Source: Halanaeroarchaeum sp. HSR-CO
Lineage (GTDB): Archaea > Halobacteriota > Halobacteria > Halobacteriales > Halobacteriaceae
Direction of reading: 5' to 3'
Assembly (NCBI RefSeq): GCF_024972755.1
Contig: NZ_CP087724.1
Span: 1,612,001-1,676,000 of the forward strand
DNA length: 64,000 nt
In this document: in pieces, positions 1-64,000 of the stretch
Position numbering within the stretch: the first letter of the stretch is position 1
How the letters are laid out: every line of letters starts with the position of its first letter
Notes under the pieces: generated by a model
What the model was told of the DNA's origin: nothing
What the model saw: the letters and a program-made list of their open reading frames with translations, nothing else
The model's database searches: none
Position numbers and translations under genes: made by a program

Positions 1-597
1 CTCGTCGGTCGAGAAGAACCGTTCAGGGCACTCCGGACGCACTCGTTCGCCCTCGGATTCGATAGTGCAGACCTCGTTCTCGAGGAGGTGGTCTCGCTCG
101 AACCCGAACCGCTCTCGGCGCTCGCGGACCTCAACGATCGTATCGATCCCCACGACACCGACGTCAGGGTGGTCACCGGTCTCGGTGATACCGTCCATCA
201 CACGGTCCTCGCGAAGCCATCCGTCGTCCAGGAAGCGGGCCACGATGCGCCCGATCGGTCGTTCATCGCGGAGTACGAGGGACCGCTGGTCATCTCCCCA
301 CGGTACGAACGGCTCGTCGAAGCGGTTCTCGGCACCGATGCGACACGTGGTCTCACCTTCGAGTATCCCGCCCCGGACGAGCAAGAGGAGCCAGCCATCG
401 CCAGAACGGGTATCGGAATCTACCTCACCGTCACCGGTGGCACGGCTCGGGACACGGGGTTGCTCGTCGGAGAGGAACTATTCCCGAGCGAGACGGTCCT
501 CCTCGAGAACGAGAACGAAGCCGACGATCCGGACATCGAGACGGTGAAATCGGCCATCCAACTCGACGAGACAGTGTCGACCGTGCCTGTTGTTTGA
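1..597 (+). CDS. Unrecognised protein, C-terminal part (5' end outside window)
   Basis: The reading frame is open from base 1 to the TGA at 595-597, giving at least 198 residues. The start lies upstream; the ATG-like codon at 88 is only internal. The product is acidic, soluble-looking, with no membrane segment and no motif I can name. A run near the C-terminus is rich in Glu, Asp and Asn, as is common in haloarchaeal proteins. It is convergent with the radical SAM gene that follows. I cannot assign a function. Confidence 0.7.
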   Translation, partial: LVGREEPFRALRTHSFALGFDSADLVLEEVVSLEPEPLSALADLNDRIDPHDTDVRVVTGLGDTVHHTVLAKPSVVQEAGHDAPDRSFIAEYEGPLVISPRYERLVEAVLGTDATRGLTFEYPAPDEQEEPAIARTGIGIYLTVTGGTARDTGLLVGEELFPSETVLLENENEADDPDIETVKSAIQLDETVSTVPVV

Positions 598-636
598 TTT
601 CTCGACGAGACACTGTCGACGACCCCCGTCGCCTGA

Positions 637-1740
637 TCACTCGACGACCTTCGACACGGTCTGGACGGGCCGACTGCCCTCGTAGTCCGGCGGCACGTAC
701 GCGCACAGCGGGTCGGATTCGAGCGGGTCCCCGGTGTACGCGAAGGCTCGGGACCGACTGCCGCCGCAGACGTTCCTGAACGGACAGACCCCACACTTCC
801 CCTTCAGGTCGTCCGGTTCGCGCAACGAGGTGAAAAGCGGGGAGTCTCGATAGATATCGACGACGGATTCCTCGCGAACGGACCCGGCGGCTTTCGGCAG
901 GAATCCAGACGGGTAGACGAGTCCCGTGTGGCTAACGAACGCGAAACCGTTTCCGGCCGTGATCCCCATCCGCCGCCGGATCCCATCGTCGGACATGGCC
1001 TCCGGGCTGGACGCTCCCCTTCGTTTGGAGAGTACGCGGCGGTAGTGTGGCGCTTCGGTGGTCTTGATCTCGAACGGTGTCCCGCGATTCAGATCCGCCA
1101 ACCACTCCATCACGCGTTCGGCCTTCTCCGGCGATATCGGTGTCAACACCGTCCCACGTCCGACCGGGACGAGGAAGAAGACCGACCAGAGGACGGCACC
1201 GAGTTCTTCGACGAGTTCGGCCATCGCTGGCAGGTGGCGAACAGTCTCCTGCGAGACGGTCGTGTTCACCTGGAGGGGGAGGCCGACGTCTGCCGCTGCC
1301 TTCGCCGCCCGGAGCGTTTGCTCGAAACTCCCGTTCTCGCCCCGGAAATCGTCGTGACTCTCCGGTCCAGGTCCGTCGATACTGACGGCGATCCGCCGAA
1401 GACCCGCATCGCCGAGTCGGTGGACGGTCGGGGCGTCTAGCGATTCCGTGCCGGACGGCGTCATCGTCATGGTCAATCCCTGGTCGACCCCATAGTCGAT
1501 CAACTCGACGACGTCGTCGCGAACCAGTGGATCACCGCCAGAGAGGACGACGAGTTGCCCTTCACCGAACTCGCTCGCGTCGTCGAGCAGCCGTTTCCCC
1601 TCCCTGGTCGAGAGTTCCGCCGGGTGGCGTTCGGACTGGGCGTCTGCCCGACAGTGCTTACACGAGAGATCGCAGGCCTGGGTGAGCTCCCAGATGAGGA
1701 CGAGCGGTCGCCGGTCGGTGTCGAGGTCCTGTCCGAACAT
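637..1740 (-). CDS. Radical SAM / SPASM domain enzyme
   Basis: The 367-residue product carries the radical SAM cluster signature CDLSCKHC (C-x3-C-x2-C, about residues 23-30), which binds the 4Fe-4S cluster that cleaves S-adenosylmethionine, followed by the glycine-rich LSGGDPL stretch. The C-terminal 50 residues have several Cys (GKCGVCPFRNVCGG, then a later Cys), as in SPASM/Twitch extensions that bind auxiliary clusters. It resembles the TIGR04053-like group related to heme d1/heme and peptide-modifying enzymes; the substrate is unknown. I chose the ATG at 1740 (MFGQDLD) over an upstream start at 1821, because the extra 27 residues look non-coding and lie in the divergent promoter region. 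It is divergent from the small membrane protein gene at 1902. Confidence 0.85.
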   Translation of the reverse strand: MFGQDLDTDRRPLVLIWELTQACDLSCKHCRADAQSERHPAELSTREGKRLLDDASEFGEGQLVVLSGGDPLVRDDVVELIDYGVDQGLTMTMTPSGTESLDAPTVHRLGDAGLRRIAVSIDGPGPESHDDFRGENGSFEQTLRAAKAAADVGLPLQVNTTVSQETVRHLPAMAELVEELGAVLWSVFFLVPVGRGTVLTPISPEKAERVMEWLADLNRGTPFEIKTTEAPHYRRVLSKRRGASSPEAMSDDGIRRRMGITAGNGFAFVSHTGLVYPSGFLPKAAGSVREESVVDIYRDSPLFTSLREPDDLKGKCGVCPFRNVCGGSRSRAFAYTGDPLESDPLCAYVPPDYEGSRPVQTVSKVVE

Positions 1741-1863
1741 GATGAACGGTGACTGTTGTCGACTCCTGGGCCCCCACTGTCCTGTATTCGGTCCCGAACC
1801 TGTTCGCCATCCGGCCGACACCCGACCGGTGTCGTTGCCAACTTCCGGTAACCGGCCGCCCGC

Positions 1864-1870
1864 TATATAT
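1864..1870 (+). promoter_or_regulatory. TATA-like box for the small membrane protein gene
   Basis: TATATAT lies 32-38 bases before the ATG at 1902, in a GC-rich intergenic stretch. The spacing fits an archaeal TATA box with a short leader. Confidence 0.55.
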
Positions 1871-1901
1871 CACCTGAACGAGAACTTCTGGACGAACAGC
1901 G

Positions 1902-2183
1902 ATGGAGATCCGAGGGGCCGTCATCCTGGTTACGATACTGACCGTGCTCGTCTTCGGCGGGGTGGTGACGTCGTTGAGCGTTCGTGCCGCTCGCCGGACC
2001 AGCGCCAGAGCGCTGTGGAGTCTCGCCACCGGGTTGGCACTCATCACCATCGGCACCGCAGTCATCGAACTGCTCCTCCTCGACGCGAAAGCAGCGGTCG
2101 ACGGCGCCGACCTCGTCGGGAGTCTCCTCCTCGCGACCGGGTTCGCCATCCTGGCCTATTCGATATACGGTGGATACCCGTAG
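1902..2183 (+). CDS. Small membrane protein (DUF7521-like)
   Basis: This is a 93-residue, very hydrophobic protein with three likely membrane helices: about residues 5-27, 40-60 and 68-90, with a basic loop RAARRTSARALW between the first two. The order and length match the small haloarchaeal DUF7521-type membrane proteins, whose role is unknown; some sit next to ArsR-type regulators, which is not the case here. A TATA-like box lies about 34 bases upstream. I cannot give a function. Confidence 0.7.
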   Translation: MEIRGAVILVTILTVLVFGGVVTSLSVRAARRTSARALWSLATGLALITIGTAVIELLLLDAKAAVDGADLVGSLLLATGFAILAYSIYGGYP

Positions 2184-2254
2184 GGACCGACACCGCCCCA
2201 CCACCGAACATCTTCGGCGCGCAGCTTTTCCGACGACGGACTGTTCGGGCACCT

Positions 2255-2662
2255 ATGAGTGACCAGCGGCTGGGAGTCGAGAGGGACAGGACGGGGGCGC
2301 CGGTGACCACGGTCGACCTCCGTTGTACCGGTCACGTTCGACGAGCGGTCGGGTTCGGGAAGACGGAGTATCGATTCGAGGGACGATGATTGCGGGACCT
2401 CCTCGAGGCGTTCTTCGCGGATTACGACGTCCGTGACCTGCTCATCGCGGAGACGGAAGACGACGCGACGACGCGAGGGTGGGCGCCCAGGCCCGACTCC
2501 CTCCCTGGCCGCTGGAACAAGAATCCGCCGGGCGAACAGACGCGAAGATATGCCAGGGTGCTGGTCAACGGCACGTTCAACGAACATCTCGACGGCCTGG
2601 ATACGATACTCGAAGACGACGACCGTATCGCCCTCCTTTACCCGTTCGTCTACTGCGTCTGA
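2255..2662 (+). pseudogene. MoaD/ThiS-like ubiquitin-fold protein interrupted by an in-frame TGA
   Basis: Reading from the ATG at 2255 gives 44 codons (MSDQRLG... to EYRFEGR), then TGA at 2387-2389, then the same frame runs on for 90 codons to the stop at 2660-2662. The first part holds the beta-strand TTVDLRCTGHVRRAVG; the second begins LRDLLEAFFADYDVRDLLIAE and ends VNGTFNEHLDGLDT-x-LEDDDRIALLYPF, the usual MoaD/ThiS pattern of a helix, then VNG, then a DxD turn. The C-terminal tail is YCV, not the Gly-Gly of working sulfur carriers. The stop falls where the related long MoaD-like proteins have one or two ordinary residues, and there is no frame change, so this is a nonsense mutation. A TTG directly after the stop (2390) could allow reinitiation. 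It faces a molybdopterin-binding protein gene that overlaps its 3' end. Confidence 0.7.
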
Positions 2663-3165
2663 GTTTCGGTCGAGTCCGTCGCTCGGACCGTTTCGAATCT
2701 GTCGTCGTCGGGTTCGAACTGCTCGAGTCGTTCCGGATCGGCGTCCGGTTCGAGGGCGTGGAATTCGATCCGGGAGACTCCCTTCACGTCCCGGGCACCC
2801 TCGACGGCGGGCGCGACGAACCGATTCGAATACGGTGCTTGCTCGTCGATGGGGCGACCGTCTTTCTCGAATGCGATGACACCGCGGAGGGCGTCGAGGA
2901 TCGGAACCGCCATACGATATCCGTCAATGGAACCGACCACGACGTGTGTCGTGTCCGCCTGCGCATCGACGGTGTCGCACAGGGAGCCGATGCCGACACC
3001 GGCCCAGGTCGCTTCGTAACGATTGCCGGTGGCACAGACGACCTCTGCGGTAAGACGCTCCTCGGGGAGCGATGCGGCGACCGCCGGTGTGACGCGGACC
3101 GACCGTTCACCGACGACCGTGATCGGATTGGTGAGTCGGGGTTCGGACGCCACCGGTTCTGTCAT
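2650..3165 (-). CDS. Molybdopterin-binding domain protein (sulfite-oxidase fold)
   Basis: This 171-residue protein is about the size of a lone sulfite-oxidase-type molybdopterin-binding domain (PF00174). VVCATGN (about residues 42-48) matches the Cys-containing strand that ligates molybdenum in the family. The later segments GSIDGYRMAVPILDAL and GRPIDEQAPYSNRFVAP match the substrate-edge and pterin loops. No dimerisation domain, heme domain or signal peptide is present. I chose the ATG at 3165 over the one at 3276, since the extra 37 residues are low in family-like content. Its 3' end overlaps the MoaD-like gene by 13 bases in convergent orientation. The pairing with a MoaD-like gene suggests a molybdenum or tungsten cofactor context; the substrate is unknown. 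Confidence 0.7.
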   Translation of the reverse strand: MTEPVASEPRLTNPITVVGERSVRVTPAVAASLPEERLTAEVVCATGNRYEATWAGVGIGSLCDTVDAQADTTHVVVGSIDGYRMAVPILDALRGVIAFEKDGRPIDEQAPYSNRFVAPAVEGARDVKGVSRIEFHALEPDADPERLEQFEPDDDRFETVRATDSTETQTQ

Positions 3166-3343
3166 GGTGTCTGCTATGGGCCGGGACGAGGAATAGATTT
3201 CGTCGATGGTCCGTCGCGGAGAGTCCTCACGGAGACGTTGCTCGATCGACGGTACGGTGTTCGTGCTGGGTCGCACCCGCCGACAGTTGCGGTCCTTCCA
3301 CGGCAGAAACCACGGAGACCGTTGTTCGAACGATACGTACTGA

Positions 3344-3658
3344 TTATCGAGTGTTGCCCTGGGCAGGGCGCACGTAGACGGTTCCGTTACCCACGACGGT
3401 GATCTCGTGGCCCTGATACTCGAACGTCACCCGCACGGTTTCGGGATTCGAATTCGATTCCGTGAGCAGTCCATTGAGCGCATCGGCATCCACGACCTCG
3501 TGAAGCGGTGGACTGGATTTCGGGTCAGTGCCAGTTACGTCGGAGACGGCTTCGACGACAGCGACACTCGGTGTAAGCGTCTCTGTGAACTCGAATGTTC
3601 GTGTGTATCGGTCCGAACTCGTTCCCGTATCGATGCTGTCGGCGGATGACCCCTCCAT
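3344..3658 (-). CDS. HalOD1 output domain protein
   Basis: The 104-residue protein matches HalOD1, a haloarchaeal output domain found alone or fused to sensor and response regulator domains. Visible landmarks are VVEAVSDVTGTDPKSSPPL, then EVVDADALNGLL, then VRVTFEYQGHEITVVGNG. It probably acts in signalling or gene regulation, but the target is unknown. It is a single gene, divergent from the secreted repeat protein gene at 3920. Confidence 0.85.
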   Translation of the reverse strand: MEGSSADSIDTGTSSDRYTRTFEFTETLTPSVAVVEAVSDVTGTDPKSSPPLHEVVDADALNGLLTESNSNPETVRVTFEYQGHEITVVGNGTVYVRPAQGNTR

Positions 3659-3919
3659 GTCGTTCGAAGAACGATTGTGAGGGCGTAAATATTCACCGGG
3701 TGCCCAGTACCAATGGGAGTCTCGTTACTGCCGATGCTCTGGTTAGTTGTTACAAAGGTACGGCCGTAATAGTTTCGAAAATCCAACCTTACCTGCGAGT
3801 AAGTTCGTGTCCAGGAGTGGAACAATCACGGCCGTTCATCCCCTCTGCCGTGCCACTATGTTCCGTCGCGGCACTGGCGAGACAACCACGCGACACTTCG
3901 AGCACTGAATACCTACACT
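3659..3919. other. Divergent promoter region with small inverted repeat
   Basis: This 261-base stretch separates the HalOD1 gene and the secreted repeat protein gene. It is locally AT-rich (GTAAATATT near 3685, GTAATAGTTTCGAAAA near 3769). An inverted repeat CTTAC-CTGCGA-GTAAG sits at 3788-3803 and could be an operator. No ORF is convincing here. Confidence 0.4.
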
Positions 3920-5647
3920 ATGACACGAGACACGAACACATTCAGTCGCAGGACGGTCGCCGTCGTCGTCGTCCTGCTCGTCGCCGCTGGGATGACAGCT
4001 GGCGCGGTGCTGGCTGCACCGGCGACAGCCGACGACCCGTCAGCGGTGACGGGCGCGGACCAGGTCCAGCAGGTAGAAGAGAACGAAACGACCACCGAAG
4101 AGCCGGCTGACGACGAAACAACCGAGGAGCCGGCTGACGACGAAACAACCGAGGAGCCGGCTGACGACGAAACAACCGAGGAGCCGGCTGACGACGAAAC
4201 AACCGAGGAGCCGGCTGACGACGAAACAACCGAGGAGCCGGCTGACGACGAAACCACCGAAGAGCCAGCCTTGACACGTGCGGGCGACTACATCACGTAC
4301 ACCACGCCGGCTGGTGAGGCCTACGGTGTCGAGAATCTGACCATCTCGGAAGCCGAGGATGACGAGATGATAGAAGTAACCGCGGAAGTGACCAACCCGA
4401 ACGACTGGCTCGCTGTCCAGTCAGTCGAGTTCAGGGCCGACGGTGACGTCGTCGAGCGCACGCACGTCGCTCTCGAGGGCCACGAGACCGACCACGTGTC
4501 GTTCACCCTCGACACGAGCGAGTGGGAAGACGATGACCACACCGTCGCCATCCTCAGCCACGACTACGGCGAAGTGATGTCACTGGCCGAGGAAGAACCA
4601 GTTGAAGAACTCGAAGCCAACGTCACATTCGAGGATCAGACCAGTAACGGGACCACAGTCGTCGTCGACGAGGTCCACCTCTCCGATGGCGGCTTCGTGG
4701 CGATTCACGAGAGCGCCTCGCTCGCCGAGGGCGACGCGGTCGGTAGCGTCATCGGGGTTTCGGAGTACCTGACTCCGGGCACCCACGAGAACGTGACTGT
4801 CACGCTCTTCGACGTCCCGGGTGCGGACTTCGACGGTACATCGCTCGACGCTGACACGGACCTGACCGCTATGCCCCACGTCGATTCGAACGACAACATG
4901 GCGTTCGAGTTCGTGTCCGAGGAGGGTGCTGAAGACGGACCGTACACCGAAGACGGTGAGGCGGTCGTCGACGACGCGTCCGTGACTATCGAGGAGGACG
5001 CCGAACCCACCGCGAGTGTCACGTTCGACGACCAGACCAGTAACGGAACAGCGGTAGTCGTCGACGAAGCGAACCTCTCCGATGGCGGCTTCGTGGTGAT
5101 TCACGAGAGCGCCTCGCTCGCCGAGGGCGACGCACTGGGAAGTACCATCGGCGTCTCCGAGTACCTGTCTCCAGGCACGCACGAGAACGTGACGGTCACG
5201 CTCTTCGACGTCCCGGGCCAGGACTTCACTGAGACCGAACTCGAAGACGACACGAACCTGACCGCGATGCCGCACCTCGACACGAACGACAACAGTGAGT
5301 TCGACTTCGTGTCCGAGGAAGGTGCAGAAGACGGTCCCTACACCGAAGACGGTGAGGCTGTCGTCGACGATGCAATGGTAACGGTCGAAGCTGATGAGCC
5401 CGCGCCGACAACCGAGGAACCAACCAACGAAACGACCACTGAGGAACCAACTAACGAAACGACCACCGAGGAACCAACTAACGAAACGACCACTGAGGAA
5501 CCAACTAACGAAACGACCACTGAGGAACCAACTAACGAAACGACCACTGAGGAACCAACTGACGAAACGACGACGGAAGAAGCGACTGACGAGACCACGA
5601 CAGAAGACGACGCAGGAGCGGAGACCACGACCGAAGCCGAAGCGTGA
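3920..5647 (+). CDS. Secreted acidic repeat protein with two DUF7282-like domains
   Basis: The 575-residue protein begins with a Sec-type signal (RR, then a hydrophobic run about residues 13-33, ending AAPATA). A low-complexity linker of 9-residue units TEEPADDET follows, then a domain of unknown type (about residues 115-225), then two copies of a domain of about 125 residues. Each copy begins VTFxDQTSNGT and ends with EDGPYTEDGEAVVDDA, matching haloarchaeal DUF7282. The last 85 residues are a second low-complexity tract of TEEPTNETT units, rich in Asn-x-Thr sequons. No PGF-CTERM or C-terminal membrane helix is visible, so it is either released or held by another means. The role is unknown; it looks like a cell-surface or extracellular protein with glycosylated stalks. 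Confidence 0.8.
   Translation: MTRDTNTFSRRTVAVVVVLLVAAGMTAGAVLAAPATADDPSAVTGADQVQQVEENETTTEEPADDETTEEPADDETTEEPADDETTEEPADDETTEEPADDETTEEPADDETTEEPALTRAGDYITYTTPAGEAYGVENLTISEAEDDEMIEVTAEVTNPNDWLAVQSVEFRADGDVVERTHVALEGHETDHVSFTLDTSEWEDDDHTVAILSHDYGEVMSLAEEEPVEELEANVTFEDQTSNGTTVVVDEVHLSDGGFVAIHESASLAEGDAVGSVIGVSEYLTPGTHENVTVTLFDVPGADFDGTSLDADTDLTAMPHVDSNDNMAFEFVSEEGAEDGPYTEDGEAVVDDASVTIEEDAEPTASVTFDDQTSNGTAVVVDEANLSDGGFVVIHESASLAEGDALGSTIGVSEYLSPGTHENVTVTLFDVPGQDFTETELEDDTNLTAMPHLDTNDNSEFDFVSEEGAEDGPYTEDGEAVVDDAMVTVEADEPAPTTEEPTNETTTEEPTNETTTEEPTNETTTEEPTNETTTEEPTNETTTEEPTDETTTEEATDETTTEDDAGAETTTEAEA
4097..4270 (+). repeat. 27-base tandem repeat (EEPADDETT)
   Basis: Six near-identical 27-base units plus a partial seventh encode EEPADDETT in the N-terminal linker of the secreted protein. 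The copies are nearly identical at the DNA level, including synonymous sites, so copy number probably changes by slippage. Confidence 0.85.
5414..5602 (+). repeat. 27-base tandem repeat (EEPTNETTT)
   Basis: About seven 27-base units encode EEPTNETTT, the last two changed to EEPTDETTT and EEATDETTT. The unit has the same length as the first array but different sequence and adds an Asn-Glu-Thr glycosylation sequon per copy. Confidence 0.85.
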
Positions 5648-5742
5648 ATCGTCGATTCGCCACGCGGTTGACCGGCGAGACGATTGCCGCTATTGCCGCT
5701 CGAGCGGACGAGACCGCGACCCGCTGAAGCGGTACCGGTCCG

Positions 5743-5748
5743 TTTTTT
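5743..5748 (+). terminator. T-tract terminator after the secreted protein gene
   Basis: A run of six T follows a GC-rich stretch (AAGCGGTACCGGTCCG), about 95 bases after the stop at 5647. It lies between convergent genes, which fits an archaeal T-tract terminator. Confidence 0.5.
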
Positions 5749-5818
5749 GACGAAACGCATCCATAGCTGTCGCTCGCTGTCCGGCTGCATTCGGAACGAT
5801 ACCGCCTGTCACCGAGCG

Positions 5819-6409
5819 TCAGCGATCCTCTTCGTGACCGATAGAAGGCACCTGCTCCGGGAGACAGATAAGGTTCTCGCGGCCCAACTGGATTTTCACC
5901 ACGTCCCCGTCGTCGGCCAGGCCTGACAGCGTCCGGCTGACCTTCGTTTTGGACCATCCACTCTCCGAGACGATGCGCGATTGTCGAAGCTGCCCGTCCG
6001 CATCTTCCAGCATCGCGAGAACGCGCTCGTCGTCGCCGAGGTCCCGGCTGCCGTCCCCAGTGTTCCACTCGACGGCCGGTTCGGGTCGGGATTTGAGGGG
6101 CGTCTCAGATGACGAATCAGACGTTCCACCGGTACCCGTCGTCACGTTTGACGGATCCGAGGATCCGTCGGACCTGATCGTGGTCGATGACGAATCCTCG
6201 TCGGACGAGGGGTCGGTCAGTTGGCGTCCGAGCAAAAACGAGACGAGCAGAAGACCAGCGAGGACACCAACGAACAGCGCCGTGCCGGACATCGGATCGT
6301 CCATGGCGGCCTGCGCTACCGTGCTCGCGAAGAGCGTACCACCGATGGCCGACGCCTCACCGAACATTGTTCCCGCAGGTTGTCCTTGAACGGGGGCTTC
6401 GACGCCCAT
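5819..6409 (-). CDS. Membrane-anchored winged-helix regulator
   Basis: The 196-residue protein has an N-terminal membrane helix (GTALFVGVLAGLLLVSFLLG, about residues 42-61), a Ser/Thr/Asp-rich linker of about 50 residues, and a C-terminal winged helix (about residues 125-185). The latter reads LAMLEDADGQLRQSRIVSESGWSKTKVSRTLSGLADDGDVVKIQLG when taken in pieces, the usual layout of IclR/MarR-like helix-turn-helix domains in haloarchaea. A hydrophobic stretch at residues 20-35 may be a second helix or a signal. The ATG at 6367 (residue 15) is an alternative start. A DNA-binding domain tethered to the membrane suggests sensing at the envelope, but no ligand or target is visible. Confidence 0.75.
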   Translation of the reverse strand: MGVEAPVQGQPAGTMFGEASAIGGTLFASTVAQAAMDDPMSGTALFVGVLAGLLLVSFLLGRQLTDPSSDEDSSSTTIRSDGSSDPSNVTTGTGGTSDSSSETPLKSRPEPAVEWNTGDGSRDLGDDERVLAMLEDADGQLRQSRIVSESGWSKTKVSRTLSGLADDGDVVKIQLGRENLICLPEQVPSIGHEEDR

Positions 6410-6560
6410 CGACCCGTCCTGTCGTCACTTCCCGATCGATTCGATACGCGCCCATCACTACACGATTTTCCCGAACATAGATTAGTAATACACAGCCTGA
6501 GACCCGATTGTGCGTGGTAAGTAGGGACTATAACCGCTCGACGACGCTTCGATACGGCCC

Positions 6561-7742
6561 TCAGCGGTCGCGATGGATGACCTCCCCCGGAAGGGTCCTC
6601 GCCTCGGTCGAGAGGGTCACACCCGGATCGATGCTCGTGTTGATGCCCGTCTTGACACCGGGCCCGACGACGGCGCCGAACTTGCGCCGACCCGTCGAGA
6701 CCCGCTCGCCCCGGACCGTCACCTCGACCGCCTGGTCGTCGTGTCTGAGGTTTGCAATGTTGGTCCCCGCTCCGAGGTTCACGTCCGGACCGAGAACACT
6801 GTCACCGACGTACGATAGATGGGCAACGGTACTGTTCGGTGCGAGAACTGAGTTTTTCACTTCCACTGCATGGCCGATCGTCGCATCCTCACCGACGAGT
6901 GTCGTCCCTCGGACCCGCGCGTGAGGGCCGACCGTGGCCCCTTCGCGGACGTAGACCGCTCCCTCGATGACCGTTCCCGGCAGAATCGTCGCACCGCGTT
7001 CGACGACCGACTCGGTGGAAAGGACTGCACTCGGATGAACGTCACCCTCGACGCTGCCCGGATAGGTCGGAACGAGTGTCTCGTTCGCCTCGAGCAGTTC
7101 CCACGGTCGACCAACGTCCATCCATCGTTCCATTTCGACCGCCGTCACGTCGGTCTGGGCCACGAGCCGAGTGATGACGTCGGTGAGTTCGAACTCGCCT
7201 CGGTCGCTCCGGTCGACATCGAACCAATCGTCCTCTACAGCCGGGAACACGTACGCGCCAGCGTTGGCCAACGTCGAGGGAGGGTTCGCGGGCTTCTCGA
7301 CGATCCCCACACACCGACCGCCATCGACGTCGACGACCCCGTACGACGATGGATCATCGACCTCGTGGACGCCGATACTGGGCCCCGTCGAGAAGAGCCT
7401 GGCTATACTCTCCTGGTCGTAGATGTTGTCGCCATTGAGGACGGCGAACTGCCCGTCCACGTGAGGCAATGCGGTCCTGACGGCCCCCGCAGTACCCTCC
7501 GGGGGGTCCTGGACGGCGTAGGTGACTGGCACTCCCAGATACCGATCGCCGAACGTCGCGCGGACACGGTCGGCATCCGGCCCGACGACGAAGACGATCG
7601 ACGACGCTCCGCTTTCCACCGCGACGTCCGCGACGTGCGCGGCGAGTGGACGGTCACCAACGGTGAGCAGCGGCTTGGGCGTTCGGTCCGTCAACGGTCG
7701 CATCCTCGTTCCGGCACCCGCAGCCAGAATCACGACGTCCAT
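6561..7742 (-). CDS. glmU: GlmU-like sugar-1-phosphate nucleotidylyltransferase / N-acetyltransferase
   Basis: This 393-residue protein has the nucleotidyltransferase signature LAAGAGTRMRPLTDRTPKPLL at its N-terminus (residues 6-26), a GDNIYD metal-binding strand, and a C-terminal left-handed beta-helix. The helix includes the GlmU-type pattern NSTVAHLSYVGDS and NLGAGTNIANLRHD, so both activities are expected: acetylation of glucosamine-1-phosphate and uridylylation to UDP-GlcNAc. The start is the ATG at 7742 (MDVVILAAG); a start at 7769 would add nine residues without family support. It opens the glycan locus and lies near glmS, which makes the precursor glucosamine-6-phosphate. Some homologues are glucose-1-phosphate thymidylyltransferases, so the exact nucleotide is not certain. 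Confidence 0.85.
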   Translation of the reverse strand: MDVVILAAGAGTRMRPLTDRTPKPLLTVGDRPLAAHVADVAVESGASSIVFVVGPDADRVRATFGDRYLGVPVTYAVQDPPEGTAGAVRTALPHVDGQFAVLNGDNIYDQESIARLFSTGPSIGVHEVDDPSSYGVVDVDGGRCVGIVEKPANPPSTLANAGAYVFPAVEDDWFDVDRSDRGEFELTDVITRLVAQTDVTAVEMERWMDVGRPWELLEANETLVPTYPGSVEGDVHPSAVLSTESVVERGATILPGTVIEGAVYVREGATVGPHARVRGTTLVGEDATIGHAVEVKNSVLAPNSTVAHLSYVGDSVLGPDVNLGAGTNIANLRHDDQAVEVTVRGERVSTGRRKFGAVVGPGVKTGINTSIDPGVTLSTEARTLPGEVIHRDR

Positions 7743-8058
7743 ACCGTTGCAGGCGGCCTTCGTTCGCATAGTAATTGGACCGTTACCGGGTTCTGTCTGC
7801 TAGGGTCGGAGACTCCGTCGTTCCTCACCGGATACAGACCCGTCGTGTCGCCCACGCGGAAGAGAGTAAACGACCATTACATCTAAGTATTAGCAGTGCA
7901 ACAATTATACTGCGTCATTACCACTGCGGTAATGGGGGAGGAACGAATGTCAGCACCAACTGCCAGACCATGGAATGCCGTCAGACAGATGACGGACGAG
8001 TGGCATCGACAGTGGGAAAACAAAGGGAGACCTACCGCGAGCAGCGGGGCTACCGATC
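7743..8058. other. Intergenic region with operator-like hairpin
   Basis: This 316-base divergent region between glmU and the DUF7344 gene is AT-rich around 7870-7915 (TCTAAGTATTAGC, ACAATTATACTG), where promoters for one or both genes would fit. It contains the perfect inverted repeat listed separately. I see no convincing ORF. Confidence 0.4.
7916..7934. promoter_or_regulatory. Inverted repeat CATTACC-ACTGC-GGTAATG
   Basis: This is a perfect 7-base palindrome arm pair around five bases, between glmU and the DUF7344 gene. A very similar element (AAATTACC-GTTTGA-GGTAATTT) lies upstream of the beta-helix gene at 18471, so it may be a shared operator. Confidence 0.45.
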
Positions 8059-8676
8059 ATGGCAACTGAATCGAGCAGGACCACCCAACCGGGCCCCGAA
8101 CAACCTGCGGTCAAGGGGACGGATGAGGAGATATCGGAAGGCGAGACCTGTGAGACCGACGACTTCACGGCGGACGAACCCGACGACGAAGCGGCGACCT
8201 CACTCTCGTTAGATGTCGCCTTCGACATCGTGAAAAACAAACGGCGACGACTCGTCCTCGAGTACCTCGCGGAGCGTGAAGAGCCCGTCGCCCTCGGTGA
8301 ACTCGCCGAACACATCGCGGCGATAGAGAACGACAAGGAGGTGAAGGCGATCAACTCCTCGGAGCGAAAGCGTGTCTACGTGGGCCTCTACCAGTGCCAT
8401 CTGCCGAAGATGGACGCCGCCGGTGTCGTGGAGTCCGAGCGCAATTCGAATATCACGCTTGGAAAGAATGCCCCCGACGTCATGAAATACGTGGACGTTC
8501 CGGAAGAACAGCGACCGTGGCACCAGTACTACTTCGGGCTCTCTGTACTCGGTCTCCTCGCTGTGGTCGTCGCTGGCGCGAGCGGGTTCGGTACCATCTC
8601 GTCGATGCTCCCCGGAGCAGTGCTCCTGGCCGTGCTCGTCACCGCCGCCGTCCACTCGACGACCACCGACGCGTAG
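8059..8676 (+). CDS. DUF7344-type winged-helix protein with two membrane helices
   Basis: The 205-residue protein has an acidic N-terminal tail (about 45 residues), a winged helix (about residues 50-140) and two C-terminal membrane helices (about 155-175 and 180-198). Landmarks are LDVAFDIVKNKRRRLVLEYL, LGELAEHIAAIEN, SERKRVYVGLYQCHLPKMDAAGVV, which are the hallmarks of haloarchaeal DUF7344. The family is thought to be regulatory from its fold; direct evidence is lacking. It lies just upstream of glmS, and a paralogue follows glmS, which suggests control of amino-sugar supply. Confidence 0.8.
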   Translation: MATESSRTTQPGPEQPAVKGTDEEISEGETCETDDFTADEPDDEAATSLSLDVAFDIVKNKRRRLVLEYLAEREEPVALGELAEHIAAIENDKEVKAINSSERKRVYVGLYQCHLPKMDAAGVVESERNSNITLGKNAPDVMKYVDVPEEQRPWHQYYFGLSVLGLLAVVVAGASGFGTISSMLPGAVLLAVLVTAAVHSTTTDA

Positions 8677-8922
8677 ACGACTCTTCTCATCGACTATTAC
8701 GAGTTCGTCCCATCGATGCCGGTCGCGCAACGGTAGTAGACGGACCGTATCCGTGCAAAGGACTGACTGTCATCTGGGCAACCGATACATAACAAAGGTA
8801 GCAGGTCTGTGTAATACGGATATCATGTTTGTGACCACGGAGGCCCACTCGCATCCGGCCCGCAGTACATCTCGGCGGCGTTCGTTTGCGAGGACTGCCA
8901 TCGTCAAGACGGTGGGATGAAG

Positions 8923-10734
8923 ATGTGTGGGATTATCGCTCGAGTCGGCGAGGGAGGGGCCGTCGACGAACTACTCACCGGACTGAAAAACCTCGAATAC
9001 CGCGGGTACGACTCCGCCGGTGTCGCGATTCCGAATGGGAAGTCGATCGACATCAGGAAACAAGAGGGGTCCGTCGACGACCTCGTGTCCGCCATCGATG
9101 GGAACGAACCCGTCGGGAATATCGGTATCGGGCACACGCGATGGAGTACACATGGTCCACCGACGGACGAGAACGCCCATCCCCACACCGACTGCACCGG
9201 CTCGGTCGCGGTGGTCCACAACGGCATCATCGATAACCACGACGAGTTACGGGACAGGCTGATCGCCGAGGGACACGAGTTCACGAGCGAGACGGATACC
9301 GAGGTGGTCCCCCATCTCATCGAACGCCACCTCGCGAACGGTGACGGACCCGAAGCGGCGTTCCGGAGTGCCGTCGACGAACTGGACGGAAGTTACGCTC
9401 TGGTCGCCACCGTCGAAGGCGGTGATGCACTCTACGCTACCCGAAACGGCTCACCGCTCGTCCTCGGAATCGACGGTGACAGACACTACCTGGCGAGCGA
9501 CGTTCCCGCTTTCCTCGAGTTCACCGACGACGTCGTCTACCTCGAAGACCACGATGTCGTCGTCCTGAACGGCGACGGCTACACGATATTTGATAGCGAG
9601 GGACGGCGACTCGACCGCCCGGTCGAGACCGTGGAGTGGTCACCGGAGGACGCCGAGAAGGGTAGCTACGACCACTTCATGTTCAAGGAGATCAACGAAC
9701 AGCCCGTCGCACTCGGCCAGACGCTGAGCGACCGCTTCACTGGCGACGGCGACGTCGATCTCGGGATCGACCCCGACCGATACGTGGACGTCGATCACGT
9801 CCACTTCGTCGCCTGTGGAACTTCGTACCACGCGGGCCTCCAGGGAACGCATATCCTCACCAGGGCCGGCGTTCCGGCCTCGACGTATCGGGCGAGCGAG
9901 TTCGTCGCCACACCGCCCCCATTGAACGAGGACTCCCTCGTCGTCGGTGTCACGCAGAGTGGGGAGACGGCCGACACGCTCGAGGCCCTCCGGGTCGCGA
10001 CCCGACGGGGAGCAAAGACCATCGCCGTGACCAACGCTCCCGGGTCGACGGCAGTGCGAGAGACCGACGAATCGATATTCATCCGTGCGGGACCGGAGAT
10101 CGGTGTCGCGGCGACGAAGACGTTCTCCTCACAGGTCGCGACGCTCATCATGTTCGCGGAGCTGATCACGCGAAGTATGACTGGGTCGGGAATCGAGGAC
10201 TTCGAGGAGATCGTGGACTCGCTCCGATCCCTCCCGGATGCTGTCCAACGAATCCTCGACACCTCCCGTGCCGAACGGATCGCTCGGTTCTACGCGGGAA
10301 GCGAGGCGCAGTTCTTCATCGGTCGTGGCGGGGCCTATCCCATCGCCCTCGAAGGAGCGCTGAAGTTCAAGGAGATCACGTACGAGCACGCGGAGGGATT
10401 CGCTGCCGGAGAGTTGAAGCACGGACCGCTGGCCCTGGTGAACGCGGACACGCCGGTCTTCGCCGTCATTCTCGGGCCCGGCGACGAGAAGACCATCGGC
10501 AACGTTCGCGAGGTCCAGGCACGGGGTGCACCGGTCATCGTGGTCGCTCCAGAAGGTGCCGACGACGCGCTCGCGGTCGCCGACGAGGTACTGACGGTTC
10601 CGGACTCCCATCCCATCGTCGCATCGGTACTGGCGAACGTTCAACTCCAGTTGGTCTCCTATCACGTGGCGGAACTGCTCTCCAGATCGATAGATAAGCC
10701 CCGAAACCTGGCAAAGAGCGTGACCGTCGAGTGA
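8923..10734 (+). CDS. glmS: Glutamine-fructose-6-phosphate aminotransferase (isomerizing)
   Basis: GlmS makes glucosamine-6-phosphate from fructose-6-phosphate and glutamine, the first step towards UDP-GlcNAc. The 603-residue length is normal. The N-terminal glutaminase begins MCGIIARVG, where Cys2 becomes the catalytic N-terminal residue, so I start at 8923 rather than the ATG at 8917 that would bury it. HTRWSTHGPPTDENAHPH follows near residue 70. Two SIS sugar-isomerase domains come next, with CGTSYHAG, TQSGETADT, then GRGGAYPIALEGALKFKEI and HAEGFAAGELKHGPLAL. The C-terminus ends with the family's KPRNLAKSVTVE. DUF7344 regulator genes lie on both sides. Confidence 0.97.
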   Translation: MCGIIARVGEGGAVDELLTGLKNLEYRGYDSAGVAIPNGKSIDIRKQEGSVDDLVSAIDGNEPVGNIGIGHTRWSTHGPPTDENAHPHTDCTGSVAVVHNGIIDNHDELRDRLIAEGHEFTSETDTEVVPHLIERHLANGDGPEAAFRSAVDELDGSYALVATVEGGDALYATRNGSPLVLGIDGDRHYLASDVPAFLEFTDDVVYLEDHDVVVLNGDGYTIFDSEGRRLDRPVETVEWSPEDAEKGSYDHFMFKEINEQPVALGQTLSDRFTGDGDVDLGIDPDRYVDVDHVHFVACGTSYHAGLQGTHILTRAGVPASTYRASEFVATPPPLNEDSLVVGVTQSGETADTLEALRVATRRGAKTIAVTNAPGSTAVRETDESIFIRAGPEIGVAATKTFSSQVATLIMFAELITRSMTGSGIEDFEEIVDSLRSLPDAVQRILDTSRAERIARFYAGSEAQFFIGRGGAYPIALEGALKFKEITYEHAEGFAAGELKHGPLALVNADTPVFAVILGPGDEKTIGNVREVQARGAPVIVVAPEGADDALAVADEVLTVPDSHPIVASVLANVQLQLVSYHVAELLSRSIDKPRNLAKSVTVE

Positions 10735-10795
10735 AGCCATCATGGGTCCAATCCACCGGTTCGAACACACCGAATCACCACTGAATCCACCGAAC

Positions 10796-11347
10796 ATGTC
10801 CCAAACGGACTCCACACGGCTCTCACAGGACGAAGCCTTCGACCTGCTGAGTAGCCCACGACGACGGTACGTCATCCACTATCTCCGACGGTCGGGAGAG
10901 CCGGTCGAACTCGGCAACCTGGCCGACGAGGTCGCCGCCTGGGAGAACGAGACGCCGGTCGAGGAACTCACGAGCCAGCAGCGCAAACGCGTCTACGTCT
11001 CCCTCTATCAGACCCACATCCCGAAACTGGAGGAGTTCGGTATCGTGGAGTACGACAGCGACGCTGGGACGGTCAGAGTCACTGAGCAGATCGACGAAAT
11101 TGGCCGGTACCTCTCCGACGAATCAAAAGAAGTCCGGTGGGACGCCTACTACCTCGTGCTCGCCGTGGCGAGTGCACTGATCTACGCGACGATCGCTCTG
11201 GACATCGTGGCGCTATCCCCGGCCGGCGAGATGGTCGTGGCCGGTGCGATCATGGCCGCGTTCCTGGCGGTCGCGAGCTGGCACTGGATGCAATCGAAGA
11301 AGCGTAACGGCGAGTCGATCAGTTCGCTTCTCGACCTGGAGGACTGA
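10796..11347 (+). CDS. DUF7344-type winged-helix protein with two membrane helices
   Basis: This 183-residue protein is a paralogue of the one at 8059: LSQDEAFDLLSSPRRRYVIHYL, then LGNLADEVAAWEN, then SQQRKRVYVSLYQTHIPKLEEFGIV. Two membrane helices close the protein (about residues 118-138 and 142-160), followed by a short charged tail. I chose the ATG at 10796 (MSQTDSTRL) over that at 10742, because the extra 18 residues are unlike the family. It starts 61 bases after glmS on the same strand and may be co-transcribed. Confidence 0.85.
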   Translation: MSQTDSTRLSQDEAFDLLSSPRRRYVIHYLRRSGEPVELGNLADEVAAWENETPVEELTSQQRKRVYVSLYQTHIPKLEEFGIVEYDSDAGTVRVTEQIDEIGRYLSDESKEVRWDAYYLVLAVASALIYATIALDIVALSPAGEMVVAGAIMAAFLAVASWHWMQSKKRNGESISSLLDLED

Positions 11348-11563
11348 TCAGGCCCAGGCTTCGAGGTCGCATAGATCGGCTTCGTCGGTGACAACGAATG
11401 CGTTCTCGCGCAGCATATCCGCCTCGTTCGGAAGGACAACGACGGTTTCGGACCCCTCGACGTGGATGACGTCGAGGTCGACCATCCGATACTCCAGATC
11501 GTTGTGGGGGTCGGGGTCGGCGGAGACGCGGGACCACTGTGCCCGTGCAGGCGTCGACTCCAC
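11348..11563 (-). CDS. Small conserved-looking acidic protein
   Basis: This ORF of 71 residues starts with GTG at 11563; the ATG at 11485 (MVDLDVIHVEG) is an alternative. The C-terminal 45 residues alternate hydrophobic strands and acidic turns (DVIHVEGSETVVVLPNEAD, ENAFVVTDEADL), and codon use fits a real haloarchaeal gene. The stop directly abuts the stop of the preceding gene in convergent orientation. I do not recognise the family with confidence. Confidence 0.6.
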   Translation of the reverse strand: MESTPARAQWSRVSADPDPHNDLEYRMVDLDVIHVEGSETVVVLPNEADMLRENAFVVTDEADLCDLEAWA

Positions 11564-12087
11564 CTCAGGTCACCCCCGAACCTGGTCGGAGACCATGATC
11601 GTTCTGGCGGGCAGTAGGACAGTCATACTTCCCAGAAATCCCGGCTGAACGGGTGTGCATACCGGGTAATCAGGTCTTACCGGCTTAATGGTTGTGGCGG
11701 GTCGGTTTCGCGGACGTGCCGACGAACGAGCGGAATACGTACCTGATGAGGTCTCGTTTCTCACTCCCGGGAAGTGCGGAGTAGTGCCAGTAATGGAATC
11801 TTAATAACTGAATTGCGTCCGGTAAGAATGTCAAACCGACGACCACCGTCCAGATGACGGTTCGGTCGGGAGGGCTGCCCATTCGAGCCGAAGAACACGG
11901 TATCTCCGACACCGGCAGCCTGAGATAGACGAACCATAACTATACGGTGACCGGCGGTACCTCCGGGCAACCGAATGCAACCGACCGAGTCCGTGCTTAG
12001 CGTCTCGTTCTACCGCCACGGCGCGGGAAGGGCGTCCTGCTGGAGGTGCGAAACAGTACCCGCCCTGCCGAAGACGCCCCGACGACG
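11564..12087. other. 524-base intergenic region, AT-richer than surroundings
   Basis: The stretch between the small acidic protein gene and the flippase gene is less GC-rich near 11790-11830 (GGAATCTTAATAACTGAATT), where promoter elements could lie. A 75-residue ORF on the minus strand (11685-11912) is rich in His, Tyr and Trp and lacks the acidic bias, so I do not call it. Nothing else is visible. Confidence 0.4.
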
Positions 12088-13602
12088 ATGAGTGGGACCG
12101 AGAACTTCGTCAACCGGTTTCTGTCCATCTTCAGCGCGAAGGTCGTCACGTCGCTGACGGCTATCGTCTCGACGCCGATCATCGTGAGGCTCCTCGGACC
12201 GGGGGGATACGGTGATTACGCGGTGTGGCTCTCGGTGTACTCGCTCTACATGATACCGATCAGTGCCGGCATCACCGAAGGGGTCCAGAAGTTCGTCGGC
12301 GAGGACCGGGGGATGGACGACTGGCGGGCCTACGTCCTCCGCTTTTACCTCCAGCTCGCGGCCGTCATGGTCCTCGTCGGCGTTGTCGGGTTGCTCGTGT
12401 TCACCAGTCTCGGGGGGGCGGCGATGCTCTTCGACGACGATTTCACCCGGTACTTCTACTTTCTCACGGTGTTCGTCCTCGTTGGCCAGTTCCGCGCGGT
12501 GACCGGGCGAACGGTCCTCGGACTGGGACTCGAGCCGATCTCAGAGTCGCTGAAGGTAGTCAAGAAGTTCGCTATCATCGGACTCGGCATCGCCCTTGTC
12601 GCGATCGGGTACGGCGTGACCGGGATGATGGTCGGACATATCGTCGCCAATGGCCTCGTCGCAGTGGTTGCTGGGATCGTCATCCTCCGCCGGGTCTCGA
12701 TTCCCGCATTGCTCGCCGGTCCCGAGCGGGACTTTCCCTACCGGGAATTGCTCTCGTTCAACGTGTTGAACATCGTGTTGGTACTGCTGGTCATGTCCCT
12801 CTACCACGTGGACATCGTCATGCTCCGTTCGTTCACCGGGGCGGAGACGACCGGGTTCTACAAGGCCGCGCTCGCGCTCGCGGAGTATCTCTGGTTCGTC
12901 CCCATCGCGTTCCAGACGATACTCCTGCATACGAGTTCGAGTCTCTGGAGCGACGAACGCCTGGGGACGATAACGTCGATAGCGAGCCGAATAACACGGT
13001 ACACGACGTTGCTCGTCGTCCTCATGGCCGTCGGTGTCGCAGTCCTGGCGGACCGATTCGTCGTCCTGTACTACGGTTCCGAATTCATCGTCTCGGTCAC
13101 ACCCCTGTTGTTGTTGCTCCCAGGAACGATCGGGTTCGCGATCGCTCGCCCACTCCAGTCTATCAGTCAGGGTTCCGGTCGGCTGACCGTTCTCATCATG
13201 GCCGTATCGGTAGCAGCGGGAGCGAACGTCGTATTGAACGCCCTGCTCATCCCGCGATACGGCATGAACGGAGCCGCCGTCGCCACGAGTATCGGGTACG
13301 GCTCGATGTTCGGTCTCTTCGTGTGGGCGGCCCGCCGGATCGGGTACGACCCACTCCACGACTTCCGGGCCAGCCGTATCGTGGCGACGGTCGTCGTCAC
13401 CGCACCGTTCATCTGGGCACTCGACGCGGCTATTCGGTCGGACCTTGTGGCGCTACTGCTCGTTCCGGTGTTTGGCGGGGTTCTCTTCTCGATCGTTGCA
13501 ATCCGCGTTGGGGCCATCGACGTGGAAGAACTGTATGACATCGGCGAACGGCTCCCTGGGCCTACCGACCGAATGATCGTACTTCTCGACCGTCTCGCTT
13601 AA
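12088..13602 (+). CDS. Oligosaccharide flippase (Wzx/RfbX type)
   Basis: The 504-residue protein has about 12-14 membrane helices spread along its full length and begins SGTENFVNRFLSIFSAKVVTS, the usual start of polysaccharide-export flippases of the MATE-like MOP superfamily. Other family-like pieces are GPGGYGDYAVWLSVY and ITEGVQKFVGEDRG in the first 75 residues. It would move a lipid-linked glycan across the membrane. I chose the ATG at 12088; a GTG at 12046 would add 14 residues. Its 3' end overlaps the glycosyltransferase gene by four bases in convergent orientation. Confidence 0.88.
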   Translation: MSGTENFVNRFLSIFSAKVVTSLTAIVSTPIIVRLLGPGGYGDYAVWLSVYSLYMIPISAGITEGVQKFVGEDRGMDDWRAYVLRFYLQLAAVMVLVGVVGLLVFTSLGGAAMLFDDDFTRYFYFLTVFVLVGQFRAVTGRTVLGLGLEPISESLKVVKKFAIIGLGIALVAIGYGVTGMMVGHIVANGLVAVVAGIVILRRVSIPALLAGPERDFPYRELLSFNVLNIVLVLLVMSLYHVDIVMLRSFTGAETTGFYKAALALAEYLWFVPIAFQTILLHTSSSLWSDERLGTITSIASRITRYTTLLVVLMAVGVAVLADRFVVLYYGSEFIVSVTPLLLLLPGTIGFAIARPLQSISQGSGRLTVLIMAVSVAAGANVVLNALLIPRYGMNGAAVATSIGYGSMFGLFVWAARRIGYDPLHDFRASRIVATVVVTAPFIWALDAAIRSDLVALLLVPVFGGVLFSIVAIRVGAIDVEELYDIGERLPGPTDRMIVLLDRLA

Positions 13603-14594
13603 CGATCCATCACCGAAGGGACGCCATGGATACTATCTCCCTCGGAGAGTACTTCTACAGAATCGACCGGATATCGCTCCGGTGGCGGGACCGGATCGAC
13701 GATACCGAGACCGAGTCCGAGGAGGCCCACGGTTTTGTGGAGAAAAAACAGCAACGAATCGCTGACTCCACGGTGCCGGACGACCACGCCGAACGCAAGT
13801 CCCGCGACACCGATCCAGGCGACGAGTGTCCGCCGATGGCGGATCGCGAGAACCCCCGCGAGTAACCATGCGAGGATCGTCAGTCGAAATCGGATCCTGT
13901 ATAGATGGTTTCCCAGAAGAGTGGGCGACGGCCACGATCGCCGTAACGCGTGACCCGTCCCCTTCGAATACCCACGCCTCCACCGACGCAATGGTTCGAA
14001 TAGATGAGCGCGATCGGGGTGGGTTGCGGCGACCTCCGGAAGTCGGACCATACGATGGCCAGCGACACCGAGTTCGAATCCGAGGTGGATGTCCTCGAGG
14101 GCACCCAGGTAGGGATCGAATCCTCCGACAGATTCGAGCGCCTCCCGATCGTACAGGGCAACCCCACGAACCGACGAAACGGGTTCTGGACGGTTCGAAC
14201 CGGTTTCGTTGAGATGACCATCGACGGCCGCCACCTGGTGGCCCTCCATGTAGGAGATGGCTGCTGTAAGCCAGTCGGCCTCGATCTCCATATCCCCATC
14301 GACGAAGAGGATCCGAGAAGCGTCGACCAATTCGGTCCCGACACGTCGTCCGGCACCCGGTGTGACATCGTCGGTCGTGAGACGAACGACGGTGACCGGA
14401 TAGGCCGATGCCTTCTCGACAGTGTCGTCAGTGGATTTCGAGTCGACGACGACCACTTCGAACCGAGACACCGTCTGTTGGCAGGCCTCGATTACCGACT
14501 CCAGACAGCGCTCGATTCTGTCGGCTTCGTTTTTCGTAACGATCACGACGGACAGCGCGATCTCGTCGCGGTCGTCAGCAGTCGAGAGGGTCAT
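13599..14594 (-). CDS. Family 2 glycosyltransferase with C-terminal membrane segments
   Basis: The 331-residue protein begins with LSVVIVTKNEADRIERCLES, the nucleotide-binding strand of GT2 enzymes. VVVDSKSTDDTVEKA follows, then RILFVDGDMEIEADWL with the metal-binding DGD, and the ALEDIHLGFEL acceptor-side ED. Hydrophobic segments near residues 230-275 probably attach it to the membrane. Its start overlaps the stop of the beta-helix gene by four bases (ATGA), so the two are likely translated as a pair. Sugar and acceptor are unknown. Confidence 0.88.
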   Translation of the reverse strand: MTLSTADDRDEIALSVVIVTKNEADRIERCLESVIEACQQTVSRFEVVVVDSKSTDDTVEKASAYPVTVVRLTTDDVTPGAGRRVGTELVDASRILFVDGDMEIEADWLTAAISYMEGHQVAAVDGHLNETGSNRPEPVSSVRGVALYDREALESVGGFDPYLGALEDIHLGFELGVAGHRMVRLPEVAATHPDRAHLFEPLRRWRRGYSKGTGHALRRSWPSPTLLGNHLYRIRFRLTILAWLLAGVLAIRHRRTLVAWIGVAGLAFGVVVRHRGVSDSLLFFLHKTVGLLGLGLGIVDPVPPPERYPVDSVEVLSEGDSIHGVPSVMDR

Positions 14595-16018
14595 CGAGGC
14601 GTGAAATCACCGTCACTGGCGTCCATCCGTTCGATATGTTCTGTTTCGCCATCCGGGGACACGATCGTCGTGTTCACGATCGTCGCTGTCGACTGTCGCA
14701 GCACGATCGGATCGCCGGAAACGGCGATCCGACAGTCTTCGATGAGTGTGTCCTCCGCCGACGAGAAGCGGAGACCGTGTCTATCCACACCGCTCATATC
14801 GATGGTACATCCGCTGAAAACAGTCCCCGTCCGGCCCTCGATCTTACCCACGAATCCGCCGTTCGCTTCGCCGGAGATGGAGACGTTCTCGAACACCGGA
14901 CCCGACTCCGCAGGCTCGATCGCCGGGAGTGCAAAGATCGCTTTGTAGTCGTCTCGGTGGACTTCGATGGCAGTGTTTTTCACGGTGGCTCCGCGGTTTT
15001 CCGGATGGAACACGACGGCCCCGAAGCCATTACCCGAGTCGGGCCCGATGTGTATGCGGGAGTTCTCCACGAGTTGATCCTGGCGGTGTCGAAACCGAAT
15101 ACCTCGGACATTTACCGATTCTGCATCCGGTGGGTCGGTTGCGACGACGTCGACGTTTCGTGCCGTACTCCCCGTCGAACCCAGGCGAATGTTGGAGATA
15201 TTGTTGTTCCGGTATTTGCCACCCTCGACCCGTACGATACCGTTTTTCCCACTGCGTAACCCAGGCGAGGACGCATACAATCCATTATCCGAGAAGCCCT
15301 CGAGTTCACAGTCCTTGAAAACGAGTTCACCCGCGTGTGAATCGCCGACGTAGACACCGGTGAGCGTGGGATTGTCGTCCGTGTTGCGTGCCTTGAATTG
15401 GTCGAACTCGAACGTCCCGTCCTTGCTCAGTGCGTCGATACGAACCAACGATATCTGGTTTTCACAGCTACCCACGACAGAGACGTCACGAACGGTAACG
15501 TCACCCTGTGTTCGAAAGTGAATCGGACCGCCGCCGTTCGACTGTCGAAAGTCGAACGTTATACCATCGACAAGCAGGCCATCGAGGGATTCGAAAGATA
15601 AGAATGGCCCGTCGCCCACACAGGTCCCATCGGTCGGTACCAACGTCGAGCGGCCCGTTTCCATTCCAATGATCCCGAGATTTTCGTACCCCCCAATGAT
15701 GCCAGAGGAAATCCGAAACTCACCCTCCGGTAACGCCATTAACGTGTCGTTGCTACTGTATTCTCGGAGAAACGAGTCGATCGATTCGGACGAATTCGGC
15801 ACGACACCGTGATCGGTCGCTCGGATCACCGTCGCGAATGCATCCGCATACGGGATGTCGTCCTCCGGTTCGGCCGTTGGTTCTTCGGTCGGTTCGGGTG
15901 TATTGTCTTCTTCGGGTTCCGAAGGTGTTGTACGCCCTCGATACCGTACTGTGACAGCACCAACCACACCAACTGTGCCGGCGACGCCGGCGGTTTTCAA
16001 ATATTCACGTCGATCCAT
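14591..16018 (-). CDS. Tat-exported right-handed beta-helix protein
   Basis: The 475-residue protein starts MDRREYLKTAGVAGTVGVVG, a twin-arginine signal with the RRxYLK pattern, then a Pro/Glu/Thr linker. The body (about residues 65-475) has repeated short strands with Asn, Gly and Ile ladders (YENLGIIGMETGRSTL, VRDVSVVGSCENQISL, VEGGKYRNNNISNIRLGS), typical of parallel beta-helix proteins such as pectate lyases and other polysaccharide-active enzymes. No catalytic residues can be assigned by eye. I chose the ATG at 16018, eight residues inside the longest frame, because it puts the signal at the N-terminus. It is translationally coupled to the GT2 gene downstream. Confidence 0.8.
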   Translation of the reverse strand: MDRREYLKTAGVAGTVGVVGAVTVRYRGRTTPSEPEEDNTPEPTEEPTAEPEDDIPYADAFATVIRATDHGVVPNSSESIDSFLREYSSNDTLMALPEGEFRISSGIIGGYENLGIIGMETGRSTLVPTDGTCVGDGPFLSFESLDGLLVDGITFDFRQSNGGGPIHFRTQGDVTVRDVSVVGSCENQISLVRIDALSKDGTFEFDQFKARNTDDNPTLTGVYVGDSHAGELVFKDCELEGFSDNGLYASSPGLRSGKNGIVRVEGGKYRNNNISNIRLGSTGSTARNVDVVATDPPDAESVNVRGIRFRHRQDQLVENSRIHIGPDSGNGFGAVVFHPENRGATVKNTAIEVHRDDYKAIFALPAIEPAESGPVFENVSISGEANGGFVGKIEGRTGTVFSGCTIDMSGVDRHGLRFSSAEDTLIEDCRIAVSGDPIVLRQSTATIVNTTIVSPDGETEHIERMDASDGDFTPR

Positions 16019-16058
16019 GAAGACCTCTATACAAGTTGGCACCCACGGAAACGCCTTA

Positions 16059-16074
16059 GTAATGCAACTATTAC
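16059..16074. promoter_or_regulatory. Inverted repeat GTAAT-GCAACT-ATTAC
   Basis: A perfect 5-base arm pair around six bases lies about 41 bases upstream of the beta-helix gene start at 16018, in a short AT-richer stretch. It could be part of the promoter or an operator. Confidence 0.3.
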
Positions 16075-16179
16075 GGAACTGCTATGCGCTATTCTATCAG
16101 TTGAGCATCGACCAGCGAATGCCCAGTCGATAACCGAGACCGGCAAAACGATTATTCCCGCCTTATCGCTCCACGTCGA

Positions 16180-18471
16180 TCATCGCGGACAGCCGATGTC
16201 GGCAGCGGGTTCACTCGACCCGTAGTGGTTCTGGGGGAACTCCACGTTGGCCCACTCGTCAACGTGAACCTGAATGATCGATTCTCCCGTCCACCCGTCT
16301 GGTGAGGCGAGTGGTTCCGCCTCGTTGTAGAACCAATTGTCCTGGACAGACGCCAGAACCTCCGGAACCCCGCGAATCGCGACCGCCGGTTTACGATCGC
16401 CATCCGCCACCGAGTACGTCGCCTCGACCGTGTTCCGATAGATCTCCATGTCCGTCCCACCGGGTTTGTGCATGTCGATGACGTGGCCGATCGTCGACGA
16501 TCCGAAGTGGTTGTACCGGACGACGTACCCGCCCGAGCCCGATGAGGCGACGGAGTGACGGTTGTAATCGAAGGCGTTCCACTCGATAACCGGCCGCCCA
16601 CTGCTCGCGACGACACCGTACCCCAGGCCGTCCCGCGGGTTGTGGTGGATGTTGTTGTGGTGGACGTGCGGGGAGTTGCCGTTGGTCACCACCGAGGCGT
16701 ACGCGAATCCCCAGATCTCGTTGTTGTCGATCTCCACGTCGCCACCGACCGCCCGCACGCCCGACCCGGTCGCATACCAGTCAGGGTCGAAGTACTCGTA
16801 GAAGGGGCCTTCGACACGGATGCCGGTAAAGCGCGCGCCGCTGTTCAGGTAGATCGATTTCGTCTCTTCGTCGGTGTAGAGATGCCCCCCTGGTGCGTCG
16901 TCGATACCCCGGTTGGAAGCGAGGGTTACCCCCGACGGGACGACGATGTCCGTCGTCCCCATGTCGATGCTCGCGTTGCCCGCGAGGTAGACGACGTCAC
17001 CGGAACTGGCGTTCGAGAGGGCCTGCAGGAGCCCGGATTTCGTAGAGATGACCACGTCGGCCTCGTCGCGAGAGACGAGGTTGTCGTAGCCCTGGCCGCC
17101 GCCGACCGGTCCGCCCTCGACGGTGTTCGTCGTCGTTTCGGGTTCTTCCTCCCCAGTGAGTTCGTACGGAGTCACCTGTTCGCCGTCGAGGTAGAGCGCG
17201 AACTCCCCCTCCATCGGCGAGAAGTCCGTCACGGAGCGCTCGAAGACGAACGTGTCACCGTAGCCGTTGCCGGTGTACCCCTCCGCCGTCCAGGTGCCGT
17301 CGTCGTTCTCGGTGACGATGTCGTTGGTCTCCTCGGCTGAGTTGTCGCCGTTGTCCAGGTCCTTCTCGATCGGGCCCGTGCTCGTAAATGAGTAGTCGAG
17401 TTCGTCGGGCACGACGATCTCGAGCGTGTGCGTCGGGTCCTCGCCCACGAGCTCGTAGGGGGTGATCTCCTCGCCGTCGAGGTAGAGCGTGAAGTCGCCC
17501 TCCATCGGCGAGAACGCCGTCGCCGTCCCCTCGAAGGTGTACCCGTCACCGTAGCCGTTGCCGGTGAACCCTTCCGCGGTCCAGGTGCCGTCGTCGTTCT
17601 CGGTGACGATGTCGTTGGTCTCCTCGGCTGAGTTGTCGCCGTTGTCCAGGTCCTTTGCGATCTCGCCAGTCGTCGTGAACGAGTATTCCAGACTGTCCGG
17701 CACGACGATCTCGAGGAGATGTTCGGGATCCTCGGCGTCGGCCTCCTCGCCGACGAGTTCCTCGATCGACACCTCCCTCCCATCGAGGTAGATGGTGCAG
17801 GCGCCCTCGAGCACCACGAAGTCCGTCACCGAGCCATCGAAGGAGAACCCGTCACCGTAGCCATTGCCGGTGAACCCTTCCGCGGTCCAGGTGCCGTCGT
17901 CGTTCTCGGTGACCGAATCGTTGCCCGTCTCCGCGGAGTTGTCGCCGTTATCGGGGAGCATCTCGATCGGTCCCGTCGTCGAGAAGGTGTACGAGACGAG
18001 ATCCTCGGCCACGATCTCGATGACGTGCGTGTCGGGGTCTTCGACGAGGTCTTCGGGAGAGATCTCCTCGCCATTGAGGTAGATGGTACACTTCCCCTGG
18101 AGCACCTCGAACTCCGTCACCGAGCCATCGAAGGAGAACCCGTCACCGTAGCCGTTGCCGGTGAAGCCCTCGACGGTCCAGGCGCCGTCACCGTTCTCGA
18201 CGATGGTGTCGTTGCCCGTCTCCGCGGAGTTGTCACCGTTGTCGAGGAGTCGCTCGACCGGACCGGTCGTGGTGAACGCATAGGAGACCTTGCCCTTTGC
18301 AACGATCTCGAGAGTGTTAGAGTAAGATCCGCTTTCCGCCGCTGCCGTGCCCGCCGTCACCGCCGTCCCGACGATGCCAGCACCCGCAAGCTGCAGGATG
18401 CGTCGCCGAGAGAGGATACCGGATGTCTCTGCTGGGATATTCCGAGTAGGATCATCATTACGTCTCTCCAT
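16180..18471 (-). CDS. Tat-exported four-repeat plus beta-helix surface protein (paralogue A)
   Basis: The 763-residue protein begins with a twin-arginine signal (SRRRILQLAGAG, about residues 22-33). Four tandem domains of about 98 residues follow (about residues 48-430). Each has LEIVxxxxxxYxFTTTG, then DNGDNSAE, then GTWTAEGFTGNGYGDGF and an ending like CTIYLDGEEI. The last 320 residues form a parallel beta-helix with polar Asn/His ladders (EIDNNEIWGFAYASVV, HVHHNNIHHNPRDGLGYG). The repeat domain is unknown to me; the helix resembles polysaccharide lyases or epimerases. The start is the ATG at 18471 (MERRNDD), giving a normal signal. Part of its helix is identical in DNA to the paralogue at 20529, which has only one repeat domain. 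Confidence 0.82.
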   Translation of the reverse strand: MERRNDDPTRNIPAETSGILSRRRILQLAGAGIVGTAVTAGTAAAESGSYSNTLEIVAKGKVSYAFTTTGPVERLLDNGDNSAETGNDTIVENGDGAWTVEGFTGNGYGDGFSFDGSVTEFEVLQGKCTIYLNGEEISPEDLVEDPDTHVIEIVAEDLVSYTFSTTGPIEMLPDNGDNSAETGNDSVTENDDGTWTAEGFTGNGYGDGFSFDGSVTDFVVLEGACTIYLDGREVSIEELVGEEADAEDPEHLLEIVVPDSLEYSFTTTGEIAKDLDNGDNSAEETNDIVTENDDGTWTAEGFTGNGYGDGYTFEGTATAFSPMEGDFTLYLDGEEITPYELVGEDPTHTLEIVVPDELDYSFTSTGPIEKDLDNGDNSAEETNDIVTENDDGTWTAEGYTGNGYGDTFVFERSVTDFSPMEGEFALYLDGEQVTPYELTGEEEPETTTNTVEGGPVGGGQGYDNLVSRDEADVVISTKSGLLQALSNASSGDVVYLAGNASIDMGTTDIVVPSGVTLASNRGIDDAPGGHLYTDEETKSIYLNSGARFTGIRVEGPFYEYFDPDWYATGSGVRAVGGDVEIDNNEIWGFAYASVVTNGNSPHVHHNNIHHNPRDGLGYGVVASSGRPVIEWNAFDYNRHSVASSGSGGYVVRYNHFGSSTIGHVIDMHKPGGTDMEIYRNTVEATYSVADGDRKPAVAIRGVPEVLASVQDNWFYNEAEPLASPDGWTGESIIQVHVDEWANVEFPQNHYGSSEPAADIGCPR
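16469..16782. repeat. 314-base perfect direct repeat, copy 1
   Basis: This tract is identical, base for base, to 20818-21131 by my reading. It encodes the central beta-helix strands of paralogue A. One mismatch at 16783 ends the run, and similarity continues for about 25 bases. Outside, the genes differ by roughly a fifth to a quarter of positions. Confidence 0.9.
17150..18320. repeat. Four tandem domain repeats in paralogue A
   Basis: The four 98-codon units are about 295 bases apart, judged from the recurring GTGCCGTCGTCGTTCTCGGT core. The two C-terminal units (17240-17360 and 17540-17655) are almost identical over 110 bases, so they duplicated recently or are kept alike by recombination. 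Confidence 0.75.
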
Positions 18472-18476
18472 GGACG

Positions 18477-18501
18477 GGTATGAGAATCTTACTTCAAAAG
18501 G
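18477..18501 (-). promoter_or_regulatory. Conserved promoter block of paralogue A
   Basis: This 25-base block differs at only two positions from 21934-21958, at the same distance upstream of paralogue B. On the coding strand it reads CCTTTTGAAGTAAG followed by ATTCTCATACC, just before the start. TTTTGAAG may act as the TATA-like element, giving a short or absent leader. The match implies co-regulation of the two genes. Confidence 0.5.
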
Positions 18502-18535
18502 CGTTTTTACGGCTTTGAGCAGCACTACCCCCGCC

Positions 18536-18557
18536 AAATTACCGTTTGAGGTAATTT
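18536..18557. promoter_or_regulatory. Inverted repeat AAATTACC-GTTTGA-GGTAATTT
   Basis: This perfect 8-base arm pair lies 65 bases upstream of paralogue A and has no counterpart upstream of paralogue B. It shares the ATTACC...GGTAAT core with the element at 7916-7934, so a common regulator is possible. Confidence 0.45.
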
Positions 18558-19023
18558 CGATGCCAGGTAGCTACCGGATGCTATCGAATCGCTTCAACTG
18601 TCTATCGATCAGCGTATCGTCTTGCTTACCGCGATTAGTCTCTTCCTACCAGTCCTGTACGTACCTATCGAGATGGCGAATAGCGTCGCGCTGGTTCGAA
18701 AATCGGTGCGCGCGGTGTCGACAAATGGTCTACGGTCCAGAAGGAGTGACCGAAGCCATTCGATCCAGACGATGAACCGTAGAATTTGCTCCACTCGAGC
18801 AGCGATGAAAGATGTACGTGGATTGCCAACGGCTATATCCCAATCGAGCGGTTCGACCTCGTTTTCGAACCAGTTGACCGAATTTCGTCGACGTCGTTGC
18901 ACCGCGCAGATATCGCTTTCAGCGTGGCTACTTCCACGCCCGTGGAGAGGTATTGATCCCGTGGACCCGCAACCGGCGATATGGCAATTAATTGCTCTTG
19001 TGGCACAGTAACTCGGTGGAGTC
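18558..19023. other. 466-base region without a convincing gene
   Basis: The stretch between paralogue A and the sulfatase gene is less GC-rich than its neighbours. A 97-residue frame on the minus strand (18609-18902) and overlapping frames on the plus strand lack the acidic bias and have no recognisable motif. It could hold remnants of a lost gene. Confidence 0.35.
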
Positions 19024-20325
19024 TCAGGCGTACCCGAGTTCCTCGAGACGTTTCCGGACCTCGTTCGTGATATCGATTTCCGCAGGCTCCACCTCCCGCC
19101 GATCGAGCTCTGTTTTCAGTTCCTCGAGTCGGTCACGCGGGGCCCGTTCTTTCGTCTTCCCGATAACCGCAAACTCGCCAGGCTCGGACTCGTAGTAGTA
19201 CGCCCCATCTTTCGTCACGAAGCCAGCCAGGTCGGTCTGCCACCGCTCGAACTCCTTTAGCGGCGCATCGACTCTTTCGAACTGAGATCTATGGAAGGGG
19301 AGCAATCCGTGGGATTCGAAGAGAAGCTCTTTCGGCTCTAGCAAGCCGAACAGGTCTCTCCCATTCGATGCAACGTCGACCGATGCGAGTTCTGCGACCG
19401 TGCGGTGGACATCGAGGAGATTGACCGGTTCGTGCCGGTATCCCGACTCAATATCCGGGCCGTTGACAACCAATGGGACGTGGACGAGTTCGGGATGGAG
19501 TCCAACCGAGTGGTTCCACAGCCCGTGTTCGCCGAGCAACTCACCGTGATCGGATAGCGTAATCACGTACTCGTACTCCGTTTCGAGGATGGCGACGATG
19601 TCCCTGTACACCTCCGCCAGGTCGGTCGTTGCTGCACGATAGGCCGCTCTGATTTTTTCGGGTTCCGTGACGCCATCCGCAAAGGCGTCGGCAATAACAA
19701 CCGTCACCGGATCCTCGCTTCCTGGAGGCGGATGATAGGGCGTGTGCGTATCCATCAAATTGACGAACAAGAACTCCTCGTCTTCGACCTCCATGTGCTC
19801 GAGACGACGGCGGACCGCACGGGCACCGCCATCCCAGGCGGGTCGCTTCACGAGCCCATAGCCATACTGCAGTGACTCCATCGTGTTGCAGTCCTCGGTA
19901 AGACAGCCCCAAATTCCGGAGAGATACCGTTCGATACCGGGTTCCGTCGCATCGATATGTCGGCCCCAATCGAAGATGGAATCGTCAATTCGCCCGAGGT
20001 TCGCAGCACCCTCAAAGAGGTTGAACCCACGTTCCCATCCCTCGTACTGGGAGAGCTGAGTGTTTGCATTCAAAGCGCGGCACCGATAGCCCGCCTCCTG
20101 AAAAGCTTCCGCGAGGGTTTGGCCGGTCCAATCCAGGGAAGGAGACGTGCCAGTCGTGCCTACCTCACTTGCATACCGCCCTGTAAAGAGCGACGCATGC
20201 GCGGGAATCGTCCAGTGTGAGCTCGAATAGGCTCTGGTAAACGTTGCACCATCGAGCCAGTCGAAATGCTCCTCAAAAGAGTCCGCTCTGAGCGTATCGA
20301 GGACCACGAGCGCGACGGATGTCAT
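19024..20325 (-). CDS. Sulfatase-fold hydrolase or transferase
   Basis: The 433-residue protein has the alkaline-phosphatase superfamily layout. It begins ALVVLDTLRADSF with the metal-binding Asp, continues with SSHWTIPAHASLFTGRYASE at the nucleophile loop, and has TLSDHGELLGEHGLW with metal-binding Asp and His. The loop residue that is Cys or Ser in sulfatases is Thr here (W-T-I-P-A-H), and the usual Arg is His. Thr is the nucleophile in phosphoglycerol transferases, so phosphate-group transfer is as likely as sulfate removal. No signal peptide or membrane helix is seen. It lies between the two beta-helix paralogues on the same strand. Confidence 0.85.
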   Translation of the reverse strand: MTSVALVVLDTLRADSFEEHFDWLDGATFTRAYSSSHWTIPAHASLFTGRYASEVGTTGTSPSLDWTGQTLAEAFQEAGYRCRALNANTQLSQYEGWERGFNLFEGAANLGRIDDSIFDWGRHIDATEPGIERYLSGIWGCLTEDCNTMESLQYGYGLVKRPAWDGGARAVRRRLEHMEVEDEEFLFVNLMDTHTPYHPPPGSEDPVTVVIADAFADGVTEPEKIRAAYRAATTDLAEVYRDIVAILETEYEYVITLSDHGELLGEHGLWNHSVGLHPELVHVPLVVNGPDIESGYRHEPVNLLDVHRTVAELASVDVASNGRDLFGLLEPKELLFESHGLLPFHRSQFERVDAPLKEFERWQTDLAGFVTKDGAYYYESEPGEFAVIGKTKERAPRDRLEELKTELDRREVEPAEIDITNEVRKRLEELGYA

Positions 20326-20528
20326 CTAGCAATAGTACATCGCCAGCGCCGTGTTAGTTATGAAGTTATTACTTCTATTCACACTGATTGCATGGGGTTG
20401 GGGCTGCGATTCAGACGGTGTGATCGTGCGGGGGCGAAAAGACAGTTGCAGGGACACGGATTCGCGATCCGGTTAGGTGAAAGATGACAGCCATGTCGTT
20501 CGAACTTGCCGTTCACTCCGACCGGGAT

Positions 20529-21929
20529 TCAACGTGGACAACCGATGTCTGCAGGGGGTTCCGTAGATCCCAAGTGGTTGTTTGACCACTGGACATTCGT
20601 CCACGAGTCGACGTGGACCTGAATGATAGCCTCGTCCGTCCAGCCGCTCGGCGTCGAGCGCGGCTCGACGTCGTTGTAGAACCAGTTGTCCCTGATAGTC
20701 GCCTGGTCGTCAGGGACACCGCGGACGGCGACTGCCGGTTTTCGCTCACCGTCTGCGACCGACATCTCCGCCGCCACGGTGTTGTTGTATATCTCGATTT
20801 TCGAACCCCCAGGACGATGCATGTCGATGACGTGGCCGATCGTCGACGATCCGAAGTGGTTGTACCGGACGACGTACCCGCCCGAGCCCGATGAGGCGAC
20901 GGAGTGACGGTTGTAATCGAAGGCGTTCCACTCGATAACCGGCCGCCCACTGCTCGCGACGACACCGTACCCCAGGCCGTCCCGCGGGTTGTGGTGGATG
21001 TTGTTGTGGTGGACGTGCGGGGAGTTGCCGTTGGTCACCACCGAGGCGTACGCGAATCCCCAGATCTCGTTGTTGTCGATCTCCACGTCGCCACCGACCG
21101 CCCGCACGCCCGACCCGGTCGCATACCAGTCCGGGTCGAAGTACTCGTAGAAGGGGCCCTGCACGCGGACGCCGGCCAGTCGAGCACCCTCCTCGAGGAA
21201 GATCGACTTCGTCTCCTCGTCCGTATAGAGGTGACCACCCGGTGCGTCGTCGACGCCCCGGTTAGAAGCGAGCGTCACGCCCGAGGGGACGACGATGTCC
21301 GTCGTTCCCATGTCGATACTCGCGTTGGCGGTGAGAAACACGAGATCGCCGGAACTGGCGTCCGAGAGGGCCGCTTCGAGTTCGGATTTCGTGGAGACGA
21401 CGACGTCGGCATCCGCACGCCTGACGAGGTCGTCGTAGCCCTTGCCGCCACCGACTGGCCCGTCCTCGCTGGCAGACGGGGAATCTTCATTCTCATCGCC
21501 GAGAAGTTCCTCGACGGAGACCTCCGCGCCATCGAGGTAGATAGTGCAGTCGCCCTCGAGCACCTCGAAGTCCCTCACCGATCCATCGAAAGCGAACCCA
21601 TCTCCCTTGCCGTTCCCAGTATACCCCTTCGCCGTCCAGGTGCCGTCTCCGTTCTCGGTGACGGTATCGTTGAACCGCTCTGCGGAGTTCTCGCCATTGT
21701 CGAAGAGCCGTTCCAGTTGGCCGTCTGTCGTGAACGTATAGGACACACTTTCCTCGGCCACGACCTCGAGGGTGTGTGCGTAAGAACCACTTTCGGCGGC
21801 TGCCGTTCCCGCCGTCACCGCACTACCGAGGATGCCAGCGCCCGCGAACTGCAGGATACGCCGCCGCGTGAACGAGCCGGATTGCCGAGTTGTGCCATCG
21901 CGAGTAGGTTCGTCGTTACGTCGCTCCAT
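20529..21929 (-). CDS. Tat-exported one-repeat plus beta-helix surface protein (paralogue B)
   Basis: This 466-residue protein is built like paralogue A but with one 98-residue repeat domain instead of four. It has a twin-arginine signal (TRRRILQFAGAG), then the repeat (LEVVAEESVSYTFTTDG, DNGENSAERFND, GNGKGDGFAFDGS), a short Glu/Asp/Ser linker and a parallel beta-helix of about 310 residues ending ADIGCPR, as in A. The start is the ATG at 21929; the longer frame to 22052 reads through the promoter block shared with A. Substrate and catalytic residues are unknown. Confidence 0.82.
   Translation of the reverse strand: MERRNDEPTRDGTTRQSGSFTRRRILQFAGAGILGSAVTAGTAAAESGSYAHTLEVVAEESVSYTFTTDGQLERLFDNGENSAERFNDTVTENGDGTWTAKGYTGNGKGDGFAFDGSVRDFEVLEGDCTIYLDGAEVSVEELLGDENEDSPSASEDGPVGGGKGYDDLVRRADADVVVSTKSELEAALSDASSGDLVFLTANASIDMGTTDIVVPSGVTLASNRGVDDAPGGHLYTDEETKSIFLEEGARLAGVRVQGPFYEYFDPDWYATGSGVRAVGGDVEIDNNEIWGFAYASVVTNGNSPHVHHNNIHHNPRDGLGYGVVASSGRPVIEWNAFDYNRHSVASSGSGGYVVRYNHFGSSTIGHVIDMHRPGGSKIEIYNNTVAAEMSVADGERKPAVAVRGVPDDQATIRDNWFYNDVEPRSTPSGWTDEAIIQVHVDSWTNVQWSNNHLGSTEPPADIGCPR
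20818..21131. repeat. 314-base perfect direct repeat, copy 2
   Basis: Identical to 16469-16782 and in the same orientation, 4349 bases away. Homologous recombination between the copies would delete or circularise the sulfatase gene and leave one chimeric beta-helix gene. Confidence 0.9.
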
Positions 21930-21933
21930 ACCC

Positions 21934-21958
21934 GGTATGAGAAACTTACTGCAAAAGG
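21934..21958 (-). promoter_or_regulatory. Conserved promoter block of paralogue B
   Basis: This block matches 18477-18501 at 23 of 25 positions and sits at the same place before the start at 21929. On the coding strand it reads CCTTTTGCAGTAAG followed by TTTCTCATACC. Confidence 0.5.
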
Positions 21959-22178
21959 GCTTGTTACGGGTTCGAGCAGCACGACGGCCGGCATATTGTC
22001 GGACGACAGAGAATCCGTGCCGGATACCTGCCAGCACCCGACGGTCGGTCACACGGACTGACCCATCCCGGAGTTCGTGGCACCGATTGGCGATACGACG
22101 ACCTACCCGCTGTAGGCACCGTTGTGCGGGTCTGGTAGTCTACAAATAACATACCAGTTCGAAGACCTGAGTACCGCT

Positions 22179-23429
22179 ATGAATCGAGCGCGCGACGGAG
22201 CAGCAGTCGTCCCAGCGATCAAGGCACCGAACTCGGTGGCACTCCTTCGCTCGCTCGGCCGCCAGGGGGTCGACACGATCGCCGTGTCGGAACACGATCG
22301 TCCGCCCGCCTTCCGCTCCCGGTACGTCGACGAGCGAGTGGCGGTCCCGGTCCCCGGCGAGGACATCGATAGGTATCGTGCGGAGCTGTTGGCCCTCGCA
22401 CGCAGAGACGACGTGCGGGCGATTCTCCCGGTCAGAGAGACGGACGTCTACGCGCTCTCGACCGATCGGGCGGCGTTCGCGGAACACGTCGCCCCAATCT
22501 GGCCGACCGCAGATGCGCTCCGGACAGTCCACGACCGGGTTCGCCTCTTCGACGTCGCCGATCGGATCGGTGTCCACACGCCCGAGACGACATTGTTGAC
22601 CGAGGTGGAAGACTGGGACCGCGAACGGATCGTCAAGGGACGTTTCGCCATCCTGGTGAACGAGTTCGTCGATACGGTCCCCCCGGGGCGAGTTGCATCG
22701 CCGCCGAAAACGATTTTCCTCGAACCAGGGACGGTCCCGTACGTCGAATCGATAATCGACGAGATGGGCCACGTCCCGATCACCCAGGAGTACGTCCGCG
22801 GAACGGAGTACTGTCTCCGGGCCCTCTACCACGATGGCGAACCGGTCGCGACGTCCCAGAAACGGCTGCGACGTGGATACAAGTACTCACGAGGGCCGAG
22901 CATCTATCACGAAGCCGCCGACATCCCCGAACTGCGAACGGCTGGACTGCGCCTGCTGAACGAACTGGAGTGGGAAGGGATCGCCTCGGTCGGTTTCATC
23001 CGCGACGAATCTGGGCGATTCAACCTCCTGGAGGTGAATCCGCGCTTTCCGGCGAGCATCCCCGTCGACATCTACGCGGGCGTGGACTATCCCGGGTACG
23101 TGTGGAACCTGGCGACCGACCAGCCACTCGATCCCCCACCGGACTACCGTCCCGGTACGGCATCACATCTCCTCCGTGGCGAGGTCGCCCACCTCCACAG
23201 CGTCGTCGTCGAGGACTATCCGATGGTCGAGCGGCCAGGAGTCGGTGCGACCGTCTGGGACATCGCGAGTTCCACGCTGCGACACCCGAACTTCGACGTT
23301 GCCAGCCTGGACGACCCCGGTCCGTTCGTCCGTGACACCTGGAACGCCGTCAGGGGGACGGTCGGCAGTTCCAGTGCTTCCATCGCCGAAACGTGGAATG
23401 CGGTTCGATCGACGTTATCGGTCAGGTGA
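22179..23429 (+). CDS. ATP-grasp carboxylate-amine ligase (copy 1)
   Basis: The 416-residue protein has an N-terminal Rossmann-like domain (AIKAPNSVALLRSLGRQGVD), then an ATP-grasp fold. Landmarks are RLFDVADRIGVHTPET, then PITQEYVRGTEYCLRALYHDG, and GRFNLLEVNPRFPASIPVD, where the E-x-N pair binds metal. This family joins a carboxylate to an amine through an acyl phosphate. I chose the ATG at 22179 (MNRARDG), which aligns with the N-terminus of the second copy at 27814. Its 3' end overlaps a deacetylase gene by eight bases in convergent orientation. A ligase beside a deacetylase occurs twice here, which suggests amide formation on an unmasked amino sugar; that is inference. Confidence 0.82.
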   Translation: MNRARDGAAVVPAIKAPNSVALLRSLGRQGVDTIAVSEHDRPPAFRSRYVDERVAVPVPGEDIDRYRAELLALARRDDVRAILPVRETDVYALSTDRAAFAEHVAPIWPTADALRTVHDRVRLFDVADRIGVHTPETTLLTEVEDWDRERIVKGRFAILVNEFVDTVPPGRVASPPKTIFLEPGTVPYVESIIDEMGHVPITQEYVRGTEYCLRALYHDGEPVATSQKRLRRGYKYSRGPSIYHEAADIPELRTAGLRLLNELEWEGIASVGFIRDESGRFNLLEVNPRFPASIPVDIYAGVDYPGYVWNLATDQPLDPPPDYRPGTASHLLRGEVAHLHSVVVEDYPMVERPGVGATVWDIASSTLRHPNFDVASLDDPGPFVRDTWNAVRGTVGSSSASIAETWNAVRSTLSVR

Positions 23430-24354
23430 CTCGATGTGCGACGTCGGCCATCGTCTCGACCCGCAGTGAGGTCTCGTGTCGCCGCCGGTCGAGATACGCG
23501 AGGACGGTCGCCAGACGGTCGACTGCGGGGGTATCGATGAGATTGTTCGGATGGAGCCAGAGATGGAAGATACCGTCGTCCATCGCGGCCCGATCGATCC
23601 CCTGTCGGGCGTGTGCGAGCATCGGATCGGTCCAGATCCGGTCGACCACCGTCGCCAGCGACCCTTCGAAACCGTAGAGGTACAGCGACGGCGGAACGAC
23701 CACCAGTCCGTACTCGTCGACGAATGGATCGACGAGCCGGACCCGATTCGACGACACCGCCGGACCGAGTTTCGCGGCGAGTCGTCCGACGGTGGATTGT
23801 GGCAGGGAGCGCTCGCCTCGATACGTGACGATGTCGTTCTCGACCAGCACGTCTCGGTGAGCGACGTAGTTGCGAGGATAGACGAACGATTGTACGGGTA
23901 TCCCCCGTCGTTCGAGCGCCTCGACGCCCATCTCGACGTCGGCAGCGAAGGTCTGCCGGGAGACCCAGTCCTCGGTGGCGACGACGTGTGAGAACGTGTG
24001 ACTCCCGACGTCGTGGTCCACGTCGGAACCGAGGAGCGCTTCGAGGACGGTGCCCCCGAATCGGAGGTCGGGGCGGTCGGCCCACTCGGTCCGCTCCGTC
24101 GAGAACCAGTCGGGTGAGGCGGGATGGTCCGGGTGGACGCCGTCGCAATCGTCCCAGAAGAGGTGGCCGACCACGGCCCAGGTGGCCGGCACCGAAAACC
24201 GGTCGAACAGGTCGACGAGCGACCGCCAGCCGTCACGGGCGGCCTCGATACGTTCCATCGGTGGCTCCGCGAAGTCGTGAAAGCCCCAGCCGAGTTCGGC
24301 ATCGACCGAGATCACGACCGATCCCACGGCGACCACCCCGCGTTGCTCATACAC
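23422..24354 (-). CDS. Polysaccharide deacetylase, CE4 type (copy 1)
   Basis: The 310-residue protein has the full NodB/CE4 metal set: Asp in VVISVDAELGWG, HTFSH in DVGSHTFSHVVAT (H-x3-H), then YPRNYVAH, and the late FHLWLHPNNL. These residues bind the metal and deacetylate N-acetyl sugars. No signal peptide is seen, so it probably acts in the cytoplasm on a lipid-linked or nucleotide-linked sugar. It starts at an ATG at 24354 and points towards the ATP-grasp gene. Confidence 0.88.
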   Translation of the reverse strand: MYEQRGVVAVGSVVISVDAELGWGFHDFAEPPMERIEAARDGWRSLVDLFDRFSVPATWAVVGHLFWDDCDGVHPDHPASPDWFSTERTEWADRPDLRFGGTVLEALLGSDVDHDVGSHTFSHVVATEDWVSRQTFAADVEMGVEALERRGIPVQSFVYPRNYVAHRDVLVENDIVTYRGERSLPQSTVGRLAAKLGPAVSSNRVRLVDPFVDEYGLVVVPPSLYLYGFEGSLATVVDRIWTDPMLAHARQGIDRAAMDDGIFHLWLHPNNLIDTPAVDRLATVLAYLDRRRHETSLRVETMADVAHRVT

Positions 24355-24611
24355 GCACCCTCAGGCCGGGAAACGATAGTTACTGACGGCTTATCGAGGA
24401 CGCTGTCGGCGGCGCCCAGGTACCCGAAACGCAACAGTTCCGAGAAATATGGGCTTACGAAACGGTTCACAGACAAGCTGGGAATTACAATCTCTCGGTC
24501 TTCGCTACTGTTCTCCATGGACACGTCGCGCGAGCGATATCGAGAGCGAACAGCGGCACATCGTATCGAGGAAGGGCGCCGACCGTGGGCACGGCCGCCG
24601 GGATCCACGTC

Positions 24612-25604
24612 ATGAGTCAGGATAACAGACCATCTTCACCGCTGGACGCGGGCGTGATCGGGGTCGGCAGCATGGGACGTAATCACGCCAGAGTGTTGAG
24701 CGAGACGCTCGACGTGAACCTCGTCGGGGTGACGGATGCCGACGGCGGCCGCGCCGAAGCGGTCGCAGCGGAATACGGGACGAGAGCGATGAGCCGGTCG
24801 CTACTGCTCTCCGTCGCGGACGTGGTCGTCGTCGCCGTCCCGACCGAGTACCACGCGGACATCGTTCGGGAATCCATGGAGGCAGACGTACACGTCCTCG
24901 TCGAGAAACCGTTCGTGGACGACCTGGAGGTGGGGCGAGAACTCGCCCGGCTGGCCGACGACAGGGGCCTCACACTCCAGGTCGGCCACATCGAGCAGTT
25001 CAACCCGGTGATGGACGTCGTCAGGGACATCGTACCGGGATTGGACGTGGTGGCCATCGACATCGACCGCCTCGGGCCGCCACTGGACCGTGAGACGAGC
25101 GACAACGTGGTGATGGACCTGATGGTCCACGACATCGACATCCTGTTCTCGCTCGTGGACGCCGACGTCACCGGAGTGTCCGCGGTCGCCCACGACGAAC
25201 AGCACGTCGCCGCGCAGTTCGCCTTCGACAACCACGCGATCGCGAGCGTGACCGCGAGCCGTCTCACCCAGCAGAAGGTCCGCAACCTCTCGATTACGGC
25301 CCACACCCGCCGCATCAACGTCGATTTCATCGCACAGAACGTGGAGATCCATCGCCGCTCCGTCCCGGAGTACATCACCACCGATGGCGACCTCCAGTAC
25401 CGTCACGAGAGCGTCGTCGAACGGCCGACAATACAGAACGGTGAACCGTTGAAACGGGAACTCGTCTCGTTCGTCGATGCCGTGACGACGGGAACGGACC
25501 CGCAGGTCACGGCCGCGGATGCCCTCGAGACACTCGAGATGGCCGAACGCATCGAATCGCTTGCACTCGCCCCGAAGGACTCCATAGAGGTGCAAGCCGA
25601 ATGA
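24612..25604 (+). CDS. Gfo/Idh/MocA oxidoreductase (WbpB-like)
   Basis: The 330-residue protein has an N-terminal NAD-binding domain with GVIGVGSMGRNHARVLSET, then VAVPTEYHADIV and VEKPFVDDLEVGRELA, the classic EKP motif. The C-terminal domain carries QVGHIEQFNPV and VMDLMVHDIDILFSLV. In WbpB and its methanogen relatives this enzyme oxidises the 3-hydroxyl of UDP-GlcNAcA. The ATG at 24612 (MSQDNRP) is preferred to that at 24585. It overlaps the nucleotide-sugar dehydrogenase gene by four bases, as WbpB and WbpA do functionally in other organisms. The exact substrate is inferred from neighbours. Confidence 0.88.
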   Translation: MSQDNRPSSPLDAGVIGVGSMGRNHARVLSETLDVNLVGVTDADGGRAEAVAAEYGTRAMSRSLLLSVADVVVVAVPTEYHADIVRESMEADVHVLVEKPFVDDLEVGRELARLADDRGLTLQVGHIEQFNPVMDVVRDIVPGLDVVAIDIDRLGPPLDRETSDNVVMDLMVHDIDILFSLVDADVTGVSAVAHDEQHVAAQFAFDNHAIASVTASRLTQQKVRNLSITAHTRRINVDFIAQNVEIHRRSVPEYITTDGDLQYRHESVVERPTIQNGEPLKRELVSFVDAVTTGTDPQVTAADALETLEMAERIESLALAPKDSIEVQAE

Positions 25605-26968
25605 GCCAACAGATCGACAGTCCACAGGGACTGTACGGATCGACGGCGACCGAAAGCGAACAACGGACCGCGTTCACCGGGGGCGATGTTCCCGTCGCCG
25701 TCTACGGCCTCGGAAAGATGGGGCTCCCGCTCGCCGCTGTCTACGCGGAGGTGACTGGGAACGTCGTCGGCGCCGATATCGACGGCGATGTCGTCGAACG
25801 GATAAATGCGGGAGAGAGTCACGTGGAGCGCGAGCCCGGACTCCCCGAACTCGTCGAGTCGCTGGTCGACCGGAAGGCACTGCAAGCCGTCTCGGACCCG
25901 ACGGAGGCCGCGAGGCGGGCAGCCGTCCACGTACTCATGGTTCCGACGCTTCTCACCGAGGACGACGCGCCCGATCTCAGCACCCTCCTCGCTGCGACTC
26001 GCGACGTTGCGACCGGCCTCTCACCCGGTGACCTCGTGATCGTCGAATCGACGGTCCCGCCGGGCACGACGGCAGACAGGATCGTCCCACTCCTCGAAGC
26101 GGAGAGCGGTCTCGAGGAGGGTGAGTTCGGGGCCGCCGCCTGTCCGGAACGCACCTCGAGCGGGCGGGCGCTCCAGGACGTTCGCGGCGCCTACCCGAAG
26201 GTCGTCGGTGGTGTCGACGACGAGAGCACCCGGGTCGCGGCACTCGTCTACGACGAGGTGAGCGACAATCGGGTCATCACCACCCCCGATGCTCGTACTG
26301 CGGAGGCCGTGAAGGTTTTCGAAGGCGTCTACCGGGACGTCAACATCGCTCTCGCCAACCAGCTATCGCGATACGCCGAGGTCGCCGATGTCGACGTCAA
26401 CGCCGCCATCGAGGTGGCCAACACCCAGCCGTTCTGTGACATCCACGACCCGGGACCCGGTGTCGGCGGCCACTGCATCCCGGTCTATCCGCATTTCCTC
26501 CTCCAGTCGTTCGACGTGGAGGCGCCACTGTTGTCCATCGCGCGCAGCGTCAACGACGGAATGCCCGCCCACACGGTCGCGACGCTCGATTCGATCCTCG
26601 AGGAGCGAGAACGTGCCATGGATGGCGCCACCGTGCTCGTCCTCGGACTCACCTATCGAGGAAACGTCGTGGAGATACGAAACGCCCCGTCGATACCAAT
26701 CGCGCGAATGCTCCAGAACAGAGGAGCCGCCGTTCTCGCGAGCGACCCTATCCTCGATGACTGGGCCGCCTTCGATGGCGTCGAGCCCATCTCGGTCGGA
26801 GCGGTGACCGAGACGGACCCGGACGCGGTCCTCGTTCTTGCCGACCACGACGAGTTCGAATCCCTCGACTGGTCGTCGTTCGACGCGCCCATCCTCGATG
26901 GCCGGAAGGTCCTCGAGGACATCGACCCCGAAACCCCGGTGTTCACCATCGGCGGCCGGCGGACGTGA
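25601..26968 (+). CDS. UDP-sugar 6-dehydrogenase (WecC/WbpA-like)
   Basis: The 455-residue length fits the UDP-glucose/UDP-GlcNAc dehydrogenase family. It has the NAD-binding VAVYGLGKMGLPLAAVYAE, VIVESTVPPGTT, ACPERTSSGRALQD, then the catalytic stretch GPGVGGHCIPVYPHFL with the active Cys, and LGLTYRGNVVEIRNAPS. The enzyme oxidises C6 of a UDP-sugar twice to the uronate. VGGHCIPVYP and the P-E-R-T-S-S-G pattern are closer to the UDP-N-acetyl-sugar (WecC/WbpA) branch. Overlap with the Gfo/Idh/MocA gene implies co-translation. Confidence 0.92.
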   Translation: MSQQIDSPQGLYGSTATESEQRTAFTGGDVPVAVYGLGKMGLPLAAVYAEVTGNVVGADIDGDVVERINAGESHVEREPGLPELVESLVDRKALQAVSDPTEAARRAAVHVLMVPTLLTEDDAPDLSTLLAATRDVATGLSPGDLVIVESTVPPGTTADRIVPLLEAESGLEEGEFGAAACPERTSSGRALQDVRGAYPKVVGGVDDESTRVAALVYDEVSDNRVITTPDARTAEAVKVFEGVYRDVNIALANQLSRYAEVADVDVNAAIEVANTQPFCDIHDPGPGVGGHCIPVYPHFLLQSFDVEAPLLSIARSVNDGMPAHTVATLDSILEERERAMDGATVLVLGLTYRGNVVEIRNAPSIPIARMLQNRGAAVLASDPILDDWAAFDGVEPISVGAVTETDPDAVLVLADHDEFESLDWSSFDAPILDGRKVLEDIDPETPVFTIGGRRT

Positions 26969-27012
26969 ATCCCCGAGAGGGGTCGAGGAGATGGTTCCCT
27001 GTTCCGGTCCGC

Positions 27013-27813
27013 TCACCGACGTGACGCGAGGTCGAGAGCGAACTTCGCCGTGTTCTTCGCGACGTCGAAGGACGTCTCGATGACCCGTTCGGGGACGGAG
27101 TTCGTCCACCGCTCGGGATGGGTGAGGAGATAAAAGCGCGTGTCCGGGAAGGCTTCGAGGAGTCGGCGGAGCTGAAACGTGGTCTCGATGGGCACCGTGG
27201 TGGCCGCTTCGCCGACCGGGTGGTCTTTGACCTTCAGGGCTCCGTCCCGCCAGGTTCGTCCGGTATCGGAGTAGTACTGCAGGCCGGTGAACTCCACCGA
27301 GAGATACGCCTCGCCGAGGAGATCGTACGACTCGAAGTCCGGGCCCGACGCCCACATATCACGGTTGTCGTGGGGCGTGAGCGGGTTCCCGTGCATGCAG
27401 ACGGTGTCGACGTCGACGAGTCGACGAACCCGCTCGAGATTGGTCCCGAACGAGCGGTGGGCGGCGTCGACGTCGCCGTCGGATCGGTCCAGGTCCTCGT
27501 AGTGGTAGCCGACCTCGTGTCCGAGTGACGCTATCTCTCTGATTACCGCGGGGTCGAACGCACCTTGCTCGGTCCGAACGTAATACGTACTCGAGAGGCC
27601 GCGGTCGGATTCGAGTCGAGCGTGGTCGAGTGCGTTCTTCGGCTTGCGATCGACGTCGTGACGAAGGACGACCGCGCCGTCGGGCACCGACTCGGCCTCG
27701 AGATACTCGCGTACGGTCAGTACCGGCCCGTCTCGGCGGTGCAGATCGTCGAGTAACGCAGCGTACGCGTCGTAGGTGAAATCGGCCGCCATAGCTCGGT
27801 CTGGTTCGATCAT
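27013..27813 (-). CDS. Polysaccharide deacetylase-like protein (copy 2)
   Basis: The 266-residue protein has LRHDVDRKPKNAL, GHEVGYHYEDLDRSDGDV, CMHGNPLTPHDNRD and YLLTHPERW, the arrangement of a diverged CE4-like (DUF7033-type) deacetylase found in archaeal glycan clusters. Metal residues Asp, His and His appear present, although HxxxH is replaced by HYEDLD. Its ATG follows directly on the stop of the ATP-grasp gene (27814-27816), so the two are almost surely translated together. The pairing repeats that at 22179-24354. Confidence 0.8.
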   Translation of the reverse strand: MIEPDRAMAADFTYDAYAALLDDLHRRDGPVLTVREYLEAESVPDGAVVLRHDVDRKPKNALDHARLESDRGLSSTYYVRTEQGAFDPAVIREIASLGHEVGYHYEDLDRSDGDVDAAHRSFGTNLERVRRLVDVDTVCMHGNPLTPHDNRDMWASGPDFESYDLLGEAYLSVEFTGLQYYSDTGRTWRDGALKVKDHPVGEAATTVPIETTFQLRRLLEAFPDTRFYLLTHPERWTNSVPERVIETSFDVAKNTAKFALDLASRR

Positions 27814-29013
27814 TCACTTCAGGAGAACGTGTTCGAGGCCACGAACGAAGGGCATCGGATCGTCGAATCGCAGCAAGTCGAAGTTCGGCGTATCGATACA
27901 GGAGGCGCCGACCTCCCAGGCGGTTCTGGTGAACGAGGGGGGTTCGACGAAGGGCGAATCCTCGGTGAGGATGCTCTGGAGGTGCCCGAGTTCACCGTAC
28001 AGCAGGTGGGAGCCGACCCCCACCTCGTAGTCGTCGATGGCGGCCTCGGCCTCGACCTCGCCGTTGGCCACCTGCCAGTACCGATAGGGAAAGTCGGCCC
28101 CTGCGTGGTCGGCACACGCGAGCGACTGCCACAGGCGGGGATTGATCTCGGTCAGCACGTATTCGCCCGTGTCCGCGCGTTTCATGTATTCGATGCAGGC
28201 GAGACCGTGGAAATCCAGATGATCGAGGAGCCTCCGAGCCACCCGGTCGAGTTCCGGGTCGTCGATCGATTTCCGGTAGACACCACCACCACCGCTGTAG
28301 GAGTCGCCACGGATCTGGCGATGCTGGAAGGTGGTCACCGGTTCCCCGTGGTCGTAGAGCGCTCCGTAGAGGTACTCGTCGGAGGAGGTAACGTACTCCT
28401 GGACGATCGGCGTATGCAACATCTCGGATTCGATGGCGTCGACGTCGGGTGCCGTGCCGGCCGGGACGGGCGTCACCGACTTCGCCGTCGCCACGTCGCC
28501 ATCCTCGAAGTGAGAGACGTTCTCCGGAGTCAGGAGGTTGTATCGCGATTTGATGATCCGATCGGTATCCCAGCAGTCGACGTCCGACAGAAGTGTGGTC
28601 TCGGGAACGGGCACCCCCGCTTCGATGCCGGCTTCGACCAGTTGCATCCGGTCGAAGACGACGTTCAGGAGAGCCGACGAGGGAGAGACCAGCGAGACGT
28701 AGCGTTCGAACTCCTCCTCGTAACGGGCGAACAGGAACGCGTCCTGGGCCCGGAGTGGCAATATCGTCTGTACGTCCGCTCTGGCCGCGATGCCCAGGAG
28801 TGCGTCCTTGTAGGCGATGAGGTCGTCGTACGGCGATGGTATCTCGACGAATTCGTCAGCGAACCGCGAGGCCGCAGAAGGGGTGTCTTCGTACTCAGAT
28901 GCGACGATGGTGTGAATACCACGTCGGGACAACGACCGCGTGCTGACGTATCCTCCTGGTTCGAACCCCATGGGGATCAATGCGGACTCGCGGGTGGACC
29001 CGGTACTGGCCAT
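27814..29013 (-). CDS. ATP-grasp carboxylate-amine ligase (copy 2)
   Basis: This 399-residue ATP-grasp protein parallels the copy at 22179. Landmarks are MGFEPGGYVSTRSLSRRGIH, VFDRMQLVEAGIEAGVPVPE, PIVQEYVTSSDEYLYGALYD, and GEYVLTEINPRLWQSLA, with E-x-N metal residues. I start at the ATG at 29013 by comparison with copy 1, but ATGs at 29040 and 29220 remain possible and would add up to 69 residues that look coding-like (SFWRRYRPIVRNPKEYG). The next gene on the strand, a deacetylase, begins right after the stop. The acid and amine joined are unknown. Confidence 0.8.
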   Translation of the reverse strand: MASTGSTRESALIPMGFEPGGYVSTRSLSRRGIHTIVASEYEDTPSAASRFADEFVEIPSPYDDLIAYKDALLGIAARADVQTILPLRAQDAFLFARYEEEFERYVSLVSPSSALLNVVFDRMQLVEAGIEAGVPVPETTLLSDVDCWDTDRIIKSRYNLLTPENVSHFEDGDVATAKSVTPVPAGTAPDVDAIESEMLHTPIVQEYVTSSDEYLYGALYDHGEPVTTFQHRQIRGDSYSGGGGVYRKSIDDPELDRVARRLLDHLDFHGLACIEYMKRADTGEYVLTEINPRLWQSLACADHAGADFPYRYWQVANGEVEAEAAIDDYEVGVGSHLLYGELGHLQSILTEDSPFVEPPSFTRTAWEVGASCIDTPNFDLLRFDDPMPFVRGLEHVLLK

Positions 29014-29327
29014 GGTCCGAGTAACCCATCCTGAAGCCATTGTAATGCCACCGCTACTTTCGCCGCCCCAGTACGGGGTCCGTGCTGCGGTAGCGTCGAA
29101 TGTTCGCCCGAATCGTTCGCGCCAATCGTCGGGCGAACGAGCGCGCAGCGGCCAGGTTCGCGGGCCGTATTCCTTTGGATTCCTGACGATCGGCCGATAG
29201 CGTCGCCAGAACGACCCCATCGGGTGTCAACAGGGAGGTAGGCGTCGTATAACCATAACCGAGACCGAACATCGGTAGCCCATGAGCAGATGCCGGGGCC
29301 GGAGTCCGAGAAATCACGTGTAGTCCA

Positions 29328-30257
29328 ATGCGCGTACTCAATCTCATCACCGACCCGACCGTCCCGCCGTTCACCCAGCAGGTGGCGGCCCTCGCCGACA
29401 TCGGGGTCGAACAGACGACCGTCTCGGTCCCGGGAACCCGTCGCACGGGTGACAACGGCGAGACGACGCGGTCGATCGTCGACTACCTCAGATTCTATCC
29501 GTCGGTCCTTCGCGCATCGTTCGGGGACTTCGACGTCGTCCACGCCAACTACGGGTTGACCGCACCAGCGGCGCTCTGTCAACTCCGGCTACCGGTCGTC
29601 GTCTCCCTGTGGGGATCCGACCTCATGGGACAGTATAGTCGCCTCAGCCAGTGGTGTGCCCGATTCGCCGACGCGACCATCGTGATGAGTGCCGAGATGG
29701 ACGCGGTCCTCGCCACCGACAGTCACGTCATCCCACACGGCGTCGATCTGTCGTTGTTCGAACCGACGTCGAAACGCGAGGCCAGGGAAGCGGTGGGATG
29801 GGATCACGACGTCGAACACGTCCTGTTTCCCTATTCGACCTCGCGCTCCGTCAAAGACTATCCGCGAGCAGAGCGCGTGGTCGAGCGCGTCGACGAACGA
29901 CTGGACCAACCTGTGGTCCTGCAGTCGCTCGATCACGTCCCCCACGAGACCGTGCCGACGTACATGAACGCGGCCGACGTGATGCTACTCACCTCGAGAC
30001 GGGAAGGCTCACCGAATACGGTGAAGGAGGCGATGGCGTGTAATCTGCCAGTCGTCTCGACCGACGTCGGCGACGTCCGCGAGCGTCTCTCGGACGTCCA
30101 TCCCTCCCACATCGGGGAGTCCGATGAAGAACTCGTCGAAGGCCTGATCGACGTCCTCGAACGTGGGGTCGCTTCGAACGGACGGGCGGTCGCACAGTCG
30201 CTCGGTCTGGAATCGATGGCCAGGCAGATACGGTCGGTGTACGAGTCGGTCGTCTGA
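29328..30257 (+). CDS. Family 4 glycosyltransferase (GT-B fold)
   Basis: The 309-residue protein is short for GT4 but has the fold's marks: MRVLNLITDP, DVVHANYGLTAP, VVSLWGSDLMGQYSR, VIPHGVDLSLFEP, and the donor-binding REGSPNTVKEAMACNLPVVS-type E-x7-E pair. It starts at the ATG at 29328, divergent from the ATP-grasp gene. The donor is unknown. It is probably cytoplasmic or membrane-associated. Confidence 0.88.
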   Translation: MRVLNLITDPTVPPFTQQVAALADIGVEQTTVSVPGTRRTGDNGETTRSIVDYLRFYPSVLRASFGDFDVVHANYGLTAPAALCQLRLPVVVSLWGSDLMGQYSRLSQWCARFADATIVMSAEMDAVLATDSHVIPHGVDLSLFEPTSKREAREAVGWDHDVEHVLFPYSTSRSVKDYPRAERVVERVDERLDQPVVLQSLDHVPHETVPTYMNAADVMLLTSRREGSPNTVKEAMACNLPVVSTDVGDVRERLSDVHPSHIGESDEELVEGLIDVLERGVASNGRAVAQSLGLESMARQIRSVYESVV

Positions 30258-30554
30258 TCCGACCAGACGGTCGACCGAATAGTTCGGTTGCTGGGCCCAC
30301 TTCGCTGGTCCAGACGGTCCACCGCGTATCGACGTACCGGGTAGCCCATCCGTTCCTCTTTGATCGACGCACCGGCCGGGCCAATTGACCCGAACGACCA
30401 TCGGTACCCGGTCGACGAGCCGCTCCCGATCGAGTCCATCCGTCGCTCTTCGCAGATCACTCTGCTCGTTGGGGCGGCGTCGAGATAACCCCGCCTTATC
30501 TGCGGTACGCCCTGCATAACAATCGTCGCGCTATCTGTACGAATTCCTCACAGG

Positions 30555-32504
30555 ATGAATCCTCGTTCCTCGAATCGCGATCGGTCCACGTCCAGCTCAC
30601 TCGGTCTCCTCGTGGCGTGGCTCGGGATCGCTGTGGCCGTCTTGTTGTTGGGTCTCCGTCTCCTTGCCGACCAGGTATACCTTCTCGCCATCCCACTCGG
30701 ACTGGGGGTCGCATCCATTCTCTACGTGCTCGCGAGCTCGCGATGGCGGTCTGGCAGCCCCATCCCGACCGTTCCGACACGGGCGATCGACGTTCTCCCG
30801 TCTGTCGTCCTCCTCGCGCTCGCCGTGCTGGTCTTCCGGACCAGAACGCCCACTCCCAGAACGGGTATCGATTACCTCCTGGCCGCGGTCGTCGGTGGAG
30901 CGATTCTCGCCCAGGTACTGCTCGTCGGTGATGACCGATTCGCACCGGCGCCCGTCCTCGTCCAGGTTGGGTTGGCAGCGCTGGTCATCCGGTTCAGCGT
31001 CCTGTTCGGGACGGCCGGGTTCGTGGGCGTCGATGCCTGGACCCACGTCCCAGTCTACGTGCAGAACATCGCCGCCAGCGGATCACTATCGGCCATCGCG
31101 GACAGCAAGTACGTCATGGCGCCGATCTACCACCTCGTGGGGGCAGTCGGAACCACCCTCTTCGGCGATCCACGGGTCGCCGTCTTCCTCGCCATCGGGG
31201 CCCTCATCCCCCTCTCCATGGTCTTCGTCTACGCGACCGCAGCGGTCTTCGTCTCCGCTCGCTGGGCCGTGCTCGCCGCCACCGTCTACGCGTTCGCCGA
31301 CCAGTTCATCCGCTGGGGGATCCACGTCATCCCGACCAGTCTCGCACTCGTGTTCTTCCTGGCCGTGCTCTATCTGCTGACACTGACCCTCCTCGGCGAT
31401 CGGGAACCGTGGGTCCTCACGCTCCTGGTCGGTTTCAGCCTGGCAGTCGTGTTCACTCACCAGGTCACGACGGCGATCCTCCTCGTCCTCCTCGCGGTGG
31501 GGGTCGGAGTCGCGACGCTCGCCCGGATGACGGAGACGGATGCACCGAGTCCAGTCCCGGTCGCGGGAGTCTTCGTCCTGACCCTCGGGGTGACGGTTCT
31601 GAGCTGGCTCAACACCCCGTTCGGGGACGAATCGATATTCCTCTACAACCGACTCGAACTGCTCGCGGTCGCGGCCAACGACATCGGTTTCCTGCAACTC
31701 GCCGCCGACCACGCGGCCCCACCGACGATGGAGCTGCCAGTGTCGGGGTCGCCATCACCCGTCGGTCGGCTCGCCGACGTCGTCGGGTTCACCGTGCTCT
31801 TCGGTATCGCGGCCGTCGGGGGCTTGACCGCGCTGGACTGGGACCGTCCAGCGGGACCGACGTACCTCCTGCTCGTCACGGCCGGGTTGCTGTTCGTCGC
31901 CGTCTTCGGCTTGCAGTTCATCGGCTTCCGGATCCTGATCCCGGGACGATGGACCGTGTTCCTGTACGCGCTACTGGCTATCCTGGGTGCGATCGGTGTC
32001 GCGACGCTCTACGATCGGGCACCACGGGGTGTCATCATCGCCGCCGTCGTCCTGCTCGCAGCGGTCTACCCGGCCACGATGGTCGTCGCGGAGAAGTCGT
32101 CCCTGGACAGTCCCGCCTTCGAGGACACGTTCACGAAGTACGCGTACTCCGAATCCGAGATAGCCGCCCTCGAGACCATCGGAACGATCCACCCGCCGAG
32201 CGTCGAGGACGACATCCGGACGGACCACCCCTACGTCGCCATCTACAAATCACCAGGTGGGTACGACGCTCGAACGCTGGCCGTGAACGAGAGTGGGCCG
32301 GTCGAACCGACACCGGTCCTGTATCGAAGCTACCAGTCGGAGGGCAGGGTGGTCTTCGATGCTGGTGCGGACGAGCCGAGAGCAAGTGTCGCCGGTAGCT
32401 ATCCGGCCGACTTCGTCTGTCAGTCCGACTGGGATCGGGTGTACGTCAACGACGAAGTCACGATGTGCACTCCGGTCGGCGATGACGTGGAGGCGCCAGC
32501 ATGA
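30555..32504 (+). CDS. Large polytopic membrane protein, glycan locus
   Basis: The 649-residue protein has about 13-15 membrane helices between residues 15 and 500, then an outside domain of about 130 residues with two Cys near the end (ADFVCQSDWDRVYVNDEVTMC). A loop after the first helices of the middle region reads VGVDAWTHVPVYVQNIAASG, similar in place to the acidic loop of GT-C type glycosyltransferases that use lipid-linked sugars, but I cannot assign it firmly. It overlaps the next gene, a DUF1616 protein, by four bases. It may be a GT-C transferase, polymerase or transporter. Confidence 0.75.
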   Translation: MNPRSSNRDRSTSSSLGLLVAWLGIAVAVLLLGLRLLADQVYLLAIPLGLGVASILYVLASSRWRSGSPIPTVPTRAIDVLPSVVLLALAVLVFRTRTPTPRTGIDYLLAAVVGGAILAQVLLVGDDRFAPAPVLVQVGLAALVIRFSVLFGTAGFVGVDAWTHVPVYVQNIAASGSLSAIADSKYVMAPIYHLVGAVGTTLFGDPRVAVFLAIGALIPLSMVFVYATAAVFVSARWAVLAATVYAFADQFIRWGIHVIPTSLALVFFLAVLYLLTLTLLGDREPWVLTLLVGFSLAVVFTHQVTTAILLVLLAVGVGVATLARMTETDAPSPVPVAGVFVLTLGVTVLSWLNTPFGDESIFLYNRLELLAVAANDIGFLQLAADHAAPPTMELPVSGSPSPVGRLADVVGFTVLFGIAAVGGLTALDWDRPAGPTYLLLVTAGLLFVAVFGLQFIGFRILIPGRWTVFLYALLAILGAIGVATLYDRAPRGVIIAAVVLLAAVYPATMVVAEKSSLDSPAFEDTFTKYAYSESEIAALETIGTIHPPSVEDDIRTDHPYVAIYKSPGGYDARTLAVNESGPVEPTPVLYRSYQSEGRVVFDAGADEPRASVAGSYPADFVCQSDWDRVYVNDEVTMCTPVGDDVEAPA

Positions 32505-33469
32505 GTGGGTGGTTCGATCGGTCCCATCGGTTCGACGGCACCCAACCCTGGACGACCGACCTCGTCGGCGTGGTCCTCTGGACCGTGATCGCGAGTTTCG
32601 GCTTCGTCGCCCTCGGAGACCCAAGTTGGGTGATGGCGGCGGTAGGGCTCCCGTTGCTCGTGTTCCTCCCGGGCTACGCGTTGATGGCCGCCATCTTTCC
32701 GGCAGCCCCGTCCCAGGAGGTCGTGGGTGAGCGGTTCGACGGCGGTCGAACGAGCTGGGTCGGCAGACTCGCGATGGCGATCGCCGCGAGTCCGGTCATC
32801 GTCGCGGCCGTCGGCTACCTGCTCAGTCTGACGGTCGGCATCGGCCGGGTGCCAGCGGTGGTCGGAATCGGCACTGTCACCGTTCTCGGGGTGCTCGTCG
32901 CTGGCGTCCGTCGGAACCGTCTCGCGCCGAACGGGCGTGCTGCACCATTGGACGGCGCACTCCCGGTGGTCGAGAACCTGTTCGGGACGAGTGGCCTCCA
33001 GAAGGTGACGACCGCCGTCGCGCTGATCGCGTTCGTCGTCGCCGTCGCCTACGTCGGGGTTACCCCCGCGGATGGCGACGCTTACTCCGAGGTGGCCCTG
33101 CTCTCGGAGAACGAGACCGGCGACCTCGTGGCCACTGGCTACACCTCGACGTACGTCGCGGGTCAGGAGGAGCCACATCACATCGCCGTCTGGAACCACG
33201 AGGGGAACGAGACGACCTACGGAGTAGTGACGGTCGTCCAATCGGTCGACTCGAACGGGTCCGTCACGGCCCAACAGCGTCTCGACGAGACGACGGTCAC
33301 CGTCGAGGACGGAAAACGGGCGGTCGTCGAACGGTCGATCGCCCCCACCATGACCGGGTCCGAGCTCCGACTCCACACCGCCGTGTACAAGGGCGGGCTC
33401 CCCGACGAACCACGGCCCGCCGAAGCACCGTACTCCGTCCACCGCTGGATCGTAGTCGAGGGAGGGTGA
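32501..33469 (+). CDS. DUF1616 membrane protein
   Basis: The 322-residue protein has four to five membrane helices: two near residues 23-63, two near 90-130, and one near 168-188. A soluble outside domain of about 120 residues follows, with GDAYSEVALLSENETGDLVA and an immunoglobulin-like strand pattern. That layout matches DUF1616, common in archaeal glycan and surface loci. It overlaps both neighbours (ATGA with the gene before, GTGA with the gene after), so the three form one translational unit. The function is unknown. Confidence 0.82.
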   Translation: MSGWFDRSHRFDGTQPWTTDLVGVVLWTVIASFGFVALGDPSWVMAAVGLPLLVFLPGYALMAAIFPAAPSQEVVGERFDGGRTSWVGRLAMAIAASPVIVAAVGYLLSLTVGIGRVPAVVGIGTVTVLGVLVAGVRRNRLAPNGRAAPLDGALPVVENLFGTSGLQKVTTAVALIAFVVAVAYVGVTPADGDAYSEVALLSENETGDLVATGYTSTYVAGQEEPHHIAVWNHEGNETTYGVVTVVQSVDSNGSVTAQQRLDETTVTVEDGKRAVVERSIAPTMTGSELRLHTAVYKGGLPDEPRPAEAPYSVHRWIVVEGG

Positions 33470-34398
33470 AAACGGTGAGCGACCGTTCCCTCGAGGGGGC
33501 GACGGTCCTGGTGACCGGCGGTGCGGGGTTCATCGGGAGTCACATCGCGGACGCCCTCGTCGACCGTGCCGAGGTTCGGGTCCTCGACGACCTCTCCACC
33601 GGAAAGGCCGACTACGTCCCCGAGACTGCCGAACTCATCGTCGGCGACGTCTGCGAGACGACCACACTCGTCGAGGCGATGAGTGGCGTGGACGTGGTCT
33701 TCCACGAAGCCGCGGTGGTAAGCGTAGACGACTCCATCGCCCGCCCGCTCGAAACGGATTCTATCAACGTAGACGGGACGCTGCAGGTCCTCGAAGCGGC
33801 CCGTCGCGAAGGTGCGCGAGTCGTGTTCGCGTCGAGCGCGGCGGTGTACGGCCACCCCGACAGCATTCCGGTACCCGAATCCGACCGGACGGCCCCGGAA
33901 TCACCGTATGGGGTGAGCAAACTCGCCGCCGATCAGTACGTCCGACTCTTCGCCGACCTCTACGACGTGCCGACGGTCGCGCTCCGGTATTTCAACGTCT
34001 ACGGTCCACGCCAGTCGGGCGAGTACGCCGGGGTCGTGACGGCCTTCGTCGAGCAGGCGCGATCGGGTGGACCCATCACGGTCCACGGCGATGGGAAACA
34101 GACTCGAGATTTCGTCCACGTCGACGACGTCGTCCGGGCGAACCTCCGTGCGGCGACCACCGATGAGGTCGGCGAGGCGTTCAACGTGGGAACGGGATCG
34201 AGCGTGACCATCCGAGAACTCGGCGAGAAGGTACGGTCGCTCGTCGATCCGGACGTGGACATCGTCCACACCGCACCGAGAGACGGCGATATCGACGAGA
34301 GCCGTGCGGACACGGAGAAGTCACGTTCGAGGCTCGGATTCGACTCGAAGGTGGAGCTTTCCGAGGGACTGTCGACGGTCCCAGGCGCCACGAACTGA
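33466..34398 (+). CDS. NAD-dependent sugar epimerase/dehydratase
   Basis: This 310-residue protein is an extended short-chain dehydrogenase: VLVTGGAGFIGSHIADAL (NAD-binding), VVFHEAAVVSV, VFASSAAVYGHP (catalytic Ser/Thr region), and SPYGVSKLAADQYVRLF (Tyr-x3-Lys). It most resembles UDP-glucose 4-epimerase-like enzymes of archaeal glycan clusters. The start is a GTG at 33466 overlapping the DUF1616 stop (GTGA); a second GTG at 33475 is possible. The sugar product cannot be decided by eye. Confidence 0.88.
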   Translation: MKTVSDRSLEGATVLVTGGAGFIGSHIADALVDRAEVRVLDDLSTGKADYVPETAELIVGDVCETTTLVEAMSGVDVVFHEAAVVSVDDSIARPLETDSINVDGTLQVLEAARREGARVVFASSAAVYGHPDSIPVPESDRTAPESPYGVSKLAADQYVRLFADLYDVPTVALRYFNVYGPRQSGEYAGVVTAFVEQARSGGPITVHGDGKQTRDFVHVDDVVRANLRAATTDEVGEAFNVGTGSSVTIRELGEKVRSLVDPDVDIVHTAPRDGDIDESRADTEKSRSRLGFDSKVELSEGLSTVPGATN

Positions 34399-34538
34399 CC
34401 GAACTCGGTATGCTCGGCATAACGAAGTGTTCGTTCCGTGTGTCAGAAACTACATGAACAGCGGACGGTTCGACAGACGGCACGCTACCGAACCACCATC
34501 GAGAGTCGCCGACCAGCCACGACCACCAGGAGGAGCCG

Positions 34539-35468
34539 ATGTCCACCCTCGATGACCATCCGTTCGCGCTCGCGCTCACGCACGACGTCGATCGGGTCAG
34601 AAAGACCTACCAGGCACTCTACTACGCGATGACGCGTCGCGACCCCGGATCACTCCTGGACCTCCTGCCGGGTCGGAGCCCCTACTGGCAGTTCCAGACG
34701 GTGATGGACATCGAATCCGACCTGGGCGTCCGCTCGGCGTTCTACTTCCTCGACGAGCGATCGTTGTTCGGCGAGCGGCCACCTCGCGAGTGGCTCGATC
34801 CGACATCCTGGCGCCTGTACGCGGGTCGATACGACCTGGCTGAGCGGGAGATCACGGACACTGTCGTCGAACTCGACGAAGGCGGGTGGGAAATCGGCCT
34901 CCACGGGTCCTACGATTCTTACCGAAACCCGGACCAGCTCCGGAGAGAGAAGCGACGACTCGAGCGCATCCTCGGCCACCCCGTCATGGGGGGCCGTCAA
35001 CACTACCTGAACCTGAAGCGGCCCGACACCTGGAAGTACCAGGCGGCCGCGGGGCTCCGCTACGACTCGTCGCTGGGATCGAGTTCCGAGTACGGCTTCG
35101 ATGGGCGATACGAGCCGTTCCGGCCCTTCGACGACGAGTTCGTGGTGTTCCCGTTGACGGTCATGGAGAAGACCCTGCCGGCCGTCGAATCGGATCCGGA
35201 GCGCGCCTGGGCAGTCTGCGAGGATCTCCTCCAGGAGGCACGCGAGAACGCAGCCGTGATGACGGTGCTCTGGCACCCCAGTTACTTCTACGACCGCGAC
35301 CACCCGAACTACGGGACGATCTACCGCAGACTGATCGAACGGGCACTGGAGATGGGTGCCTGGGTCGGCCCACCCGGGGAGATCTACCGATCGCTGGACC
35401 ATCCGACCACCCGCGCGGGCTGGACGGAATCTGAATCACTGATCGACGACGCACGGGGCGGTGTCTGA
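34539..35468 (+). CDS. Polysaccharide deacetylase-like protein (copy 3)
   Basis: The 309-residue protein opens with FALALTHDVDRVRKTYQALY, where HDVD is the metal-binding start of this deacetylase-like family. GGWEIGLHGSYDSYRNPDQL and GGRQHYLNLKRPDTW follow, and a late TVLWHPSYFYDRDHPNYG supplies His residues. These match archaeal members of the CE4-like clan often seen in glycan loci. It overlaps the FemAB-like gene by eight bases, suggesting a functional pair. Confidence 0.8.
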   Translation: MSTLDDHPFALALTHDVDRVRKTYQALYYAMTRRDPGSLLDLLPGRSPYWQFQTVMDIESDLGVRSAFYFLDERSLFGERPPREWLDPTSWRLYAGRYDLAEREITDTVVELDEGGWEIGLHGSYDSYRNPDQLRREKRRLERILGHPVMGGRQHYLNLKRPDTWKYQAAAGLRYDSSLGSSSEYGFDGRYEPFRPFDDEFVVFPLTVMEKTLPAVESDPERAWAVCEDLLQEARENAAVMTVLWHPSYFYDRDHPNYGTIYRRLIERALEMGAWVGPPGEIYRSLDHPTTRAGWTESESLIDDARGGV

Positions 35469-36483
35469 CGTGGATATCGAACGTGTCGATCTCGACGCGT
35501 GGGAACAGGCCCTCCCAGCCGATGGCTTCGAGGTGTTCCACACCCCCGAAGCTCTTCGAGTGCTCGCAGACCACGCGACCGGAGAGCTCCAGTTGTACGT
35601 CGGCTACAAGGGGGATCGACCGGTCGGAATGCTCCCCGTCGTCGTCAGGGAACGCCTGGGGCGGGCCGTCGTCTCGCCACCCCCGGGAATGGGTATCCCG
35701 CGTCTCGGCCCGCTCGTCATGCCCGCGAGCCCGAAACGCCGCAAGCGCGAACGGGTCGCCCGCCGATTCACCGAATCCGTCCTCGATACCCTCGACGCTT
35801 CGGGGTCGGGAACGCTCGTCCGCATCATCTGTCCGGTCAGCTGTACGGACCCCCGCCCGTTTTCCTGGGAGGGGCTATCGGTGGAACCGTCGTTCACCTA
35901 CTCGCTCGATACAGCCGGTAGCGATCCCGACGAACTCCTCGCCTCGTTTAGCAAGAGCCTCCGGCGGGAGATCCGCGACGCCCAGGAACTGGACGTGTCG
36001 GTCTCCGTCGAGGGAATGGAGGCCGCCAGAACCATATTCGAGCGGACCCGCGACCGATACCGGGAACAGGACCGGTCGTACTCGATGGAGTGGCCCTACG
36101 TCCGCGACCTCCTCGGGGAACTGGCCGAGGTCGACCGACGGCGAGTGTACGTCGCTCGCGACGAAGACGGAGAGTTCCTTACAGGGGTGACGGCGCTGTA
36201 CTCCAACGAGGCCGCGTACTACTGGCAGGGCGGGGCCCGAGCGACATACGAGAACGTCAACGTCAACAGCCTCGTCCACTGGACGATATTGACGGATATC
36301 CTCGAGGATCCGCCAATCGAGTCGGTCACCAGATACGACCTGGTCGGCGCGAACACGGAACGGCTCTGCCGCTACAAGAGCAAGTTCGGCGCCGATCTCG
36401 AACCGTACTACGTCGCCGAGACGTCGGGGGCCGGGATGTCGCTGGCCAAACGGGCCTACGGCACGCTCGACTCGATCGTCTAA
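35461..36483 (+). CDS. FemAB/GNAT-like peptidyl or acyl transferase
   Basis: The 340-residue protein has the double-GNAT layout of the FemAB / Acetyltransf_6 group: an N-terminal half beginning with FHTPEALRVLADHATGELQL, then RPVGMLPVVVRERLGRAVVS, and a C-terminal half with SFSKSLRREIRDAQ, EREQDRSYSMEW-like residues, and YYWQGGARATYENVNVNSLV. Bacterial relatives move amino acids from aminoacyl-tRNA to peptidoglycan, or acyl groups to surface polymers. Archaea lack peptidoglycan, so a glycan amine is a possible acceptor. The start is GTG at 35461 inside the previous gene; a GTG at 35470 is an alternative. Confidence 0.78.
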   Translation: MSDVDIERVDLDAWEQALPADGFEVFHTPEALRVLADHATGELQLYVGYKGDRPVGMLPVVVRERLGRAVVSPPPGMGIPRLGPLVMPASPKRRKRERVARRFTESVLDTLDASGSGTLVRIICPVSCTDPRPFSWEGLSVEPSFTYSLDTAGSDPDELLASFSKSLRREIRDAQELDVSVSVEGMEAARTIFERTRDRYREQDRSYSMEWPYVRDLLGELAEVDRRRVYVARDEDGEFLTGVTALYSNEAAYYWQGGARATYENVNVNSLVHWTILTDILEDPPIESVTRYDLVGANTERLCRYKSKFGADLEPYYVAETSGAGMSLAKRAYGTLDSIV

Positions 36484-36545
36484 CGCGAAGGCCGCGTATA
36501 ACAAAGCCCGATTGGGGCACTCTACCGGATAGCGTCCCCATATCC

Positions 36546-37172
36546 ATGGTTTCACAGTCTACTCCGGAGGAGAGTCGTATCGCGGGCGAGATCGGGCACG
36601 CTCGACTCGGTTCGAACGTGACAGTCGAGGCGCGCGCGACGGTCGGCTACGTCCACGACGAGCACGCAGAACCGACCATCGTCGGAGACGGCGCACACAT
36701 CCGCTCGGGCACTATCGTCTACGCCGACGTCGAACTGGGCGCGGACGTCACGACGGGGCATCGCGCACTGGTCCGCGAGGCCACGACTGTCGGCTCCTCG
36801 ACCCTCCTCGGAACCGGATCCGTCCTCGATGGCCGCGTCACCGTGGGGTCGAATGTCAGCATCCAGACGAACGTCTACGTCCCGACCGAGACGGTCATCG
36901 GCGATCGCGTGTTCCTCGGCCCTAGCGCCGTGCTGACGAACGATCCGTACCCACTTCGCCAGGACGTCGACCTGGTCGGTCCGACACTCGAGGACGACGT
37001 GACCGTCGGCGCGAACGCGACCGTCCTGCCTGATCTCACTATCGGTGAGGGGTCGTTCGTCGCGGCAGGCGCCGTCGTCACGGACGACGTCCCACCCGAA
37101 AGTCTCGTGGTGGGTATCCCGGGCGAACATCGACCACTCCCGGACCCCCTCAAGGGAGGGAACCGCTCGTGA
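36546..37172 (+). CDS. Hexapeptide-repeat acetyltransferase (WbpD-like)
   Basis: The 208-residue protein is almost all left-handed beta-helix: repeated I-G-x-x-V hexads (IVGDGAHIRSGTIVYADVEL, GSNVSIQTNVYVPTETVIGD), an Asn-Asp-Pro-Tyr-Pro loop, then ATVLPDLTIGEGSFVAAGAVVTDDVP and a short C-terminal helix. The loop and tail resemble WbpD/WlbB-type N-acetyltransferases that acetylate a UDP-3-amino-sugar. I chose the ATG at 36546 over the long upstream frame, which is a shadow of the FemAB gene. It overlaps the aminotransferase gene (GTGA), the enzyme that would make its substrate. Confidence 0.9.
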   Translation: MVSQSTPEESRIAGEIGHARLGSNVTVEARATVGYVHDEHAEPTIVGDGAHIRSGTIVYADVELGADVTTGHRALVREATTVGSSTLLGTGSVLDGRVTVGSNVSIQTNVYVPTETVIGDRVFLGPSAVLTNDPYPLRQDVDLVGPTLEDDVTVGANATVLPDLTIGEGSFVAAGAVVTDDVPPESLVVGIPGEHRPLPDPLKGGNRS

Positions 37173-38257
37173 TCCCCATCGCTGCACCGACCTTCGGCCC
37201 GACCGAGCGCGAGGCCGTTGCCGAAGTCCTGAAAGACGGGACGGTGGCCGATGGACCGGTCGTCCGTGAGTTCGAAGCGGAGTTCGCGTCGTACTGCGGC
37301 GTCGAATACGGGGCCGGAATGGCCAACGGCACGCTCGCGCTCCACGCCGCGCTGGAGGCACTCGACATCGGTGCCGGCGACACCGTCGTCACCACGCCCT
37401 TCTCGTTCGTCGCGAGTGCGAACGCCATCAGGCTGGCCGGGGCGACCCCCGCGTTCGCCGACATCGACCCCGAGACGTTCGCGCTCGACCCACACGCGAC
37501 CGAACGGCGAGTCCGCGAGACGGACGCCGACGCCATCCTCGCAGTCCACCTCTACGGCCTCCCCGCTGATATGGCGGCCCTCGGAGACATCGCCGAGGAC
37601 GCCGGTATCCCGCTCGTCGAGGACGCTGCCCAGGCACACGGGGCCCAGTACGGTGGCGACCCCGTCGGCTCGTTCGGCGACGCGGCCGCCTTCTCGTTCT
37701 ACCCGACCAAGAACATGACCACTGGCGAGGGTGGGATGGTCGTCACCGACCGGGAGGACGTGGCCCGACGGGCCGCAAGTTTCGCGAATCACGGTCGGAC
37801 CCAGGATGGCACCTACGCGCACGAACGACTGGGCACCAACTACCGGATGACCAGTCTCGCAGCGGCTATCGGTCGCGTCCAGCTGGACAAGTTGGCCGGC
37901 TGGGTCCGGACGCGCCGGTCGAATGCCGCCCGGCTGACCGAGACGATAGAACCGGTTCCGGGGGTCGAAGCACCCGTCGAGCCCGACGGGCGGACGCACG
38001 CGTACCACCAGTACACCATCCGTACGGAACATCGTGAGCGCTTCCGGGACGAACTTGCGGGTGCGGGGGTGGACACGGCCATCTACTATCCGACGCCGAT
38101 ACACCAGCTGGGGGCCTACGACGACTTCGACGTCGACGCCCCCGTCGCCGAGCGAGCGGCCTCAGAGGTCGTCTCCCTCCCGGTCCATCCGGAGCTATCG
38201 GCGGACGACGTCGAGACCATCACCGCTGCCCTCCAGCAGACCACGATCGAAGCCTGA
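37169..38257 (+). CDS. DegT/DnrJ/EryC1 sugar aminotransferase (WbpE-like)
   Basis: The 362-residue PLP enzyme begins with IPIAAPTFGPTEREAVAEVL, has ALEDIG-type cofactor strands, VEDAAQAHGAQYGG, then the Schiff-base Lys in SFYPTKNMTTGEGGMVVT, and NYRMTSLAAAIGRVQL. The family adds an amino group to a keto-sugar nucleotide. The GTG start at 37169 overlaps the acetyltransferase stop. Together with the Gfo/Idh/MocA enzyme at 24612 it fits the 3-amino step of UDP-GlcNAc(3NAc)A synthesis. Confidence 0.92.
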   Translation: MIPIAAPTFGPTEREAVAEVLKDGTVADGPVVREFEAEFASYCGVEYGAGMANGTLALHAALEALDIGAGDTVVTTPFSFVASANAIRLAGATPAFADIDPETFALDPHATERRVRETDADAILAVHLYGLPADMAALGDIAEDAGIPLVEDAAQAHGAQYGGDPVGSFGDAAAFSFYPTKNMTTGEGGMVVTDREDVARRAASFANHGRTQDGTYAHERLGTNYRMTSLAAAIGRVQLDKLAGWVRTRRSNAARLTETIEPVPGVEAPVEPDGRTHAYHQYTIRTEHRERFRDELAGAGVDTAIYYPTPIHQLGAYDDFDVDAPVAERAASEVVSLPVHPELSADDVETITAALQQTTIEA

Positions 38258-38271
38258 CGATGGTGGCATAG

Positions 38272-38850
38272 ATGTGGCCGTGGGAACACGTCGCCGTCGC
38301 CTATCTCGCGTACTCCCTCGCCATCCGGGCCGTGGCCGGAACCCCGCCCGGTGGCCGTGACACCGTCGCCCTCGTCATCGCCTCACAGGGCCCCGATCTG
38401 ATCGACAAGCCACTCTCGTGGGGACTCGGCGTCTTCCCGACCGGGTACGCGGTCGGCCACTCCGTGCTGGTCGCCGGACCGATCGGTGCCGGGGTCCTCG
38501 CACTCGGCTACTGGAAGGGACGCCTTCGGGTGGCGAGTGCAGTCGTCCTCGGTTACTGGTCGCACCTCGCCGCCGACGTACTGAGTCCGCTCCGTAACGG
38601 CGACGCCCTCGGATTCTCCCGTGTCCTCTGGCCGCTGGTGACCTTCGAGGGATACGGCACCGATCTGGGACTCAGTCGTGGCCTCACCTACTTTCTCGAC
38701 CTGGTGGCGTCCTTCGGGTCGATGGACGCGACCACCATCGTCGTTCGGTACCTCGCGTTACCCAGCGCAGTGCTCGTGCTCTGGATCGTGGACGGTACAC
38801 CGGGCATCCGCCGCCTCAAACGATCTAGCCTCGCCGTCTTGCGACGGTAA
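38272..38850 (+). CDS. YdjM-like membrane metal-dependent hydrolase
   Basis: The 192-residue membrane protein begins MWPWEHVAVAYLAYSLAIRA and has conserved polar residues in its helices: QGPDLIDKPLSW, GYAVGHSVLV and GYWSHLAADVLSP. These match the His/Asp pattern of the YdjM/LexA-regulated membrane hydrolase family. Four or five membrane helices are likely. It starts 14 bases after the aminotransferase and may be co-transcribed. The substrate is unknown; a lipid-linked glycan or phospholipid is possible. Confidence 0.82.
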   Translation: MWPWEHVAVAYLAYSLAIRAVAGTPPGGRDTVALVIASQGPDLIDKPLSWGLGVFPTGYAVGHSVLVAGPIGAGVLALGYWKGRLRVASAVVLGYWSHLAADVLSPLRNGDALGFSRVLWPLVTFEGYGTDLGLSRGLTYFLDLVASFGSMDATTIVVRYLALPSAVLVLWIVDGTPGIRRLKRSSLAVLRR

Positions 38851-38979
38851 GCCGACCATTACTAATCCGCTCAGACACCCCTCACAGAGCATGTGCGAGG
38901 AATCAACTGCCCGCCGCATCGACCAGGACGTGGCGCGGGGCCCACCAGTTGCTGGCGTCGAACCGACTGCGGAGGACCG

Positions 38980-40080
38980 ATGTACCGAGGACTGACCGTC
39001 GGCATCGTCGTCCCGGCGTACAACGAAGCGGGATACGTCGGCGAGGTCGTCGAGAAGATCCCGTCCATCGTGGACCGAGCCTACGTGATCGACGACGGTT
39101 CGACCGACGAAACCTGGGACGAGATCGAACGCTCGGCCACACGTCGGAATAGCGAGCACGACGGCGTCTTCGACTCACTGGTGGTCCCGATACGTCACGA
39201 CGAGAACCGGGGCGTCGGTGCCGCGATCAAGACTGGTTATCTTCGCGCGCGCGAAGAATCGATCGACGTCACCGCCGTCTTCGGCGGCGACGATCAGATG
39301 GACCCCGAACGACTCCCGACCTTCATCGACCCCATCGCCGACGGTGTGGCCGAATACACGAAGGGGAATCGATTCTCTCGGTCCGAGGACTGGAGCAGGA
39401 TGCCGACCTTCCGGCTCGTCGGAAACGTGACGCTCTCGTATCTCACCAAGATCGCGAGTGGGTACTGGGAGTCGATGGACTCCCAGAACGGGTACACCGC
39501 CATCTCGCTGTCGGCGCTCGAGGACACCGACGTCGAGGCGATGTACGAGTACTACGGCTACTGCAACGACTTGCTCATCCGCCTCAACGAAGGGGACGTC
39601 ACCATCGCTGACGTCCCACAGTCGGCCGAATACGTCTACGCGGACGACTGGAAGAGCCACATCGACTACACCGAATATATCCCTCGCGTCTCCATCATGC
39701 TCCTCTCAGGATTCCTCCGTCGACTCCGGCGGAAGTACCTGCTGCAGAGCTACGAACCCATCGCGCCACTGTACCTACTCGGTGGGGCGACCACGACCGG
39801 CGGGCTCCTGGGATTCATGCGATCGCTGGTCGACCGCTCGCGAGAGGACACGGGCTCGTGGTTCCTCGGGACGGTCGTCGGAGCGATCGTGTTCCTGTGG
39901 GCGACCGTGCAGGACCGAGAAAAGAACCGTGAACTGCAGGTCGAAGTCGATCCAGAATCGGACGACTCCCCAGAAGAGAATGCGGACGGAGCCGCTGCTT
40001 CGAGGAGTGAAGCCGTCGACGAGGTCGACGATCGAACGGGCAACGGTAGCCAGCTGAAGAATACGAATCGGGCGTCCTGA
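38980..40080 (+). CDS. Family 2 glycosyltransferase (dolichyl-phosphate sugar synthase-like)
   Basis: The 366-residue protein starts LTVGIVVPAYNEAGYVGEVV, then VIDDGSTDETWDEI, AVFGGDDQMDPERL (metal-binding DDQMD), and WESMDSQNGYTAIS, all typical of GT2 enzymes that make polyprenyl-phosphate sugars. Two C-terminal membrane helices (about 265-285 and 295-315) and an acidic tail follow. The ATG at 38980 is preceded by GGAGG at 38971-38975, which fixes the start. It closes the glycan locus on this strand; a T-tract follows. Confidence 0.9.
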   Translation: MYRGLTVGIVVPAYNEAGYVGEVVEKIPSIVDRAYVIDDGSTDETWDEIERSATRRNSEHDGVFDSLVVPIRHDENRGVGAAIKTGYLRAREESIDVTAVFGGDDQMDPERLPTFIDPIADGVAEYTKGNRFSRSEDWSRMPTFRLVGNVTLSYLTKIASGYWESMDSQNGYTAISLSALEDTDVEAMYEYYGYCNDLLIRLNEGDVTIADVPQSAEYVYADDWKSHIDYTEYIPRVSIMLLSGFLRRLRRKYLLQSYEPIAPLYLLGGATTTGGLLGFMRSLVDRSREDTGSWFLGTVVGAIVFLWATVQDREKNRELQVEVDPESDDSPEENADGAAASRSEAVDEVDDRTGNGSQLKNTNRAS

Positions 40081-40082
40081 AC

Positions 40083-40089
40083 TTTTTTT
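40083..40089 (+). terminator. T-tract terminator at the end of the glycan locus
   Basis: A run of seven T begins three bases after the stop of the GT2 gene, between convergent genes. Such T-tracts end transcription in archaea without needing a hairpin. Confidence 0.6.
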
Positions 40090-40139
40090 CCGAACCGGTC
40101 AGTCGTCCGGGAAATGACGTGAAAACGGGCCGGTGCCGA

Positions 40140-42431
40140 TCACCGGGTACGCGTCTTCACGAAGAGCGAGACCAGCAGAGCAGCGACCAAGACACCGATC
40201 GCGGTGAATCCGGGTGAAGCGGTCTCGGTCTCGGGGTTCTCGGTCGTGGTCGTCTCGTTGGGCGATTCAGTTACCGCCTCGACGAGGAGTGTCGTCTCTC
40301 CAGATCCACCGACGTCGAGCGTGTACTCACCTGGTGTGTCGGGACTGAACGACAGAGAGACCTCACGGGAGTCGTTCGCCGGGACGTAGACGGTCGTGTC
40401 TGCGACGGGGTCACCGTTCGCCTGGAGGATCGTCTCGTAGGAACCCGGGACGAGTCCGTCGTTATCGACGGTGACGGTGGCGACGACCTGCTCACCCTCC
40501 TCGACGGTGTCGCGATCGAGCGTGAGCGACTCGACGACGAAGCCCGGTTGCTGCACCCCGAAGGCGACTGTCGTGTTCGCCGGCACCGTTGCGACGTAGC
40601 GCTCCACCGTCTGGTCCCAGGCGAGGGTCACGCCGGTCGCACTCTCGTTCGACGCGACCTCGATCGAGTCGGACACCGTCGTGGTCTGGACGGTTGTCGT
40701 CTCGTTCACTGTCCCGTTGGCCGTGGACGTCTCGTTCACTGTCCCGTTGGCCGTCGACGTCTCGTTCACCGTCCCGTTGGCCGTCACCGATTCGTTCTCC
40801 GCTGACGACTCCACCCCTTCGGTCGTTATCGTGAGGACGTCGTACTGGACCCCGGTGCCCGACTCGTTGCCGGTTTCCGCGAAGGTCCCGTTCGTCGTGG
40901 TCGCACCGGCCGCTTCGGGATCGATGGCGATCCCCTCGGATTCGGTCCAGGACGAGTTGTTCACCTGTGCGTAGAACTCGATCCGATCATCGCCGTCAGC
41001 GTATTCGATGCCAAAGGACTCGATCTGGCTCTCCTCGAGTGTCGTATTCACTGACGGATAGGCGAGGGGGCGAACGTGGTCGGTGAATGGGGCTGTCTCG
41101 GTCGCCGTCTTCGAATCGGCATCGACCGTGACCGAGAAGTCGGCATCCTGTGTCGTCGTCACCCAGATAGCGGTTATCGGTCCGAAAGCGCTATCGGAGA
41201 CTGCCGGATGGGTGACGGGAATTCGAACCGTCTCGTTCGTCCGTGCATCGGTCACGGTCGCCTCCAGGCGGGTCTCGCTGGGAGCGGCCAGTGAGACACC
41301 GGTATCCCGTAGCGGCGTCACCTCGACGGTCGCGACGTGCATGTGGTCGTAGAACAGTTCGTAGGTCCCTGGCGTGTCAAAGGAGTGGTTGACGGTCGCC
41401 GTCACCGTCTCGTCTTCGGGGACGTCGACGTCGAGGGACGCGATGGACGCGTCTTCGGTCATCAGGTCCTCATCGGCCGTCCCGTCGGCCGAACCATCGT
41501 TCTCCAGCGTGATCGAAAACTGGACTTTCTCGCCGATCTCGACCGTCGATGTGTTCACTGAGCCGTTGACGGGGTCGACGTCGGGCGAACTCGTGCTGTA
41601 CGACGACGACCCGGAGGTGCCTGACGAATCGCCACCGGTCGAGGTTTCACTCTCGTCGATACCGACGGTCGTCGCCATCTTCGTGACGATGGTCGAACTG
41701 TCGGAATCGACGTCGATCCAGTCGCCACCAGCATCGGCGGCCATCGTCCGGAGCTCGTTGTCGGTATCGGTGTCACAGGGAGGCGAGTGCAACTCACAGG
41801 AGCTATCGATCGGGTCGTCCGGAGAGACTGCCAGGAAGTCGACCGAAGACATCGCATCCGTCGCTGCCTGTCGCTGAGCGGCCGAACTGTCGTCGTCCTC
41901 GTTCGTCACGATGATGACGATCCGTTCGGAGTCGTCTCTGAACTCGTCGGTCGCCGCCAGGAGGGCGTCAGAAGCGTTCTCACGCGAATCGGCGGTGCCG
42001 AAATTGAGTGCCGTCTGGAAGTCCTCGTAGTCGTCGGTCAACGACTGGCGAACGTCGGACTCCGGTCCGTAGGTGAGCAGGGCATACTGGATGTCTTTCC
42101 CGTCGGTGTCCAGGCGTTGGTCGAAGCCCTCCATCTCCTTGGCTATCTCGTGTCGATTCGCGTCCATACTCTCGGACCGGTCGAAGACCAGGACCACGTC
42201 GACTGCCTGCGTTTCGTTCTCGACCGTCTCGTTCTCGGCAGCGACGATGCCATCCGTCTCGGCGTACGACACGTCTGTCGACGATCCCAGGGGAGCCACT
42301 CCGCCGATGGCGGCCGATACCGACCCTGCAACGACCGCGAGGGAGACGATGACGACGAAGAGACCGACCAGGACGGACCTCGTCGTCTCGTGGTCCAGCG
42401 AGCGTTTCGAACGCGTACTTGGTGTACCCAT
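40140..42431 (-). CDS. von Willebrand A domain surface protein with PGF-CTERM anchor
   Basis: The 763-residue protein has a signal helix (SVLVGLFVVIVSLAVVAGSVSA), then a vWA domain (about residues 60-250) with the MIDAS motif VDVVLVFDRSESMDAN. Ig-like or CARDB-like domains follow, with a Thr/Asn-rich linker made of NGTVNETSTA units. The end is PGF followed by a membrane helix and basic tail (SPGFTAIGVLVAALLVSLFV then KTRTR), the PGF-CTERM signal processed by archaeosortase A to give a lipid anchor. The vWA domain usually binds proteins in a metal-dependent way. I chose the ATG at 42431; the ORF to 42503 has no signal role. The partner is unknown. Confidence 0.88.
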   Translation of the reverse strand: MGTPSTRSKRSLDHETTRSVLVGLFVVIVSLAVVAGSVSAAIGGVAPLGSSTDVSYAETDGIVAAENETVENETQAVDVVLVFDRSESMDANRHEIAKEMEGFDQRLDTDGKDIQYALLTYGPESDVRQSLTDDYEDFQTALNFGTADSRENASDALLAATDEFRDDSERIVIIVTNEDDDSSAAQRQAATDAMSSVDFLAVSPDDPIDSSCELHSPPCDTDTDNELRTMAADAGGDWIDVDSDSSTIVTKMATTVGIDESETSTGGDSSGTSGSSSYSTSSPDVDPVNGSVNTSTVEIGEKVQFSITLENDGSADGTADEDLMTEDASIASLDVDVPEDETVTATVNHSFDTPGTYELFYDHMHVATVEVTPLRDTGVSLAAPSETRLEATVTDARTNETVRIPVTHPAVSDSAFGPITAIWVTTTQDADFSVTVDADSKTATETAPFTDHVRPLAYPSVNTTLEESQIESFGIEYADGDDRIEFYAQVNNSSWTESEGIAIDPEAAGATTTNGTFAETGNESGTGVQYDVLTITTEGVESSAENESVTANGTVNETSTANGTVNETSTANGTVNETTTVQTTTVSDSIEVASNESATGVTLAWDQTVERYVATVPANTTVAFGVQQPGFVVESLTLDRDTVEEGEQVVATVTVDNDGLVPGSYETILQANGDPVADTTVYVPANDSREVSLSFSPDTPGEYTLDVGGSGETTLLVEAVTESPNETTTTENPETETASPGFTAIGVLVAALLVSLFVKTRTR
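40701..40790. repeat. 30-base repeat in the vWA protein linker
   Basis: Three 30-base units, two nearly identical and one with some changes, encode NGTVNETSTA-type sequence rich in Asn-x-Thr sequons. Confidence 0.7.
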
Positions 42432-42657
42432 GGCCCGTCCGAGGGGCCACGAGGTCGTTGTAAAGTGTATCTTATCCGGGACGTAACGAACCCATATTGG
42501 CACCTCGTTGGCTACAACAGTCGGCAGGAGTCAGTCGGCCAGCAGGGTTCGAGACCAACGCATCAGTGACCGACGGATCGAACGAGGAGAGCGCTCGCCA
42601 CCGCATCCACCGCAAACCAGCGCGAGTGGCAGTTACCAGGAAAGGTCCCGGACTCGG

Positions 42658-42846
42658 TCACGCCTTGCGGGCCAGGCCGTTACGGAGTTCACGCATCGTG
42701 GCGCAGTCCGGACAGGCGTACACCTCGTCGTGATTGTTTCCGAACACGCGCGCGAACGCGATGGAGACGTGTGAGCCGCAGTGTCCGCAGTATCGCTTCC
42801 CCGAGTCCGTACCGAGTCGAGTCGTGGTCTGCTGACCGTGGGACAT
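42658..42846 (-). CDS. Small zinc-ribbon protein (DUF7563-like)
   Basis: The 62-residue protein has two C-x2-C knuckles (CGHC and CPDC) about 26 residues apart and the signature GSHVSIAFARVFGNNHDEVY between them, matching haloarchaeal DUF7563. It probably binds one zinc. The role is unknown; small proteins of this kind may act in regulation or as protein partners. It is divergent from the winged-helix gene at 43077. Confidence 0.85.
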   Translation of the reverse strand: MSHGQQTTTRLGTDSGKRYCGHCGSHVSIAFARVFGNNHDEVYACPDCATMRELRNGLARKA

Positions 42847-43040
42847 GATACAGGGTGTACCGCGCAGGCACCCACGTTTGTTATGCGGTTGCTATCGGGG
42901 AGAAAGCCCGGCTATCGACCGGGCACAGGAAACGCCGGCCGTCGCTACGTCTCGGTAACGGGAATAAAATCGAACGTACGAGACGAGTAATCGGACGTTA
43001 CCGGCGGGGCGTTTCGAACGGGGGTCGAAACAATATACAC

Positions 43041-43048
43041 GTATTATG
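43041..43048 (+). promoter_or_regulatory. TATA-like box for the winged-helix gene
   Basis: GTATTATG lies 29-36 bases before the ATG at 43077, within an AT-rich stretch (CAATATACACGTATTATG). GAGGT at 43066-43070 could be the ribosome binding site. Confidence 0.45.
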
Positions 43049-43076
43049 CCCCATCGGACCCGATAGAGGTACAACG

Positions 43077-43355
43077 ATGAACGATGACTGGGAGGAAATA
43101 GGGTTCGTGATCAGCTCCGGATACCGTATCGCAGTCATGCGACGGCTCTCGGCGGGGCCCGCGACGCCGTCGCAGATCGCGGAGGACTCCGACAGGTCGA
43201 TATCACACATCTCCAGGGCACTGCATAGCTTGCGAGATCGGTCCCTCGTGGACCTGCTCGTCCCCGAAGAACGGAAGAAAGGACGCATCTACGATCTGAC
43301 CGACCGCGGCCGAACCGTGTGGACCCGTATCGAGTCGGAGAAATTGGTCGAATGA
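43077..43355 (+). CDS. Winged-helix transcription regulator (MarR/ArsR-like)
   Basis: This 92-residue protein is a single winged helix: VISSGYRIAVMRRLSAGPAT, SQIAEDSDRSISHISRALHS with the recognition helix, and RKKGRIYDLTDRGRTVW as the wing. There is no ligand domain. The start is the ATG at 43077, preceded by GAGGT; a long upstream frame to 42855 is non-coding. It faces a 50-residue ORF on the other strand, seven bases beyond its stop. Confidence 0.85.
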   Translation: MNDDWEEIGFVISSGYRIAVMRRLSAGPATPSQIAEDSDRSISHISRALHSLRDRSLVDLLVPEERKKGRIYDLTDRGRTVWTRIESEKLVE

Positions 43356-43362
43356 GTGGTCG

Positions 43363-43515
43363 CTATTCGTTTTCGTCCCCACCGTGAACCCGATCGGGTG
43401 TCTCGTCATTTTGCTCACCGGCTTCGGAAAGAATCTCGGGTGACCGCTTGTAAGCAGGCGTTTCCGCGAATTTGCGGATTCGCTCCCAGTCGCTCTCTGA
43501 AAGATGTTCCCCCAT
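43363..43515 (-). CDS. Small acidic protein of 50 residues
   Basis: The ATG at 43515 opens a frame of 50 codons reading MGEHLSESDWERIRKFAETP, then AYKRSPEILSE, then a Glu/Asp-rich tail ending GGDENE. Codon use and acidity look haloarchaeal. The N-terminal half could form one amphipathic helix with Trp and charged faces. I know of no named family. It is convergent with the winged-helix gene and sits just upstream of rdfA on the opposite strand. Confidence 0.55.
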   Translation of the reverse strand: MGEHLSESDWERIRKFAETPAYKRSPEILSEAGEQNDETPDRVHGGDENE

Positions 43516-43619
43516 ACAGTGTATAATGTAACCCAAACTACTAATAATCTTTCGCTGTCACCAAATAGAGACACAGCTTCGACACAACGGTTTAGGGCCA
43601 CCCTCGTCTCCTGGGGACC

Positions 43620-44234
43620 ATGAACCCAGGACCGGCGGACGAAAAATCGGCAGACTGTCACTGCAAGGTCGGAACACTCATCCAGACCTTCGGGTTCGAT
43701 GATCTCGACGACACGCTCGAACGATCGTGGCGCGACGAGGGGGTAAGTGTACGACAGCTCCCGAGAGACGTGAACGAGCGCGTGCTCGCACGAACCCTCG
43801 ACGACGCTGACGTCGAGTTCCTCCGCCCAGAACTCGAGACGACGTACGACCTTCTCGTCGGGGACGACGTCAGTGACGCCGCTCGGATCGAGAAGCGTCG
43901 CCACCTCAGCAAAGCGGGAGTGGACGTGGAGAGACTACAGAATCAGTTCGTCTCCCACCAGACGGTATACCGCCACCTGACCGACTGTCTCGGCCTCGAA
44001 TTCGAGCGTGCCCCCATCGACGCCGACACAGCGTTGGACCAGGTCCGGGCGGTCCAGCACCGGACAGCGGCGGTCGCGGGCGACCGTGTAGAGCGGCTTG
44101 CCGGGAACGATGGGCTGGATCACGGGGACTACCAGATCATCGTCGACGTGACGGCGACCTGCGAACACTGTGGCACCTACTACGAACTCGGAGAACTCTT
44201 CTCGAAAGGCGGTTGTGGATGTCGGGCAGAATAG
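43620..44234 (+). CDS. rdfA: Rod-determining factor RdfA family protein
   Basis: The 204-residue protein matches the haloarchaeal RdfA family. It has an N-terminal DCHCKVGTLIQTFGFDDL with a Cys/His pair, a middle reading VSVRQLPRDVNERVLARTL, and the C-terminal zinc-ribbon CEHCGTYYELGELFSKGGCGC. In Haloferax volcanii RdfA is needed for the rod cell shape. Family members usually sit beside an archaea-specific SMC-like gene, as here. The DNA or protein target is unknown. TTTAGG at 43591-43596 is a candidate TATA box. Confidence 0.85.
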   Translation: MNPGPADEKSADCHCKVGTLIQTFGFDDLDDTLERSWRDEGVSVRQLPRDVNERVLARTLDDADVEFLRPELETTYDLLVGDDVSDAARIEKRRHLSKAGVDVERLQNQFVSHQTVYRHLTDCLGLEFERAPIDADTALDQVRAVQHRTAAVAGDRVERLAGNDGLDHGDYQIIVDVTATCEHCGTYYELGELFSKGGCGCRAE

Positions 44235-44381
44235 GTGATGGCAACCGGTCGAGCACACCGTAATCGGTCGCCGACGTCCAGTCGGTGTACCGTCCATACG
44301 ATCGTAACAGTTAGACGATCCTCCCAGCGACGACGCGGTCCCACCCGACAGCCGATCTGACCGAGAGGATAGCAGTAACAA

Positions 44382-44389
44382 TAAATTAA
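44382..44389 (+). promoter_or_regulatory. TATA-like box for the SMC-like gene
   Basis: TAAATTAA lies 27-34 bases before the ATG at 44416. A separate promoter after rdfA suggests that the two genes can be expressed independently. Confidence 0.55.
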
Positions 44390-44415
44390 TCCCGGGTAAG
44401 TGATACTTATTGATA

Positions 44416-46302
44416 ATGAATCCGGTCTCGGGAGACGTCGGGACCGTCGAGGTCCAGGTCGAGAACGTCGGTGGTATCGACGAGACGACCGCTACGATTC
44501 CACCAGGCGTGACCGTCCTGGTCGGTCGGAACGCGACGAATCGAACCTCGTTTCTCAAGGCCATGATGGCTGTTCTCGGGAGCGACGAAGTTCCGCTCAA
44601 GGCCGGTAAATCGGCGGGGCGCATCGAATGTGTCATCGGGGACACGGAATACGTCCGAACCGCCACCAGGAAGAACGGAACTGTGCTGACCGAGGGGACT
44701 CCATATCTGGATGCCGCGGACGAAGCAGAATCGTTCGCGTTCCTCCTGGAATCGAACAACGCCCGCCGAGCGGTCGAACGAGGCGAGGACCTTCGAAATG
44801 TCGTCCTCGACCCGCTGGACATCGACGGACTTCGCGAGGAGATCCGCGACCTCGAACGGGAACGCGCTGGTATCGACGAGCAGTTAGAAGAGCGGTCGTC
44901 ACTCGAGAGCCGGGAGAGGGAACTCCAGGCCGAGTTGGAGCGGATCGATGAGGAGCTGTCAACGGCCAGAGACCGACAGGAGACGCTGCACTCGACAATC
45001 GAAGAGACCGACGAGGGCACCCTCGCCGAACGGTATCGGGCCGTCGCGGAACGCCACGCCGAACTGGAAGAGATCCGCTACGATAGAACGACCGTAGAGG
45101 AGAGCTGTTCGGCCCTTCGAGACGAGCGCCAGAAGAAACGCTCGAAACTCGAAGCCCTCGAGCCGGTCCCGGACGCTTCTGCGTTGCGCGACGAGATTGC
45201 GGAGAAACGAGCGGAACGTAACCGTCTCGATTCACAGATGAGTGAATTACAGCGCGTCGTCCAGTTCAATCGACGACGACTCGATGCGAACGGCGCGTTG
45301 ACCGAGGAAGCCGTCGCCACGGAGGGCGAACCGACGGAACAGTTGTTCGAAGAGCAAACCTCATGTTGGACGTGTGGGTCGACGGTCCCGACGGAACAGA
45401 TACGCTCGACAGTCGAACAATTACAGTCGTACCGACGGGATCTACTGGACCGTCGTGAGACGATCGACGAGGAACTCACTGATTTACAACGCCAACGCGA
45501 CGAACTCGACGAAACCCGGGACCGAGTTCGGGCATTGCGGAACCGCCTCGACGAAATAGCGAGCGAGGTATCACGGCGTGAGGAACGTCTCCAGTCACTC
45601 GAACGTCGTGAGACGGAACTCGAAGCACAGATCGCAGACGCCGAAGAGGCCGACGGTCACCCTGCGAGCGAGGATTCGATCCTCGAGGCCCACGGGGAAG
45701 CGAGTCGACTCGAAGCGACGATCGACCACCTGGAGGACGAACGCGAAGAGATCGTCGCAAAACTGGATTCCGTCACGACCGAACTGGACGAACTGTCCGA
45801 CCTGGAGTCACGACGGGAGAGGATCACCACGACGCTGACCGATAAACGAGACGAGGTCGACAGACTCGAACGACGGACCATCGAGGAGTTCAACGAGACG
45901 ATGGCGGAAATCCTCGACGAGCTCGGATACGACAACGTCGAGCGTATCTGGCTCGAACGACGGAAACACACCGAGAACGGCGAGCTCGTTCCCGATACCT
46001 CGTTCGATCTGCACGTGATCCGGGCCGCCGAAGATGGGACCGTCTACGAGGATACCGTCGACCACTTGAGCGAGAGCGAACGAGAGATTACCGGACTCGT
46101 TTTCGCCCTCGCGGGCTACCTGGCCCACGAGGTGTTCGAATCGATGCCATTTCTCGTCCTGGACTCAATCGAGGCAATCGACGGAGAACGAATCGGGACA
46201 CTCGTCGACTACGTGAGCGAGCATGCGACCTATCTGCTGGTCGCCCTCCTCCCCGACGACGCACAGTACGTCGACGCCGATCACGAGATCGCGGAAATCT
46301 GA
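44416..46302 (+). CDS. Archaea-specific SMC-related protein
   Basis: The 628-residue protein has an ABC-type ATPase head split by a long coiled coil. The N-terminal head has VTVLVGRNATNRTSFLKAMM, a degenerate Walker A (GRNATNRTS instead of GxGKS). Coiled coil runs about residues 130-480, with a CWTC pair near residues 317-320 like the zinc hook of Rad50. The C-terminal head has LSESEREITGLVFALAGYLA (signature) and FLVLDSIEAI (Walker B). This matches the haloarchaeal family found with RdfA, which takes part in cell-shape or chromosome processes. Start at ATG 44416; a TTG at 44410 is weaker. The weak Walker A raises doubt about ATP hydrolysis. Confidence 0.88.
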   Translation: MNPVSGDVGTVEVQVENVGGIDETTATIPPGVTVLVGRNATNRTSFLKAMMAVLGSDEVPLKAGKSAGRIECVIGDTEYVRTATRKNGTVLTEGTPYLDAADEAESFAFLLESNNARRAVERGEDLRNVVLDPLDIDGLREEIRDLERERAGIDEQLEERSSLESRERELQAELERIDEELSTARDRQETLHSTIEETDEGTLAERYRAVAERHAELEEIRYDRTTVEESCSALRDERQKKRSKLEALEPVPDASALRDEIAEKRAERNRLDSQMSELQRVVQFNRRRLDANGALTEEAVATEGEPTEQLFEEQTSCWTCGSTVPTEQIRSTVEQLQSYRRDLLDRRETIDEELTDLQRQRDELDETRDRVRALRNRLDEIASEVSRREERLQSLERRETELEAQIADAEEADGHPASEDSILEAHGEASRLEATIDHLEDEREEIVAKLDSVTTELDELSDLESRRERITTTLTDKRDEVDRLERRTIEEFNETMAEILDELGYDNVERIWLERRKHTENGELVPDTSFDLHVIRAAEDGTVYEDTVDHLSESEREITGLVFALAGYLAHEVFESMPFLVLDSIEAIDGERIGTLVDYVSEHATYLLVALLPDDAQYVDADHEIAEI

Positions 46303-47147
46303 ATCGCCTCGTTCGCCGAAGACCCCCGTGGACATAGAGACAGTTGACGACCGACCGCCGATCGATCATCACGCCCAGATCGTATAGCGATATACACTAT
46401 ATACGTTCGATCCACCATCGGTCGTGACCATTTTCATCGGTCAGTTATCGACTCGACTCACGTTCAAACAGACGGTGAGCGGACGATATCGACGATGATA
46501 CCGCTATTCACCCGCCGATATCGCTCCTCGTCCATTGTGGCGCCGTCCATGACGCTCGCCAAGAGACATCTCGATACCGCCACTGGCACGCGTTTTACCA
46601 CGTTGATGCGACGACAGTCACCGGGACCGTTTGGAACCTCTCCGACGAAGGATGCAACTGTGTAACTACAGAGGCTGACGACGGTCCGAACCGCTCGAAC
46701 CAGCACCAAATCGGACCAGGAATCGATCGACACCACCTCATGAGAATGGTCCAGAGTTCCGCGACCGACGATCCAGGATTCCCTATCGACGGTGCAACGA
46801 TGCGTACTTTCGAGGACGACATCGAGTGGCAGCCGTCGATTTGATCGAGTTGCGTGGAATCCACCACCGACAGCGCGAGTTCACTGTTTCGAGGTAGTGG
46901 TGATGCAGAGCAGCGGTCCGAATCGCTGGCAACGCTTTCGAGCCAATTCGTCGTAGTGACTCCGACATGTCGGTGGCGCACGAGTCTATTTCTTATTTTG
47001 AAATGTACAACCAGTCTTTCGTCGAATGATATCGTGATTCTAAATACACTCCTACAACGGGCCGAGAAAACGAAGTCACAGTTTGAAATAAAATACTTTA
47101 TTTTGATACCCACTAGTTTTATGCCAGTGGCCATATATTTTCGACGT
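46303..47147. other. 845-base region without a called gene
   Basis: Between the SMC-like gene and the DUF5805 gene the composition changes. The last 170 bases (46975-47147) are the most AT-rich of the window (GAAATAAAATACTTTATTTT), and TTTTATG at 47117-47123 could be the TATA box of the DUF5805 gene. A frame on the plus strand (about 46570-46845) reads like a short protein remnant ending EDDIEWQPSI. A 293-codon antisense frame lacks acidic bias and is rejected. One arm of the inverted repeat that flanks the recombinase lies at 46383-46395. Confidence 0.4.
46383..46395. repeat. 13-base inverted repeat, arm 1
   Basis: TATAGCGATATAC here and the reverse complement of 48637-48649 (TATAGCGACATAC) agree at 12 of 13 positions. 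The two arms bracket the DUF5805 and recombinase genes, so they may be recombination sites. Confidence 0.4.
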
Positions 47148-47573
47148 ATGGCCGACACAGGCGAGGGGGATTCCGAACGATCGGTGGTGACGACGTACGT
47201 CCCAGCGTACCAGAAAGAACAGTGGCAGTCACACGCCGACGAGTTGGGGATGAGCCAGAGCGAATTCGTGAAGACGATGGTCCAGGCCGGTCGACGAGGT
47301 TTCGGTGGGGACGGCACTGGAAATTCTGCAGCCCCATCTTCGAGCCCTGACCCCCAGGGTTCGAGGGGTGAAGACGGGGTTACAGACGACCGCATGAGGA
47401 AATCGGTTCTGAACGCACTCTCGACCGACTCGTACAGCGATTTCGACGAGATTCTCGATACGGTTATCGAGGACATCGCCGACGAAGTTGAGGCCGTGAT
47501 TCTTTCACTCGACGACGAGGGCCGTATCTCTCATAGCCCACGCGAAGGCGGCTACGTCCTGATGGAGGACTGA
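47148..47573 (+). CDS. DUF5805 protein
   Basis: The 141-residue protein has an N-terminal ribbon-helix-helix-like segment (VVTTYVPAYQKEQWQSHADE, then SQSEFVKTMVQAGRRGF), a variable middle, and a C-terminal winged-helix-like part (DSYSDFDEILDTVIEDIADE, then DEGRISHSPREGGYVL). This fits haloarchaeal DUF5805, usually found directly before an integrase gene, as here. It may regulate the recombinase or direct its DNA binding. The stop is two bases before the integrase start. Confidence 0.85.
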   Translation: MADTGEGDSERSVVTTYVPAYQKEQWQSHADELGMSQSEFVKTMVQAGRRGFGGDGTGNSAAPSSSPDPQGSRGEDGVTDDRMRKSVLNALSTDSYSDFDEILDTVIEDIADEVEAVILSLDDEGRISHSPREGGYVLMED

Positions 47574-47575
47574 TC

Positions 47576-48607
47576 ATGCCTGCTACGGAGACCGATCCGA
47601 TCGAGTACTTCCTCGAGGACATGGCCTATCACGGTCGCTCTGACCGGACGATAGCGGCCTACGAACGGGTACTCAGCCAGTTTCGGGCGTATCTACAGGC
47701 GGGGGAAAGTCGGGCGGGTGACGATGCTGTCGGGCTCGGTGAAGCCACGCATCGTGATTGTCTGGGCTGGATACACGAACGAAGGGGGTCCGTCGCTTCC
47801 AGCACCATTGCCTCGTACGCCTCCTACCTCCATCGGTTCTACTCGTACATGGTGGAGGTCGGCGAGTTCGACGACAATCCGATGACTCTCGTCATGGAGG
47901 AGATGGACGAACAGATCGAGACAGACCCGAGCAGACGAGACGTCTCCGTCGACGAGATGCGTCGGTTCGTCGGACAGATCGCCCACCCAGGAGAGATAGC
48001 AATCGTCGTGACGCTACTCAAAACCGGTATCCGTGCCGGAGAGCTGTGTAATCTGGACCTCCGCGATCTGAATCTGTCGGGAATATCGGTGGAGAGCGGA
48101 CCGATCCGACCGACGCTGCGCGGTCGCCCGGATTCGCTGTTCGTCTCACAGGCGCCCACGGCGGGCGAATCGGTCAATGGCGAACCGCGCTCCGAGTCGA
48201 ACAAACGAAAGCGAGACACCGTCATTCCCGTCGATGCCGAACTCAAGCGAGTTCTCGAACGATGGCTCGCAATCCGCCCCGACACCCAATCGCCCGCTAG
48301 CCCCCTGTTCGTCAGCACGGATCAAAACTGGGGACAGCGTGTGACCGGCCCTGGTGTGCACTACGTCGTCGAACGGCATGCCAGAGAGAACGACTGGTAC
48401 GAGACGAACGGGGGTGCAGGGGCGAACGTGACTCCGCATTACTTTCGACACTTTTTCACCACCCACCTTCGAGACCGCACCGGTGATCGAGGCATCGTGA
48501 AGTATCTGCGAGGCGACGTGGCGCGAGACATCATCGACACCTATACGCACAACTGGGGCGACCGAGTCCGCGACGTCTACGAAGATAATATCTACAATCT
48601 GATATAG
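47576..48607 (+). CDS. Tyrosine recombinase (XerC/integrase type)
   Basis: The 343-residue protein has the N-terminal SAM-like core-binding domain (about residues 5-110) and the C-terminal catalytic domain. Catalytic residues seen are Arg in KTGIRAGELCNL, the His-x2-Arg box in TPHYFRHFFTTHL, His in IDTYTHNWGD, and the nucleophile Tyr in RDVYEDNIY. It cuts and rejoins DNA at specific sites. It is cotranscribed with DUF5805. A chromosomal role (dimer resolution) and a mobile-element role are both possible; no attachment sites are proven. Confidence 0.92.
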   Translation: MPATETDPIEYFLEDMAYHGRSDRTIAAYERVLSQFRAYLQAGESRAGDDAVGLGEATHRDCLGWIHERRGSVASSTIASYASYLHRFYSYMVEVGEFDDNPMTLVMEEMDEQIETDPSRRDVSVDEMRRFVGQIAHPGEIAIVVTLLKTGIRAGELCNLDLRDLNLSGISVESGPIRPTLRGRPDSLFVSQAPTAGESVNGEPRSESNKRKRDTVIPVDAELKRVLERWLAIRPDTQSPASPLFVSTDQNWGQRVTGPGVHYVVERHARENDWYETNGGAGANVTPHYFRHFFTTHLRDRTGDRGIVKYLRGDVARDIIDTYTHNWGDRVRDVYEDNIYNLI

Positions 48608-48953
48608 TAAGATGCAGTATCTCGTACGTATATATCGTATGTCGCTATATAGAAGCTAGATCGTGGCCGATGCCTCGTTTCGGTCACTCTGATGGTAGCA
48701 AGACCACCCAACGGTCGAGGTGGGAATCGTGATGTGGCACAGTCGGGGGTTCCCAGGTGCTACAGAATATTACTCGGCATTCGATCGGCGACTGTCTCCC
48801 AGCGCCGAACGATGCAAACGGTCTCCCTGCGGAGTCGCAAATACTGGCCCGACCGACTGTACGACTCCCTCCCTCCCTTCGATCGGGGGACCCGCTTTCC
48901 CTTTTCTGCGGTAGACAATCTTTCAGTGCGTCACCTGGAAAACACCCCACCGA
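48608..48953. other. 346-base region after the recombinase gene
   Basis: The first 55 bases are AT-rich (TACGTATATATCGTATGTCG) and hold the second arm of the inverted repeat. The rest is GC-rich with overlapping frames on the plus strand (48692-48976) that lack acidic bias and any motif; I do not call them. Confidence 0.4.
48637..48649. repeat. 13-base inverted repeat, arm 2
   Basis: The reverse complement of this stretch is TATAGCGACATAC, one base different from 46383-46395. It lies 30 bases after the recombinase stop codon. Confidence 0.4.
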
Positions 48954-49613
48954 TCAGTCGCTGTATCCGTGTTTGAACGCGGCGTCAGCATCGTACGACG
49001 ACCCCTGGTCGGCACCGATGCCACTGGTCACGATCAACTGCATCCCACGGCGAACACTCATATCTATTTCGTGGACCTGCCGTTCGGGGAGGAGAAGCAA
49101 TCGTCCACCCGTCGGATTGGGACTGTTCGGGAGGAAGACGTTGTACATCGTCTCCTCGGTGGCCTCCTCGACGACGGTCGGGCTCTTGCCGGTGATGAGA
49201 CCGAGATAATACATATCCTCTCGGGGGTACTCGACGAGTGCGACGCCGTCGTAGGCCGTTCGCCGCTCGACCAGGGAATTCGAGACCTGTCGGACACTCA
49301 CATAGAGCGTGCTGATCAACGGAATGACGTTCACGATTCGGCCCATGTTCCCGAACACCTGCCGGCCGATACTTCGCTGGGCCAGGTACCCGAGCAGCGT
49401 GATGGCACCGAGTATCAGGATCACGGCCGCGAGTTGCGCGACGAGTTCGTTGTTGCCTGTGTACTGGGTCAGTCGTGTCCCCGCAACGACCGGGTCGACG
49501 AACTGCTGGGTCCACCCGATGAGGATCCGGAGGACGAAGACCGTCACGACCAGTGGGGCAATCAAGATCAGTCCCGCAACGAAACTGCTCTTGACGCGAG
49601 ATCGCGTCTTCAT
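48954..49613 (-). CDS. DUF502 membrane protein
   Basis: This 219-residue protein has two membrane helices (about residues 10-32 and 60-82) and a soluble domain. It matches DUF502 in SFVAGLILIAPLVVTVFVL, then IPLISTLYVSVRQVSNSL, then VALVEYPREDMYYLGLITG, and FLPNSPNPTGGRLLLLP. The family is widespread in bacteria and archaea; no function is established. Confidence 0.92.
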   Translation of the reverse strand: MKTRSRVKSSFVAGLILIAPLVVTVFVLRILIGWTQQFVDPVVAGTRLTQYTGNNELVAQLAAVILILGAITLLGYLAQRSIGRQVFGNMGRIVNVIPLISTLYVSVRQVSNSLVERRTAYDGVALVEYPREDMYYLGLITGKSPTVVEEATEETMYNVFLPNSPNPTGGRLLLLPERQVHEIDMSVRRGMQLIVTSGIGADQGSSYDADAAFKHGYSD

Positions 49614-49878
49614 AGTGGACCCTTACAGTTGCAAATCAAATAAGTGCAGTTCGATGCCACCAGACACTGGCACCGATCCGAAACGATGTTTCAGCCAAAA
49701 ACCGGATCAGGTTCTCGAGTGAACGGCCGTCACCACACGACCGTTAGGGTGGCAACCGACCGGTGTCAGAGGAAGCGGTCGCGTTCTCACGGCATGCCGT
49801 AATCACGCGATGAGTAACTCGAAACTACCTTCTTGATCCCGTCGCCGGTAAGATTCGCTTACGCGACGTAATCCCATC

Positions 49879-50118
49879 ATGTCCCTGAAACAACAACTGA
49901 CGGCGGAAAACGACCTTCTCGATCAACTCGCGGGCATCACGGGTCTCGGATGGACGGTCTCTATTCTGGGATATCTCGGGACGCTGATCGGGTACGGGAA
50001 CAGTATCGTCGCTCGACTGGTCGTCGACCCCCAGTCGCTGTTGTACATCGGGGGTGCCTTCTTCGTCGCGACGTTCGGACTCGATCGACTCCGAAACCAG
50101 ATAATTAACCGGGACTGA
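49879..50118 (+). CDS. Small membrane protein
   Basis: The 79-residue product has two likely helices (about residues 22-43 and 52-70), an amphipathic N-terminus (SLKQQLTAENDLLDQLAG) and a basic end. Codon use is haloarchaeal. A unique gene with about 180 bases on either side; no family is recognised. Confidence 0.6.
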   Translation: MSLKQQLTAENDLLDQLAGITGLGWTVSILGYLGTLIGYGNSIVARLVVDPQSLLYIGGAFFVATFGLDRLRNQIINRD

Positions 50119-50299
50119 TCGTTCTATCGGTTAGGACGAACTACCGGAATCCATCGGTCTGCGCTGGATCGGCGGGCTATGGGGCATCGGTGTTTGCCAC
50201 CGCTGGAGGCTACACCCGGTGAAGGCGTTCGAAGCAATCAGTCCTCAGACCGGTGACGGGGCGACTATCGAAGCCATCAATGGCTATCGTGTGGGGGTG

Positions 50300-51532
50300 T
50301 CAGTCATCAAAAAGGTGAGTGTCGTATTCATCGGCCGAATCCCGGACCAATCGCTCCGTCCCATCGTGGTCCGCCAACGCTCCAGAATCCAGGCCCGCAT
50401 TCATCGTCTCGACGGTCTCCGGGGCCACCTTCTCGGTCACCTCGAACTCCGTTACGGGATCGACGACACCCCAAATCGCCCCCACCGCGTGAAGGACCAC
50501 CGCCACAGGCGTCATGAGGAGGTACAGCGGCCAGAGTAGCGGATGCTTCCGATAAGCCACGACACCGAACAGCATATACAGGAAGATGATTGCCAACAAC
50601 CCCGTCGAGATGAGGGCATACAGAGCCGTTCCAGGGGCCGAACCGGGCAGGAGATACGCGGCCACGAGAAGGAGGGGGACGAACGGTGAAAACGCCCAGG
50701 CGATCACGCGGGTCAGGTAGAGTGGCCGATACCTGATGGGGAGGAGATGATCGTCGCCGATGGTCCCCGACATCCAGCGACGCCGCTGTTTGAGCATGGC
50801 AGCGACCGATGGAGGTGCCTGATTCCGGAATCGCGAGTCGACGAGTCGGTAGTCGAGGTCGTACGCGTCGGCCGCACGCCAGATAAGGTTCGTGTCCTCG
50901 GTGATGGTCGCGACGTTCCACCCGAGGTCCGCCTCGATATCGGTCCGAATCGCGAACCCACCACCCCAGGCATAGAGGGGATACGAAAGTCGGTGGAAAC
51001 CGAGTTGCTCGAACTGGTATCCCGTCCGGAAGACCTCCGCGAGGTACGTAAGTCGTGACCCTGTATAGATCGGTTTCTCCGTGAACTGGACGAAATCGGC
51101 ATCCGGGAGACCAGTCAGGTCAGTGACGATAGTATCCTCGTCCAGGTAGAGGATGTACTCGCGATGGCAATCGACGTTTCGGCGGGCCCATTCGACGGCA
51201 CGGCCCTTGTTGGTCGCCTGGCAGTCGAATTCCTCGGGGACGACGTAGACGGTCGCACCATCGATATCGATATCCCGTTCGGCGATCACCCGGACGTCCG
51301 TGATCTGGTCGGGAAGCGCATCCACCGTGGTCTGGACGACGGAGGCTGCGTCGATGGTGAGAATCCGTACCTGGATGTCGTCGAGTCCCCAGACGCCCTC
51401 GTCATCGGATTTCCATCCGGAGGAGAGCAGTACCGTCTCGAAGAGCCACCAGAGTGACGAGAACGCGTATACGGCCAGCGCGACCCACAGGAGGACCGCG
51501 AGGATGGAATTCAGTAACTCCAGTTGCGGCAC
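50300..51532 (-). CDS. Membrane-bound family 2 glycosyltransferase
   Basis: The 410-residue protein has an N-terminal membrane helix (LLNSILAVLLWVALAVYAFS), a GT2 catalytic domain with YILYLDEDTIVTDL (DED metal site), NVATITEDTNLIWRA (TED), and QRRRWMSGTIGDDH (QxxRW). Three or four more helices follow. These motifs mark processive or cellulose-synthase-like enzymes that polymerise sugar at the membrane. The frame extends to a TTG at 51601, but I prefer the GTG at 51532, 24 residues in, since a TTTTATT box lies about 30 bases before it. It stands outside the main glycan locus. Confidence 0.85.
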   Translation of the reverse strand: MPQLELLNSILAVLLWVALAVYAFSSLWWLFETVLLSSGWKSDDEGVWGLDDIQVRILTIDAASVVQTTVDALPDQITDVRVIAERDIDIDGATVYVVPEEFDCQATNKGRAVEWARRNVDCHREYILYLDEDTIVTDLTGLPDADFVQFTEKPIYTGSRLTYLAEVFRTGYQFEQLGFHRLSYPLYAWGGGFAIRTDIEADLGWNVATITEDTNLIWRAADAYDLDYRLVDSRFRNQAPPSVAAMLKQRRRWMSGTIGDDHLLPIRYRPLYLTRVIAWAFSPFVPLLLVAAYLLPGSAPGTALYALISTGLLAIIFLYMLFGVVAYRKHPLLWPLYLLMTPVAVVLHAVGAIWGVVDPVTEFEVTEKVAPETVETMNAGLDSGALADHDGTERLVRDSADEYDTHLFDD

Positions 51533-51641
51533 GTCGACACTGTCTCGACGGATTCCAATAAAATTGCTGTCCGGCGTCTCCGGAGTGCCATAACAGTTCA
51601 ATACGTTTATCGATCCAGTTGGTCACTTTCGTACCGTCCCC

Positions 51642-52455
51642 AATGCGTCCCTCCTCCACTTTCGGCGAAGCCCGTCCCGGTACGCGACAGCTCGCGATCC
51701 TCGCCGTGGTCCACTTCGTCGTCGCATTGCTCCGCTAGAACGATCTGATCAGGACGGGTGCCGACACGACGTCGCGGTTCACCGTCACGTTCCCCACACC
51801 GCACTCGTTCATCTCGCTGTGGTCGTTCGTCAACGCACCGTGACCGGCGGTGCCGTCGCCAGCACACCGCTCCTGTCGATCGCTGGACTTCAATTCGGCG
51901 TCCTGTTCGTCGGAATGCTCACCTCCTACGTAGTGCTCACGGACTGTTCCTCGCGGGGTACCTGGGCAGTATCGAGGAAGGACTGACCGACGGCACGTTC
52001 GATTTGGTCGCCAACGTCCAGCGATACGCGAAACCGTTGGTGGCCACCGAGGGATCCTCGGTCCTGGTGTTGCTCGTCCTGGTAGGCGGTCTGTCCTGGA
52101 CGCCCGCCCTATTTCCTGTGGCGGCGATCGCCATCTTCGGCCTCGGATACGTCACGTACCTCGTACCGTATCTGGTCGTCGGGGCCGACGTCGGCATCGT
52201 CGAAGCGCTCGTACAGAGTGTCTCACTCACTCTCGACCGTTCCGAGGCCATCGTTGCGTTTCTGGTGTTCCTCGCCACGGGCGCCATCATCTCGGTGCCG
52301 GTATCGAAGCTGGCGTGCGGGAACGGGATCGTCGGTGCATCCTCGCCGCTGCAATCACGGCACCGATCGGCCTGTTCGTCTCGACGGGGTCCGTAGTGGT
52401 CGCACGAAATCTGATCGATGGAAACGATCCGGTCACACCACGGAGAGACCGGTGA
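51642..52455 (+). pseudogene. Decayed membrane-protein gene (multiple frameshifts)
   Basis: Hydrophobic helices lie in different frames of one strand. The start (51642) reads MRPSSTFGEARPGTRQLAIL and ends in a TAG at 51738. A second frame holds VTGGAVASTPLLSIAGLQFG (about 51840-51945). A third (about 51945-52320) gives FLAGYLGSIEEGLTDGTFDL and several membrane helices. The end has moved again (ILAAAITAPIGLFVSTGSVV, stop at 52453-52455). Taken together they look like a haloarchaeal polytopic membrane protein, perhaps of the DUF7847/DUF4013 type, lost through at least two frameshifts and a stop. Confidence 0.6.
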
Positions 52456-52465
52456 CCGTGGTCGA

Positions 52466-53449
52466 TCACGCAGTCGTAGGGGCGAGCGCCTCGATGGTAC
52501 GCTCGACGACCACACGATCCGCATTCCCGGGAATCGTCACCATCGGCCTGTCGACGCAGTCGATATCGGCGACCGCCGCGAACTGGTCTCTGGCCTGTTC
52601 GGGAGTGCCAGCAACGCCCAGAGCGGCCACCATCTCGTCGGTGACCCGTTTTGCCGCCGTCCGTCTGTCTCCGTCCCGCCACGCCGTGGCCACGGCGGCC
52701 GCCTCGTCCGGGAATCGCTGGGAGACCGCCCGTTCGTACCCCCGCCCGTTCCCGACGTAGTACGCGACGTGGCCGCGGATGACGTCACGGGCGTCGGCTG
52801 GGTCCGGGGCGACCGCGGCCGGAACGTAAGGGGCGACGTCGATGGTCGCTTCCCGACCCTCCTCGTGCATCGTCTCGCGGATGTATTCGTATGCGTCGTC
52901 GAGGTCCGGAAACGGGACGTTGTGCGGGATCCAGCCATCGGCCAGCCTCGCGACGACTCGACGGTTGGCTTTCCCGAGCGCCGCGTGATAGACGGGAACG
53001 TCTGCGTCGAGTGTGGGGAAGTCCTGAACGTCGAAAATCTCTCCCTGGTAGTCGACACGCTCGTCCCCGTCGAGGAACGCCTGGACGAGTTCGATAGTCT
53101 CGTGGGCGCGACGGATCGGATTCGACGCGGACCAGTCCATCCCGTGGAGGTCTTCGATGGCTTTCCTGGTCGAGGTGCCGACGCCGAGTCGAAACCGACC
53201 ATCCGAGACCGCATCGAGCGTGCCAGCGGTCAACGCGAGGACCGCCGGCGTCCGGGAGAAGACGTTGAGAATAGCCGACCCGAGCGATATCGAATCGGTT
53301 CGCACGGCGAGTTCGGTCAGTTTGACGACCGAACTCGAGCCCCAGAGTTCCCCGAGCCACAGGCCGTCGTACCCGAGGTCCTCGGCCCACAGCCCCAGTT
53401 CGAGCGGGTCCTGTTCGCTCGATTGCGGCAATAGTAGGTCGGTTGGCAT
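52466..53449 (-). CDS. Luciferase-like flavin/F420-dependent oxidoreductase
   Basis: The 327-residue protein is a LLM-class TIM barrel: WAEDLGYDGLWLGELWGS, ISLGSAILNVFSRTPAVLAL, GRFRLGVGTSTRKAIEDL, then DVPVYHAALGKANRRVVARL, and DGWIPHN. The family uses F420 or FMN; in haloarchaea most use F420. It resembles TIGR04024 from these organisms. The substrate is unknown. It is a single gene next to a decayed one. Confidence 0.88.
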   Translation of the reverse strand: MPTDLLLPQSSEQDPLELGLWAEDLGYDGLWLGELWGSSSVVKLTELAVRTDSISLGSAILNVFSRTPAVLALTAGTLDAVSDGRFRLGVGTSTRKAIEDLHGMDWSASNPIRRAHETIELVQAFLDGDERVDYQGEIFDVQDFPTLDADVPVYHAALGKANRRVVARLADGWIPHNVPFPDLDDAYEYIRETMHEEGREATIDVAPYVPAAVAPDPADARDVIRGHVAYYVGNGRGYERAVSQRFPDEAAAVATAWRDGDRRTAAKRVTDEMVAALGVAGTPEQARDQFAAVADIDCVDRPMVTIPGNADRVVVERTIEALAPTTA

Positions 53450-53555
53450 CGCAAGCAGGTTCGAATGACGCGATCAAAAACACTGGGTACCGGTCGATCG
53501 TCGAACCACGGTGGGTCCACTGTGTTTCGCCTGTGCGCAAAAGGAAATCGGCACG

Positions 53556-54110
53556 TCACTCCATCGGGGTGCCCTTGTTGCGAAGGTCCCCACCACATTC
53601 CGGGCACTCCATCGGATTGTCGACGGCAGTGACGGTGGCACCACACGAGAAGCACTCGTAGGTACGCGCCTTCGAAGCGTCGTACTCCACGTCGCGAACC
53701 AATCGCCTGAGATCCTCACTCGCGGACTCCTCGTCGAGCGCCTCGAGGATCGCGGGTGCTCGAACCGTTCCCACCAGTGTGCCCGATTCGTCGACGACCG
53801 GAAGCGCCATAAACTGGTATCGCCCGAAGGTCTTGCCGACCGCCTCGATCGAATCGTCCGTCTCGACGTAGACCACCTGATCGGAGGCCACTTCGGAGAC
53901 CTCGGTGTCGTCGTCGGCGTTGAGCAACTCCCGCATCGAGACCACGCTCTCGAGCGTTCCGTCCGGCGCGGTGACGAAGGCGTAGTAGATCGTGTTCTCG
54001 GACGCCGGCGCCGAGTCACGGATCGTCTCGATGGCTTCGCCGACGGTCGTACTGGCTTCGAACTCCGTTACCCGTTCGTCGAGGACGTCCTGCAAGGTGC
54101 TACGTGCCAT
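53556..54110 (-). CDS. CBS-pair protein with C-terminal zinc ribbon
   Basis: The 184-residue protein has two CBS motifs (about residues 10-65 and 70-130: TTVGEAIETIRDSAPASEN, YYAFVTAPDGTLESVVSM, VYVETDDSIEAVGKTF, FMALPVVDESGTLVGTVRAP). It then has a ribbon with CFSCG and CPECGG. CBS pairs bind adenine nucleotides and often regulate partners. I start at the ATG at 54110 (MARSTLQDVL); 54128 is possible. A TATA-like ATATGC box lies about 26 bases upstream. Confidence 0.85.
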   Translation of the reverse strand: MARSTLQDVLDERVTEFEASTTVGEAIETIRDSAPASENTIYYAFVTAPDGTLESVVSMRELLNADDDTEVSEVASDQVVYVETDDSIEAVGKTFGRYQFMALPVVDESGTLVGTVRAPAILEALDEESASEDLRRLVRDVEYDASKARTYECFSCGATVTAVDNPMECPECGGDLRNKGTPME

Positions 54111-54133
54111 CCCATCACTAGTTTCCATCCGAC

Positions 54134-54141
54134 GCATATAG
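54134..54141 (-). promoter_or_regulatory. TATA-like box for the CBS protein gene
   Basis: On the coding strand CTATATGC lies about 24-31 bases before the ATG at 54110. An imperfect repeat, GAATCT at 54162-54167 and AGATTC at 54180-54185, lies further upstream and may bind a regulator. Confidence 0.45.
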
Positions 54142-54208
54142 TCCCCTAGGAACCTGCTATAGAATCTCTAGCACGATATAGATTCCCGGCGTAGATGGCC
54201 AGAGACGA

Positions 54209-54838
54209 CTACCCCTTCGAGCCCAAGCGATCACGAAGGGTTTCGGCCACACCGCTGAGGTGTGCCTGGCCGAAGACCGCGACGACGAGTGCGCCCACGG
54301 AATTGAACATGAGATCGCGGACCGTATCGTCGAGCCCGTGCTGGGCCAGCGGCATCGTCACACCGGTCGAGAGGGCGATGAGGTCGAGGGCAAACTCGAA
54401 GAGCTCCCAGATGACCCCGAAAGAGAGCACCACCACGAAAATATACACGAAGAAGAACCGGCGGGGGACGAAAATGTCGTCACTGTGGAGGTCGACGGCG
54501 CGAGCGACAGTGTACCCGGCACCTGCGACGACTGTCGCGGACATCGCGTGGGTCAGATTGTCCCACCAGAACAGTCGCCCATAGAGACCAGCCGAGCCCA
54601 GGGTGTGCAAGAAGACGGCCGTGGTGATCCAGAGCCCCAGCCAGGGATCGAGGGGAAACTCGTAATTCCGTTCGAGAATCGCCGGGATGAACGTGATGGC
54701 CAACCCGATTCCACCGTTGCTGATGGCCTTGGGCTGACCGGCGACCACACCATAGATCACGAGTGAGAGCAGGACTGCCTGCATCCCTCGGGTGAGCCGT
54801 CGCTGATTGTTCCTTGACGGTCGTGGGAGCCCTCTCAT
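54209..54838 (-). CDS. DUF2238 (YjdF-like) membrane protein
   Basis: The 209-residue protein has five or six membrane helices and the family segment GRLFWWDNLTHAMSATVVAG, then a second polar stretch VIWELFEFALD and HGLDDTVRDLMFNSVGALVV, which match DUF2238. The ATG at 54838 overlaps the stop of the preceding gene by four bases. The function of the family is unknown. Confidence 0.85.
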   Translation of the reverse strand: MRGLPRPSRNNQRRLTRGMQAVLLSLVIYGVVAGQPKAISNGGIGLAITFIPAILERNYEFPLDPWLGLWITTAVFLHTLGSAGLYGRLFWWDNLTHAMSATVVAGAGYTVARAVDLHSDDIFVPRRFFFVYIFVVVLSFGVIWELFEFALDLIALSTGVTMPLAQHGLDDTVRDLMFNSVGALVVAVFGQAHLSGVAETLRDRLGSKG

Positions 54839-55473
54839 CGTCGTACCACCCGTCGAAGCCGCTGCCAGAGGGTGCGATCGCGTCTGGAGAAATACGTCTC
54901 GAACAGTATTCCAGCAACGAGGCCGGCGAGCGTGACGTAAATCCACTCCATCATCAACGTCTCGTTATCCACGAGATAGGTGGTTCCCAGGAATTTGTCG
55001 GCGTTCCACCGAAAGATAGTCCATGCAGCCACGGTCGCCAGGGTCGTCATCGTGACGAGGGCCACGGCGAACCACGGAGTGACTTTGAGAGACGTAAACA
55101 TATGAAGTTCGACGATGACGATGAGCGCGAGACCGGCCAGTGAGAGATACGTCGCGAACGTTCCCAGGGTTCCCCCGAAGACGGCCCGGACGATGATCGG
55201 AAGCAACGCGAGGACGAGGAGTTCCCAGGGAAGCATCACCCGCCACTCTCGATAGGCTATCGGGGGTAACAGGACGACGAACCCCACGAATCCGACGAAC
55301 ACCAGCCACTGGATGTCGAACCCGACGAGGCTCTCGAGAAATACCGACAGGAGGACTGCAACGAGGAGCCACGCAATCATCGCGTTGGTCCGACTGTTGC
55401 GAAACAGGCGATCGATAATGTCATCGAGGTCGGGGACGTCGACGAGCGCCGCGGGATCATCGGTTCCGGACAT
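54835..55473 (-). CDS. Membrane protein coupled to the DUF2238 gene
   Basis: The 212-residue protein has a short cytoplasmic N-terminus with DIIDRLFRNSRTNAMIAW, five or six membrane helices, and a basic tail (SRRDRTLWQRLRRVVRR). A conserved-looking stretch (VELHMFTSLKVTPWFAVALV) lies in the middle. It overlaps the DUF2238 gene by four bases, so the two are likely made together and may form a complex. No family name is known to me. Confidence 0.75.
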   Translation of the reverse strand: MSGTDDPAALVDVPDLDDIIDRLFRNSRTNAMIAWLLVAVLLSVFLESLVGFDIQWLVFVGFVGFVVLLPPIAYREWRVMLPWELLVLALLPIIVRAVFGGTLGTFATYLSLAGLALIVIVELHMFTSLKVTPWFAVALVTMTTLATVAAWTIFRWNADKFLGTTYLVDNETLMMEWIYVTLAGLVAGILFETYFSRRDRTLWQRLRRVVRR

Positions 55474-55558
55474 GTATTGTTTCGATACCGGGAAGCTCTA
55501 TCTCGGGGGTCTACCACGCAGGCACGCTGCTGAAATCGTGTCGACGATGGCCGGCCGG

Positions 55559-56146
55559 TTACTCGAGTTGCCTGAACAGGGTCTCGAAGTCCGCTTCGTC
55601 GAGTTCCATGGAGACGGTGTCGATATCCGCTTCGAGATCGTCCAACTGGGCCTGTAATGTCCGATATTCCTCGCTCGCGTCCCGTTCGCCCGGCGCCAGG
55701 CGTTCGTCGAGCAGCGACCGTTTCCGAACGGCGGTGAAATACTCCTGGAGACGCTGGTCATACTCGGATCGGCGGACGAGTCGATTCACCGTGTCGACGA
55801 GTTGCTCGCGGTCGACGGGCTTCTGGAGGTAATCGTCGAACCCCAGTTCGACGATGTCGACGTCCGGTTCGACGGCGGTTACCATCGCGACACGGCAGTC
55901 GATGGACCGTTCGCGGATCGTATCGAGTACCTCGTCACCGGACAACGTCGGCATCCGTCGATCGAGCAAGACGACGTCGATCCCATCGTCCAGTTGCTCG
56001 AGGGCGGATTCGCCGTCGTATGCGACGCGGACGTCGAACTCGTCGGTGAGCCACGCTTTGTAGAGATCGGCCAGATCCCGCTCGTCGTCGACCACCAGTA
56101 TGGTGGTGCTCGCGTGATCATCGCCCTCCATAGGTTCCTCGCTCAT
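55559..56146 (-). CDS. HalX response regulator
   Basis: The 195-residue protein has a receiver domain with ILVVDDERDLADLYKAWL, DVVLLDRRMPTLSGDEV (phospho-acceptor Asp about residue 60), and GFDDYLQKPVDREQLV (Lys). A C-terminal HalX domain follows, helical (EYDQRLQEYFTAVRKRSLLD, then DDLEADIDTVSMELDE). HalX regulators act with a histidine kinase that is not seen here. The output target is unknown. Confidence 0.92.
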   Translation of the reverse strand: MSEEPMEGDDHASTTILVVDDERDLADLYKAWLTDEFDVRVAYDGESALEQLDDGIDVVLLDRRMPTLSGDEVLDTIRERSIDCRVAMVTAVEPDVDIVELGFDDYLQKPVDREQLVDTVNRLVRRSEYDQRLQEYFTAVRKRSLLDERLAPGERDASEEYRTLQAQLDDLEADIDTVSMELDEADFETLFRQLE

Positions 56147-56273
56147 GACTGCTCGCCAGAGTATGTTCCAAAGAGGACGGGCATTCTATTAATGCATTGT
56201 CCTCTCGGCATCGGTCTCAGACGGGACCGAGTGGAGTCAGTACCTAGAAGGGGGCCCAGGGCGGACGAGGGAT

Positions 56274-57428
56274 ATGGAACGCGTAGCGATCATCGGCGCG
56301 TCGATGACCCAGTTCGGGGAACGCGACGCCTGGATTCGTGATCTGCTCGCAGCGGCGGGCACCGAGGCGCTGGCGGACGCGGACATCGACGCGTCCGATC
56401 TGGACCACCTGTACGTCTCGAATATGGCGAGCGGCGAGTTCGAGGGTCAGACTGGCGTCATGAATGCCCTGGCCCACGACCTCGGTGCTGTACCGGCGTA
56501 CACCCAGCGCGTCGATCAGACGAGTGCCAGCGGCGGAGCAGGCATCTATGCTGCCTGGCAGTCCATCGCCTCGGGGGCCAGCGAGATGACGATGCTCGTC
56601 GGCGGCGAAAAGATGACCCATCGGTCGACTGCCGAGGCGACCGACGTCATCGCGTCGCTCACGCACCCAGTCGAGTACAAACACGGTCTCACGCTCCCGA
56701 GTTTCGCCGGCCTCGTCGCTCGACGCTACCTCGAGACGCACGACGCACCGCGGGAATCCCTCGCCGATATCGCGGTAAAGAACCATCGCAACGGACTCGA
56801 CAACCCCCACGCACAGTTCCGGAAGGCGGTCGATCGCGAGACGGTGCTCTCCTCGCCGATCGTCGCCGACCCGTTGCGCCTCTACGACTTCTGCCCGATA
56901 ACCGACGGGAGTGCAGCGCTGGTATTCGCCCCCGAGTCGGTGGCCGAGGAGGTGGCCGACGAGTACGTCACCGTCGCCGGCATCGGCGGCGCCACCGACA
57001 CACACGTCGTCCACGAGCGCGAGGACCCCACGACCATGCGGGGCGTCGCCGAATCCAGCCGGCAGGCCTACGAAATGGCGGATATGGACCCGACGGACGT
57101 GGATTTCGCCGAGCTCCACGACATGTTCACTATCCTCGAGGTGCTCCAGTTGGAGGACCTCGGATTCTTCGAGAAAGGGGAGGGCTGGCGTGCCGCGAGC
57201 GACGGGATAACCCACCGCGACGGCGAGTTACCGGTGAACACCTCCGGTGGGCTCAAGTCGAAGGGACATCCGCTCGGAGCGAGCGGTGTCGCGCAGGTCT
57301 TCGAACTGTACCGACAACTCCTCGGCGAGGCCGGCGACCGTCAGGTGGCCGGCGACGTCGGGCTCGCGTGTAACGTCGGTGGGTTTGGGAACTGTGTCAC
57401 GACCACCATCCTGGAGGGGCCACGATGA
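56274..57428 (+). CDS. Thiolase-like protein (SCP-X branch), Cys to Ser at the nucleophile
   Basis: The 384-residue protein has the thiolase fold. It starts VAIIGASMTQFGERDAWIRD, has VDQTSASGGAGIYAAWQS, where the usual nucleophile Cys in CASG is replaced by Ser, then SGGLKSKGHPLGASGV (the His) and LACNVGGFGNC near the end. Thiolases of this branch often need a DUF35 partner, and one is encoded right after with a four-base overlap. Without the Cys, ordinary thiolysis is doubtful; aldolase-like or other C-C chemistry is possible, as in Ltp2-type proteins. Confidence 0.85.
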   Translation: MERVAIIGASMTQFGERDAWIRDLLAAAGTEALADADIDASDLDHLYVSNMASGEFEGQTGVMNALAHDLGAVPAYTQRVDQTSASGGAGIYAAWQSIASGASEMTMLVGGEKMTHRSTAEATDVIASLTHPVEYKHGLTLPSFAGLVARRYLETHDAPRESLADIAVKNHRNGLDNPHAQFRKAVDRETVLSSPIVADPLRLYDFCPITDGSAALVFAPESVAEEVADEYVTVAGIGGATDTHVVHEREDPTTMRGVAESSRQAYEMADMDPTDVDFAELHDMFTILEVLQLEDLGFFEKGEGWRAASDGITHRDGELPVNTSGGLKSKGHPLGASGVAQVFELYRQLLGEAGDRQVAGDVGLACNVGGFGNCVTTTILEGPR

Positions 57429-57790
57429 GTCTCACGGCCTCCCGCTGTACGAACGGTCACCTCTACTACCCCGACCACCCGCGGTGTCCGACCTGCGGGA
57501 CCGCCGAGAGCGAACCGATAGACCTCACCGAACGATCGGGAACCGTGGTGACCTGGACCGAGAGTACGGCCACGCCGCCAGGTGTTCGACAACCGAACGC
57601 CCTCGCCATCGTCGAGTTCGTCGTCGAAGAGGACACCGTTCGAGTCATCGGCCAACTGACGACTGCGGACGTCGATACCGGCGATACGGTCGAACCCGTC
57701 TACGTCGACGAACTCAGAGATCCCGACGCCGGGATCCGGGAGGCGGAGAGTCAAGAGTGGGACGGGTACCGATTCGAACCGGTCGACTGA
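57425..57790 (+). CDS. Zn-ribbon OB-fold protein (DUF35)
   Basis: The 121-residue protein has an N-terminal rubredoxin-like zinc ribbon (Cys8 and CPTCG at 21-25) and an OB fold (GTVVTWTESTATPPGVRQPN, then VRVIGQLTTADVDTGDTVEP). The DUF35 family partners thiolases and related enzymes, probably as a binding or channelling subunit. The ATG overlaps the thiolase stop. It acts in the cytoplasm. Confidence 0.92.
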   Translation: MSLTASRCTNGHLYYPDHPRCPTCGTAESEPIDLTERSGTVVTWTESTATPPGVRQPNALAIVEFVVEEDTVRVIGQLTTADVDTGDTVEPVYVDELRDPDAGIREAESQEWDGYRFEPVD

Positions 57791-57804
57791 CCGGTCCAGG
57801 GGTA

Positions 57805-58998
57805 TCAGAACCCTTCCCGAAGATAGACCGACGACGCCGGGAGGGAATTATCGAGGACGGCCGCACGGAAGTGGTCTTCTACGGTCATCGTGTTCTCGGT
57901 GGCCATCGTCTCGAGATCGCGATAGCCGACGAAAAGTTGTGACAACGACCCGATGTCGACGTCAACGTCCGCCGGTCGATCCACCGTGGAAACGGAGGCT
58001 ACGCCGTCTGCGATATCGAGCGCGAACGTCCCGTCGTTCCAGTCGACCAGCGGGTCGGTGACGGAGAGGACCACCTGCCCGTCGACGTCCTCCGGGTAGG
58101 TGATGGCCTCGAATGCCATCTCGACGTCGACGATGCGGACCATCGCCCCGGTCTTCAACGAGACGTCCAACTCTTCGGGGTCCGCTACCAGGTCCAGGAG
58201 CATCTCCCGAGGCGGAGTCGGCAGCCGAACCGTCTCGACCTGCGAATCGTGGTTGGCGAGGAATCCCAACAGTGCGTGATGGGCGTCCGTATCCCTGAAG
58301 GCCATATCCCAGACGTCGAGCGTTTTCTCGTCGTCCTCCTCGGTGATCGCATAGACGACGTACCCGCTCGGACGACCATCGTGCTCCCAGACGTAGACGT
58401 ACGGGTCGGTCTCCCAGCCGTGGAACGCACGATTGCGCCACCACGACTCGGACCGGTCGACGGCCAGTTCGTACTCGTGGGCGTGAGAGTCGAGGACGGC
58501 ATCGAGGGCATCCCAGTCGTCCTTCTCGGCCCGATAGTACCGGCCCGCCGGTGGGTCACCGATCCGGTAGACCGCTGGGTCGGCCGTCTGCACTGCCGTC
58601 CGAAAGGCAGTCGCCCAGCCGAACTGGGCATAGAACGATGTCTCGAACGGCCACAACGAGGCTACCGGAACGTCGCGATCCCGATATTCGCCCAGGGTCT
58701 CGGTTAGGAGCCGACGGATGTACCCCTTGCGACGATGTTCCGGGGGTGTGGCGACAGCCGAGATCCCACCCATGGAGAGCGTCGTCCCGCGTACGCGCGT
58801 GTCGAAGAAATGATGCCGACACACCGATACGGGATGGTCGCCGTCGAAGAGCCCCCGATTCTCGCCGACGCGGGCCTGAGGCGGCGTCTCGTCCTCGTCC
58901 GCTGGGGCAAACGGCCCCAATTCTGGACTGAAGGCGTAGGAGAGCATCGCCGAGAACGTCGCCCGCCGGTCCTCGGGAAATGGGCGGTATTCCACCAT
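57805..58998 (-). CDS. Eis-like GNAT N-acetyltransferase
   Basis: The 397-residue protein starts with a GNAT domain whose acetyl-CoA loop reads VATPPEHRRKGYIRRLLTE (about residues 85-103). A second GNAT-like region with SGYVVYAITEEDDEKTLDVW follows, and the C-terminus has an SCP2-like domain. That is the Eis/DUF4081-type three-domain order. The start is the ATG at 58998; the far longer frame reading to 59850 is a shadow of the neighbouring gene. The substrate is unknown. It follows the DUF35 gene in convergent orientation. Confidence 0.85.
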   Translation of the reverse strand: MVEYRPFPEDRRATFSAMLSYAFSPELGPFAPADEDETPPQARVGENRGLFDGDHPVSVCRHHFFDTRVRGTTLSMGGISAVATPPEHRRKGYIRRLLTETLGEYRDRDVPVASLWPFETSFYAQFGWATAFRTAVQTADPAVYRIGDPPAGRYYRAEKDDWDALDAVLDSHAHEYELAVDRSESWWRNRAFHGWETDPYVYVWEHDGRPSGYVVYAITEEDDEKTLDVWDMAFRDTDAHHALLGFLANHDSQVETVRLPTPPREMLLDLVADPEELDVSLKTGAMVRIVDVEMAFEAITYPEDVDGQVVLSVTDPLVDWNDGTFALDIADGVASVSTVDRPADVDVDIGSLSQLFVGYRDLETMATENTMTVEDHFRAAVLDNSLPASSVYLREGF

Positions 58999-59038
58999 AC
59001 CAGGTGAGAGAAGGGAAGCGAAAAAGGCGTACCGGTGC

Positions 59039-60136
59039 TCAGAACCCTCGCTGGTACTGGGCCGGGGGCTGGAGCCGGTCCGTCTCGCCGAGTCGCTGGG
59101 CGGCGTGCAGCGGGAAGTACGGGTCCCGGAGGAACTCGCGACCGACGATGGCCACGTCGGCTCGACCGTTCCGTACGAGCGCTTGCGCCTGTTCGGCCGT
59201 CTGGATGCCGCCGACCGCTCCAACGAGGAGATCGTCGGTCTCCTCGCGGATTCGCTCTGCAAAGCGAACCTGATAGTTCGGGCCAGTCCAGTCGATGTCC
59301 TGGTCGGGGCTGATGCCCCCCGTACTGACGTCGACGAGGTCGACCCCCAGGTCACCGAGTCGGGCCGCGAGACGCACGGACTGATCCGGCGTCCAGGAGT
59401 CACGGTCCCCGAGCCAATCGGTCGCGGAAATGCGGACGAACAGCGGGACCGACTCGGCCACCGCCTCGCGGACCGCCGTGACGATCTCCCGGAGGAATCG
59501 GGTCCGATTCTCGAAGGAACCCCCGTACGCGTCAGTGCGATCGTTCGTAACGGGCGAGAGGAACTCGTGAACGAGGTAGCCGTGGGCACCGTGGATCTCG
59601 AGTATCTCGAAGCCCGCATCGACCGCACGTCGAGCCGCGGCCCTGAAAGCGTCGACGATCCGGTCGATCTCGGCGACGGAGAGTTCCTGCGTCTCCGGGG
59701 GAGTGGCGTCCGCGTACGGCCATGGGTTCGCACTCGGTGCGACCACGTCCCACCCACCCTCCGTCGGCTGGAGCGGGCCCCCACCCTCCCACGGCCTGCG
59801 CGTCGACGCTTTCCGGCCGGCGTGGGCGAGCTGAATGGCGGGAACGGCACCCTGATCGCGGATGAACGTCGTCGTTTCCTCGAGTGCGGCCGCGTGCTCG
59901 TCGGACCAGATGCCCAGATCCTGTGGCGAGATGCGGCCCCGCTTTTCGACGGCAGTGGCTTCGGACATCACGATACCGGCGCCGCCGACGGCCCGACTCC
60001 CGAGGTGAACGTGGTGCCAGTCCGTCGCCAGTCCGTCCCGATCCTCACAGGAGTACTGGCACATCGGAGAGACCATCGTGCGATTACGTGCCGTCGTGTC
60101 TCGTATCGAAAGTGCAGAGAACAGATCGGGCGTCAT
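59039..60136 (-). CDS. Old yellow enzyme family NADH:flavin oxidoreductase
   Basis: This 365-residue TIM-barrel protein has the OYE landmarks: TMVSPMCQYSCEDRDG at the FMN site, QLAHAGRKAS, EIHGAHGYLVHEFLSP, NDRTDAYGGSFENRTRF, and AIVGREFLRDPYFPLHAAQRL. The MCQYS stretch is that of the YqjM/NamA branch, which reduces enoates and enones with NADPH or NADH. The start is the ATG at 60136; the longer frame to 60175 is not supported. It is separate from acd, which starts 254 bases away on the other strand. Confidence 0.9.
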   Translation of the reverse strand: MTPDLFSALSIRDTTARNRTMVSPMCQYSCEDRDGLATDWHHVHLGSRAVGGAGIVMSEATAVEKRGRISPQDLGIWSDEHAAALEETTTFIRDQGAVPAIQLAHAGRKASTRRPWEGGGPLQPTEGGWDVVAPSANPWPYADATPPETQELSVAEIDRIVDAFRAAARRAVDAGFEILEIHGAHGYLVHEFLSPVTNDRTDAYGGSFENRTRFLREIVTAVREAVAESVPLFVRISATDWLGDRDSWTPDQSVRLAARLGDLGVDLVDVSTGGISPDQDIDWTGPNYQVRFAERIREETDDLLVGAVGGIQTAEQAQALVRNGRADVAIVGREFLRDPYFPLHAAQRLGETDRLQPPAQYQRGF

Positions 60137-60362
60137 GGCCCACGGTTCACACCCACGGACGAAAAAACGTGGCAAACATGGAGGGGTTGCCGGGAGCCAT
60201 CGTACTGACGTGTAATATATACGATTAGTGATGGAAAATATTCGACGACGACTGAAACCACGGTACGACGACCGTACGATTTCTACACCATTTTTCTGAT
60301 ACGTGCACTAATATTATGCATCGTGAAAGGTTCTCTCCCGCGTCACGGGCGAATTACCCACA

Positions 60363-60368
60363 TTTAAG
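60363..60368 (+). promoter_or_regulatory. TATA-like box for acd
   Basis: TTTAAG lies 23-28 bases before the ATG at 60391, which would place transcription start at or near the start codon, a leaderless message. This supports 60391 rather than 60316 or 60379 as the start. Confidence 0.55.
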
Positions 60369-60390
60369 CCTATCCGAGATGTACGTGATT

Positions 60391-62496
60391 ATGACGATGC
60401 CACGTGGAGCCCGTGGGCTCTTTGCCCCCGAACGGGTCGCCGTCGTCGGCGCGACAGAACGAGAGGGATCCATCGGACGGGCGATCATGGAGAACCTCGA
60501 GTCGTTTGCCGGAGACGTCGTCCCAATCAACCCGAAGCGAGACGAGGTGTTCGGCATCGCGGCGTACAGCGATATCGGCGCGGTACCAGACCCGGTCGAC
60601 ATGGCCGTGGTCGTGGTCCCACCGCATATCGCCGTCGACGCGGTCCGGAACCTCGCCGAGAACGGCGTCAAAAACGTCGTCGTGATTACCGCTGGCTTCG
60701 GCGAGACGGGGTCGGAAGGAGCAGCCCGCGAACATGAACTGCAAGAGATCGCATCGGAATACGACCTGAACCTTGTCGGTCCGAACAGCCTGGGCGTGAT
60801 GAGCACGCCGGTCGACATGAACGGTTCGTTCGGTCCCGAGGACGCACTCCCGGGATCGATGTCCTTCATGAGTCAGTCAGGCGCGTTCATCACGGCGGTG
60901 CTTGACTGGGCCAACGACCAGGATATCGGGTTCAAAGACATCGTCTCGCTGGGGAACAAGGCCGTCCTCGACGAGACCGACTTCATCGAGATCTGGAACG
61001 AGGACGGGGACACGGACGTCATCCTCGGCTACCTCGAAGGGATCGAGAACGGCCGCGAGTTCATCGACACCGCTCGGGACGTCACCGAAGACACCCCGAT
61101 CGTACTGGTAAAATCCGGTCGGACGGATGCCGGGGCGCAGGCCGCGTCCTCGCATACGGGGACCATCGCCGGGTCGGAGCGCGCCTACGAGGCGGGCCTC
61201 GACCAGGCTGGCGTCCTCCGGGCCGAAAACGTCGAGGAACTGTTCGACTACGCCCGCATCCTCGACGGACAGCCGGTCCCGGACGGCGACGACGTCGCCG
61301 TCATCACGAACGCCGGTGGCCCCGGCGTGATGGCAACCGACGCCATCGGTGATTCGGACCTGAATATGGCGTCGTTCACCGAGGAGACCGTCGAGCGACT
61401 GGGCGAGACGATGCCGGACGAGGCGAACATCTACAACCCGGTCGACGTCATCGGTGACGCCGACAACGAACGGTTCAAGAAAGCGCTGGATATCGTCCTC
61501 GAGGACGAGAACGTCTCCAGCGCGGTCGTCATCTCGTGTCCGACCGCCGTCATCGAATACGAGGGACTCGCCGACGACATCGCGGAGGTCCAGCAGAAAC
61601 ACGGCAATCCAGTCGTCGCCAGCCTGATGGGTGGCGAACGGGTGGAGGTGCCAGCGGACACGCTACGCGACCACGGTATCCCGAACTACTTCGACCCGGC
61701 ACGAGCCGTCCGCAGTCTCGACGCGCTCGCGACCTACCGCGACATCACCGAACTCGACTACGAACCGCCGATCGAGTTCGACGTCGACCGCGACCGGGCC
61801 GAGGAGATACTGCGTTCGGTCGAGAATCGCGACACGAACCGCCTGGGCGTCGAGGCCATGGAGCTCCTCGACGCGTACGGCATCCCGACACCGGCCGGCG
61901 ACATCGTCGATACGCCGACAAAGGCCCGCGAGGTCGCCGAGGGGATCGACGGCGGCGTCGTGATGAAGATCGTGAGTCCGGACATCCTCCACAAGTCCGA
62001 CATCGGCGGCGTCAAGGTCGGCGTCGAGGACGAGGACGTCGAGGACGCCTTCGAGGACCTCGTAACCCGCGCTCGCAACTACCAGCCCGACGCGACCATC
62101 CTGGGGGTGCAGGTCCAGGAAATGGTCGATCTCGACTCGGGTACAGAGACCATCCTCGGAATGAACCGGGACCCACAGTTCGGGCCGCTGATGCTGTTCG
62201 GTCTCGGCGGGATCTTCGTCGAGATCCTCGAGGATACCACCGTCAGGGTGGCTCCCGTCAGCGAACGGGAGTCCGAAGAGATGATCGACGAGATCCAGTC
62301 CGCGCCCCTGCTGCGGGGTGCCCGAGGCCGCGACCCGGTCGACGAGGACGCGGTCGTCGAGAGCGTCCAGCGCCTCTCGCAACTCGTCACCGACTTCCCG
62401 GCCATCCTCGAACTCGACATCAACCCGCTCGTCGCGACCCCGGACGGCGTACAGGCTGTGGACATCCGACTCACCGTTGACCCCGACCAGCTATGA
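60391..62496 (+). CDS. acd: ADP-forming acetate-CoA ligase (fused alpha and beta)
   Basis: The 701-residue protein fuses the alpha part (CoA-binding: FAPERVAVVGATEREGSIGR, PNSLGVMSTP, phospho-accepting His in AASSHTGTIAGSE) with the beta part, an ATP-grasp domain (about residues 470-701: GGVVMKIVSPDILHKSDIGG, GMNRDPQFGPLMLFGLGGIF, LELDINPLVATPDGVQAVDI). It makes ATP and acetate from acetyl-CoA, ADP and phosphate, and is reversible. This is the usual acetate route in haloarchaea. It overlaps the next gene by four bases (ATGA). Confidence 0.93.
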   Translation: MTMPRGARGLFAPERVAVVGATEREGSIGRAIMENLESFAGDVVPINPKRDEVFGIAAYSDIGAVPDPVDMAVVVVPPHIAVDAVRNLAENGVKNVVVITAGFGETGSEGAAREHELQEIASEYDLNLVGPNSLGVMSTPVDMNGSFGPEDALPGSMSFMSQSGAFITAVLDWANDQDIGFKDIVSLGNKAVLDETDFIEIWNEDGDTDVILGYLEGIENGREFIDTARDVTEDTPIVLVKSGRTDAGAQAASSHTGTIAGSERAYEAGLDQAGVLRAENVEELFDYARILDGQPVPDGDDVAVITNAGGPGVMATDAIGDSDLNMASFTEETVERLGETMPDEANIYNPVDVIGDADNERFKKALDIVLEDENVSSAVVISCPTAVIEYEGLADDIAEVQQKHGNPVVASLMGGERVEVPADTLRDHGIPNYFDPARAVRSLDALATYRDITELDYEPPIEFDVDRDRAEEILRSVENRDTNRLGVEAMELLDAYGIPTPAGDIVDTPTKAREVAEGIDGGVVMKIVSPDILHKSDIGGVKVGVEDEDVEDAFEDLVTRARNYQPDATILGVQVQEMVDLDSGTETILGMNRDPQFGPLMLFGLGGIFVEILEDTTVRVAPVSERESEEMIDEIQSAPLLRGARGRDPVDEDAVVESVQRLSQLVTDFPAILELDINPLVATPDGVQAVDIRLTVDPDQL

Positions 62497-63548
62497 ACAC
62501 GTTACTCGTCGCTTCCACGGAGGAAAGTACAGGCAAGACGGCCCTGGCGCTCTCGCTCGGCCAGCTCGCACAGGAGCGAGGCGCCTCGGTCGGCTACATG
62601 AAACCAAAGGGAACCAGACTACAGAGCAACGTCGGCAAGACCCTCGACGCGGACCCCATGCTCGCCCGCGACATCCTCGACCTCGACTCGGAGATGCACG
62701 AGATGGAGCCTATCGTCTACTCGCCGACGTTCATCGAGGGCGCCATCCGCGGACAGGAGGACGCGACGGAGCTCCGCGACCGCATCGGGGAGGCCTTCGA
62801 TGCCCTGTCCGAGGACCGGGACATGATGATCGTCGAAGGTGGTGGCCGGTACACCACCGGCGGCATCGTCGACCTGGCCGAAGACGACGTGGCCGAGGCC
62901 ATCGATGCCGACGTCCTGCTCGTCGAACGGATCCAGACGGCGAGCGACGTCGACGAGCTCCTCGCGGCAGCCGACCGATTCGGCGACCGACTCGAGGGTG
63001 TCGTCTTCAACGCCGTCAGCGACTCGATGTACGACATGGTCGAATCGGACGTCGTCCCGTTCCTGCAGACGCGGGACGTCTCCGTTCACGGCGTCATCCC
63101 GCACGACCGCACCCTCGCCGGCGTCACGCTCTCCGACATCACCAACGAACTCGGCGGCGACATCCTGACGAACGTCGACGACGAGGTGTTCGTCGAACGC
63201 GTGCTCGTCGGGGCGATGTCCGGCGAGTCCGCGCTACGCCACTTCCGGCGCACCAAAGACGCCGCCGTGATCACCGGTGGCGACCGCTCGGACGTCCAGA
63301 CGGCGGCGCTCGAGGCGCCTGGCGTGAAAGCGCTCATCCTGACCGGCGGCATGGAACCCCCGGGAGCAGTCCTCGGCAAGGCACAGGAACGAAACGTCCC
63401 GGTGCTGGTCGTCCAGTCGGACACCCTGGCGACGGTCGAGCGCGCAGAAGAACTCATCCGCGGCGGCCGCGTCCGCGACGTTCGCACCGTCGAGACGATG
63501 TACGGCCTGTTGAACGAACACGTGGACGTCGACGCGCTGCTGGACTGA
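62493..63548 (+). CDS. Phosphotransacetylase-like protein with DRTGG domain
   Basis: The 351-residue protein has an N-terminal P-loop (LLVASTEESTGKTALALSLG), like BioD and the N-terminal part of long phosphotransacetylases, then a DRTGG-type domain (GVIPHDRTLAGVTLSDITNE). It lacks the C-terminal phosphotransacetylase catalytic domain. It is translated together with acd, so it may sense or regulate acetyl-CoA metabolism. Direct enzyme activity is not expected without the missing domain. Confidence 0.85.
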   Translation: MNTLLVASTEESTGKTALALSLGQLAQERGASVGYMKPKGTRLQSNVGKTLDADPMLARDILDLDSEMHEMEPIVYSPTFIEGAIRGQEDATELRDRIGEAFDALSEDRDMMIVEGGGRYTTGGIVDLAEDDVAEAIDADVLLVERIQTASDVDELLAAADRFGDRLEGVVFNAVSDSMYDMVESDVVPFLQTRDVSVHGVIPHDRTLAGVTLSDITNELGGDILTNVDDEVFVERVLVGAMSGESALRHFRRTKDAAVITGGDRSDVQTAALEAPGVKALILTGGMEPPGAVLGKAQERNVPVLVVQSDTLATVERAEELIRGGRVRDVRTVETMYGLLNEHVDVDALLD

Positions 63549-63552
63549 CGGT

Positions 63553-63951
63553 TCAGACGAGCGCTGCTGGGTCGATCCAGACGACGAATCGGTCGTCGCG
63601 TCGGATGACCCCTCGCGTTCGTTCGGAGGCCAGTGACGTGTCGACGTCCTCCGTTCGAACGTCTTCTACCTGATGGACGTCGTCGATGAGCAGGCCCGTT
63701 CCATCCTGATCCGAGAGGACCACGATTCGCCGTCCGGTACGGTCCGCGTCCAGGTCGAGCGATACCTTCGGGTCGACGACCCGGGTTGTCTCACCTCGAA
63801 GATCGACGACGCCCACGATGTGATCGTCGGCGTCGGGCACCGGGGTTATCTCTTCGGTCGCGTCGACGATCTCGTCGACGTGGGCGATGTCGATACAGTA
63901 GCGACCGTCGCCGAGCGAGAACTCGAGTACGTTTGTCGTCTCGGCCGTCAT
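63553..63951 (-). CDS. cheW: Chemotaxis adaptor CheW
   Basis: The 132-residue protein has the CheW fold: VLEFSLGDGRYCIDIAHVDE, PDADDHIVGVVDLRGETTRV (NxRG-like), then LLIDDVHQVEDVRTEDVD and GVIRRDDRFVVWIDPAAL. It joins receptors to CheA at the membrane. It is the last gene in the window; other chemotaxis genes may follow. Confidence 0.93.
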   Translation of the reverse strand: MTAETTNVLEFSLGDGRYCIDIAHVDEIVDATEEITPVPDADDHIVGVVDLRGETTRVVDPKVSLDLDADRTGRRIVVLSDQDGTGLLIDDVHQVEDVRTEDVDTSLASERTRGVIRRDDRFVVWIDPAALV

Positions 63952-64000
63952 ACACGGGACTCATCGCCGTTTCGAATAAGCGTTTGGTTATTTCGAGCAG

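Follow-up and report, generated by a model that had tools for sequence, protein, structure and literature searches.

In prokaryotes, paralogues such as those of tuf and mtrA, among others, undergo ectopic gene conversion and concerted evolution, as set out in the parts of PMC6053082 that treat these families; the archaeal genes named there number seven, all of them from methanogens. A second point of reference is the haloarchaeon Haloferax volcanii, in which intermolecular gene conversion equalises the genome copies over long tracts, sites 600 bp apart being nearly always co-converted, and a third is provided by bacterial multigene families, with conversion tracts of a few hundred nucleotides (both as described in sections of PMC8223754). 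The locus that is the subject of this work lies in a 64,000-nucleotide stretch of DNA from Halanaeroarchaeum sp. HSR-CO (the window, in what follows, is that whole stretch), and involves two paralogues, here called A and B. As in the cases of PMC6053082, these are copies within one genome that conversion would keep alike, in a pattern that recurs in related species; unlike those cases, the likeness is limited to the beta-helix domain of secreted haloarchaeal proteins. With Haloferax volcanii the locus shares a haloarchaeal host and probably the same recombination machinery, but in that organism conversion acts between genome copies and over long tracts, whereas here it would have joined diverged paralogues over a short one. 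Literature searches covering haloarchaeal gene conversion, concerted evolution, phase variation, and beta-helix loci retrieved no report that treats this locus, and none on conversion affecting these genes.

The genes of the locus are arranged as follows.

12046..13602, plus strand: polysaccharide flippase-like protein
13599..14594, minus strand: family 2 glycosyltransferase (GT2), same locus
14591..16042, minus strand: BH3, a beta-helix protein unrelated to A and B, same locus
16180..18537, minus strand: gene A, secreted, with four repeats of ~100 aa and a C-terminal beta-helix
19024..20325, minus strand: 'sulfatase' (alkaline-phosphatase superfamily, PF00884), between B and A
20529..22052, minus strand: gene B, secreted, with the plan of A but one ~100-aa repeat
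22122..23429, plus strand: ATP-grasp protein, at the module border

The minus-strand order is therefore B, 'sulfatase', A, BH3, GT2, with B upstream of A, and because the flanking genes encode a flippase, glycosyltransferases, an ATP-grasp protein, and sugar-nucleotide dehydrogenase and oxidoreductase proteins, this is a haloarchaeal polysaccharide locus. BLASTP ruled out BH3 as a third paralogue of A and B. In the 'sulfatase', the Thr of the motif HWTIPAH aligns to the place of the catalytic residue of choline sulfatases, where the native residue is Cys; the motif of formylglycine-dependent sulfatases has a Cys or Ser nucleophile. Since Thr occupies the nucleophile place in all 12 'sulfatase' sequences listed, the window's own included, the middle gene is, as far as its sequence indicates, unlikely to be a classical formylglycine sulfatase, and is perhaps another hydrolase or transferase of the superfamily. 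Elsewhere in the window, a gene for a DUF7282 protein (ORF 3920-5647) carries 27-nt tandem repeats at 4100-4254 and 5426-5560, and a PF00589 match above cut-off lies at 48002-48553, inside ORF 47576-48607.

Inspection by eye places the likelier start of gene A at the Met of residue 23 (position 18471), the listed TTG start being the earliest possible, and a by-eye count places that of gene B at the Met of residue 42; the N-termini of both proteins contain, again by eye, an RRR-containing, twin-arginine-like signal. A structure model of B, built on a 27-row alignment (mean pLDDT 78.3, with residues 1-88 and 187-204 low), predicts residues 213-498 as a right-handed beta-helix. Among its structural matches the alginate lyase 6kfn, which PMC8618178 gives as the PL31 enzyme PsAly, ranks first (Z 26.7, rmsd 2.4 over 250 residues, 20% identity), and the next, at Z 22-25, are alginate epimerases, a glycoside hydrolase, adhesins, a pectate lyase, and tailspikes. 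Such a match establishes the fold but says nothing on function, and A and B are probably to be regarded as putative polysaccharide-acting enzymes. Neither P0002 nor the alignment, when searched against PDB sequences, retrieved a credible relative, NCBIfam gave no matches to A and B, and a Pfam ECSIT_C match to A, slightly under cut-off, was regarded as chance. The four ~100-aa repeats of gene A (window 17154-18341) match one another exactly in DNA stretches as long as 77 nt, and for this reason they also seem to recombine.

An earlier note on this DNA had reported a 314-base perfect direct repeat within two clearly diverged genes. Recomputation bears out the repeat: positions 16469-16782 and 20818-21131, offset by 4349, are identical over 314 nt with zero differences, and the exact match cannot be extended by even 1 base at either end. 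Beyond a single mismatch, 26 nt more match, so that the whole tract (16469-16809 and 20818-21158) measures 341 nt with one difference.

16469..16782, minus strand: identical tract, gene A copy (A residues 586-690), exact match
16784..16809, minus strand: 26-nt continuation of the tract in A past one mismatch, exact match
20818..21131, minus strand: identical tract, gene B copy (B residues 308-412), exact match
21133..21158, minus strand: 26-nt continuation of the tract in B past one mismatch, exact match

Both tracts are in frame 0, have the same direction, and lie within the C-terminal right-handed beta-helix of the two secreted paralogues, on either side of the 'sulfatase' gene; the 2.79-Mb genome, in two contigs, yielded no further copy.

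The divergence around the tracts is equally clear. The C-terminal 936 nt of A and B align without gaps and with 160 differences, of which a single one falls within the 341-nt tract, against 159 over the remaining 595 nt of the domain. Silent sites behave likewise, since in the codon alignment fourfold sites are identical at 56 of 56 places in the tract, compared with 38 of 87 outside it (30/53 in the upstream flank and 8/34 in the downstream one); the higher silent identity upstream hints that this flank may carry an older, partly eroded conversion. The N-terminal region that includes the first repeat is 68% identical between A and B, with 31 of 66 fourfold sites the same. Consecutive identical codons number 104, where 20,000 codon shuffles reached at most 26, and if the 139 flank codons that encode the same amino acid are taken as a guide (54.7% identical), the chance of 104 in a row is approximately 10^-27. 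Tree distances between A and B amount to 0.50 for the flanks and 0.004 for the tract, in a tree that used corrected domain starts for some Halomicrobium-type rows and left out ORFs L053_7098, L060, and L088.

One could imagine that selection for a conserved catalytic core, acting at each site and with no recombination, keeps the segment identical, a case that the earlier note had named as one that would overturn its reading. Conservation within the family is indeed higher in the tract region, and residues 308-412 of B hold many family-invariant columns (N327, H348, H349, E374, N376, N381, R382, H383, Y393, R396, Y397, N398, and H412). However, selection at the protein level cannot explain the tract, because silent sites are identical too, at a level far above that of the flanks, and relatives' DNA across the region is 69-79% identical; this explanation has a practically negligible probability. 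The region is conserved but far from frozen, as its nearest relative by tract, the homologue of genome G335, has only about 75% DNA identity there.

The tract is far more alike than its surroundings, silent sites included, which is one mark of ectopic gene conversion; another would be a non-reciprocal transfer, visible against an unconverted ancestor or strain. Together with the abrupt edges and with the similar process in related tandem pairs (see below), this silent-site identity makes a recent ectopic conversion of ~341 nt between the diverged paralogues A and B very probable, its recency being suggested by the one difference in 341 nt. The earlier note had left open a shuffled cassette beside conversion, and copying of a segment between genes by other means, as a duplication or insertion and not as the overwriting of an existing homologue, is conceivable; such an insertion is nevertheless extremely improbable, as the 936-nt alignment is free of gaps and homologous sequence stands on both sides of the tract, and therefore an existing segment was replaced. 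It could also be argued that the copies differ in reality and that assembly or polishing gave them a single sequence, the 314-nt repeat being longer than short reads. Against this, the edges lie inside sequence that is diverged yet alignable, a mismatch is kept 1 nt beyond the exact tract, true differences would be expected at approximately 1 in 4 bases and would be hard to lose, and similar tracts occur in independent assemblies, so that an artefact is very unlikely.

Ectopic conversion probably proceeded as follows. A and B are old, diverged paralogues separated by the 'sulfatase' gene, one of which would have served as template for the repair of the other by homologous recombination, presumably of the RadA type; ~341 nt of the conserved beta-helix core would thereby have been copied, from A to B or from B to A, and copying without crossover would have left the gene order intact, in what may have been a single, recent event. 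The two parts of the domain differ in their closest neighbours, the tract tree joining the A/B pair to G335 (support 0.84) and the flank tree joining it to G094 (support 0.94), a discordance that may reflect weak signal or a beta-helix core whose mosaic origin is older.

Related loci bear on the question of which copy is the additional one. Genome G284 has an ATP-grasp gene, one beta-helix gene, 'sulfatase', BH3, GT2, and flippase, in the window's order and relative directions; the locus of G288 comprises beta-helix, 'sulfatase', BH3, GT2, and flippase; and G311, of the same genus as G284, has one beta-helix gene in the window's order without a 'sulfatase' gene. As the loci of G284 and G288 have one beta-helix gene upstream of the 'sulfatase' and otherwise the same order, the window probably contains one extra beta-helix gene, most simply A. 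In the congeneric loci L058 (G284) and L059 (G311) the locus is common to both, with the 'sulfatase' between the beta-helix gene and BH3 in one only.

In antigenic variation with silent copies, one expressed gene is accompanied by silent, usually partial donors. The earlier note had pointed out that recombination between the direct repeats would take out the 'sulfatase' gene on a 4349-base circle, with fusion of the paralogues, and that this could act as a surface-variation switch, a reading considered here as a reversible or programmed switch. The geometry stands: the tracts share direction, frame, and 314 identical nt, and because the fused product is in frame, excision is possible in principle, as with any pair of repeats in the same direction. 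The order of the fusion had to be amended, since on the minus strand with B upstream it is the N-terminus of B that would be joined to the C-terminus of A, and the reciprocal gene, with the front of A and the back of B, would accompany the 'sulfatase' gene on the circle. A locus without the 'sulfatase' gene, that of G311, does exist; however, G284 and G311 differ in this gene though each has one beta-helix gene, and its presence or absence thus does not need the repeat. For the lost 4.3-kb circle there is no known way back, which would make the event a deletion and not a switch, and the deleted form was not seen. Genome-wide protein-level matches all fall within A and B, both of which are full-length open frames, and the genome holds no silent copies or cassettes. 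A site-specific recombination switch would have recombination sites and, next to them, a recombinase; the repeat analysis of the window reported no inverted repeats, and the nearest integrase-family match (PF00589, the tyrosine-recombinase family) is ~27 kb from the repeat. The locus does resemble antigenic variation by gene conversion, of which PMC8223754 contains a general description, in that a segment of a secreted or surface protein gene is converted, but here there are two intact genes, and what was copied is a conserved core and not a variable region. The signature is one of copying and not of a maintained recombination site, and the switch, which would matter more if it were true, finds no support and is most unlikely.

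Of 392 genomes of the order, 50 have homologues of A and B at E 1e-15; within the family the count is 10 of 26 genomes at E 0.001. A pair orthologous to that of the window was not found in these searches or in G001, a congener from which the A/B genes are absent, the other relatives are too distant to stand in for an unconverted ancestor, and plasmid records gave distant homologues only (12 records, each below 60% identity). A tandem pair in which one copy carries more N-terminal repeats is present in 7 of 8 Halosimplex genomes. Among five of these the A-A identity is 0.88-0.95, the B-B identity 0.85-0.95, and that of A and B within a genome 0.77-0.86, and by this comparison the pair predates the five species. 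Judged by the N-terminal parts, in which A groups with A and B mostly with B, the origin of the long/short pair seems to precede that of the genus. The A copy of H. aquaticum (G392) has its closest match for the N-terminal part in the A of G395 (74.9%, as against 46.6% for its own B), whereas for the beta-helix its own B comes first (82%, as against 79.6% for the A of G395 and 60-65% for others). On the B side the N-terminal signal appears weaker, the five best matches being B copies but the A of G395 scoring 104 bits against 102 for the B of G395. In the beta-helix of this species, paralogues are thus closer to each other than to their orthologues despite a seemingly older duplication, which is the pattern expected under concerted evolution. 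In G371, 28 of 90 informative B sites have the A state, in 20 runs where shuffling leads one to expect 39.6; since G371 may be the earliest branch and have retained ancestral states, this mosaic speaks weakly for conversion. Elsewhere in core Halosimplex, switched sites number 0/58 (G208), 6/63 (G279), 1/59 (G393), and 2/59 (G394).

A methanogen-like archaeal MAG (L120, 6627-10980) has a tandem beta-helix pair with 369 identical nt. Its members are ~50% identical in the N-terminal part, their last six gene windows are identical, and the similarity runs past the stop codons; this MAG may contain an assembly error. The longest exact run was measured in 20 pairs (four Halosimplex pairs met twice were counted once, and the G094 pair was left out). 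The values are 314 nt for the window, 20 for G335, 93, 74, 36, 63, 80, 40, and 51 for seven Halosimplex pairs, 40, 36, 42, 28, 369, 71, and 29 for seven methanogen-like loci, and 21, 26, 35, and 16 for four further loci, so that runs above 100 nt occur in 2 of the 20, those of the window and of L120, with all others at or below 93 nt.

As a further example of a known process, the tract of A and B is a clean one, diverged protein-coding paralogues of a haloarchaeon having very probably undergone ectopic conversion recently; its interesting part is the recurring, domain-restricted homogenisation. Relatives suggest that the beta-helix domain has been homogenised repeatedly while the rest of the gene diverged, and trees built from the beta-helix only would therefore misread the history of the paralogues. 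It can be put forward tentatively, as a reading slightly more apt to fail than to hold, that in archaeal polysaccharide loci the tandem long/short pairs encoding secreted beta-helix proteins are recurrent sites of domain-restricted ectopic conversion, in which the core is homogenised time and again as the N-terminal repeat modules drift apart, and that this holds for three lineages or more (the haloarchaeon of the window, Halosimplex, and the methanogen-like MAG). If this were the case, conversion could hold both enzymes to a common substrate and leave their anchoring or targeting parts free to specialise.

Follow-up and report, generated by a model that had tools for sequence, protein, structure and literature searches.

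A predicted archaeal counterpart of the bacterial Wbp/Vim pathway, with ATP-grasp/CE4 variants, in Halanaeroarchaeum sp. HSR-CO

Genes for ATP-grasp ligases, deacetylases and a FemAB-like transferase lie side by side in Halanaeroarchaeum sp. HSR-CO, raising the question of what this locus does. An initial annotation of the 64-kb window, the whole stretch of DNA analysed here, described three pairs and read them jointly as a modular system that exchanges N-acetyl groups on amino sugars for another acyl group or an amino acid. All six genes that it discussed lie where it had placed them, with normal start and stop codons (Table 1). It was also correct that GRASP2 stops directly before CE4b starts (27814/27813), both genes being on the minus strand, and that the deacetylase-like and FemAB-like genes of the third pair overlap by eight bases (GTGTCTGA). 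The neighbourhood of each ATP-grasp gene with a CE4-like gene is likewise real; however, GRASP1 and CE4a are convergent, with tails overlapping by 8 bases, and no other genome sampled has GRASP2 and CE4b immediately side by side.

Table 1. Genes of the locus, with positions in the window and the principal evidence for each assignment
Gene product	Position	Strand	Evidence
GRASP1, ATP-grasp carboxylate-amine ligase homologue	22179-23429	+	PF15632 (ATPgrasp_Ter) 30.3 bits
CE4a, NodB/CE4-type deacetylase homologue	23422-24354	-	Polysacc_deac_1 20.7 bits, motifs
WbpB-like UDP-GlcNAc(A) 3-dehydrogenase	24585-25604	+	PF01408 84 bits; NF040723 194 bits
WbpA-like UDP-HexNAc 6-dehydrogenase	25601-26968	+	TIGR03026 351 bits, above cut-off
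CE4b, RHDVDRKP-type NodB-fold deacetylase homologue	27013-27813	-	AlphaFold model vs. PDB
GRASP2, ATP-grasp ligase homologue	27814-29220	-	PDB matches of model; metal-site residues
GT4 glycosyltransferase	29328-30257	+	PF13692
NAD-dependent sugar epimerase/dehydratase	33466-34398	+	PF01370 220.8 bits
Putative VimE-like UDP-GlcNAc3NAcA N-deacetylase	34539-35468	+	NF053580 (VimE) 1.4e-17
Putative VimA-like FemAB/GNAT N-aminoacyltransferase	35461-36483	+	PF13480 75.8 bits
WbpD-like hexapeptide N-acetyltransferase	36546-37172	+	PF00132 94 bits; ATG start 36546
WbpE-like DegT/PLP aminotransferase	37169-38257	+	PF01041 391.5 bits

The third pair is the strongest unit of the locus. In an NCBIfam profile search its deacetylase matches the VimE family NF053580, which is also the sole NCBIfam match for 19/19 aligned homologues, and the protein carries the motifs HDVDR, GLHGSY, RQH and WHP. 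Its score of 63.4 bits stands against an equivalog cut-off of 440 bits, which is reached in none of 197 genomes of the phylum; the archaeal version is strongly diverged, and the gene is therefore labelled VimE-like rather than VimE. The partner protein passes PF13480 well above the cut-off of 22 bits. Of its VimA-like homologues 15/18 match TIGR03019, well under the cut-off of that family, and the remaining three match FemX; TIGR03019 is also matched by VimA itself (PMC7468200). Bacterial VimE and VimA are proposed to deacetylate and then N-aminoacylate a sugar, and when VimA was exchanged in Porphyromonas gingivalis the residue added was Gly instead of Ser, which gives experimental support for VimA choosing the residue (PMC7468200). 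The GNAT family PF13480 is broad and includes ordinary acyltransferases, which would fit a FemAB-like protein that replaces acetyl with some other acyl group and not with an amino acid. The TIGR03019 and FemX matches of the homologues and the control of the residue by VimA in its own organism make such a plain N-acyltransferase quite unlikely. Searches of PDB sequences with phmmer, using GRASP1 and the VimE-like and VimA-like proteins as queries, returned no useful match.

Homologues of WbpA, WbpB, WbpD and WbpE flank this pair, with the wbpA-like gene overlapping the wbpB-like gene and the wbpE-like gene overlapping the wbpD-like gene by 4 bases each. The specific equivalog cut-offs are missed by these homologues, including that of NF040723 (UDP-GlcNAc 3-dehydrogenase) by the WbpB-like protein. 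Together, WbpA, B, D and E make UDP-GlcNAc3NAcA, and the flanking homologues therefore name the likely sugar. The initial annotation had overlooked these genes and knew of no archaeal glycan pathway with this set, but a similar system is described: the Wbp/Vim pathway of P. gingivalis and Tannerella forsythia (Veith 2020, PMC7468200), in which WbpA/B/D/E, the deacetylase VimE and VimA have homologues here, the last in the FemAB/GNAT protein. The archaeal locus differs in its additional ATP-grasp/CE4 pairs. Furthermore, the genome has no match to TIGR03108 (WbpS amidotransferase) above cut-off and the window holds no WbpI-type epimerase; WbpS is an optional part of the pathway, being present in P. 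gingivalis and missing from T. forsythia. Type IX secretion is also not expected in an archaeal host. A deacetylase adjoining a FemAB relative is found as well in the exopolysaccharide clusters of PEP-CTERM/exosortase systems (TIGR03006 deacetylase and TIGR03019 FemAB protein). However, no exosortase was seen in the archaeal cluster, and the VimE-like protein scores higher with NF053580 than with TIGR03006. Judged by its genes, the locus is an archaeal counterpart of the known bacterial pathway, with the ATP-grasp/CE4 variants as the new element. A literature search of open-access papers found no earlier archaeal description of such a pathway.

The main survey covered 146 Halobacteriales genomes, of which 82 carry VimE-like genes. 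Both VimE and VimA occur in 75, VimE only in 7, VimA only in 1 and neither in 63 (raw counts, uncorrected for shared ancestry), and VimA lies within 10 kb of 68/86 VimE copies. Many haloarchaeal loci hold Wbp, VimE and VimA homologues in one cluster, as the bacterial set does, and the order wbpD-E-B-A-(wbpI)-vimE-vimA recurs across haloarchaeal families. In related archaea (methanogen relatives), 17 loci have VimA as the gene directly after VimE, and several of these organisms have two or three VimA copies in tandem behind VimE. A glycosyltransferase often follows archaeal VimA, with a GT4 homologue within 300 bp at 31/120 loci, including many haloarchaea; in the bacterial pathway VimF accompanies VimA and VimE. 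By homology, then, Wbp/Vim-type genes are common in haloarchaea and methanogens. Alternatively, the locus may be a mixed glycan island, a setting in which genes are shuffled, whose members are commonplace and have no functional relation to one another; the adjacency of GRASP2 and CE4b is not conserved. In a mirror-tree comparison all gene pairs correlate (r 0.84–0.93), so that VimE and VimA are not singled out. Nonetheless, Wbp, VimE and VimA genes co-occur in conserved order in many families and also beyond the Halobacteriales, and this reading is very unlikely. Relatives of the cluster occur in culturable Haloferax species, which makes the system directly testable.

GRASP1 passes the ATPgrasp_Ter cut-off of 29.1 bits but in alignment has Gly (SVGF) in place of one Mg-ligand Glu usual in the superfamily. 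GRASP2 reaches 21.6 bits, under the same cut-off, and keeps the usual metal-site residues (IEY...EINPR); its predicted model (pLDDT 81) matches ATP-grasp structures in the PDB, namely CPS-like proteins, PurK and biotin carboxylase. CE4a is slightly under the Polysacc_deac_1 cut-off of 23.1 bits, with conserved motifs SVDAE, HTFSH, PRN and LHPNN, and has homologues in 75/146 genomes. CE4b has no Pfam match; its AlphaFold model (pLDDT 85) has CE4 deacetylases as best PDB matches, with TM-scores of at most 0.48.

A search for ATP-grasp/deacetylase adjacency elsewhere, suggested by the initial annotation, was positive for one pair only. A CE4a homologue lies within 2 kb of 11/108 GRASP homologues (counting the one in the window) against 0.19 expected under uniform placement, and the order GRASP1-CE4a-WbpB-WbpA is kept in two genomes (loci L159 and L160) which lack VimE and VimA. 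Conversely, the immediate GRASP2-CE4b adjacency is limited to this genome among those sampled, and CE4b homologues recur within Wbp/Vim clusters instead. The reading of the three pairs as one repeated module is rejected for this reason. At three confirmed loci (L187, L207 and L222) an ATP-grasp gene fills the slot of VimA behind VimE, which supports ATP-grasp enzymes as alternative amide-formers. A further candidate, L189, was dropped as Pfam finds no ATP-grasp domain there.

These enzymes might instead amidate the carboxylate of a uronic acid with an amino acid or ammonia. Methanococcus N-glycans contain GlcNAc3NAcA as well as a uronic acid with Thr at C-6, added by an enzyme that was unidentified as of a 2010 review (PMC2952790). 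They likewise combine this sugar with an amino acid joined to an archaeal glycan, although there the C-6 carboxyl bears the amino acid, whereas here it is predicted on the sugar amine. Uronic acids are predicted products of the locus, and the genome has no WbpS-type amidotransferase above cut-off, both in keeping with carboxylate amidation. However, the ATP-grasp genes sit directly behind a VimE-type deacetylase or pair with CE4a, and carboxylate amidation requires no deacetylase. It is therefore a possibility to be taken seriously, if a somewhat unlikely one. It concerns the ATP-grasp part only and does not conflict with the VimE/VimA reading.

The VimE and VimA homology, the Wbp flanks, the co-occurrence of the genes and the ATP-grasp genes in the VimA slot, together with the genes of Halococcus morrhuae described below, make aminoacylation of a deacetylated amino sugar likely. 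We consider it probable that a nucleotide-activated diamino uronic sugar is produced by this locus and then deacetylated by the VimE-like and N-aminoacylated by the VimA-like enzyme, with the ATP-grasp/CE4 genes as a parallel set. Each chemical step, the acetyl group removed, the amino acid and the final glycan are those we infer from the observed gene content, folds and families, order and co-occurrence. The WbpA, B, E and D homologues would convert UDP-GlcNAc to UDP-GlcNAc3NAcA, from which the VimE-like enzyme would take off one N-acetyl group, by analogy that at C-2. The overlapping VimA-like enzyme would then load an amino acid onto the freed amine, giving by the same analogy a 2-N-aminoacyl, 3-N-acetyl uronic acid, and a glycosyltransferase, e.g. 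the nearby GT4, would transfer the sugar onto a surface glycan. The ATP-grasp/CE4 genes most likely serve the same kind of step, in which a second deacetylase would free an amine and an ATP-grasp ligase would form the amide with ATP rather than from a pre-activated aminoacyl donor. The joint reading of the initial annotation is partly supported: deacetylation followed by N-aminoacylation fits the VimE/VimA homologues, the three VimA-slot loci and the recurrent ATP-grasp/CE4a pairs, while its ATP-grasp chemistry keeps the status of a prediction.

In P. gingivalis, Wbp/Vim sugars link the C-termini of type IX cargo, and VimA relatives occur near exosortases (PMC7468200). Similarly, proteins sorted by their C-terminus could be anchored to an aminoacyl sugar via an archaeosortase, and the window encodes, at 40140-42503, a VWA protein whose tail resembles PGF-CTERM. 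Archaeosortase A is, however, present in 122/122 good genomes vs. 75/122 for VimE, and in this genome ArtA is ~1 Mb distant. As VimE lacks the near-universal spread of ArtA, the link to archaeosortase A is not supported, and a sorting anchor is very unlikely. A broader form of the preferred aminoacylation reading can be offered tentatively, and is itself doubtful: VimA/FemAB-like or ATP-grasp enzymes would be interchangeable amide-formers acting after a dedicated deacetylase on archaeal diamino uronic sugars, and tandem VimA copies would build short peptides, giving amino-acid bridges in surface glycans like the FemXAB bridges of peptidoglycan.

A haloarchaeal amino sugar bearing an amino acid is reported from the wall of H. 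morrhuae, which contains N-glycyl-glucosaminyl bridges (Steber and Schleifer 1979, as cited in PMC4187196). The genome of the same organism encodes Wbp genes with VimE and VimA homologues. The wall compound is described as N-glycyl-glucosamine, in contrast to the diaminouronic acid predicted at this locus.

To our knowledge, no genes have been assigned to the amino-acid-bearing wall sugars of Halococcus. If the proposed pathway is correct, this locus would provide candidate genes for such sugars in archaeal walls, where they were seen in Halococcus in 1979. The Wbp/Vim logic, described so far in bacteria, would then be widespread in archaea and independent of type IX secretion. Should ATP-grasp enzymes replace VimA, N-aminoacyl sugars would have a second route of synthesis, one driven by ATP.

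The three gene pairs lie in a haloarchaeal genome of 2.79 Mb, and all six named genes exist where the initial annotation placed them (Table). The ATP-grasp homologue GRASP1 and the deacetylase homologue CE4a are neighbours as described; they are however convergent, with an 8-base overlap, and therefore do not form a single operon. GRASP2 and CE4b share a strand with abutting stop and start codons, and the genes of the third pair overlap by eight bases, GTGTCTGA. Missed previously, the complete four-enzyme route to UDP-GlcNAc3NAcA is represented by homologues between and around these pairs.

Table. Glycan-related and neighbouring genes in the window.
Feature	Position	Strand	Assignment
Nucleotidyltransferase	6561-7769	-	sugar nucleotidyltransferase, by sequence inspection
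Aminotransferase	8917-10734	+	GlmS-like, by sequence inspection
Beta-helix pair	16180-18537, 20529-22052	-	neighbouring, secreted, beta-helix-type
GRASP1	22179-23429	+	ATP-grasp superfamily
CE4a	23422-24354	-	NodB-fold-like, keeps HTFSH
WbpB-like	24585-25604		
WbpA-like	25601-26968		
CE4b	27013-27813	-	NodB-fold-like, HDVDR signature
GRASP2	27814-29220	-	ATP-grasp superfamily
Membrane protein and DUF1616 protein	30555-33469	+	PMT_2-like, then DUF1616
VimE-like deacetylase	34539-35468		NF053580 match
VimA-like FemAB	35461-36483		passes PF13480
WbpD-like	36546-37172		
WbpE-like	37169-38257		
VWA-domain protein	40140-42503	-	surface protein, PGF-CTERM-like tail; adjoins cluster

The third deacetylase has a single NCBIfam match below E=0.001, NF053580 (1.4e-17, 63 bits), which is the UDP-2,3-diacetamido-2,3-dideoxy-glucuronate deacetylase VimE, and 19/19 aligned homologues match this family and no other. 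Because the score lies below the VimE equivalog cut-off, the locus is not classed as a strict Wbp/Vim member. The FemAB-like partner of this deacetylase exceeds the PF13480 cut-off. TIGR03019, a family that P. gingivalis VimA matches too (PMC7468200), is hit by 15 of 18 homologues. In P. gingivalis and T. forsythia, VimE is proposed to take off the C-2 acetyl and VimA to put on an amino acid, giving 2-N-seryl or 2-N-glycyl, 3-N-acetyl uronic sugars, and swapping vimA between these species changed Ser to Gly (PMC7468200). The window locus most likely works like this bacterial pathway.

The VimE-like gene occurs in 82 of 146 Halobacteriales genomes and 33/56 genera, mostly at 50-64% identity. 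Co-occurrence with VimA is near perfect (75 genomes have both, 7 VimE alone, 1 VimA alone and 63 neither; p=5e-32 by Fisher's test, a statistic that ignores shared ancestry), and VimA lies <10 kb from 68 of 86 VimE copies. The order wbpD-wbpE-wbpB-wbpA-(GT, wbpI)-vimE-vimA-(GT4) recurs across families; among 120 loci, drawn from two sets with some genomes in common, 55 have VimA no more than 300 bp behind VimE, and 31 have GT4 behind VimA. At 46 loci from the same phylum outside Halobacteriales, picked by VimE match, VimA is immediately downstream in 17, some with 2-3 tandem copies. Two or three VimA-like genes, tandem or close, lie behind VimE in methanogen relatives (L195:5443-8654, L200:3167-6200, L188:3722-8396) and two in Haloferax (L137:12623-14756), which is suggestive of successive amino-acid additions. 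Many Wbp/Vim clusters of haloarchaea (L036, L042, L051 and others) carry at their edge a more distant VimA paralogue (~35-41% identity) beside a PF01663 phosphodiesterase.

In Halococcus morrhuae, WbpD-E-B-A, GT, WbpI and VimE are consecutive, with a strong VimA match on another contig. The aminoacylated sugar reported from its wall, in N-glycyl-glucosaminyl bridges (Steber and Schleifer 1979, cited in PMC4187196), is glucosamine, whereas the locus predicts a diaminouronic acid; a link between genes and wall sugar fits, short of proof. No description of the archaeal distribution, the ATP-grasp substitution described below or the Halococcus connection was found in the open literature searched.

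CE4a, CE4b and the VimE-like protein all resemble NodB-fold hydrolases (DEACETYLASES), with 0/3 passing a Pfam cut-off. The VimE-like protein shares the HDVDR signature with CE4b, with differing histidine motifs. The top 25 PDB matches of the CE4b model (pLDDT 85) are CE4-type enzymes, at modest TM-scores to the query (≤0.48). Two adjoining CE4b-like deacetylases occur near VimE in non-halophilic relatives (L190:3162-5644, L218:1766-4393).

Both GRASP proteins are ATP-grasp enzymes of the CPS-like, PurK and biotin-carboxylase type. The GRASP2 model (pLDDT 81) yields 445 matches in the PDB at E≤0.001, with 2pn1 ranking first, and the protein retains the usual metal-site residues. GRASP1 has Gly instead of the first Glu, presumably a metal ligand as in biotin carboxylase, and so do the two aligned relatives closest to it. 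Homologues are often multicopy and occur in 89/146 genomes (GRASP2 query) or 81/146 (GRASP1 query). A second GRASP1 paralogue in the same genome (59% identical; L158:8267-9466, at ~688.3 kb on C1) had none of the window's glycan genes found around it.

Pairing of ATP-grasp and deacetylase genes recurs for CE4a, a homologue of which lies ≤2 kb from 11 of 108 GRASP homologues, window included, vs 0.19 expected under uniform placement. These pairs take several arrangements: G039 and G003, genomes without VimE and VimA, retain GRASP1-CE4a-WbpB-WbpA, while in G038 and G026 GRASP2-CE4a flanks a WbpD-WbpA...VimE-VimA cluster. GRASP2-CE4b adjacency was seen in its own genome only, and CE4b goes rather with the Wbp/Vim cluster. 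The slot immediately behind VimE, usually that of VimA, is taken at L187, L207 and L222 by an ATP-grasp gene that exceeds the PF15632 cut-off; three of six such cases give p ~0.001, a rough value under a simple one-gene-slot model. A fourth candidate, L189, was unconfirmed, as Pfam shows no ATP-grasp domain. This substitution is the best support for the earlier suggestion that ATP-grasp and FemAB-like enzymes may do equivalent amide-forming work. Less probably, the ATP-grasp enzymes instead amidate the uronic carboxyl, compare Methanococcus glycans (PMC2952790).

Among the neighbouring genes, the beta-helix pair, with near-identical C-terminal halves, is a recent duplication, and similar genes adjoin Wbp/Vim clusters elsewhere. 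DUF1616 homologues occur in 10/80 named Wbp/Vim loci. The nucleotidyltransferase and GlmS-like products could supply UDP-GlcNAc. The VWA-domain protein is likely an archaeosortase substrate; the sugar itself is unlikely to be an archaeosortase linking sugar, given that almost every genome carries ArtA, unlike VimE.

The initial interpretation, an exchange of N-acetyl for acyl groups or amino acids on a surface glycan, is supported in part and sharpened. Gene content, order and co-occurrence are observed, whereas the reactions, the position they act on, the amino acid and the glycan that results are inferred. Most likely, UDP-GlcNAc3NAcA would be made first; the VimE-like enzyme would then remove an N-acetyl group, the VimA-like enzyme would N-aminoacylate the product, and the sugar would finally be incorporated into a surface glycan. 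The ATP-grasp enzymes with CE4a or CE4b probably make a comparable swap, either on a second sugar or at another position of the glycan.
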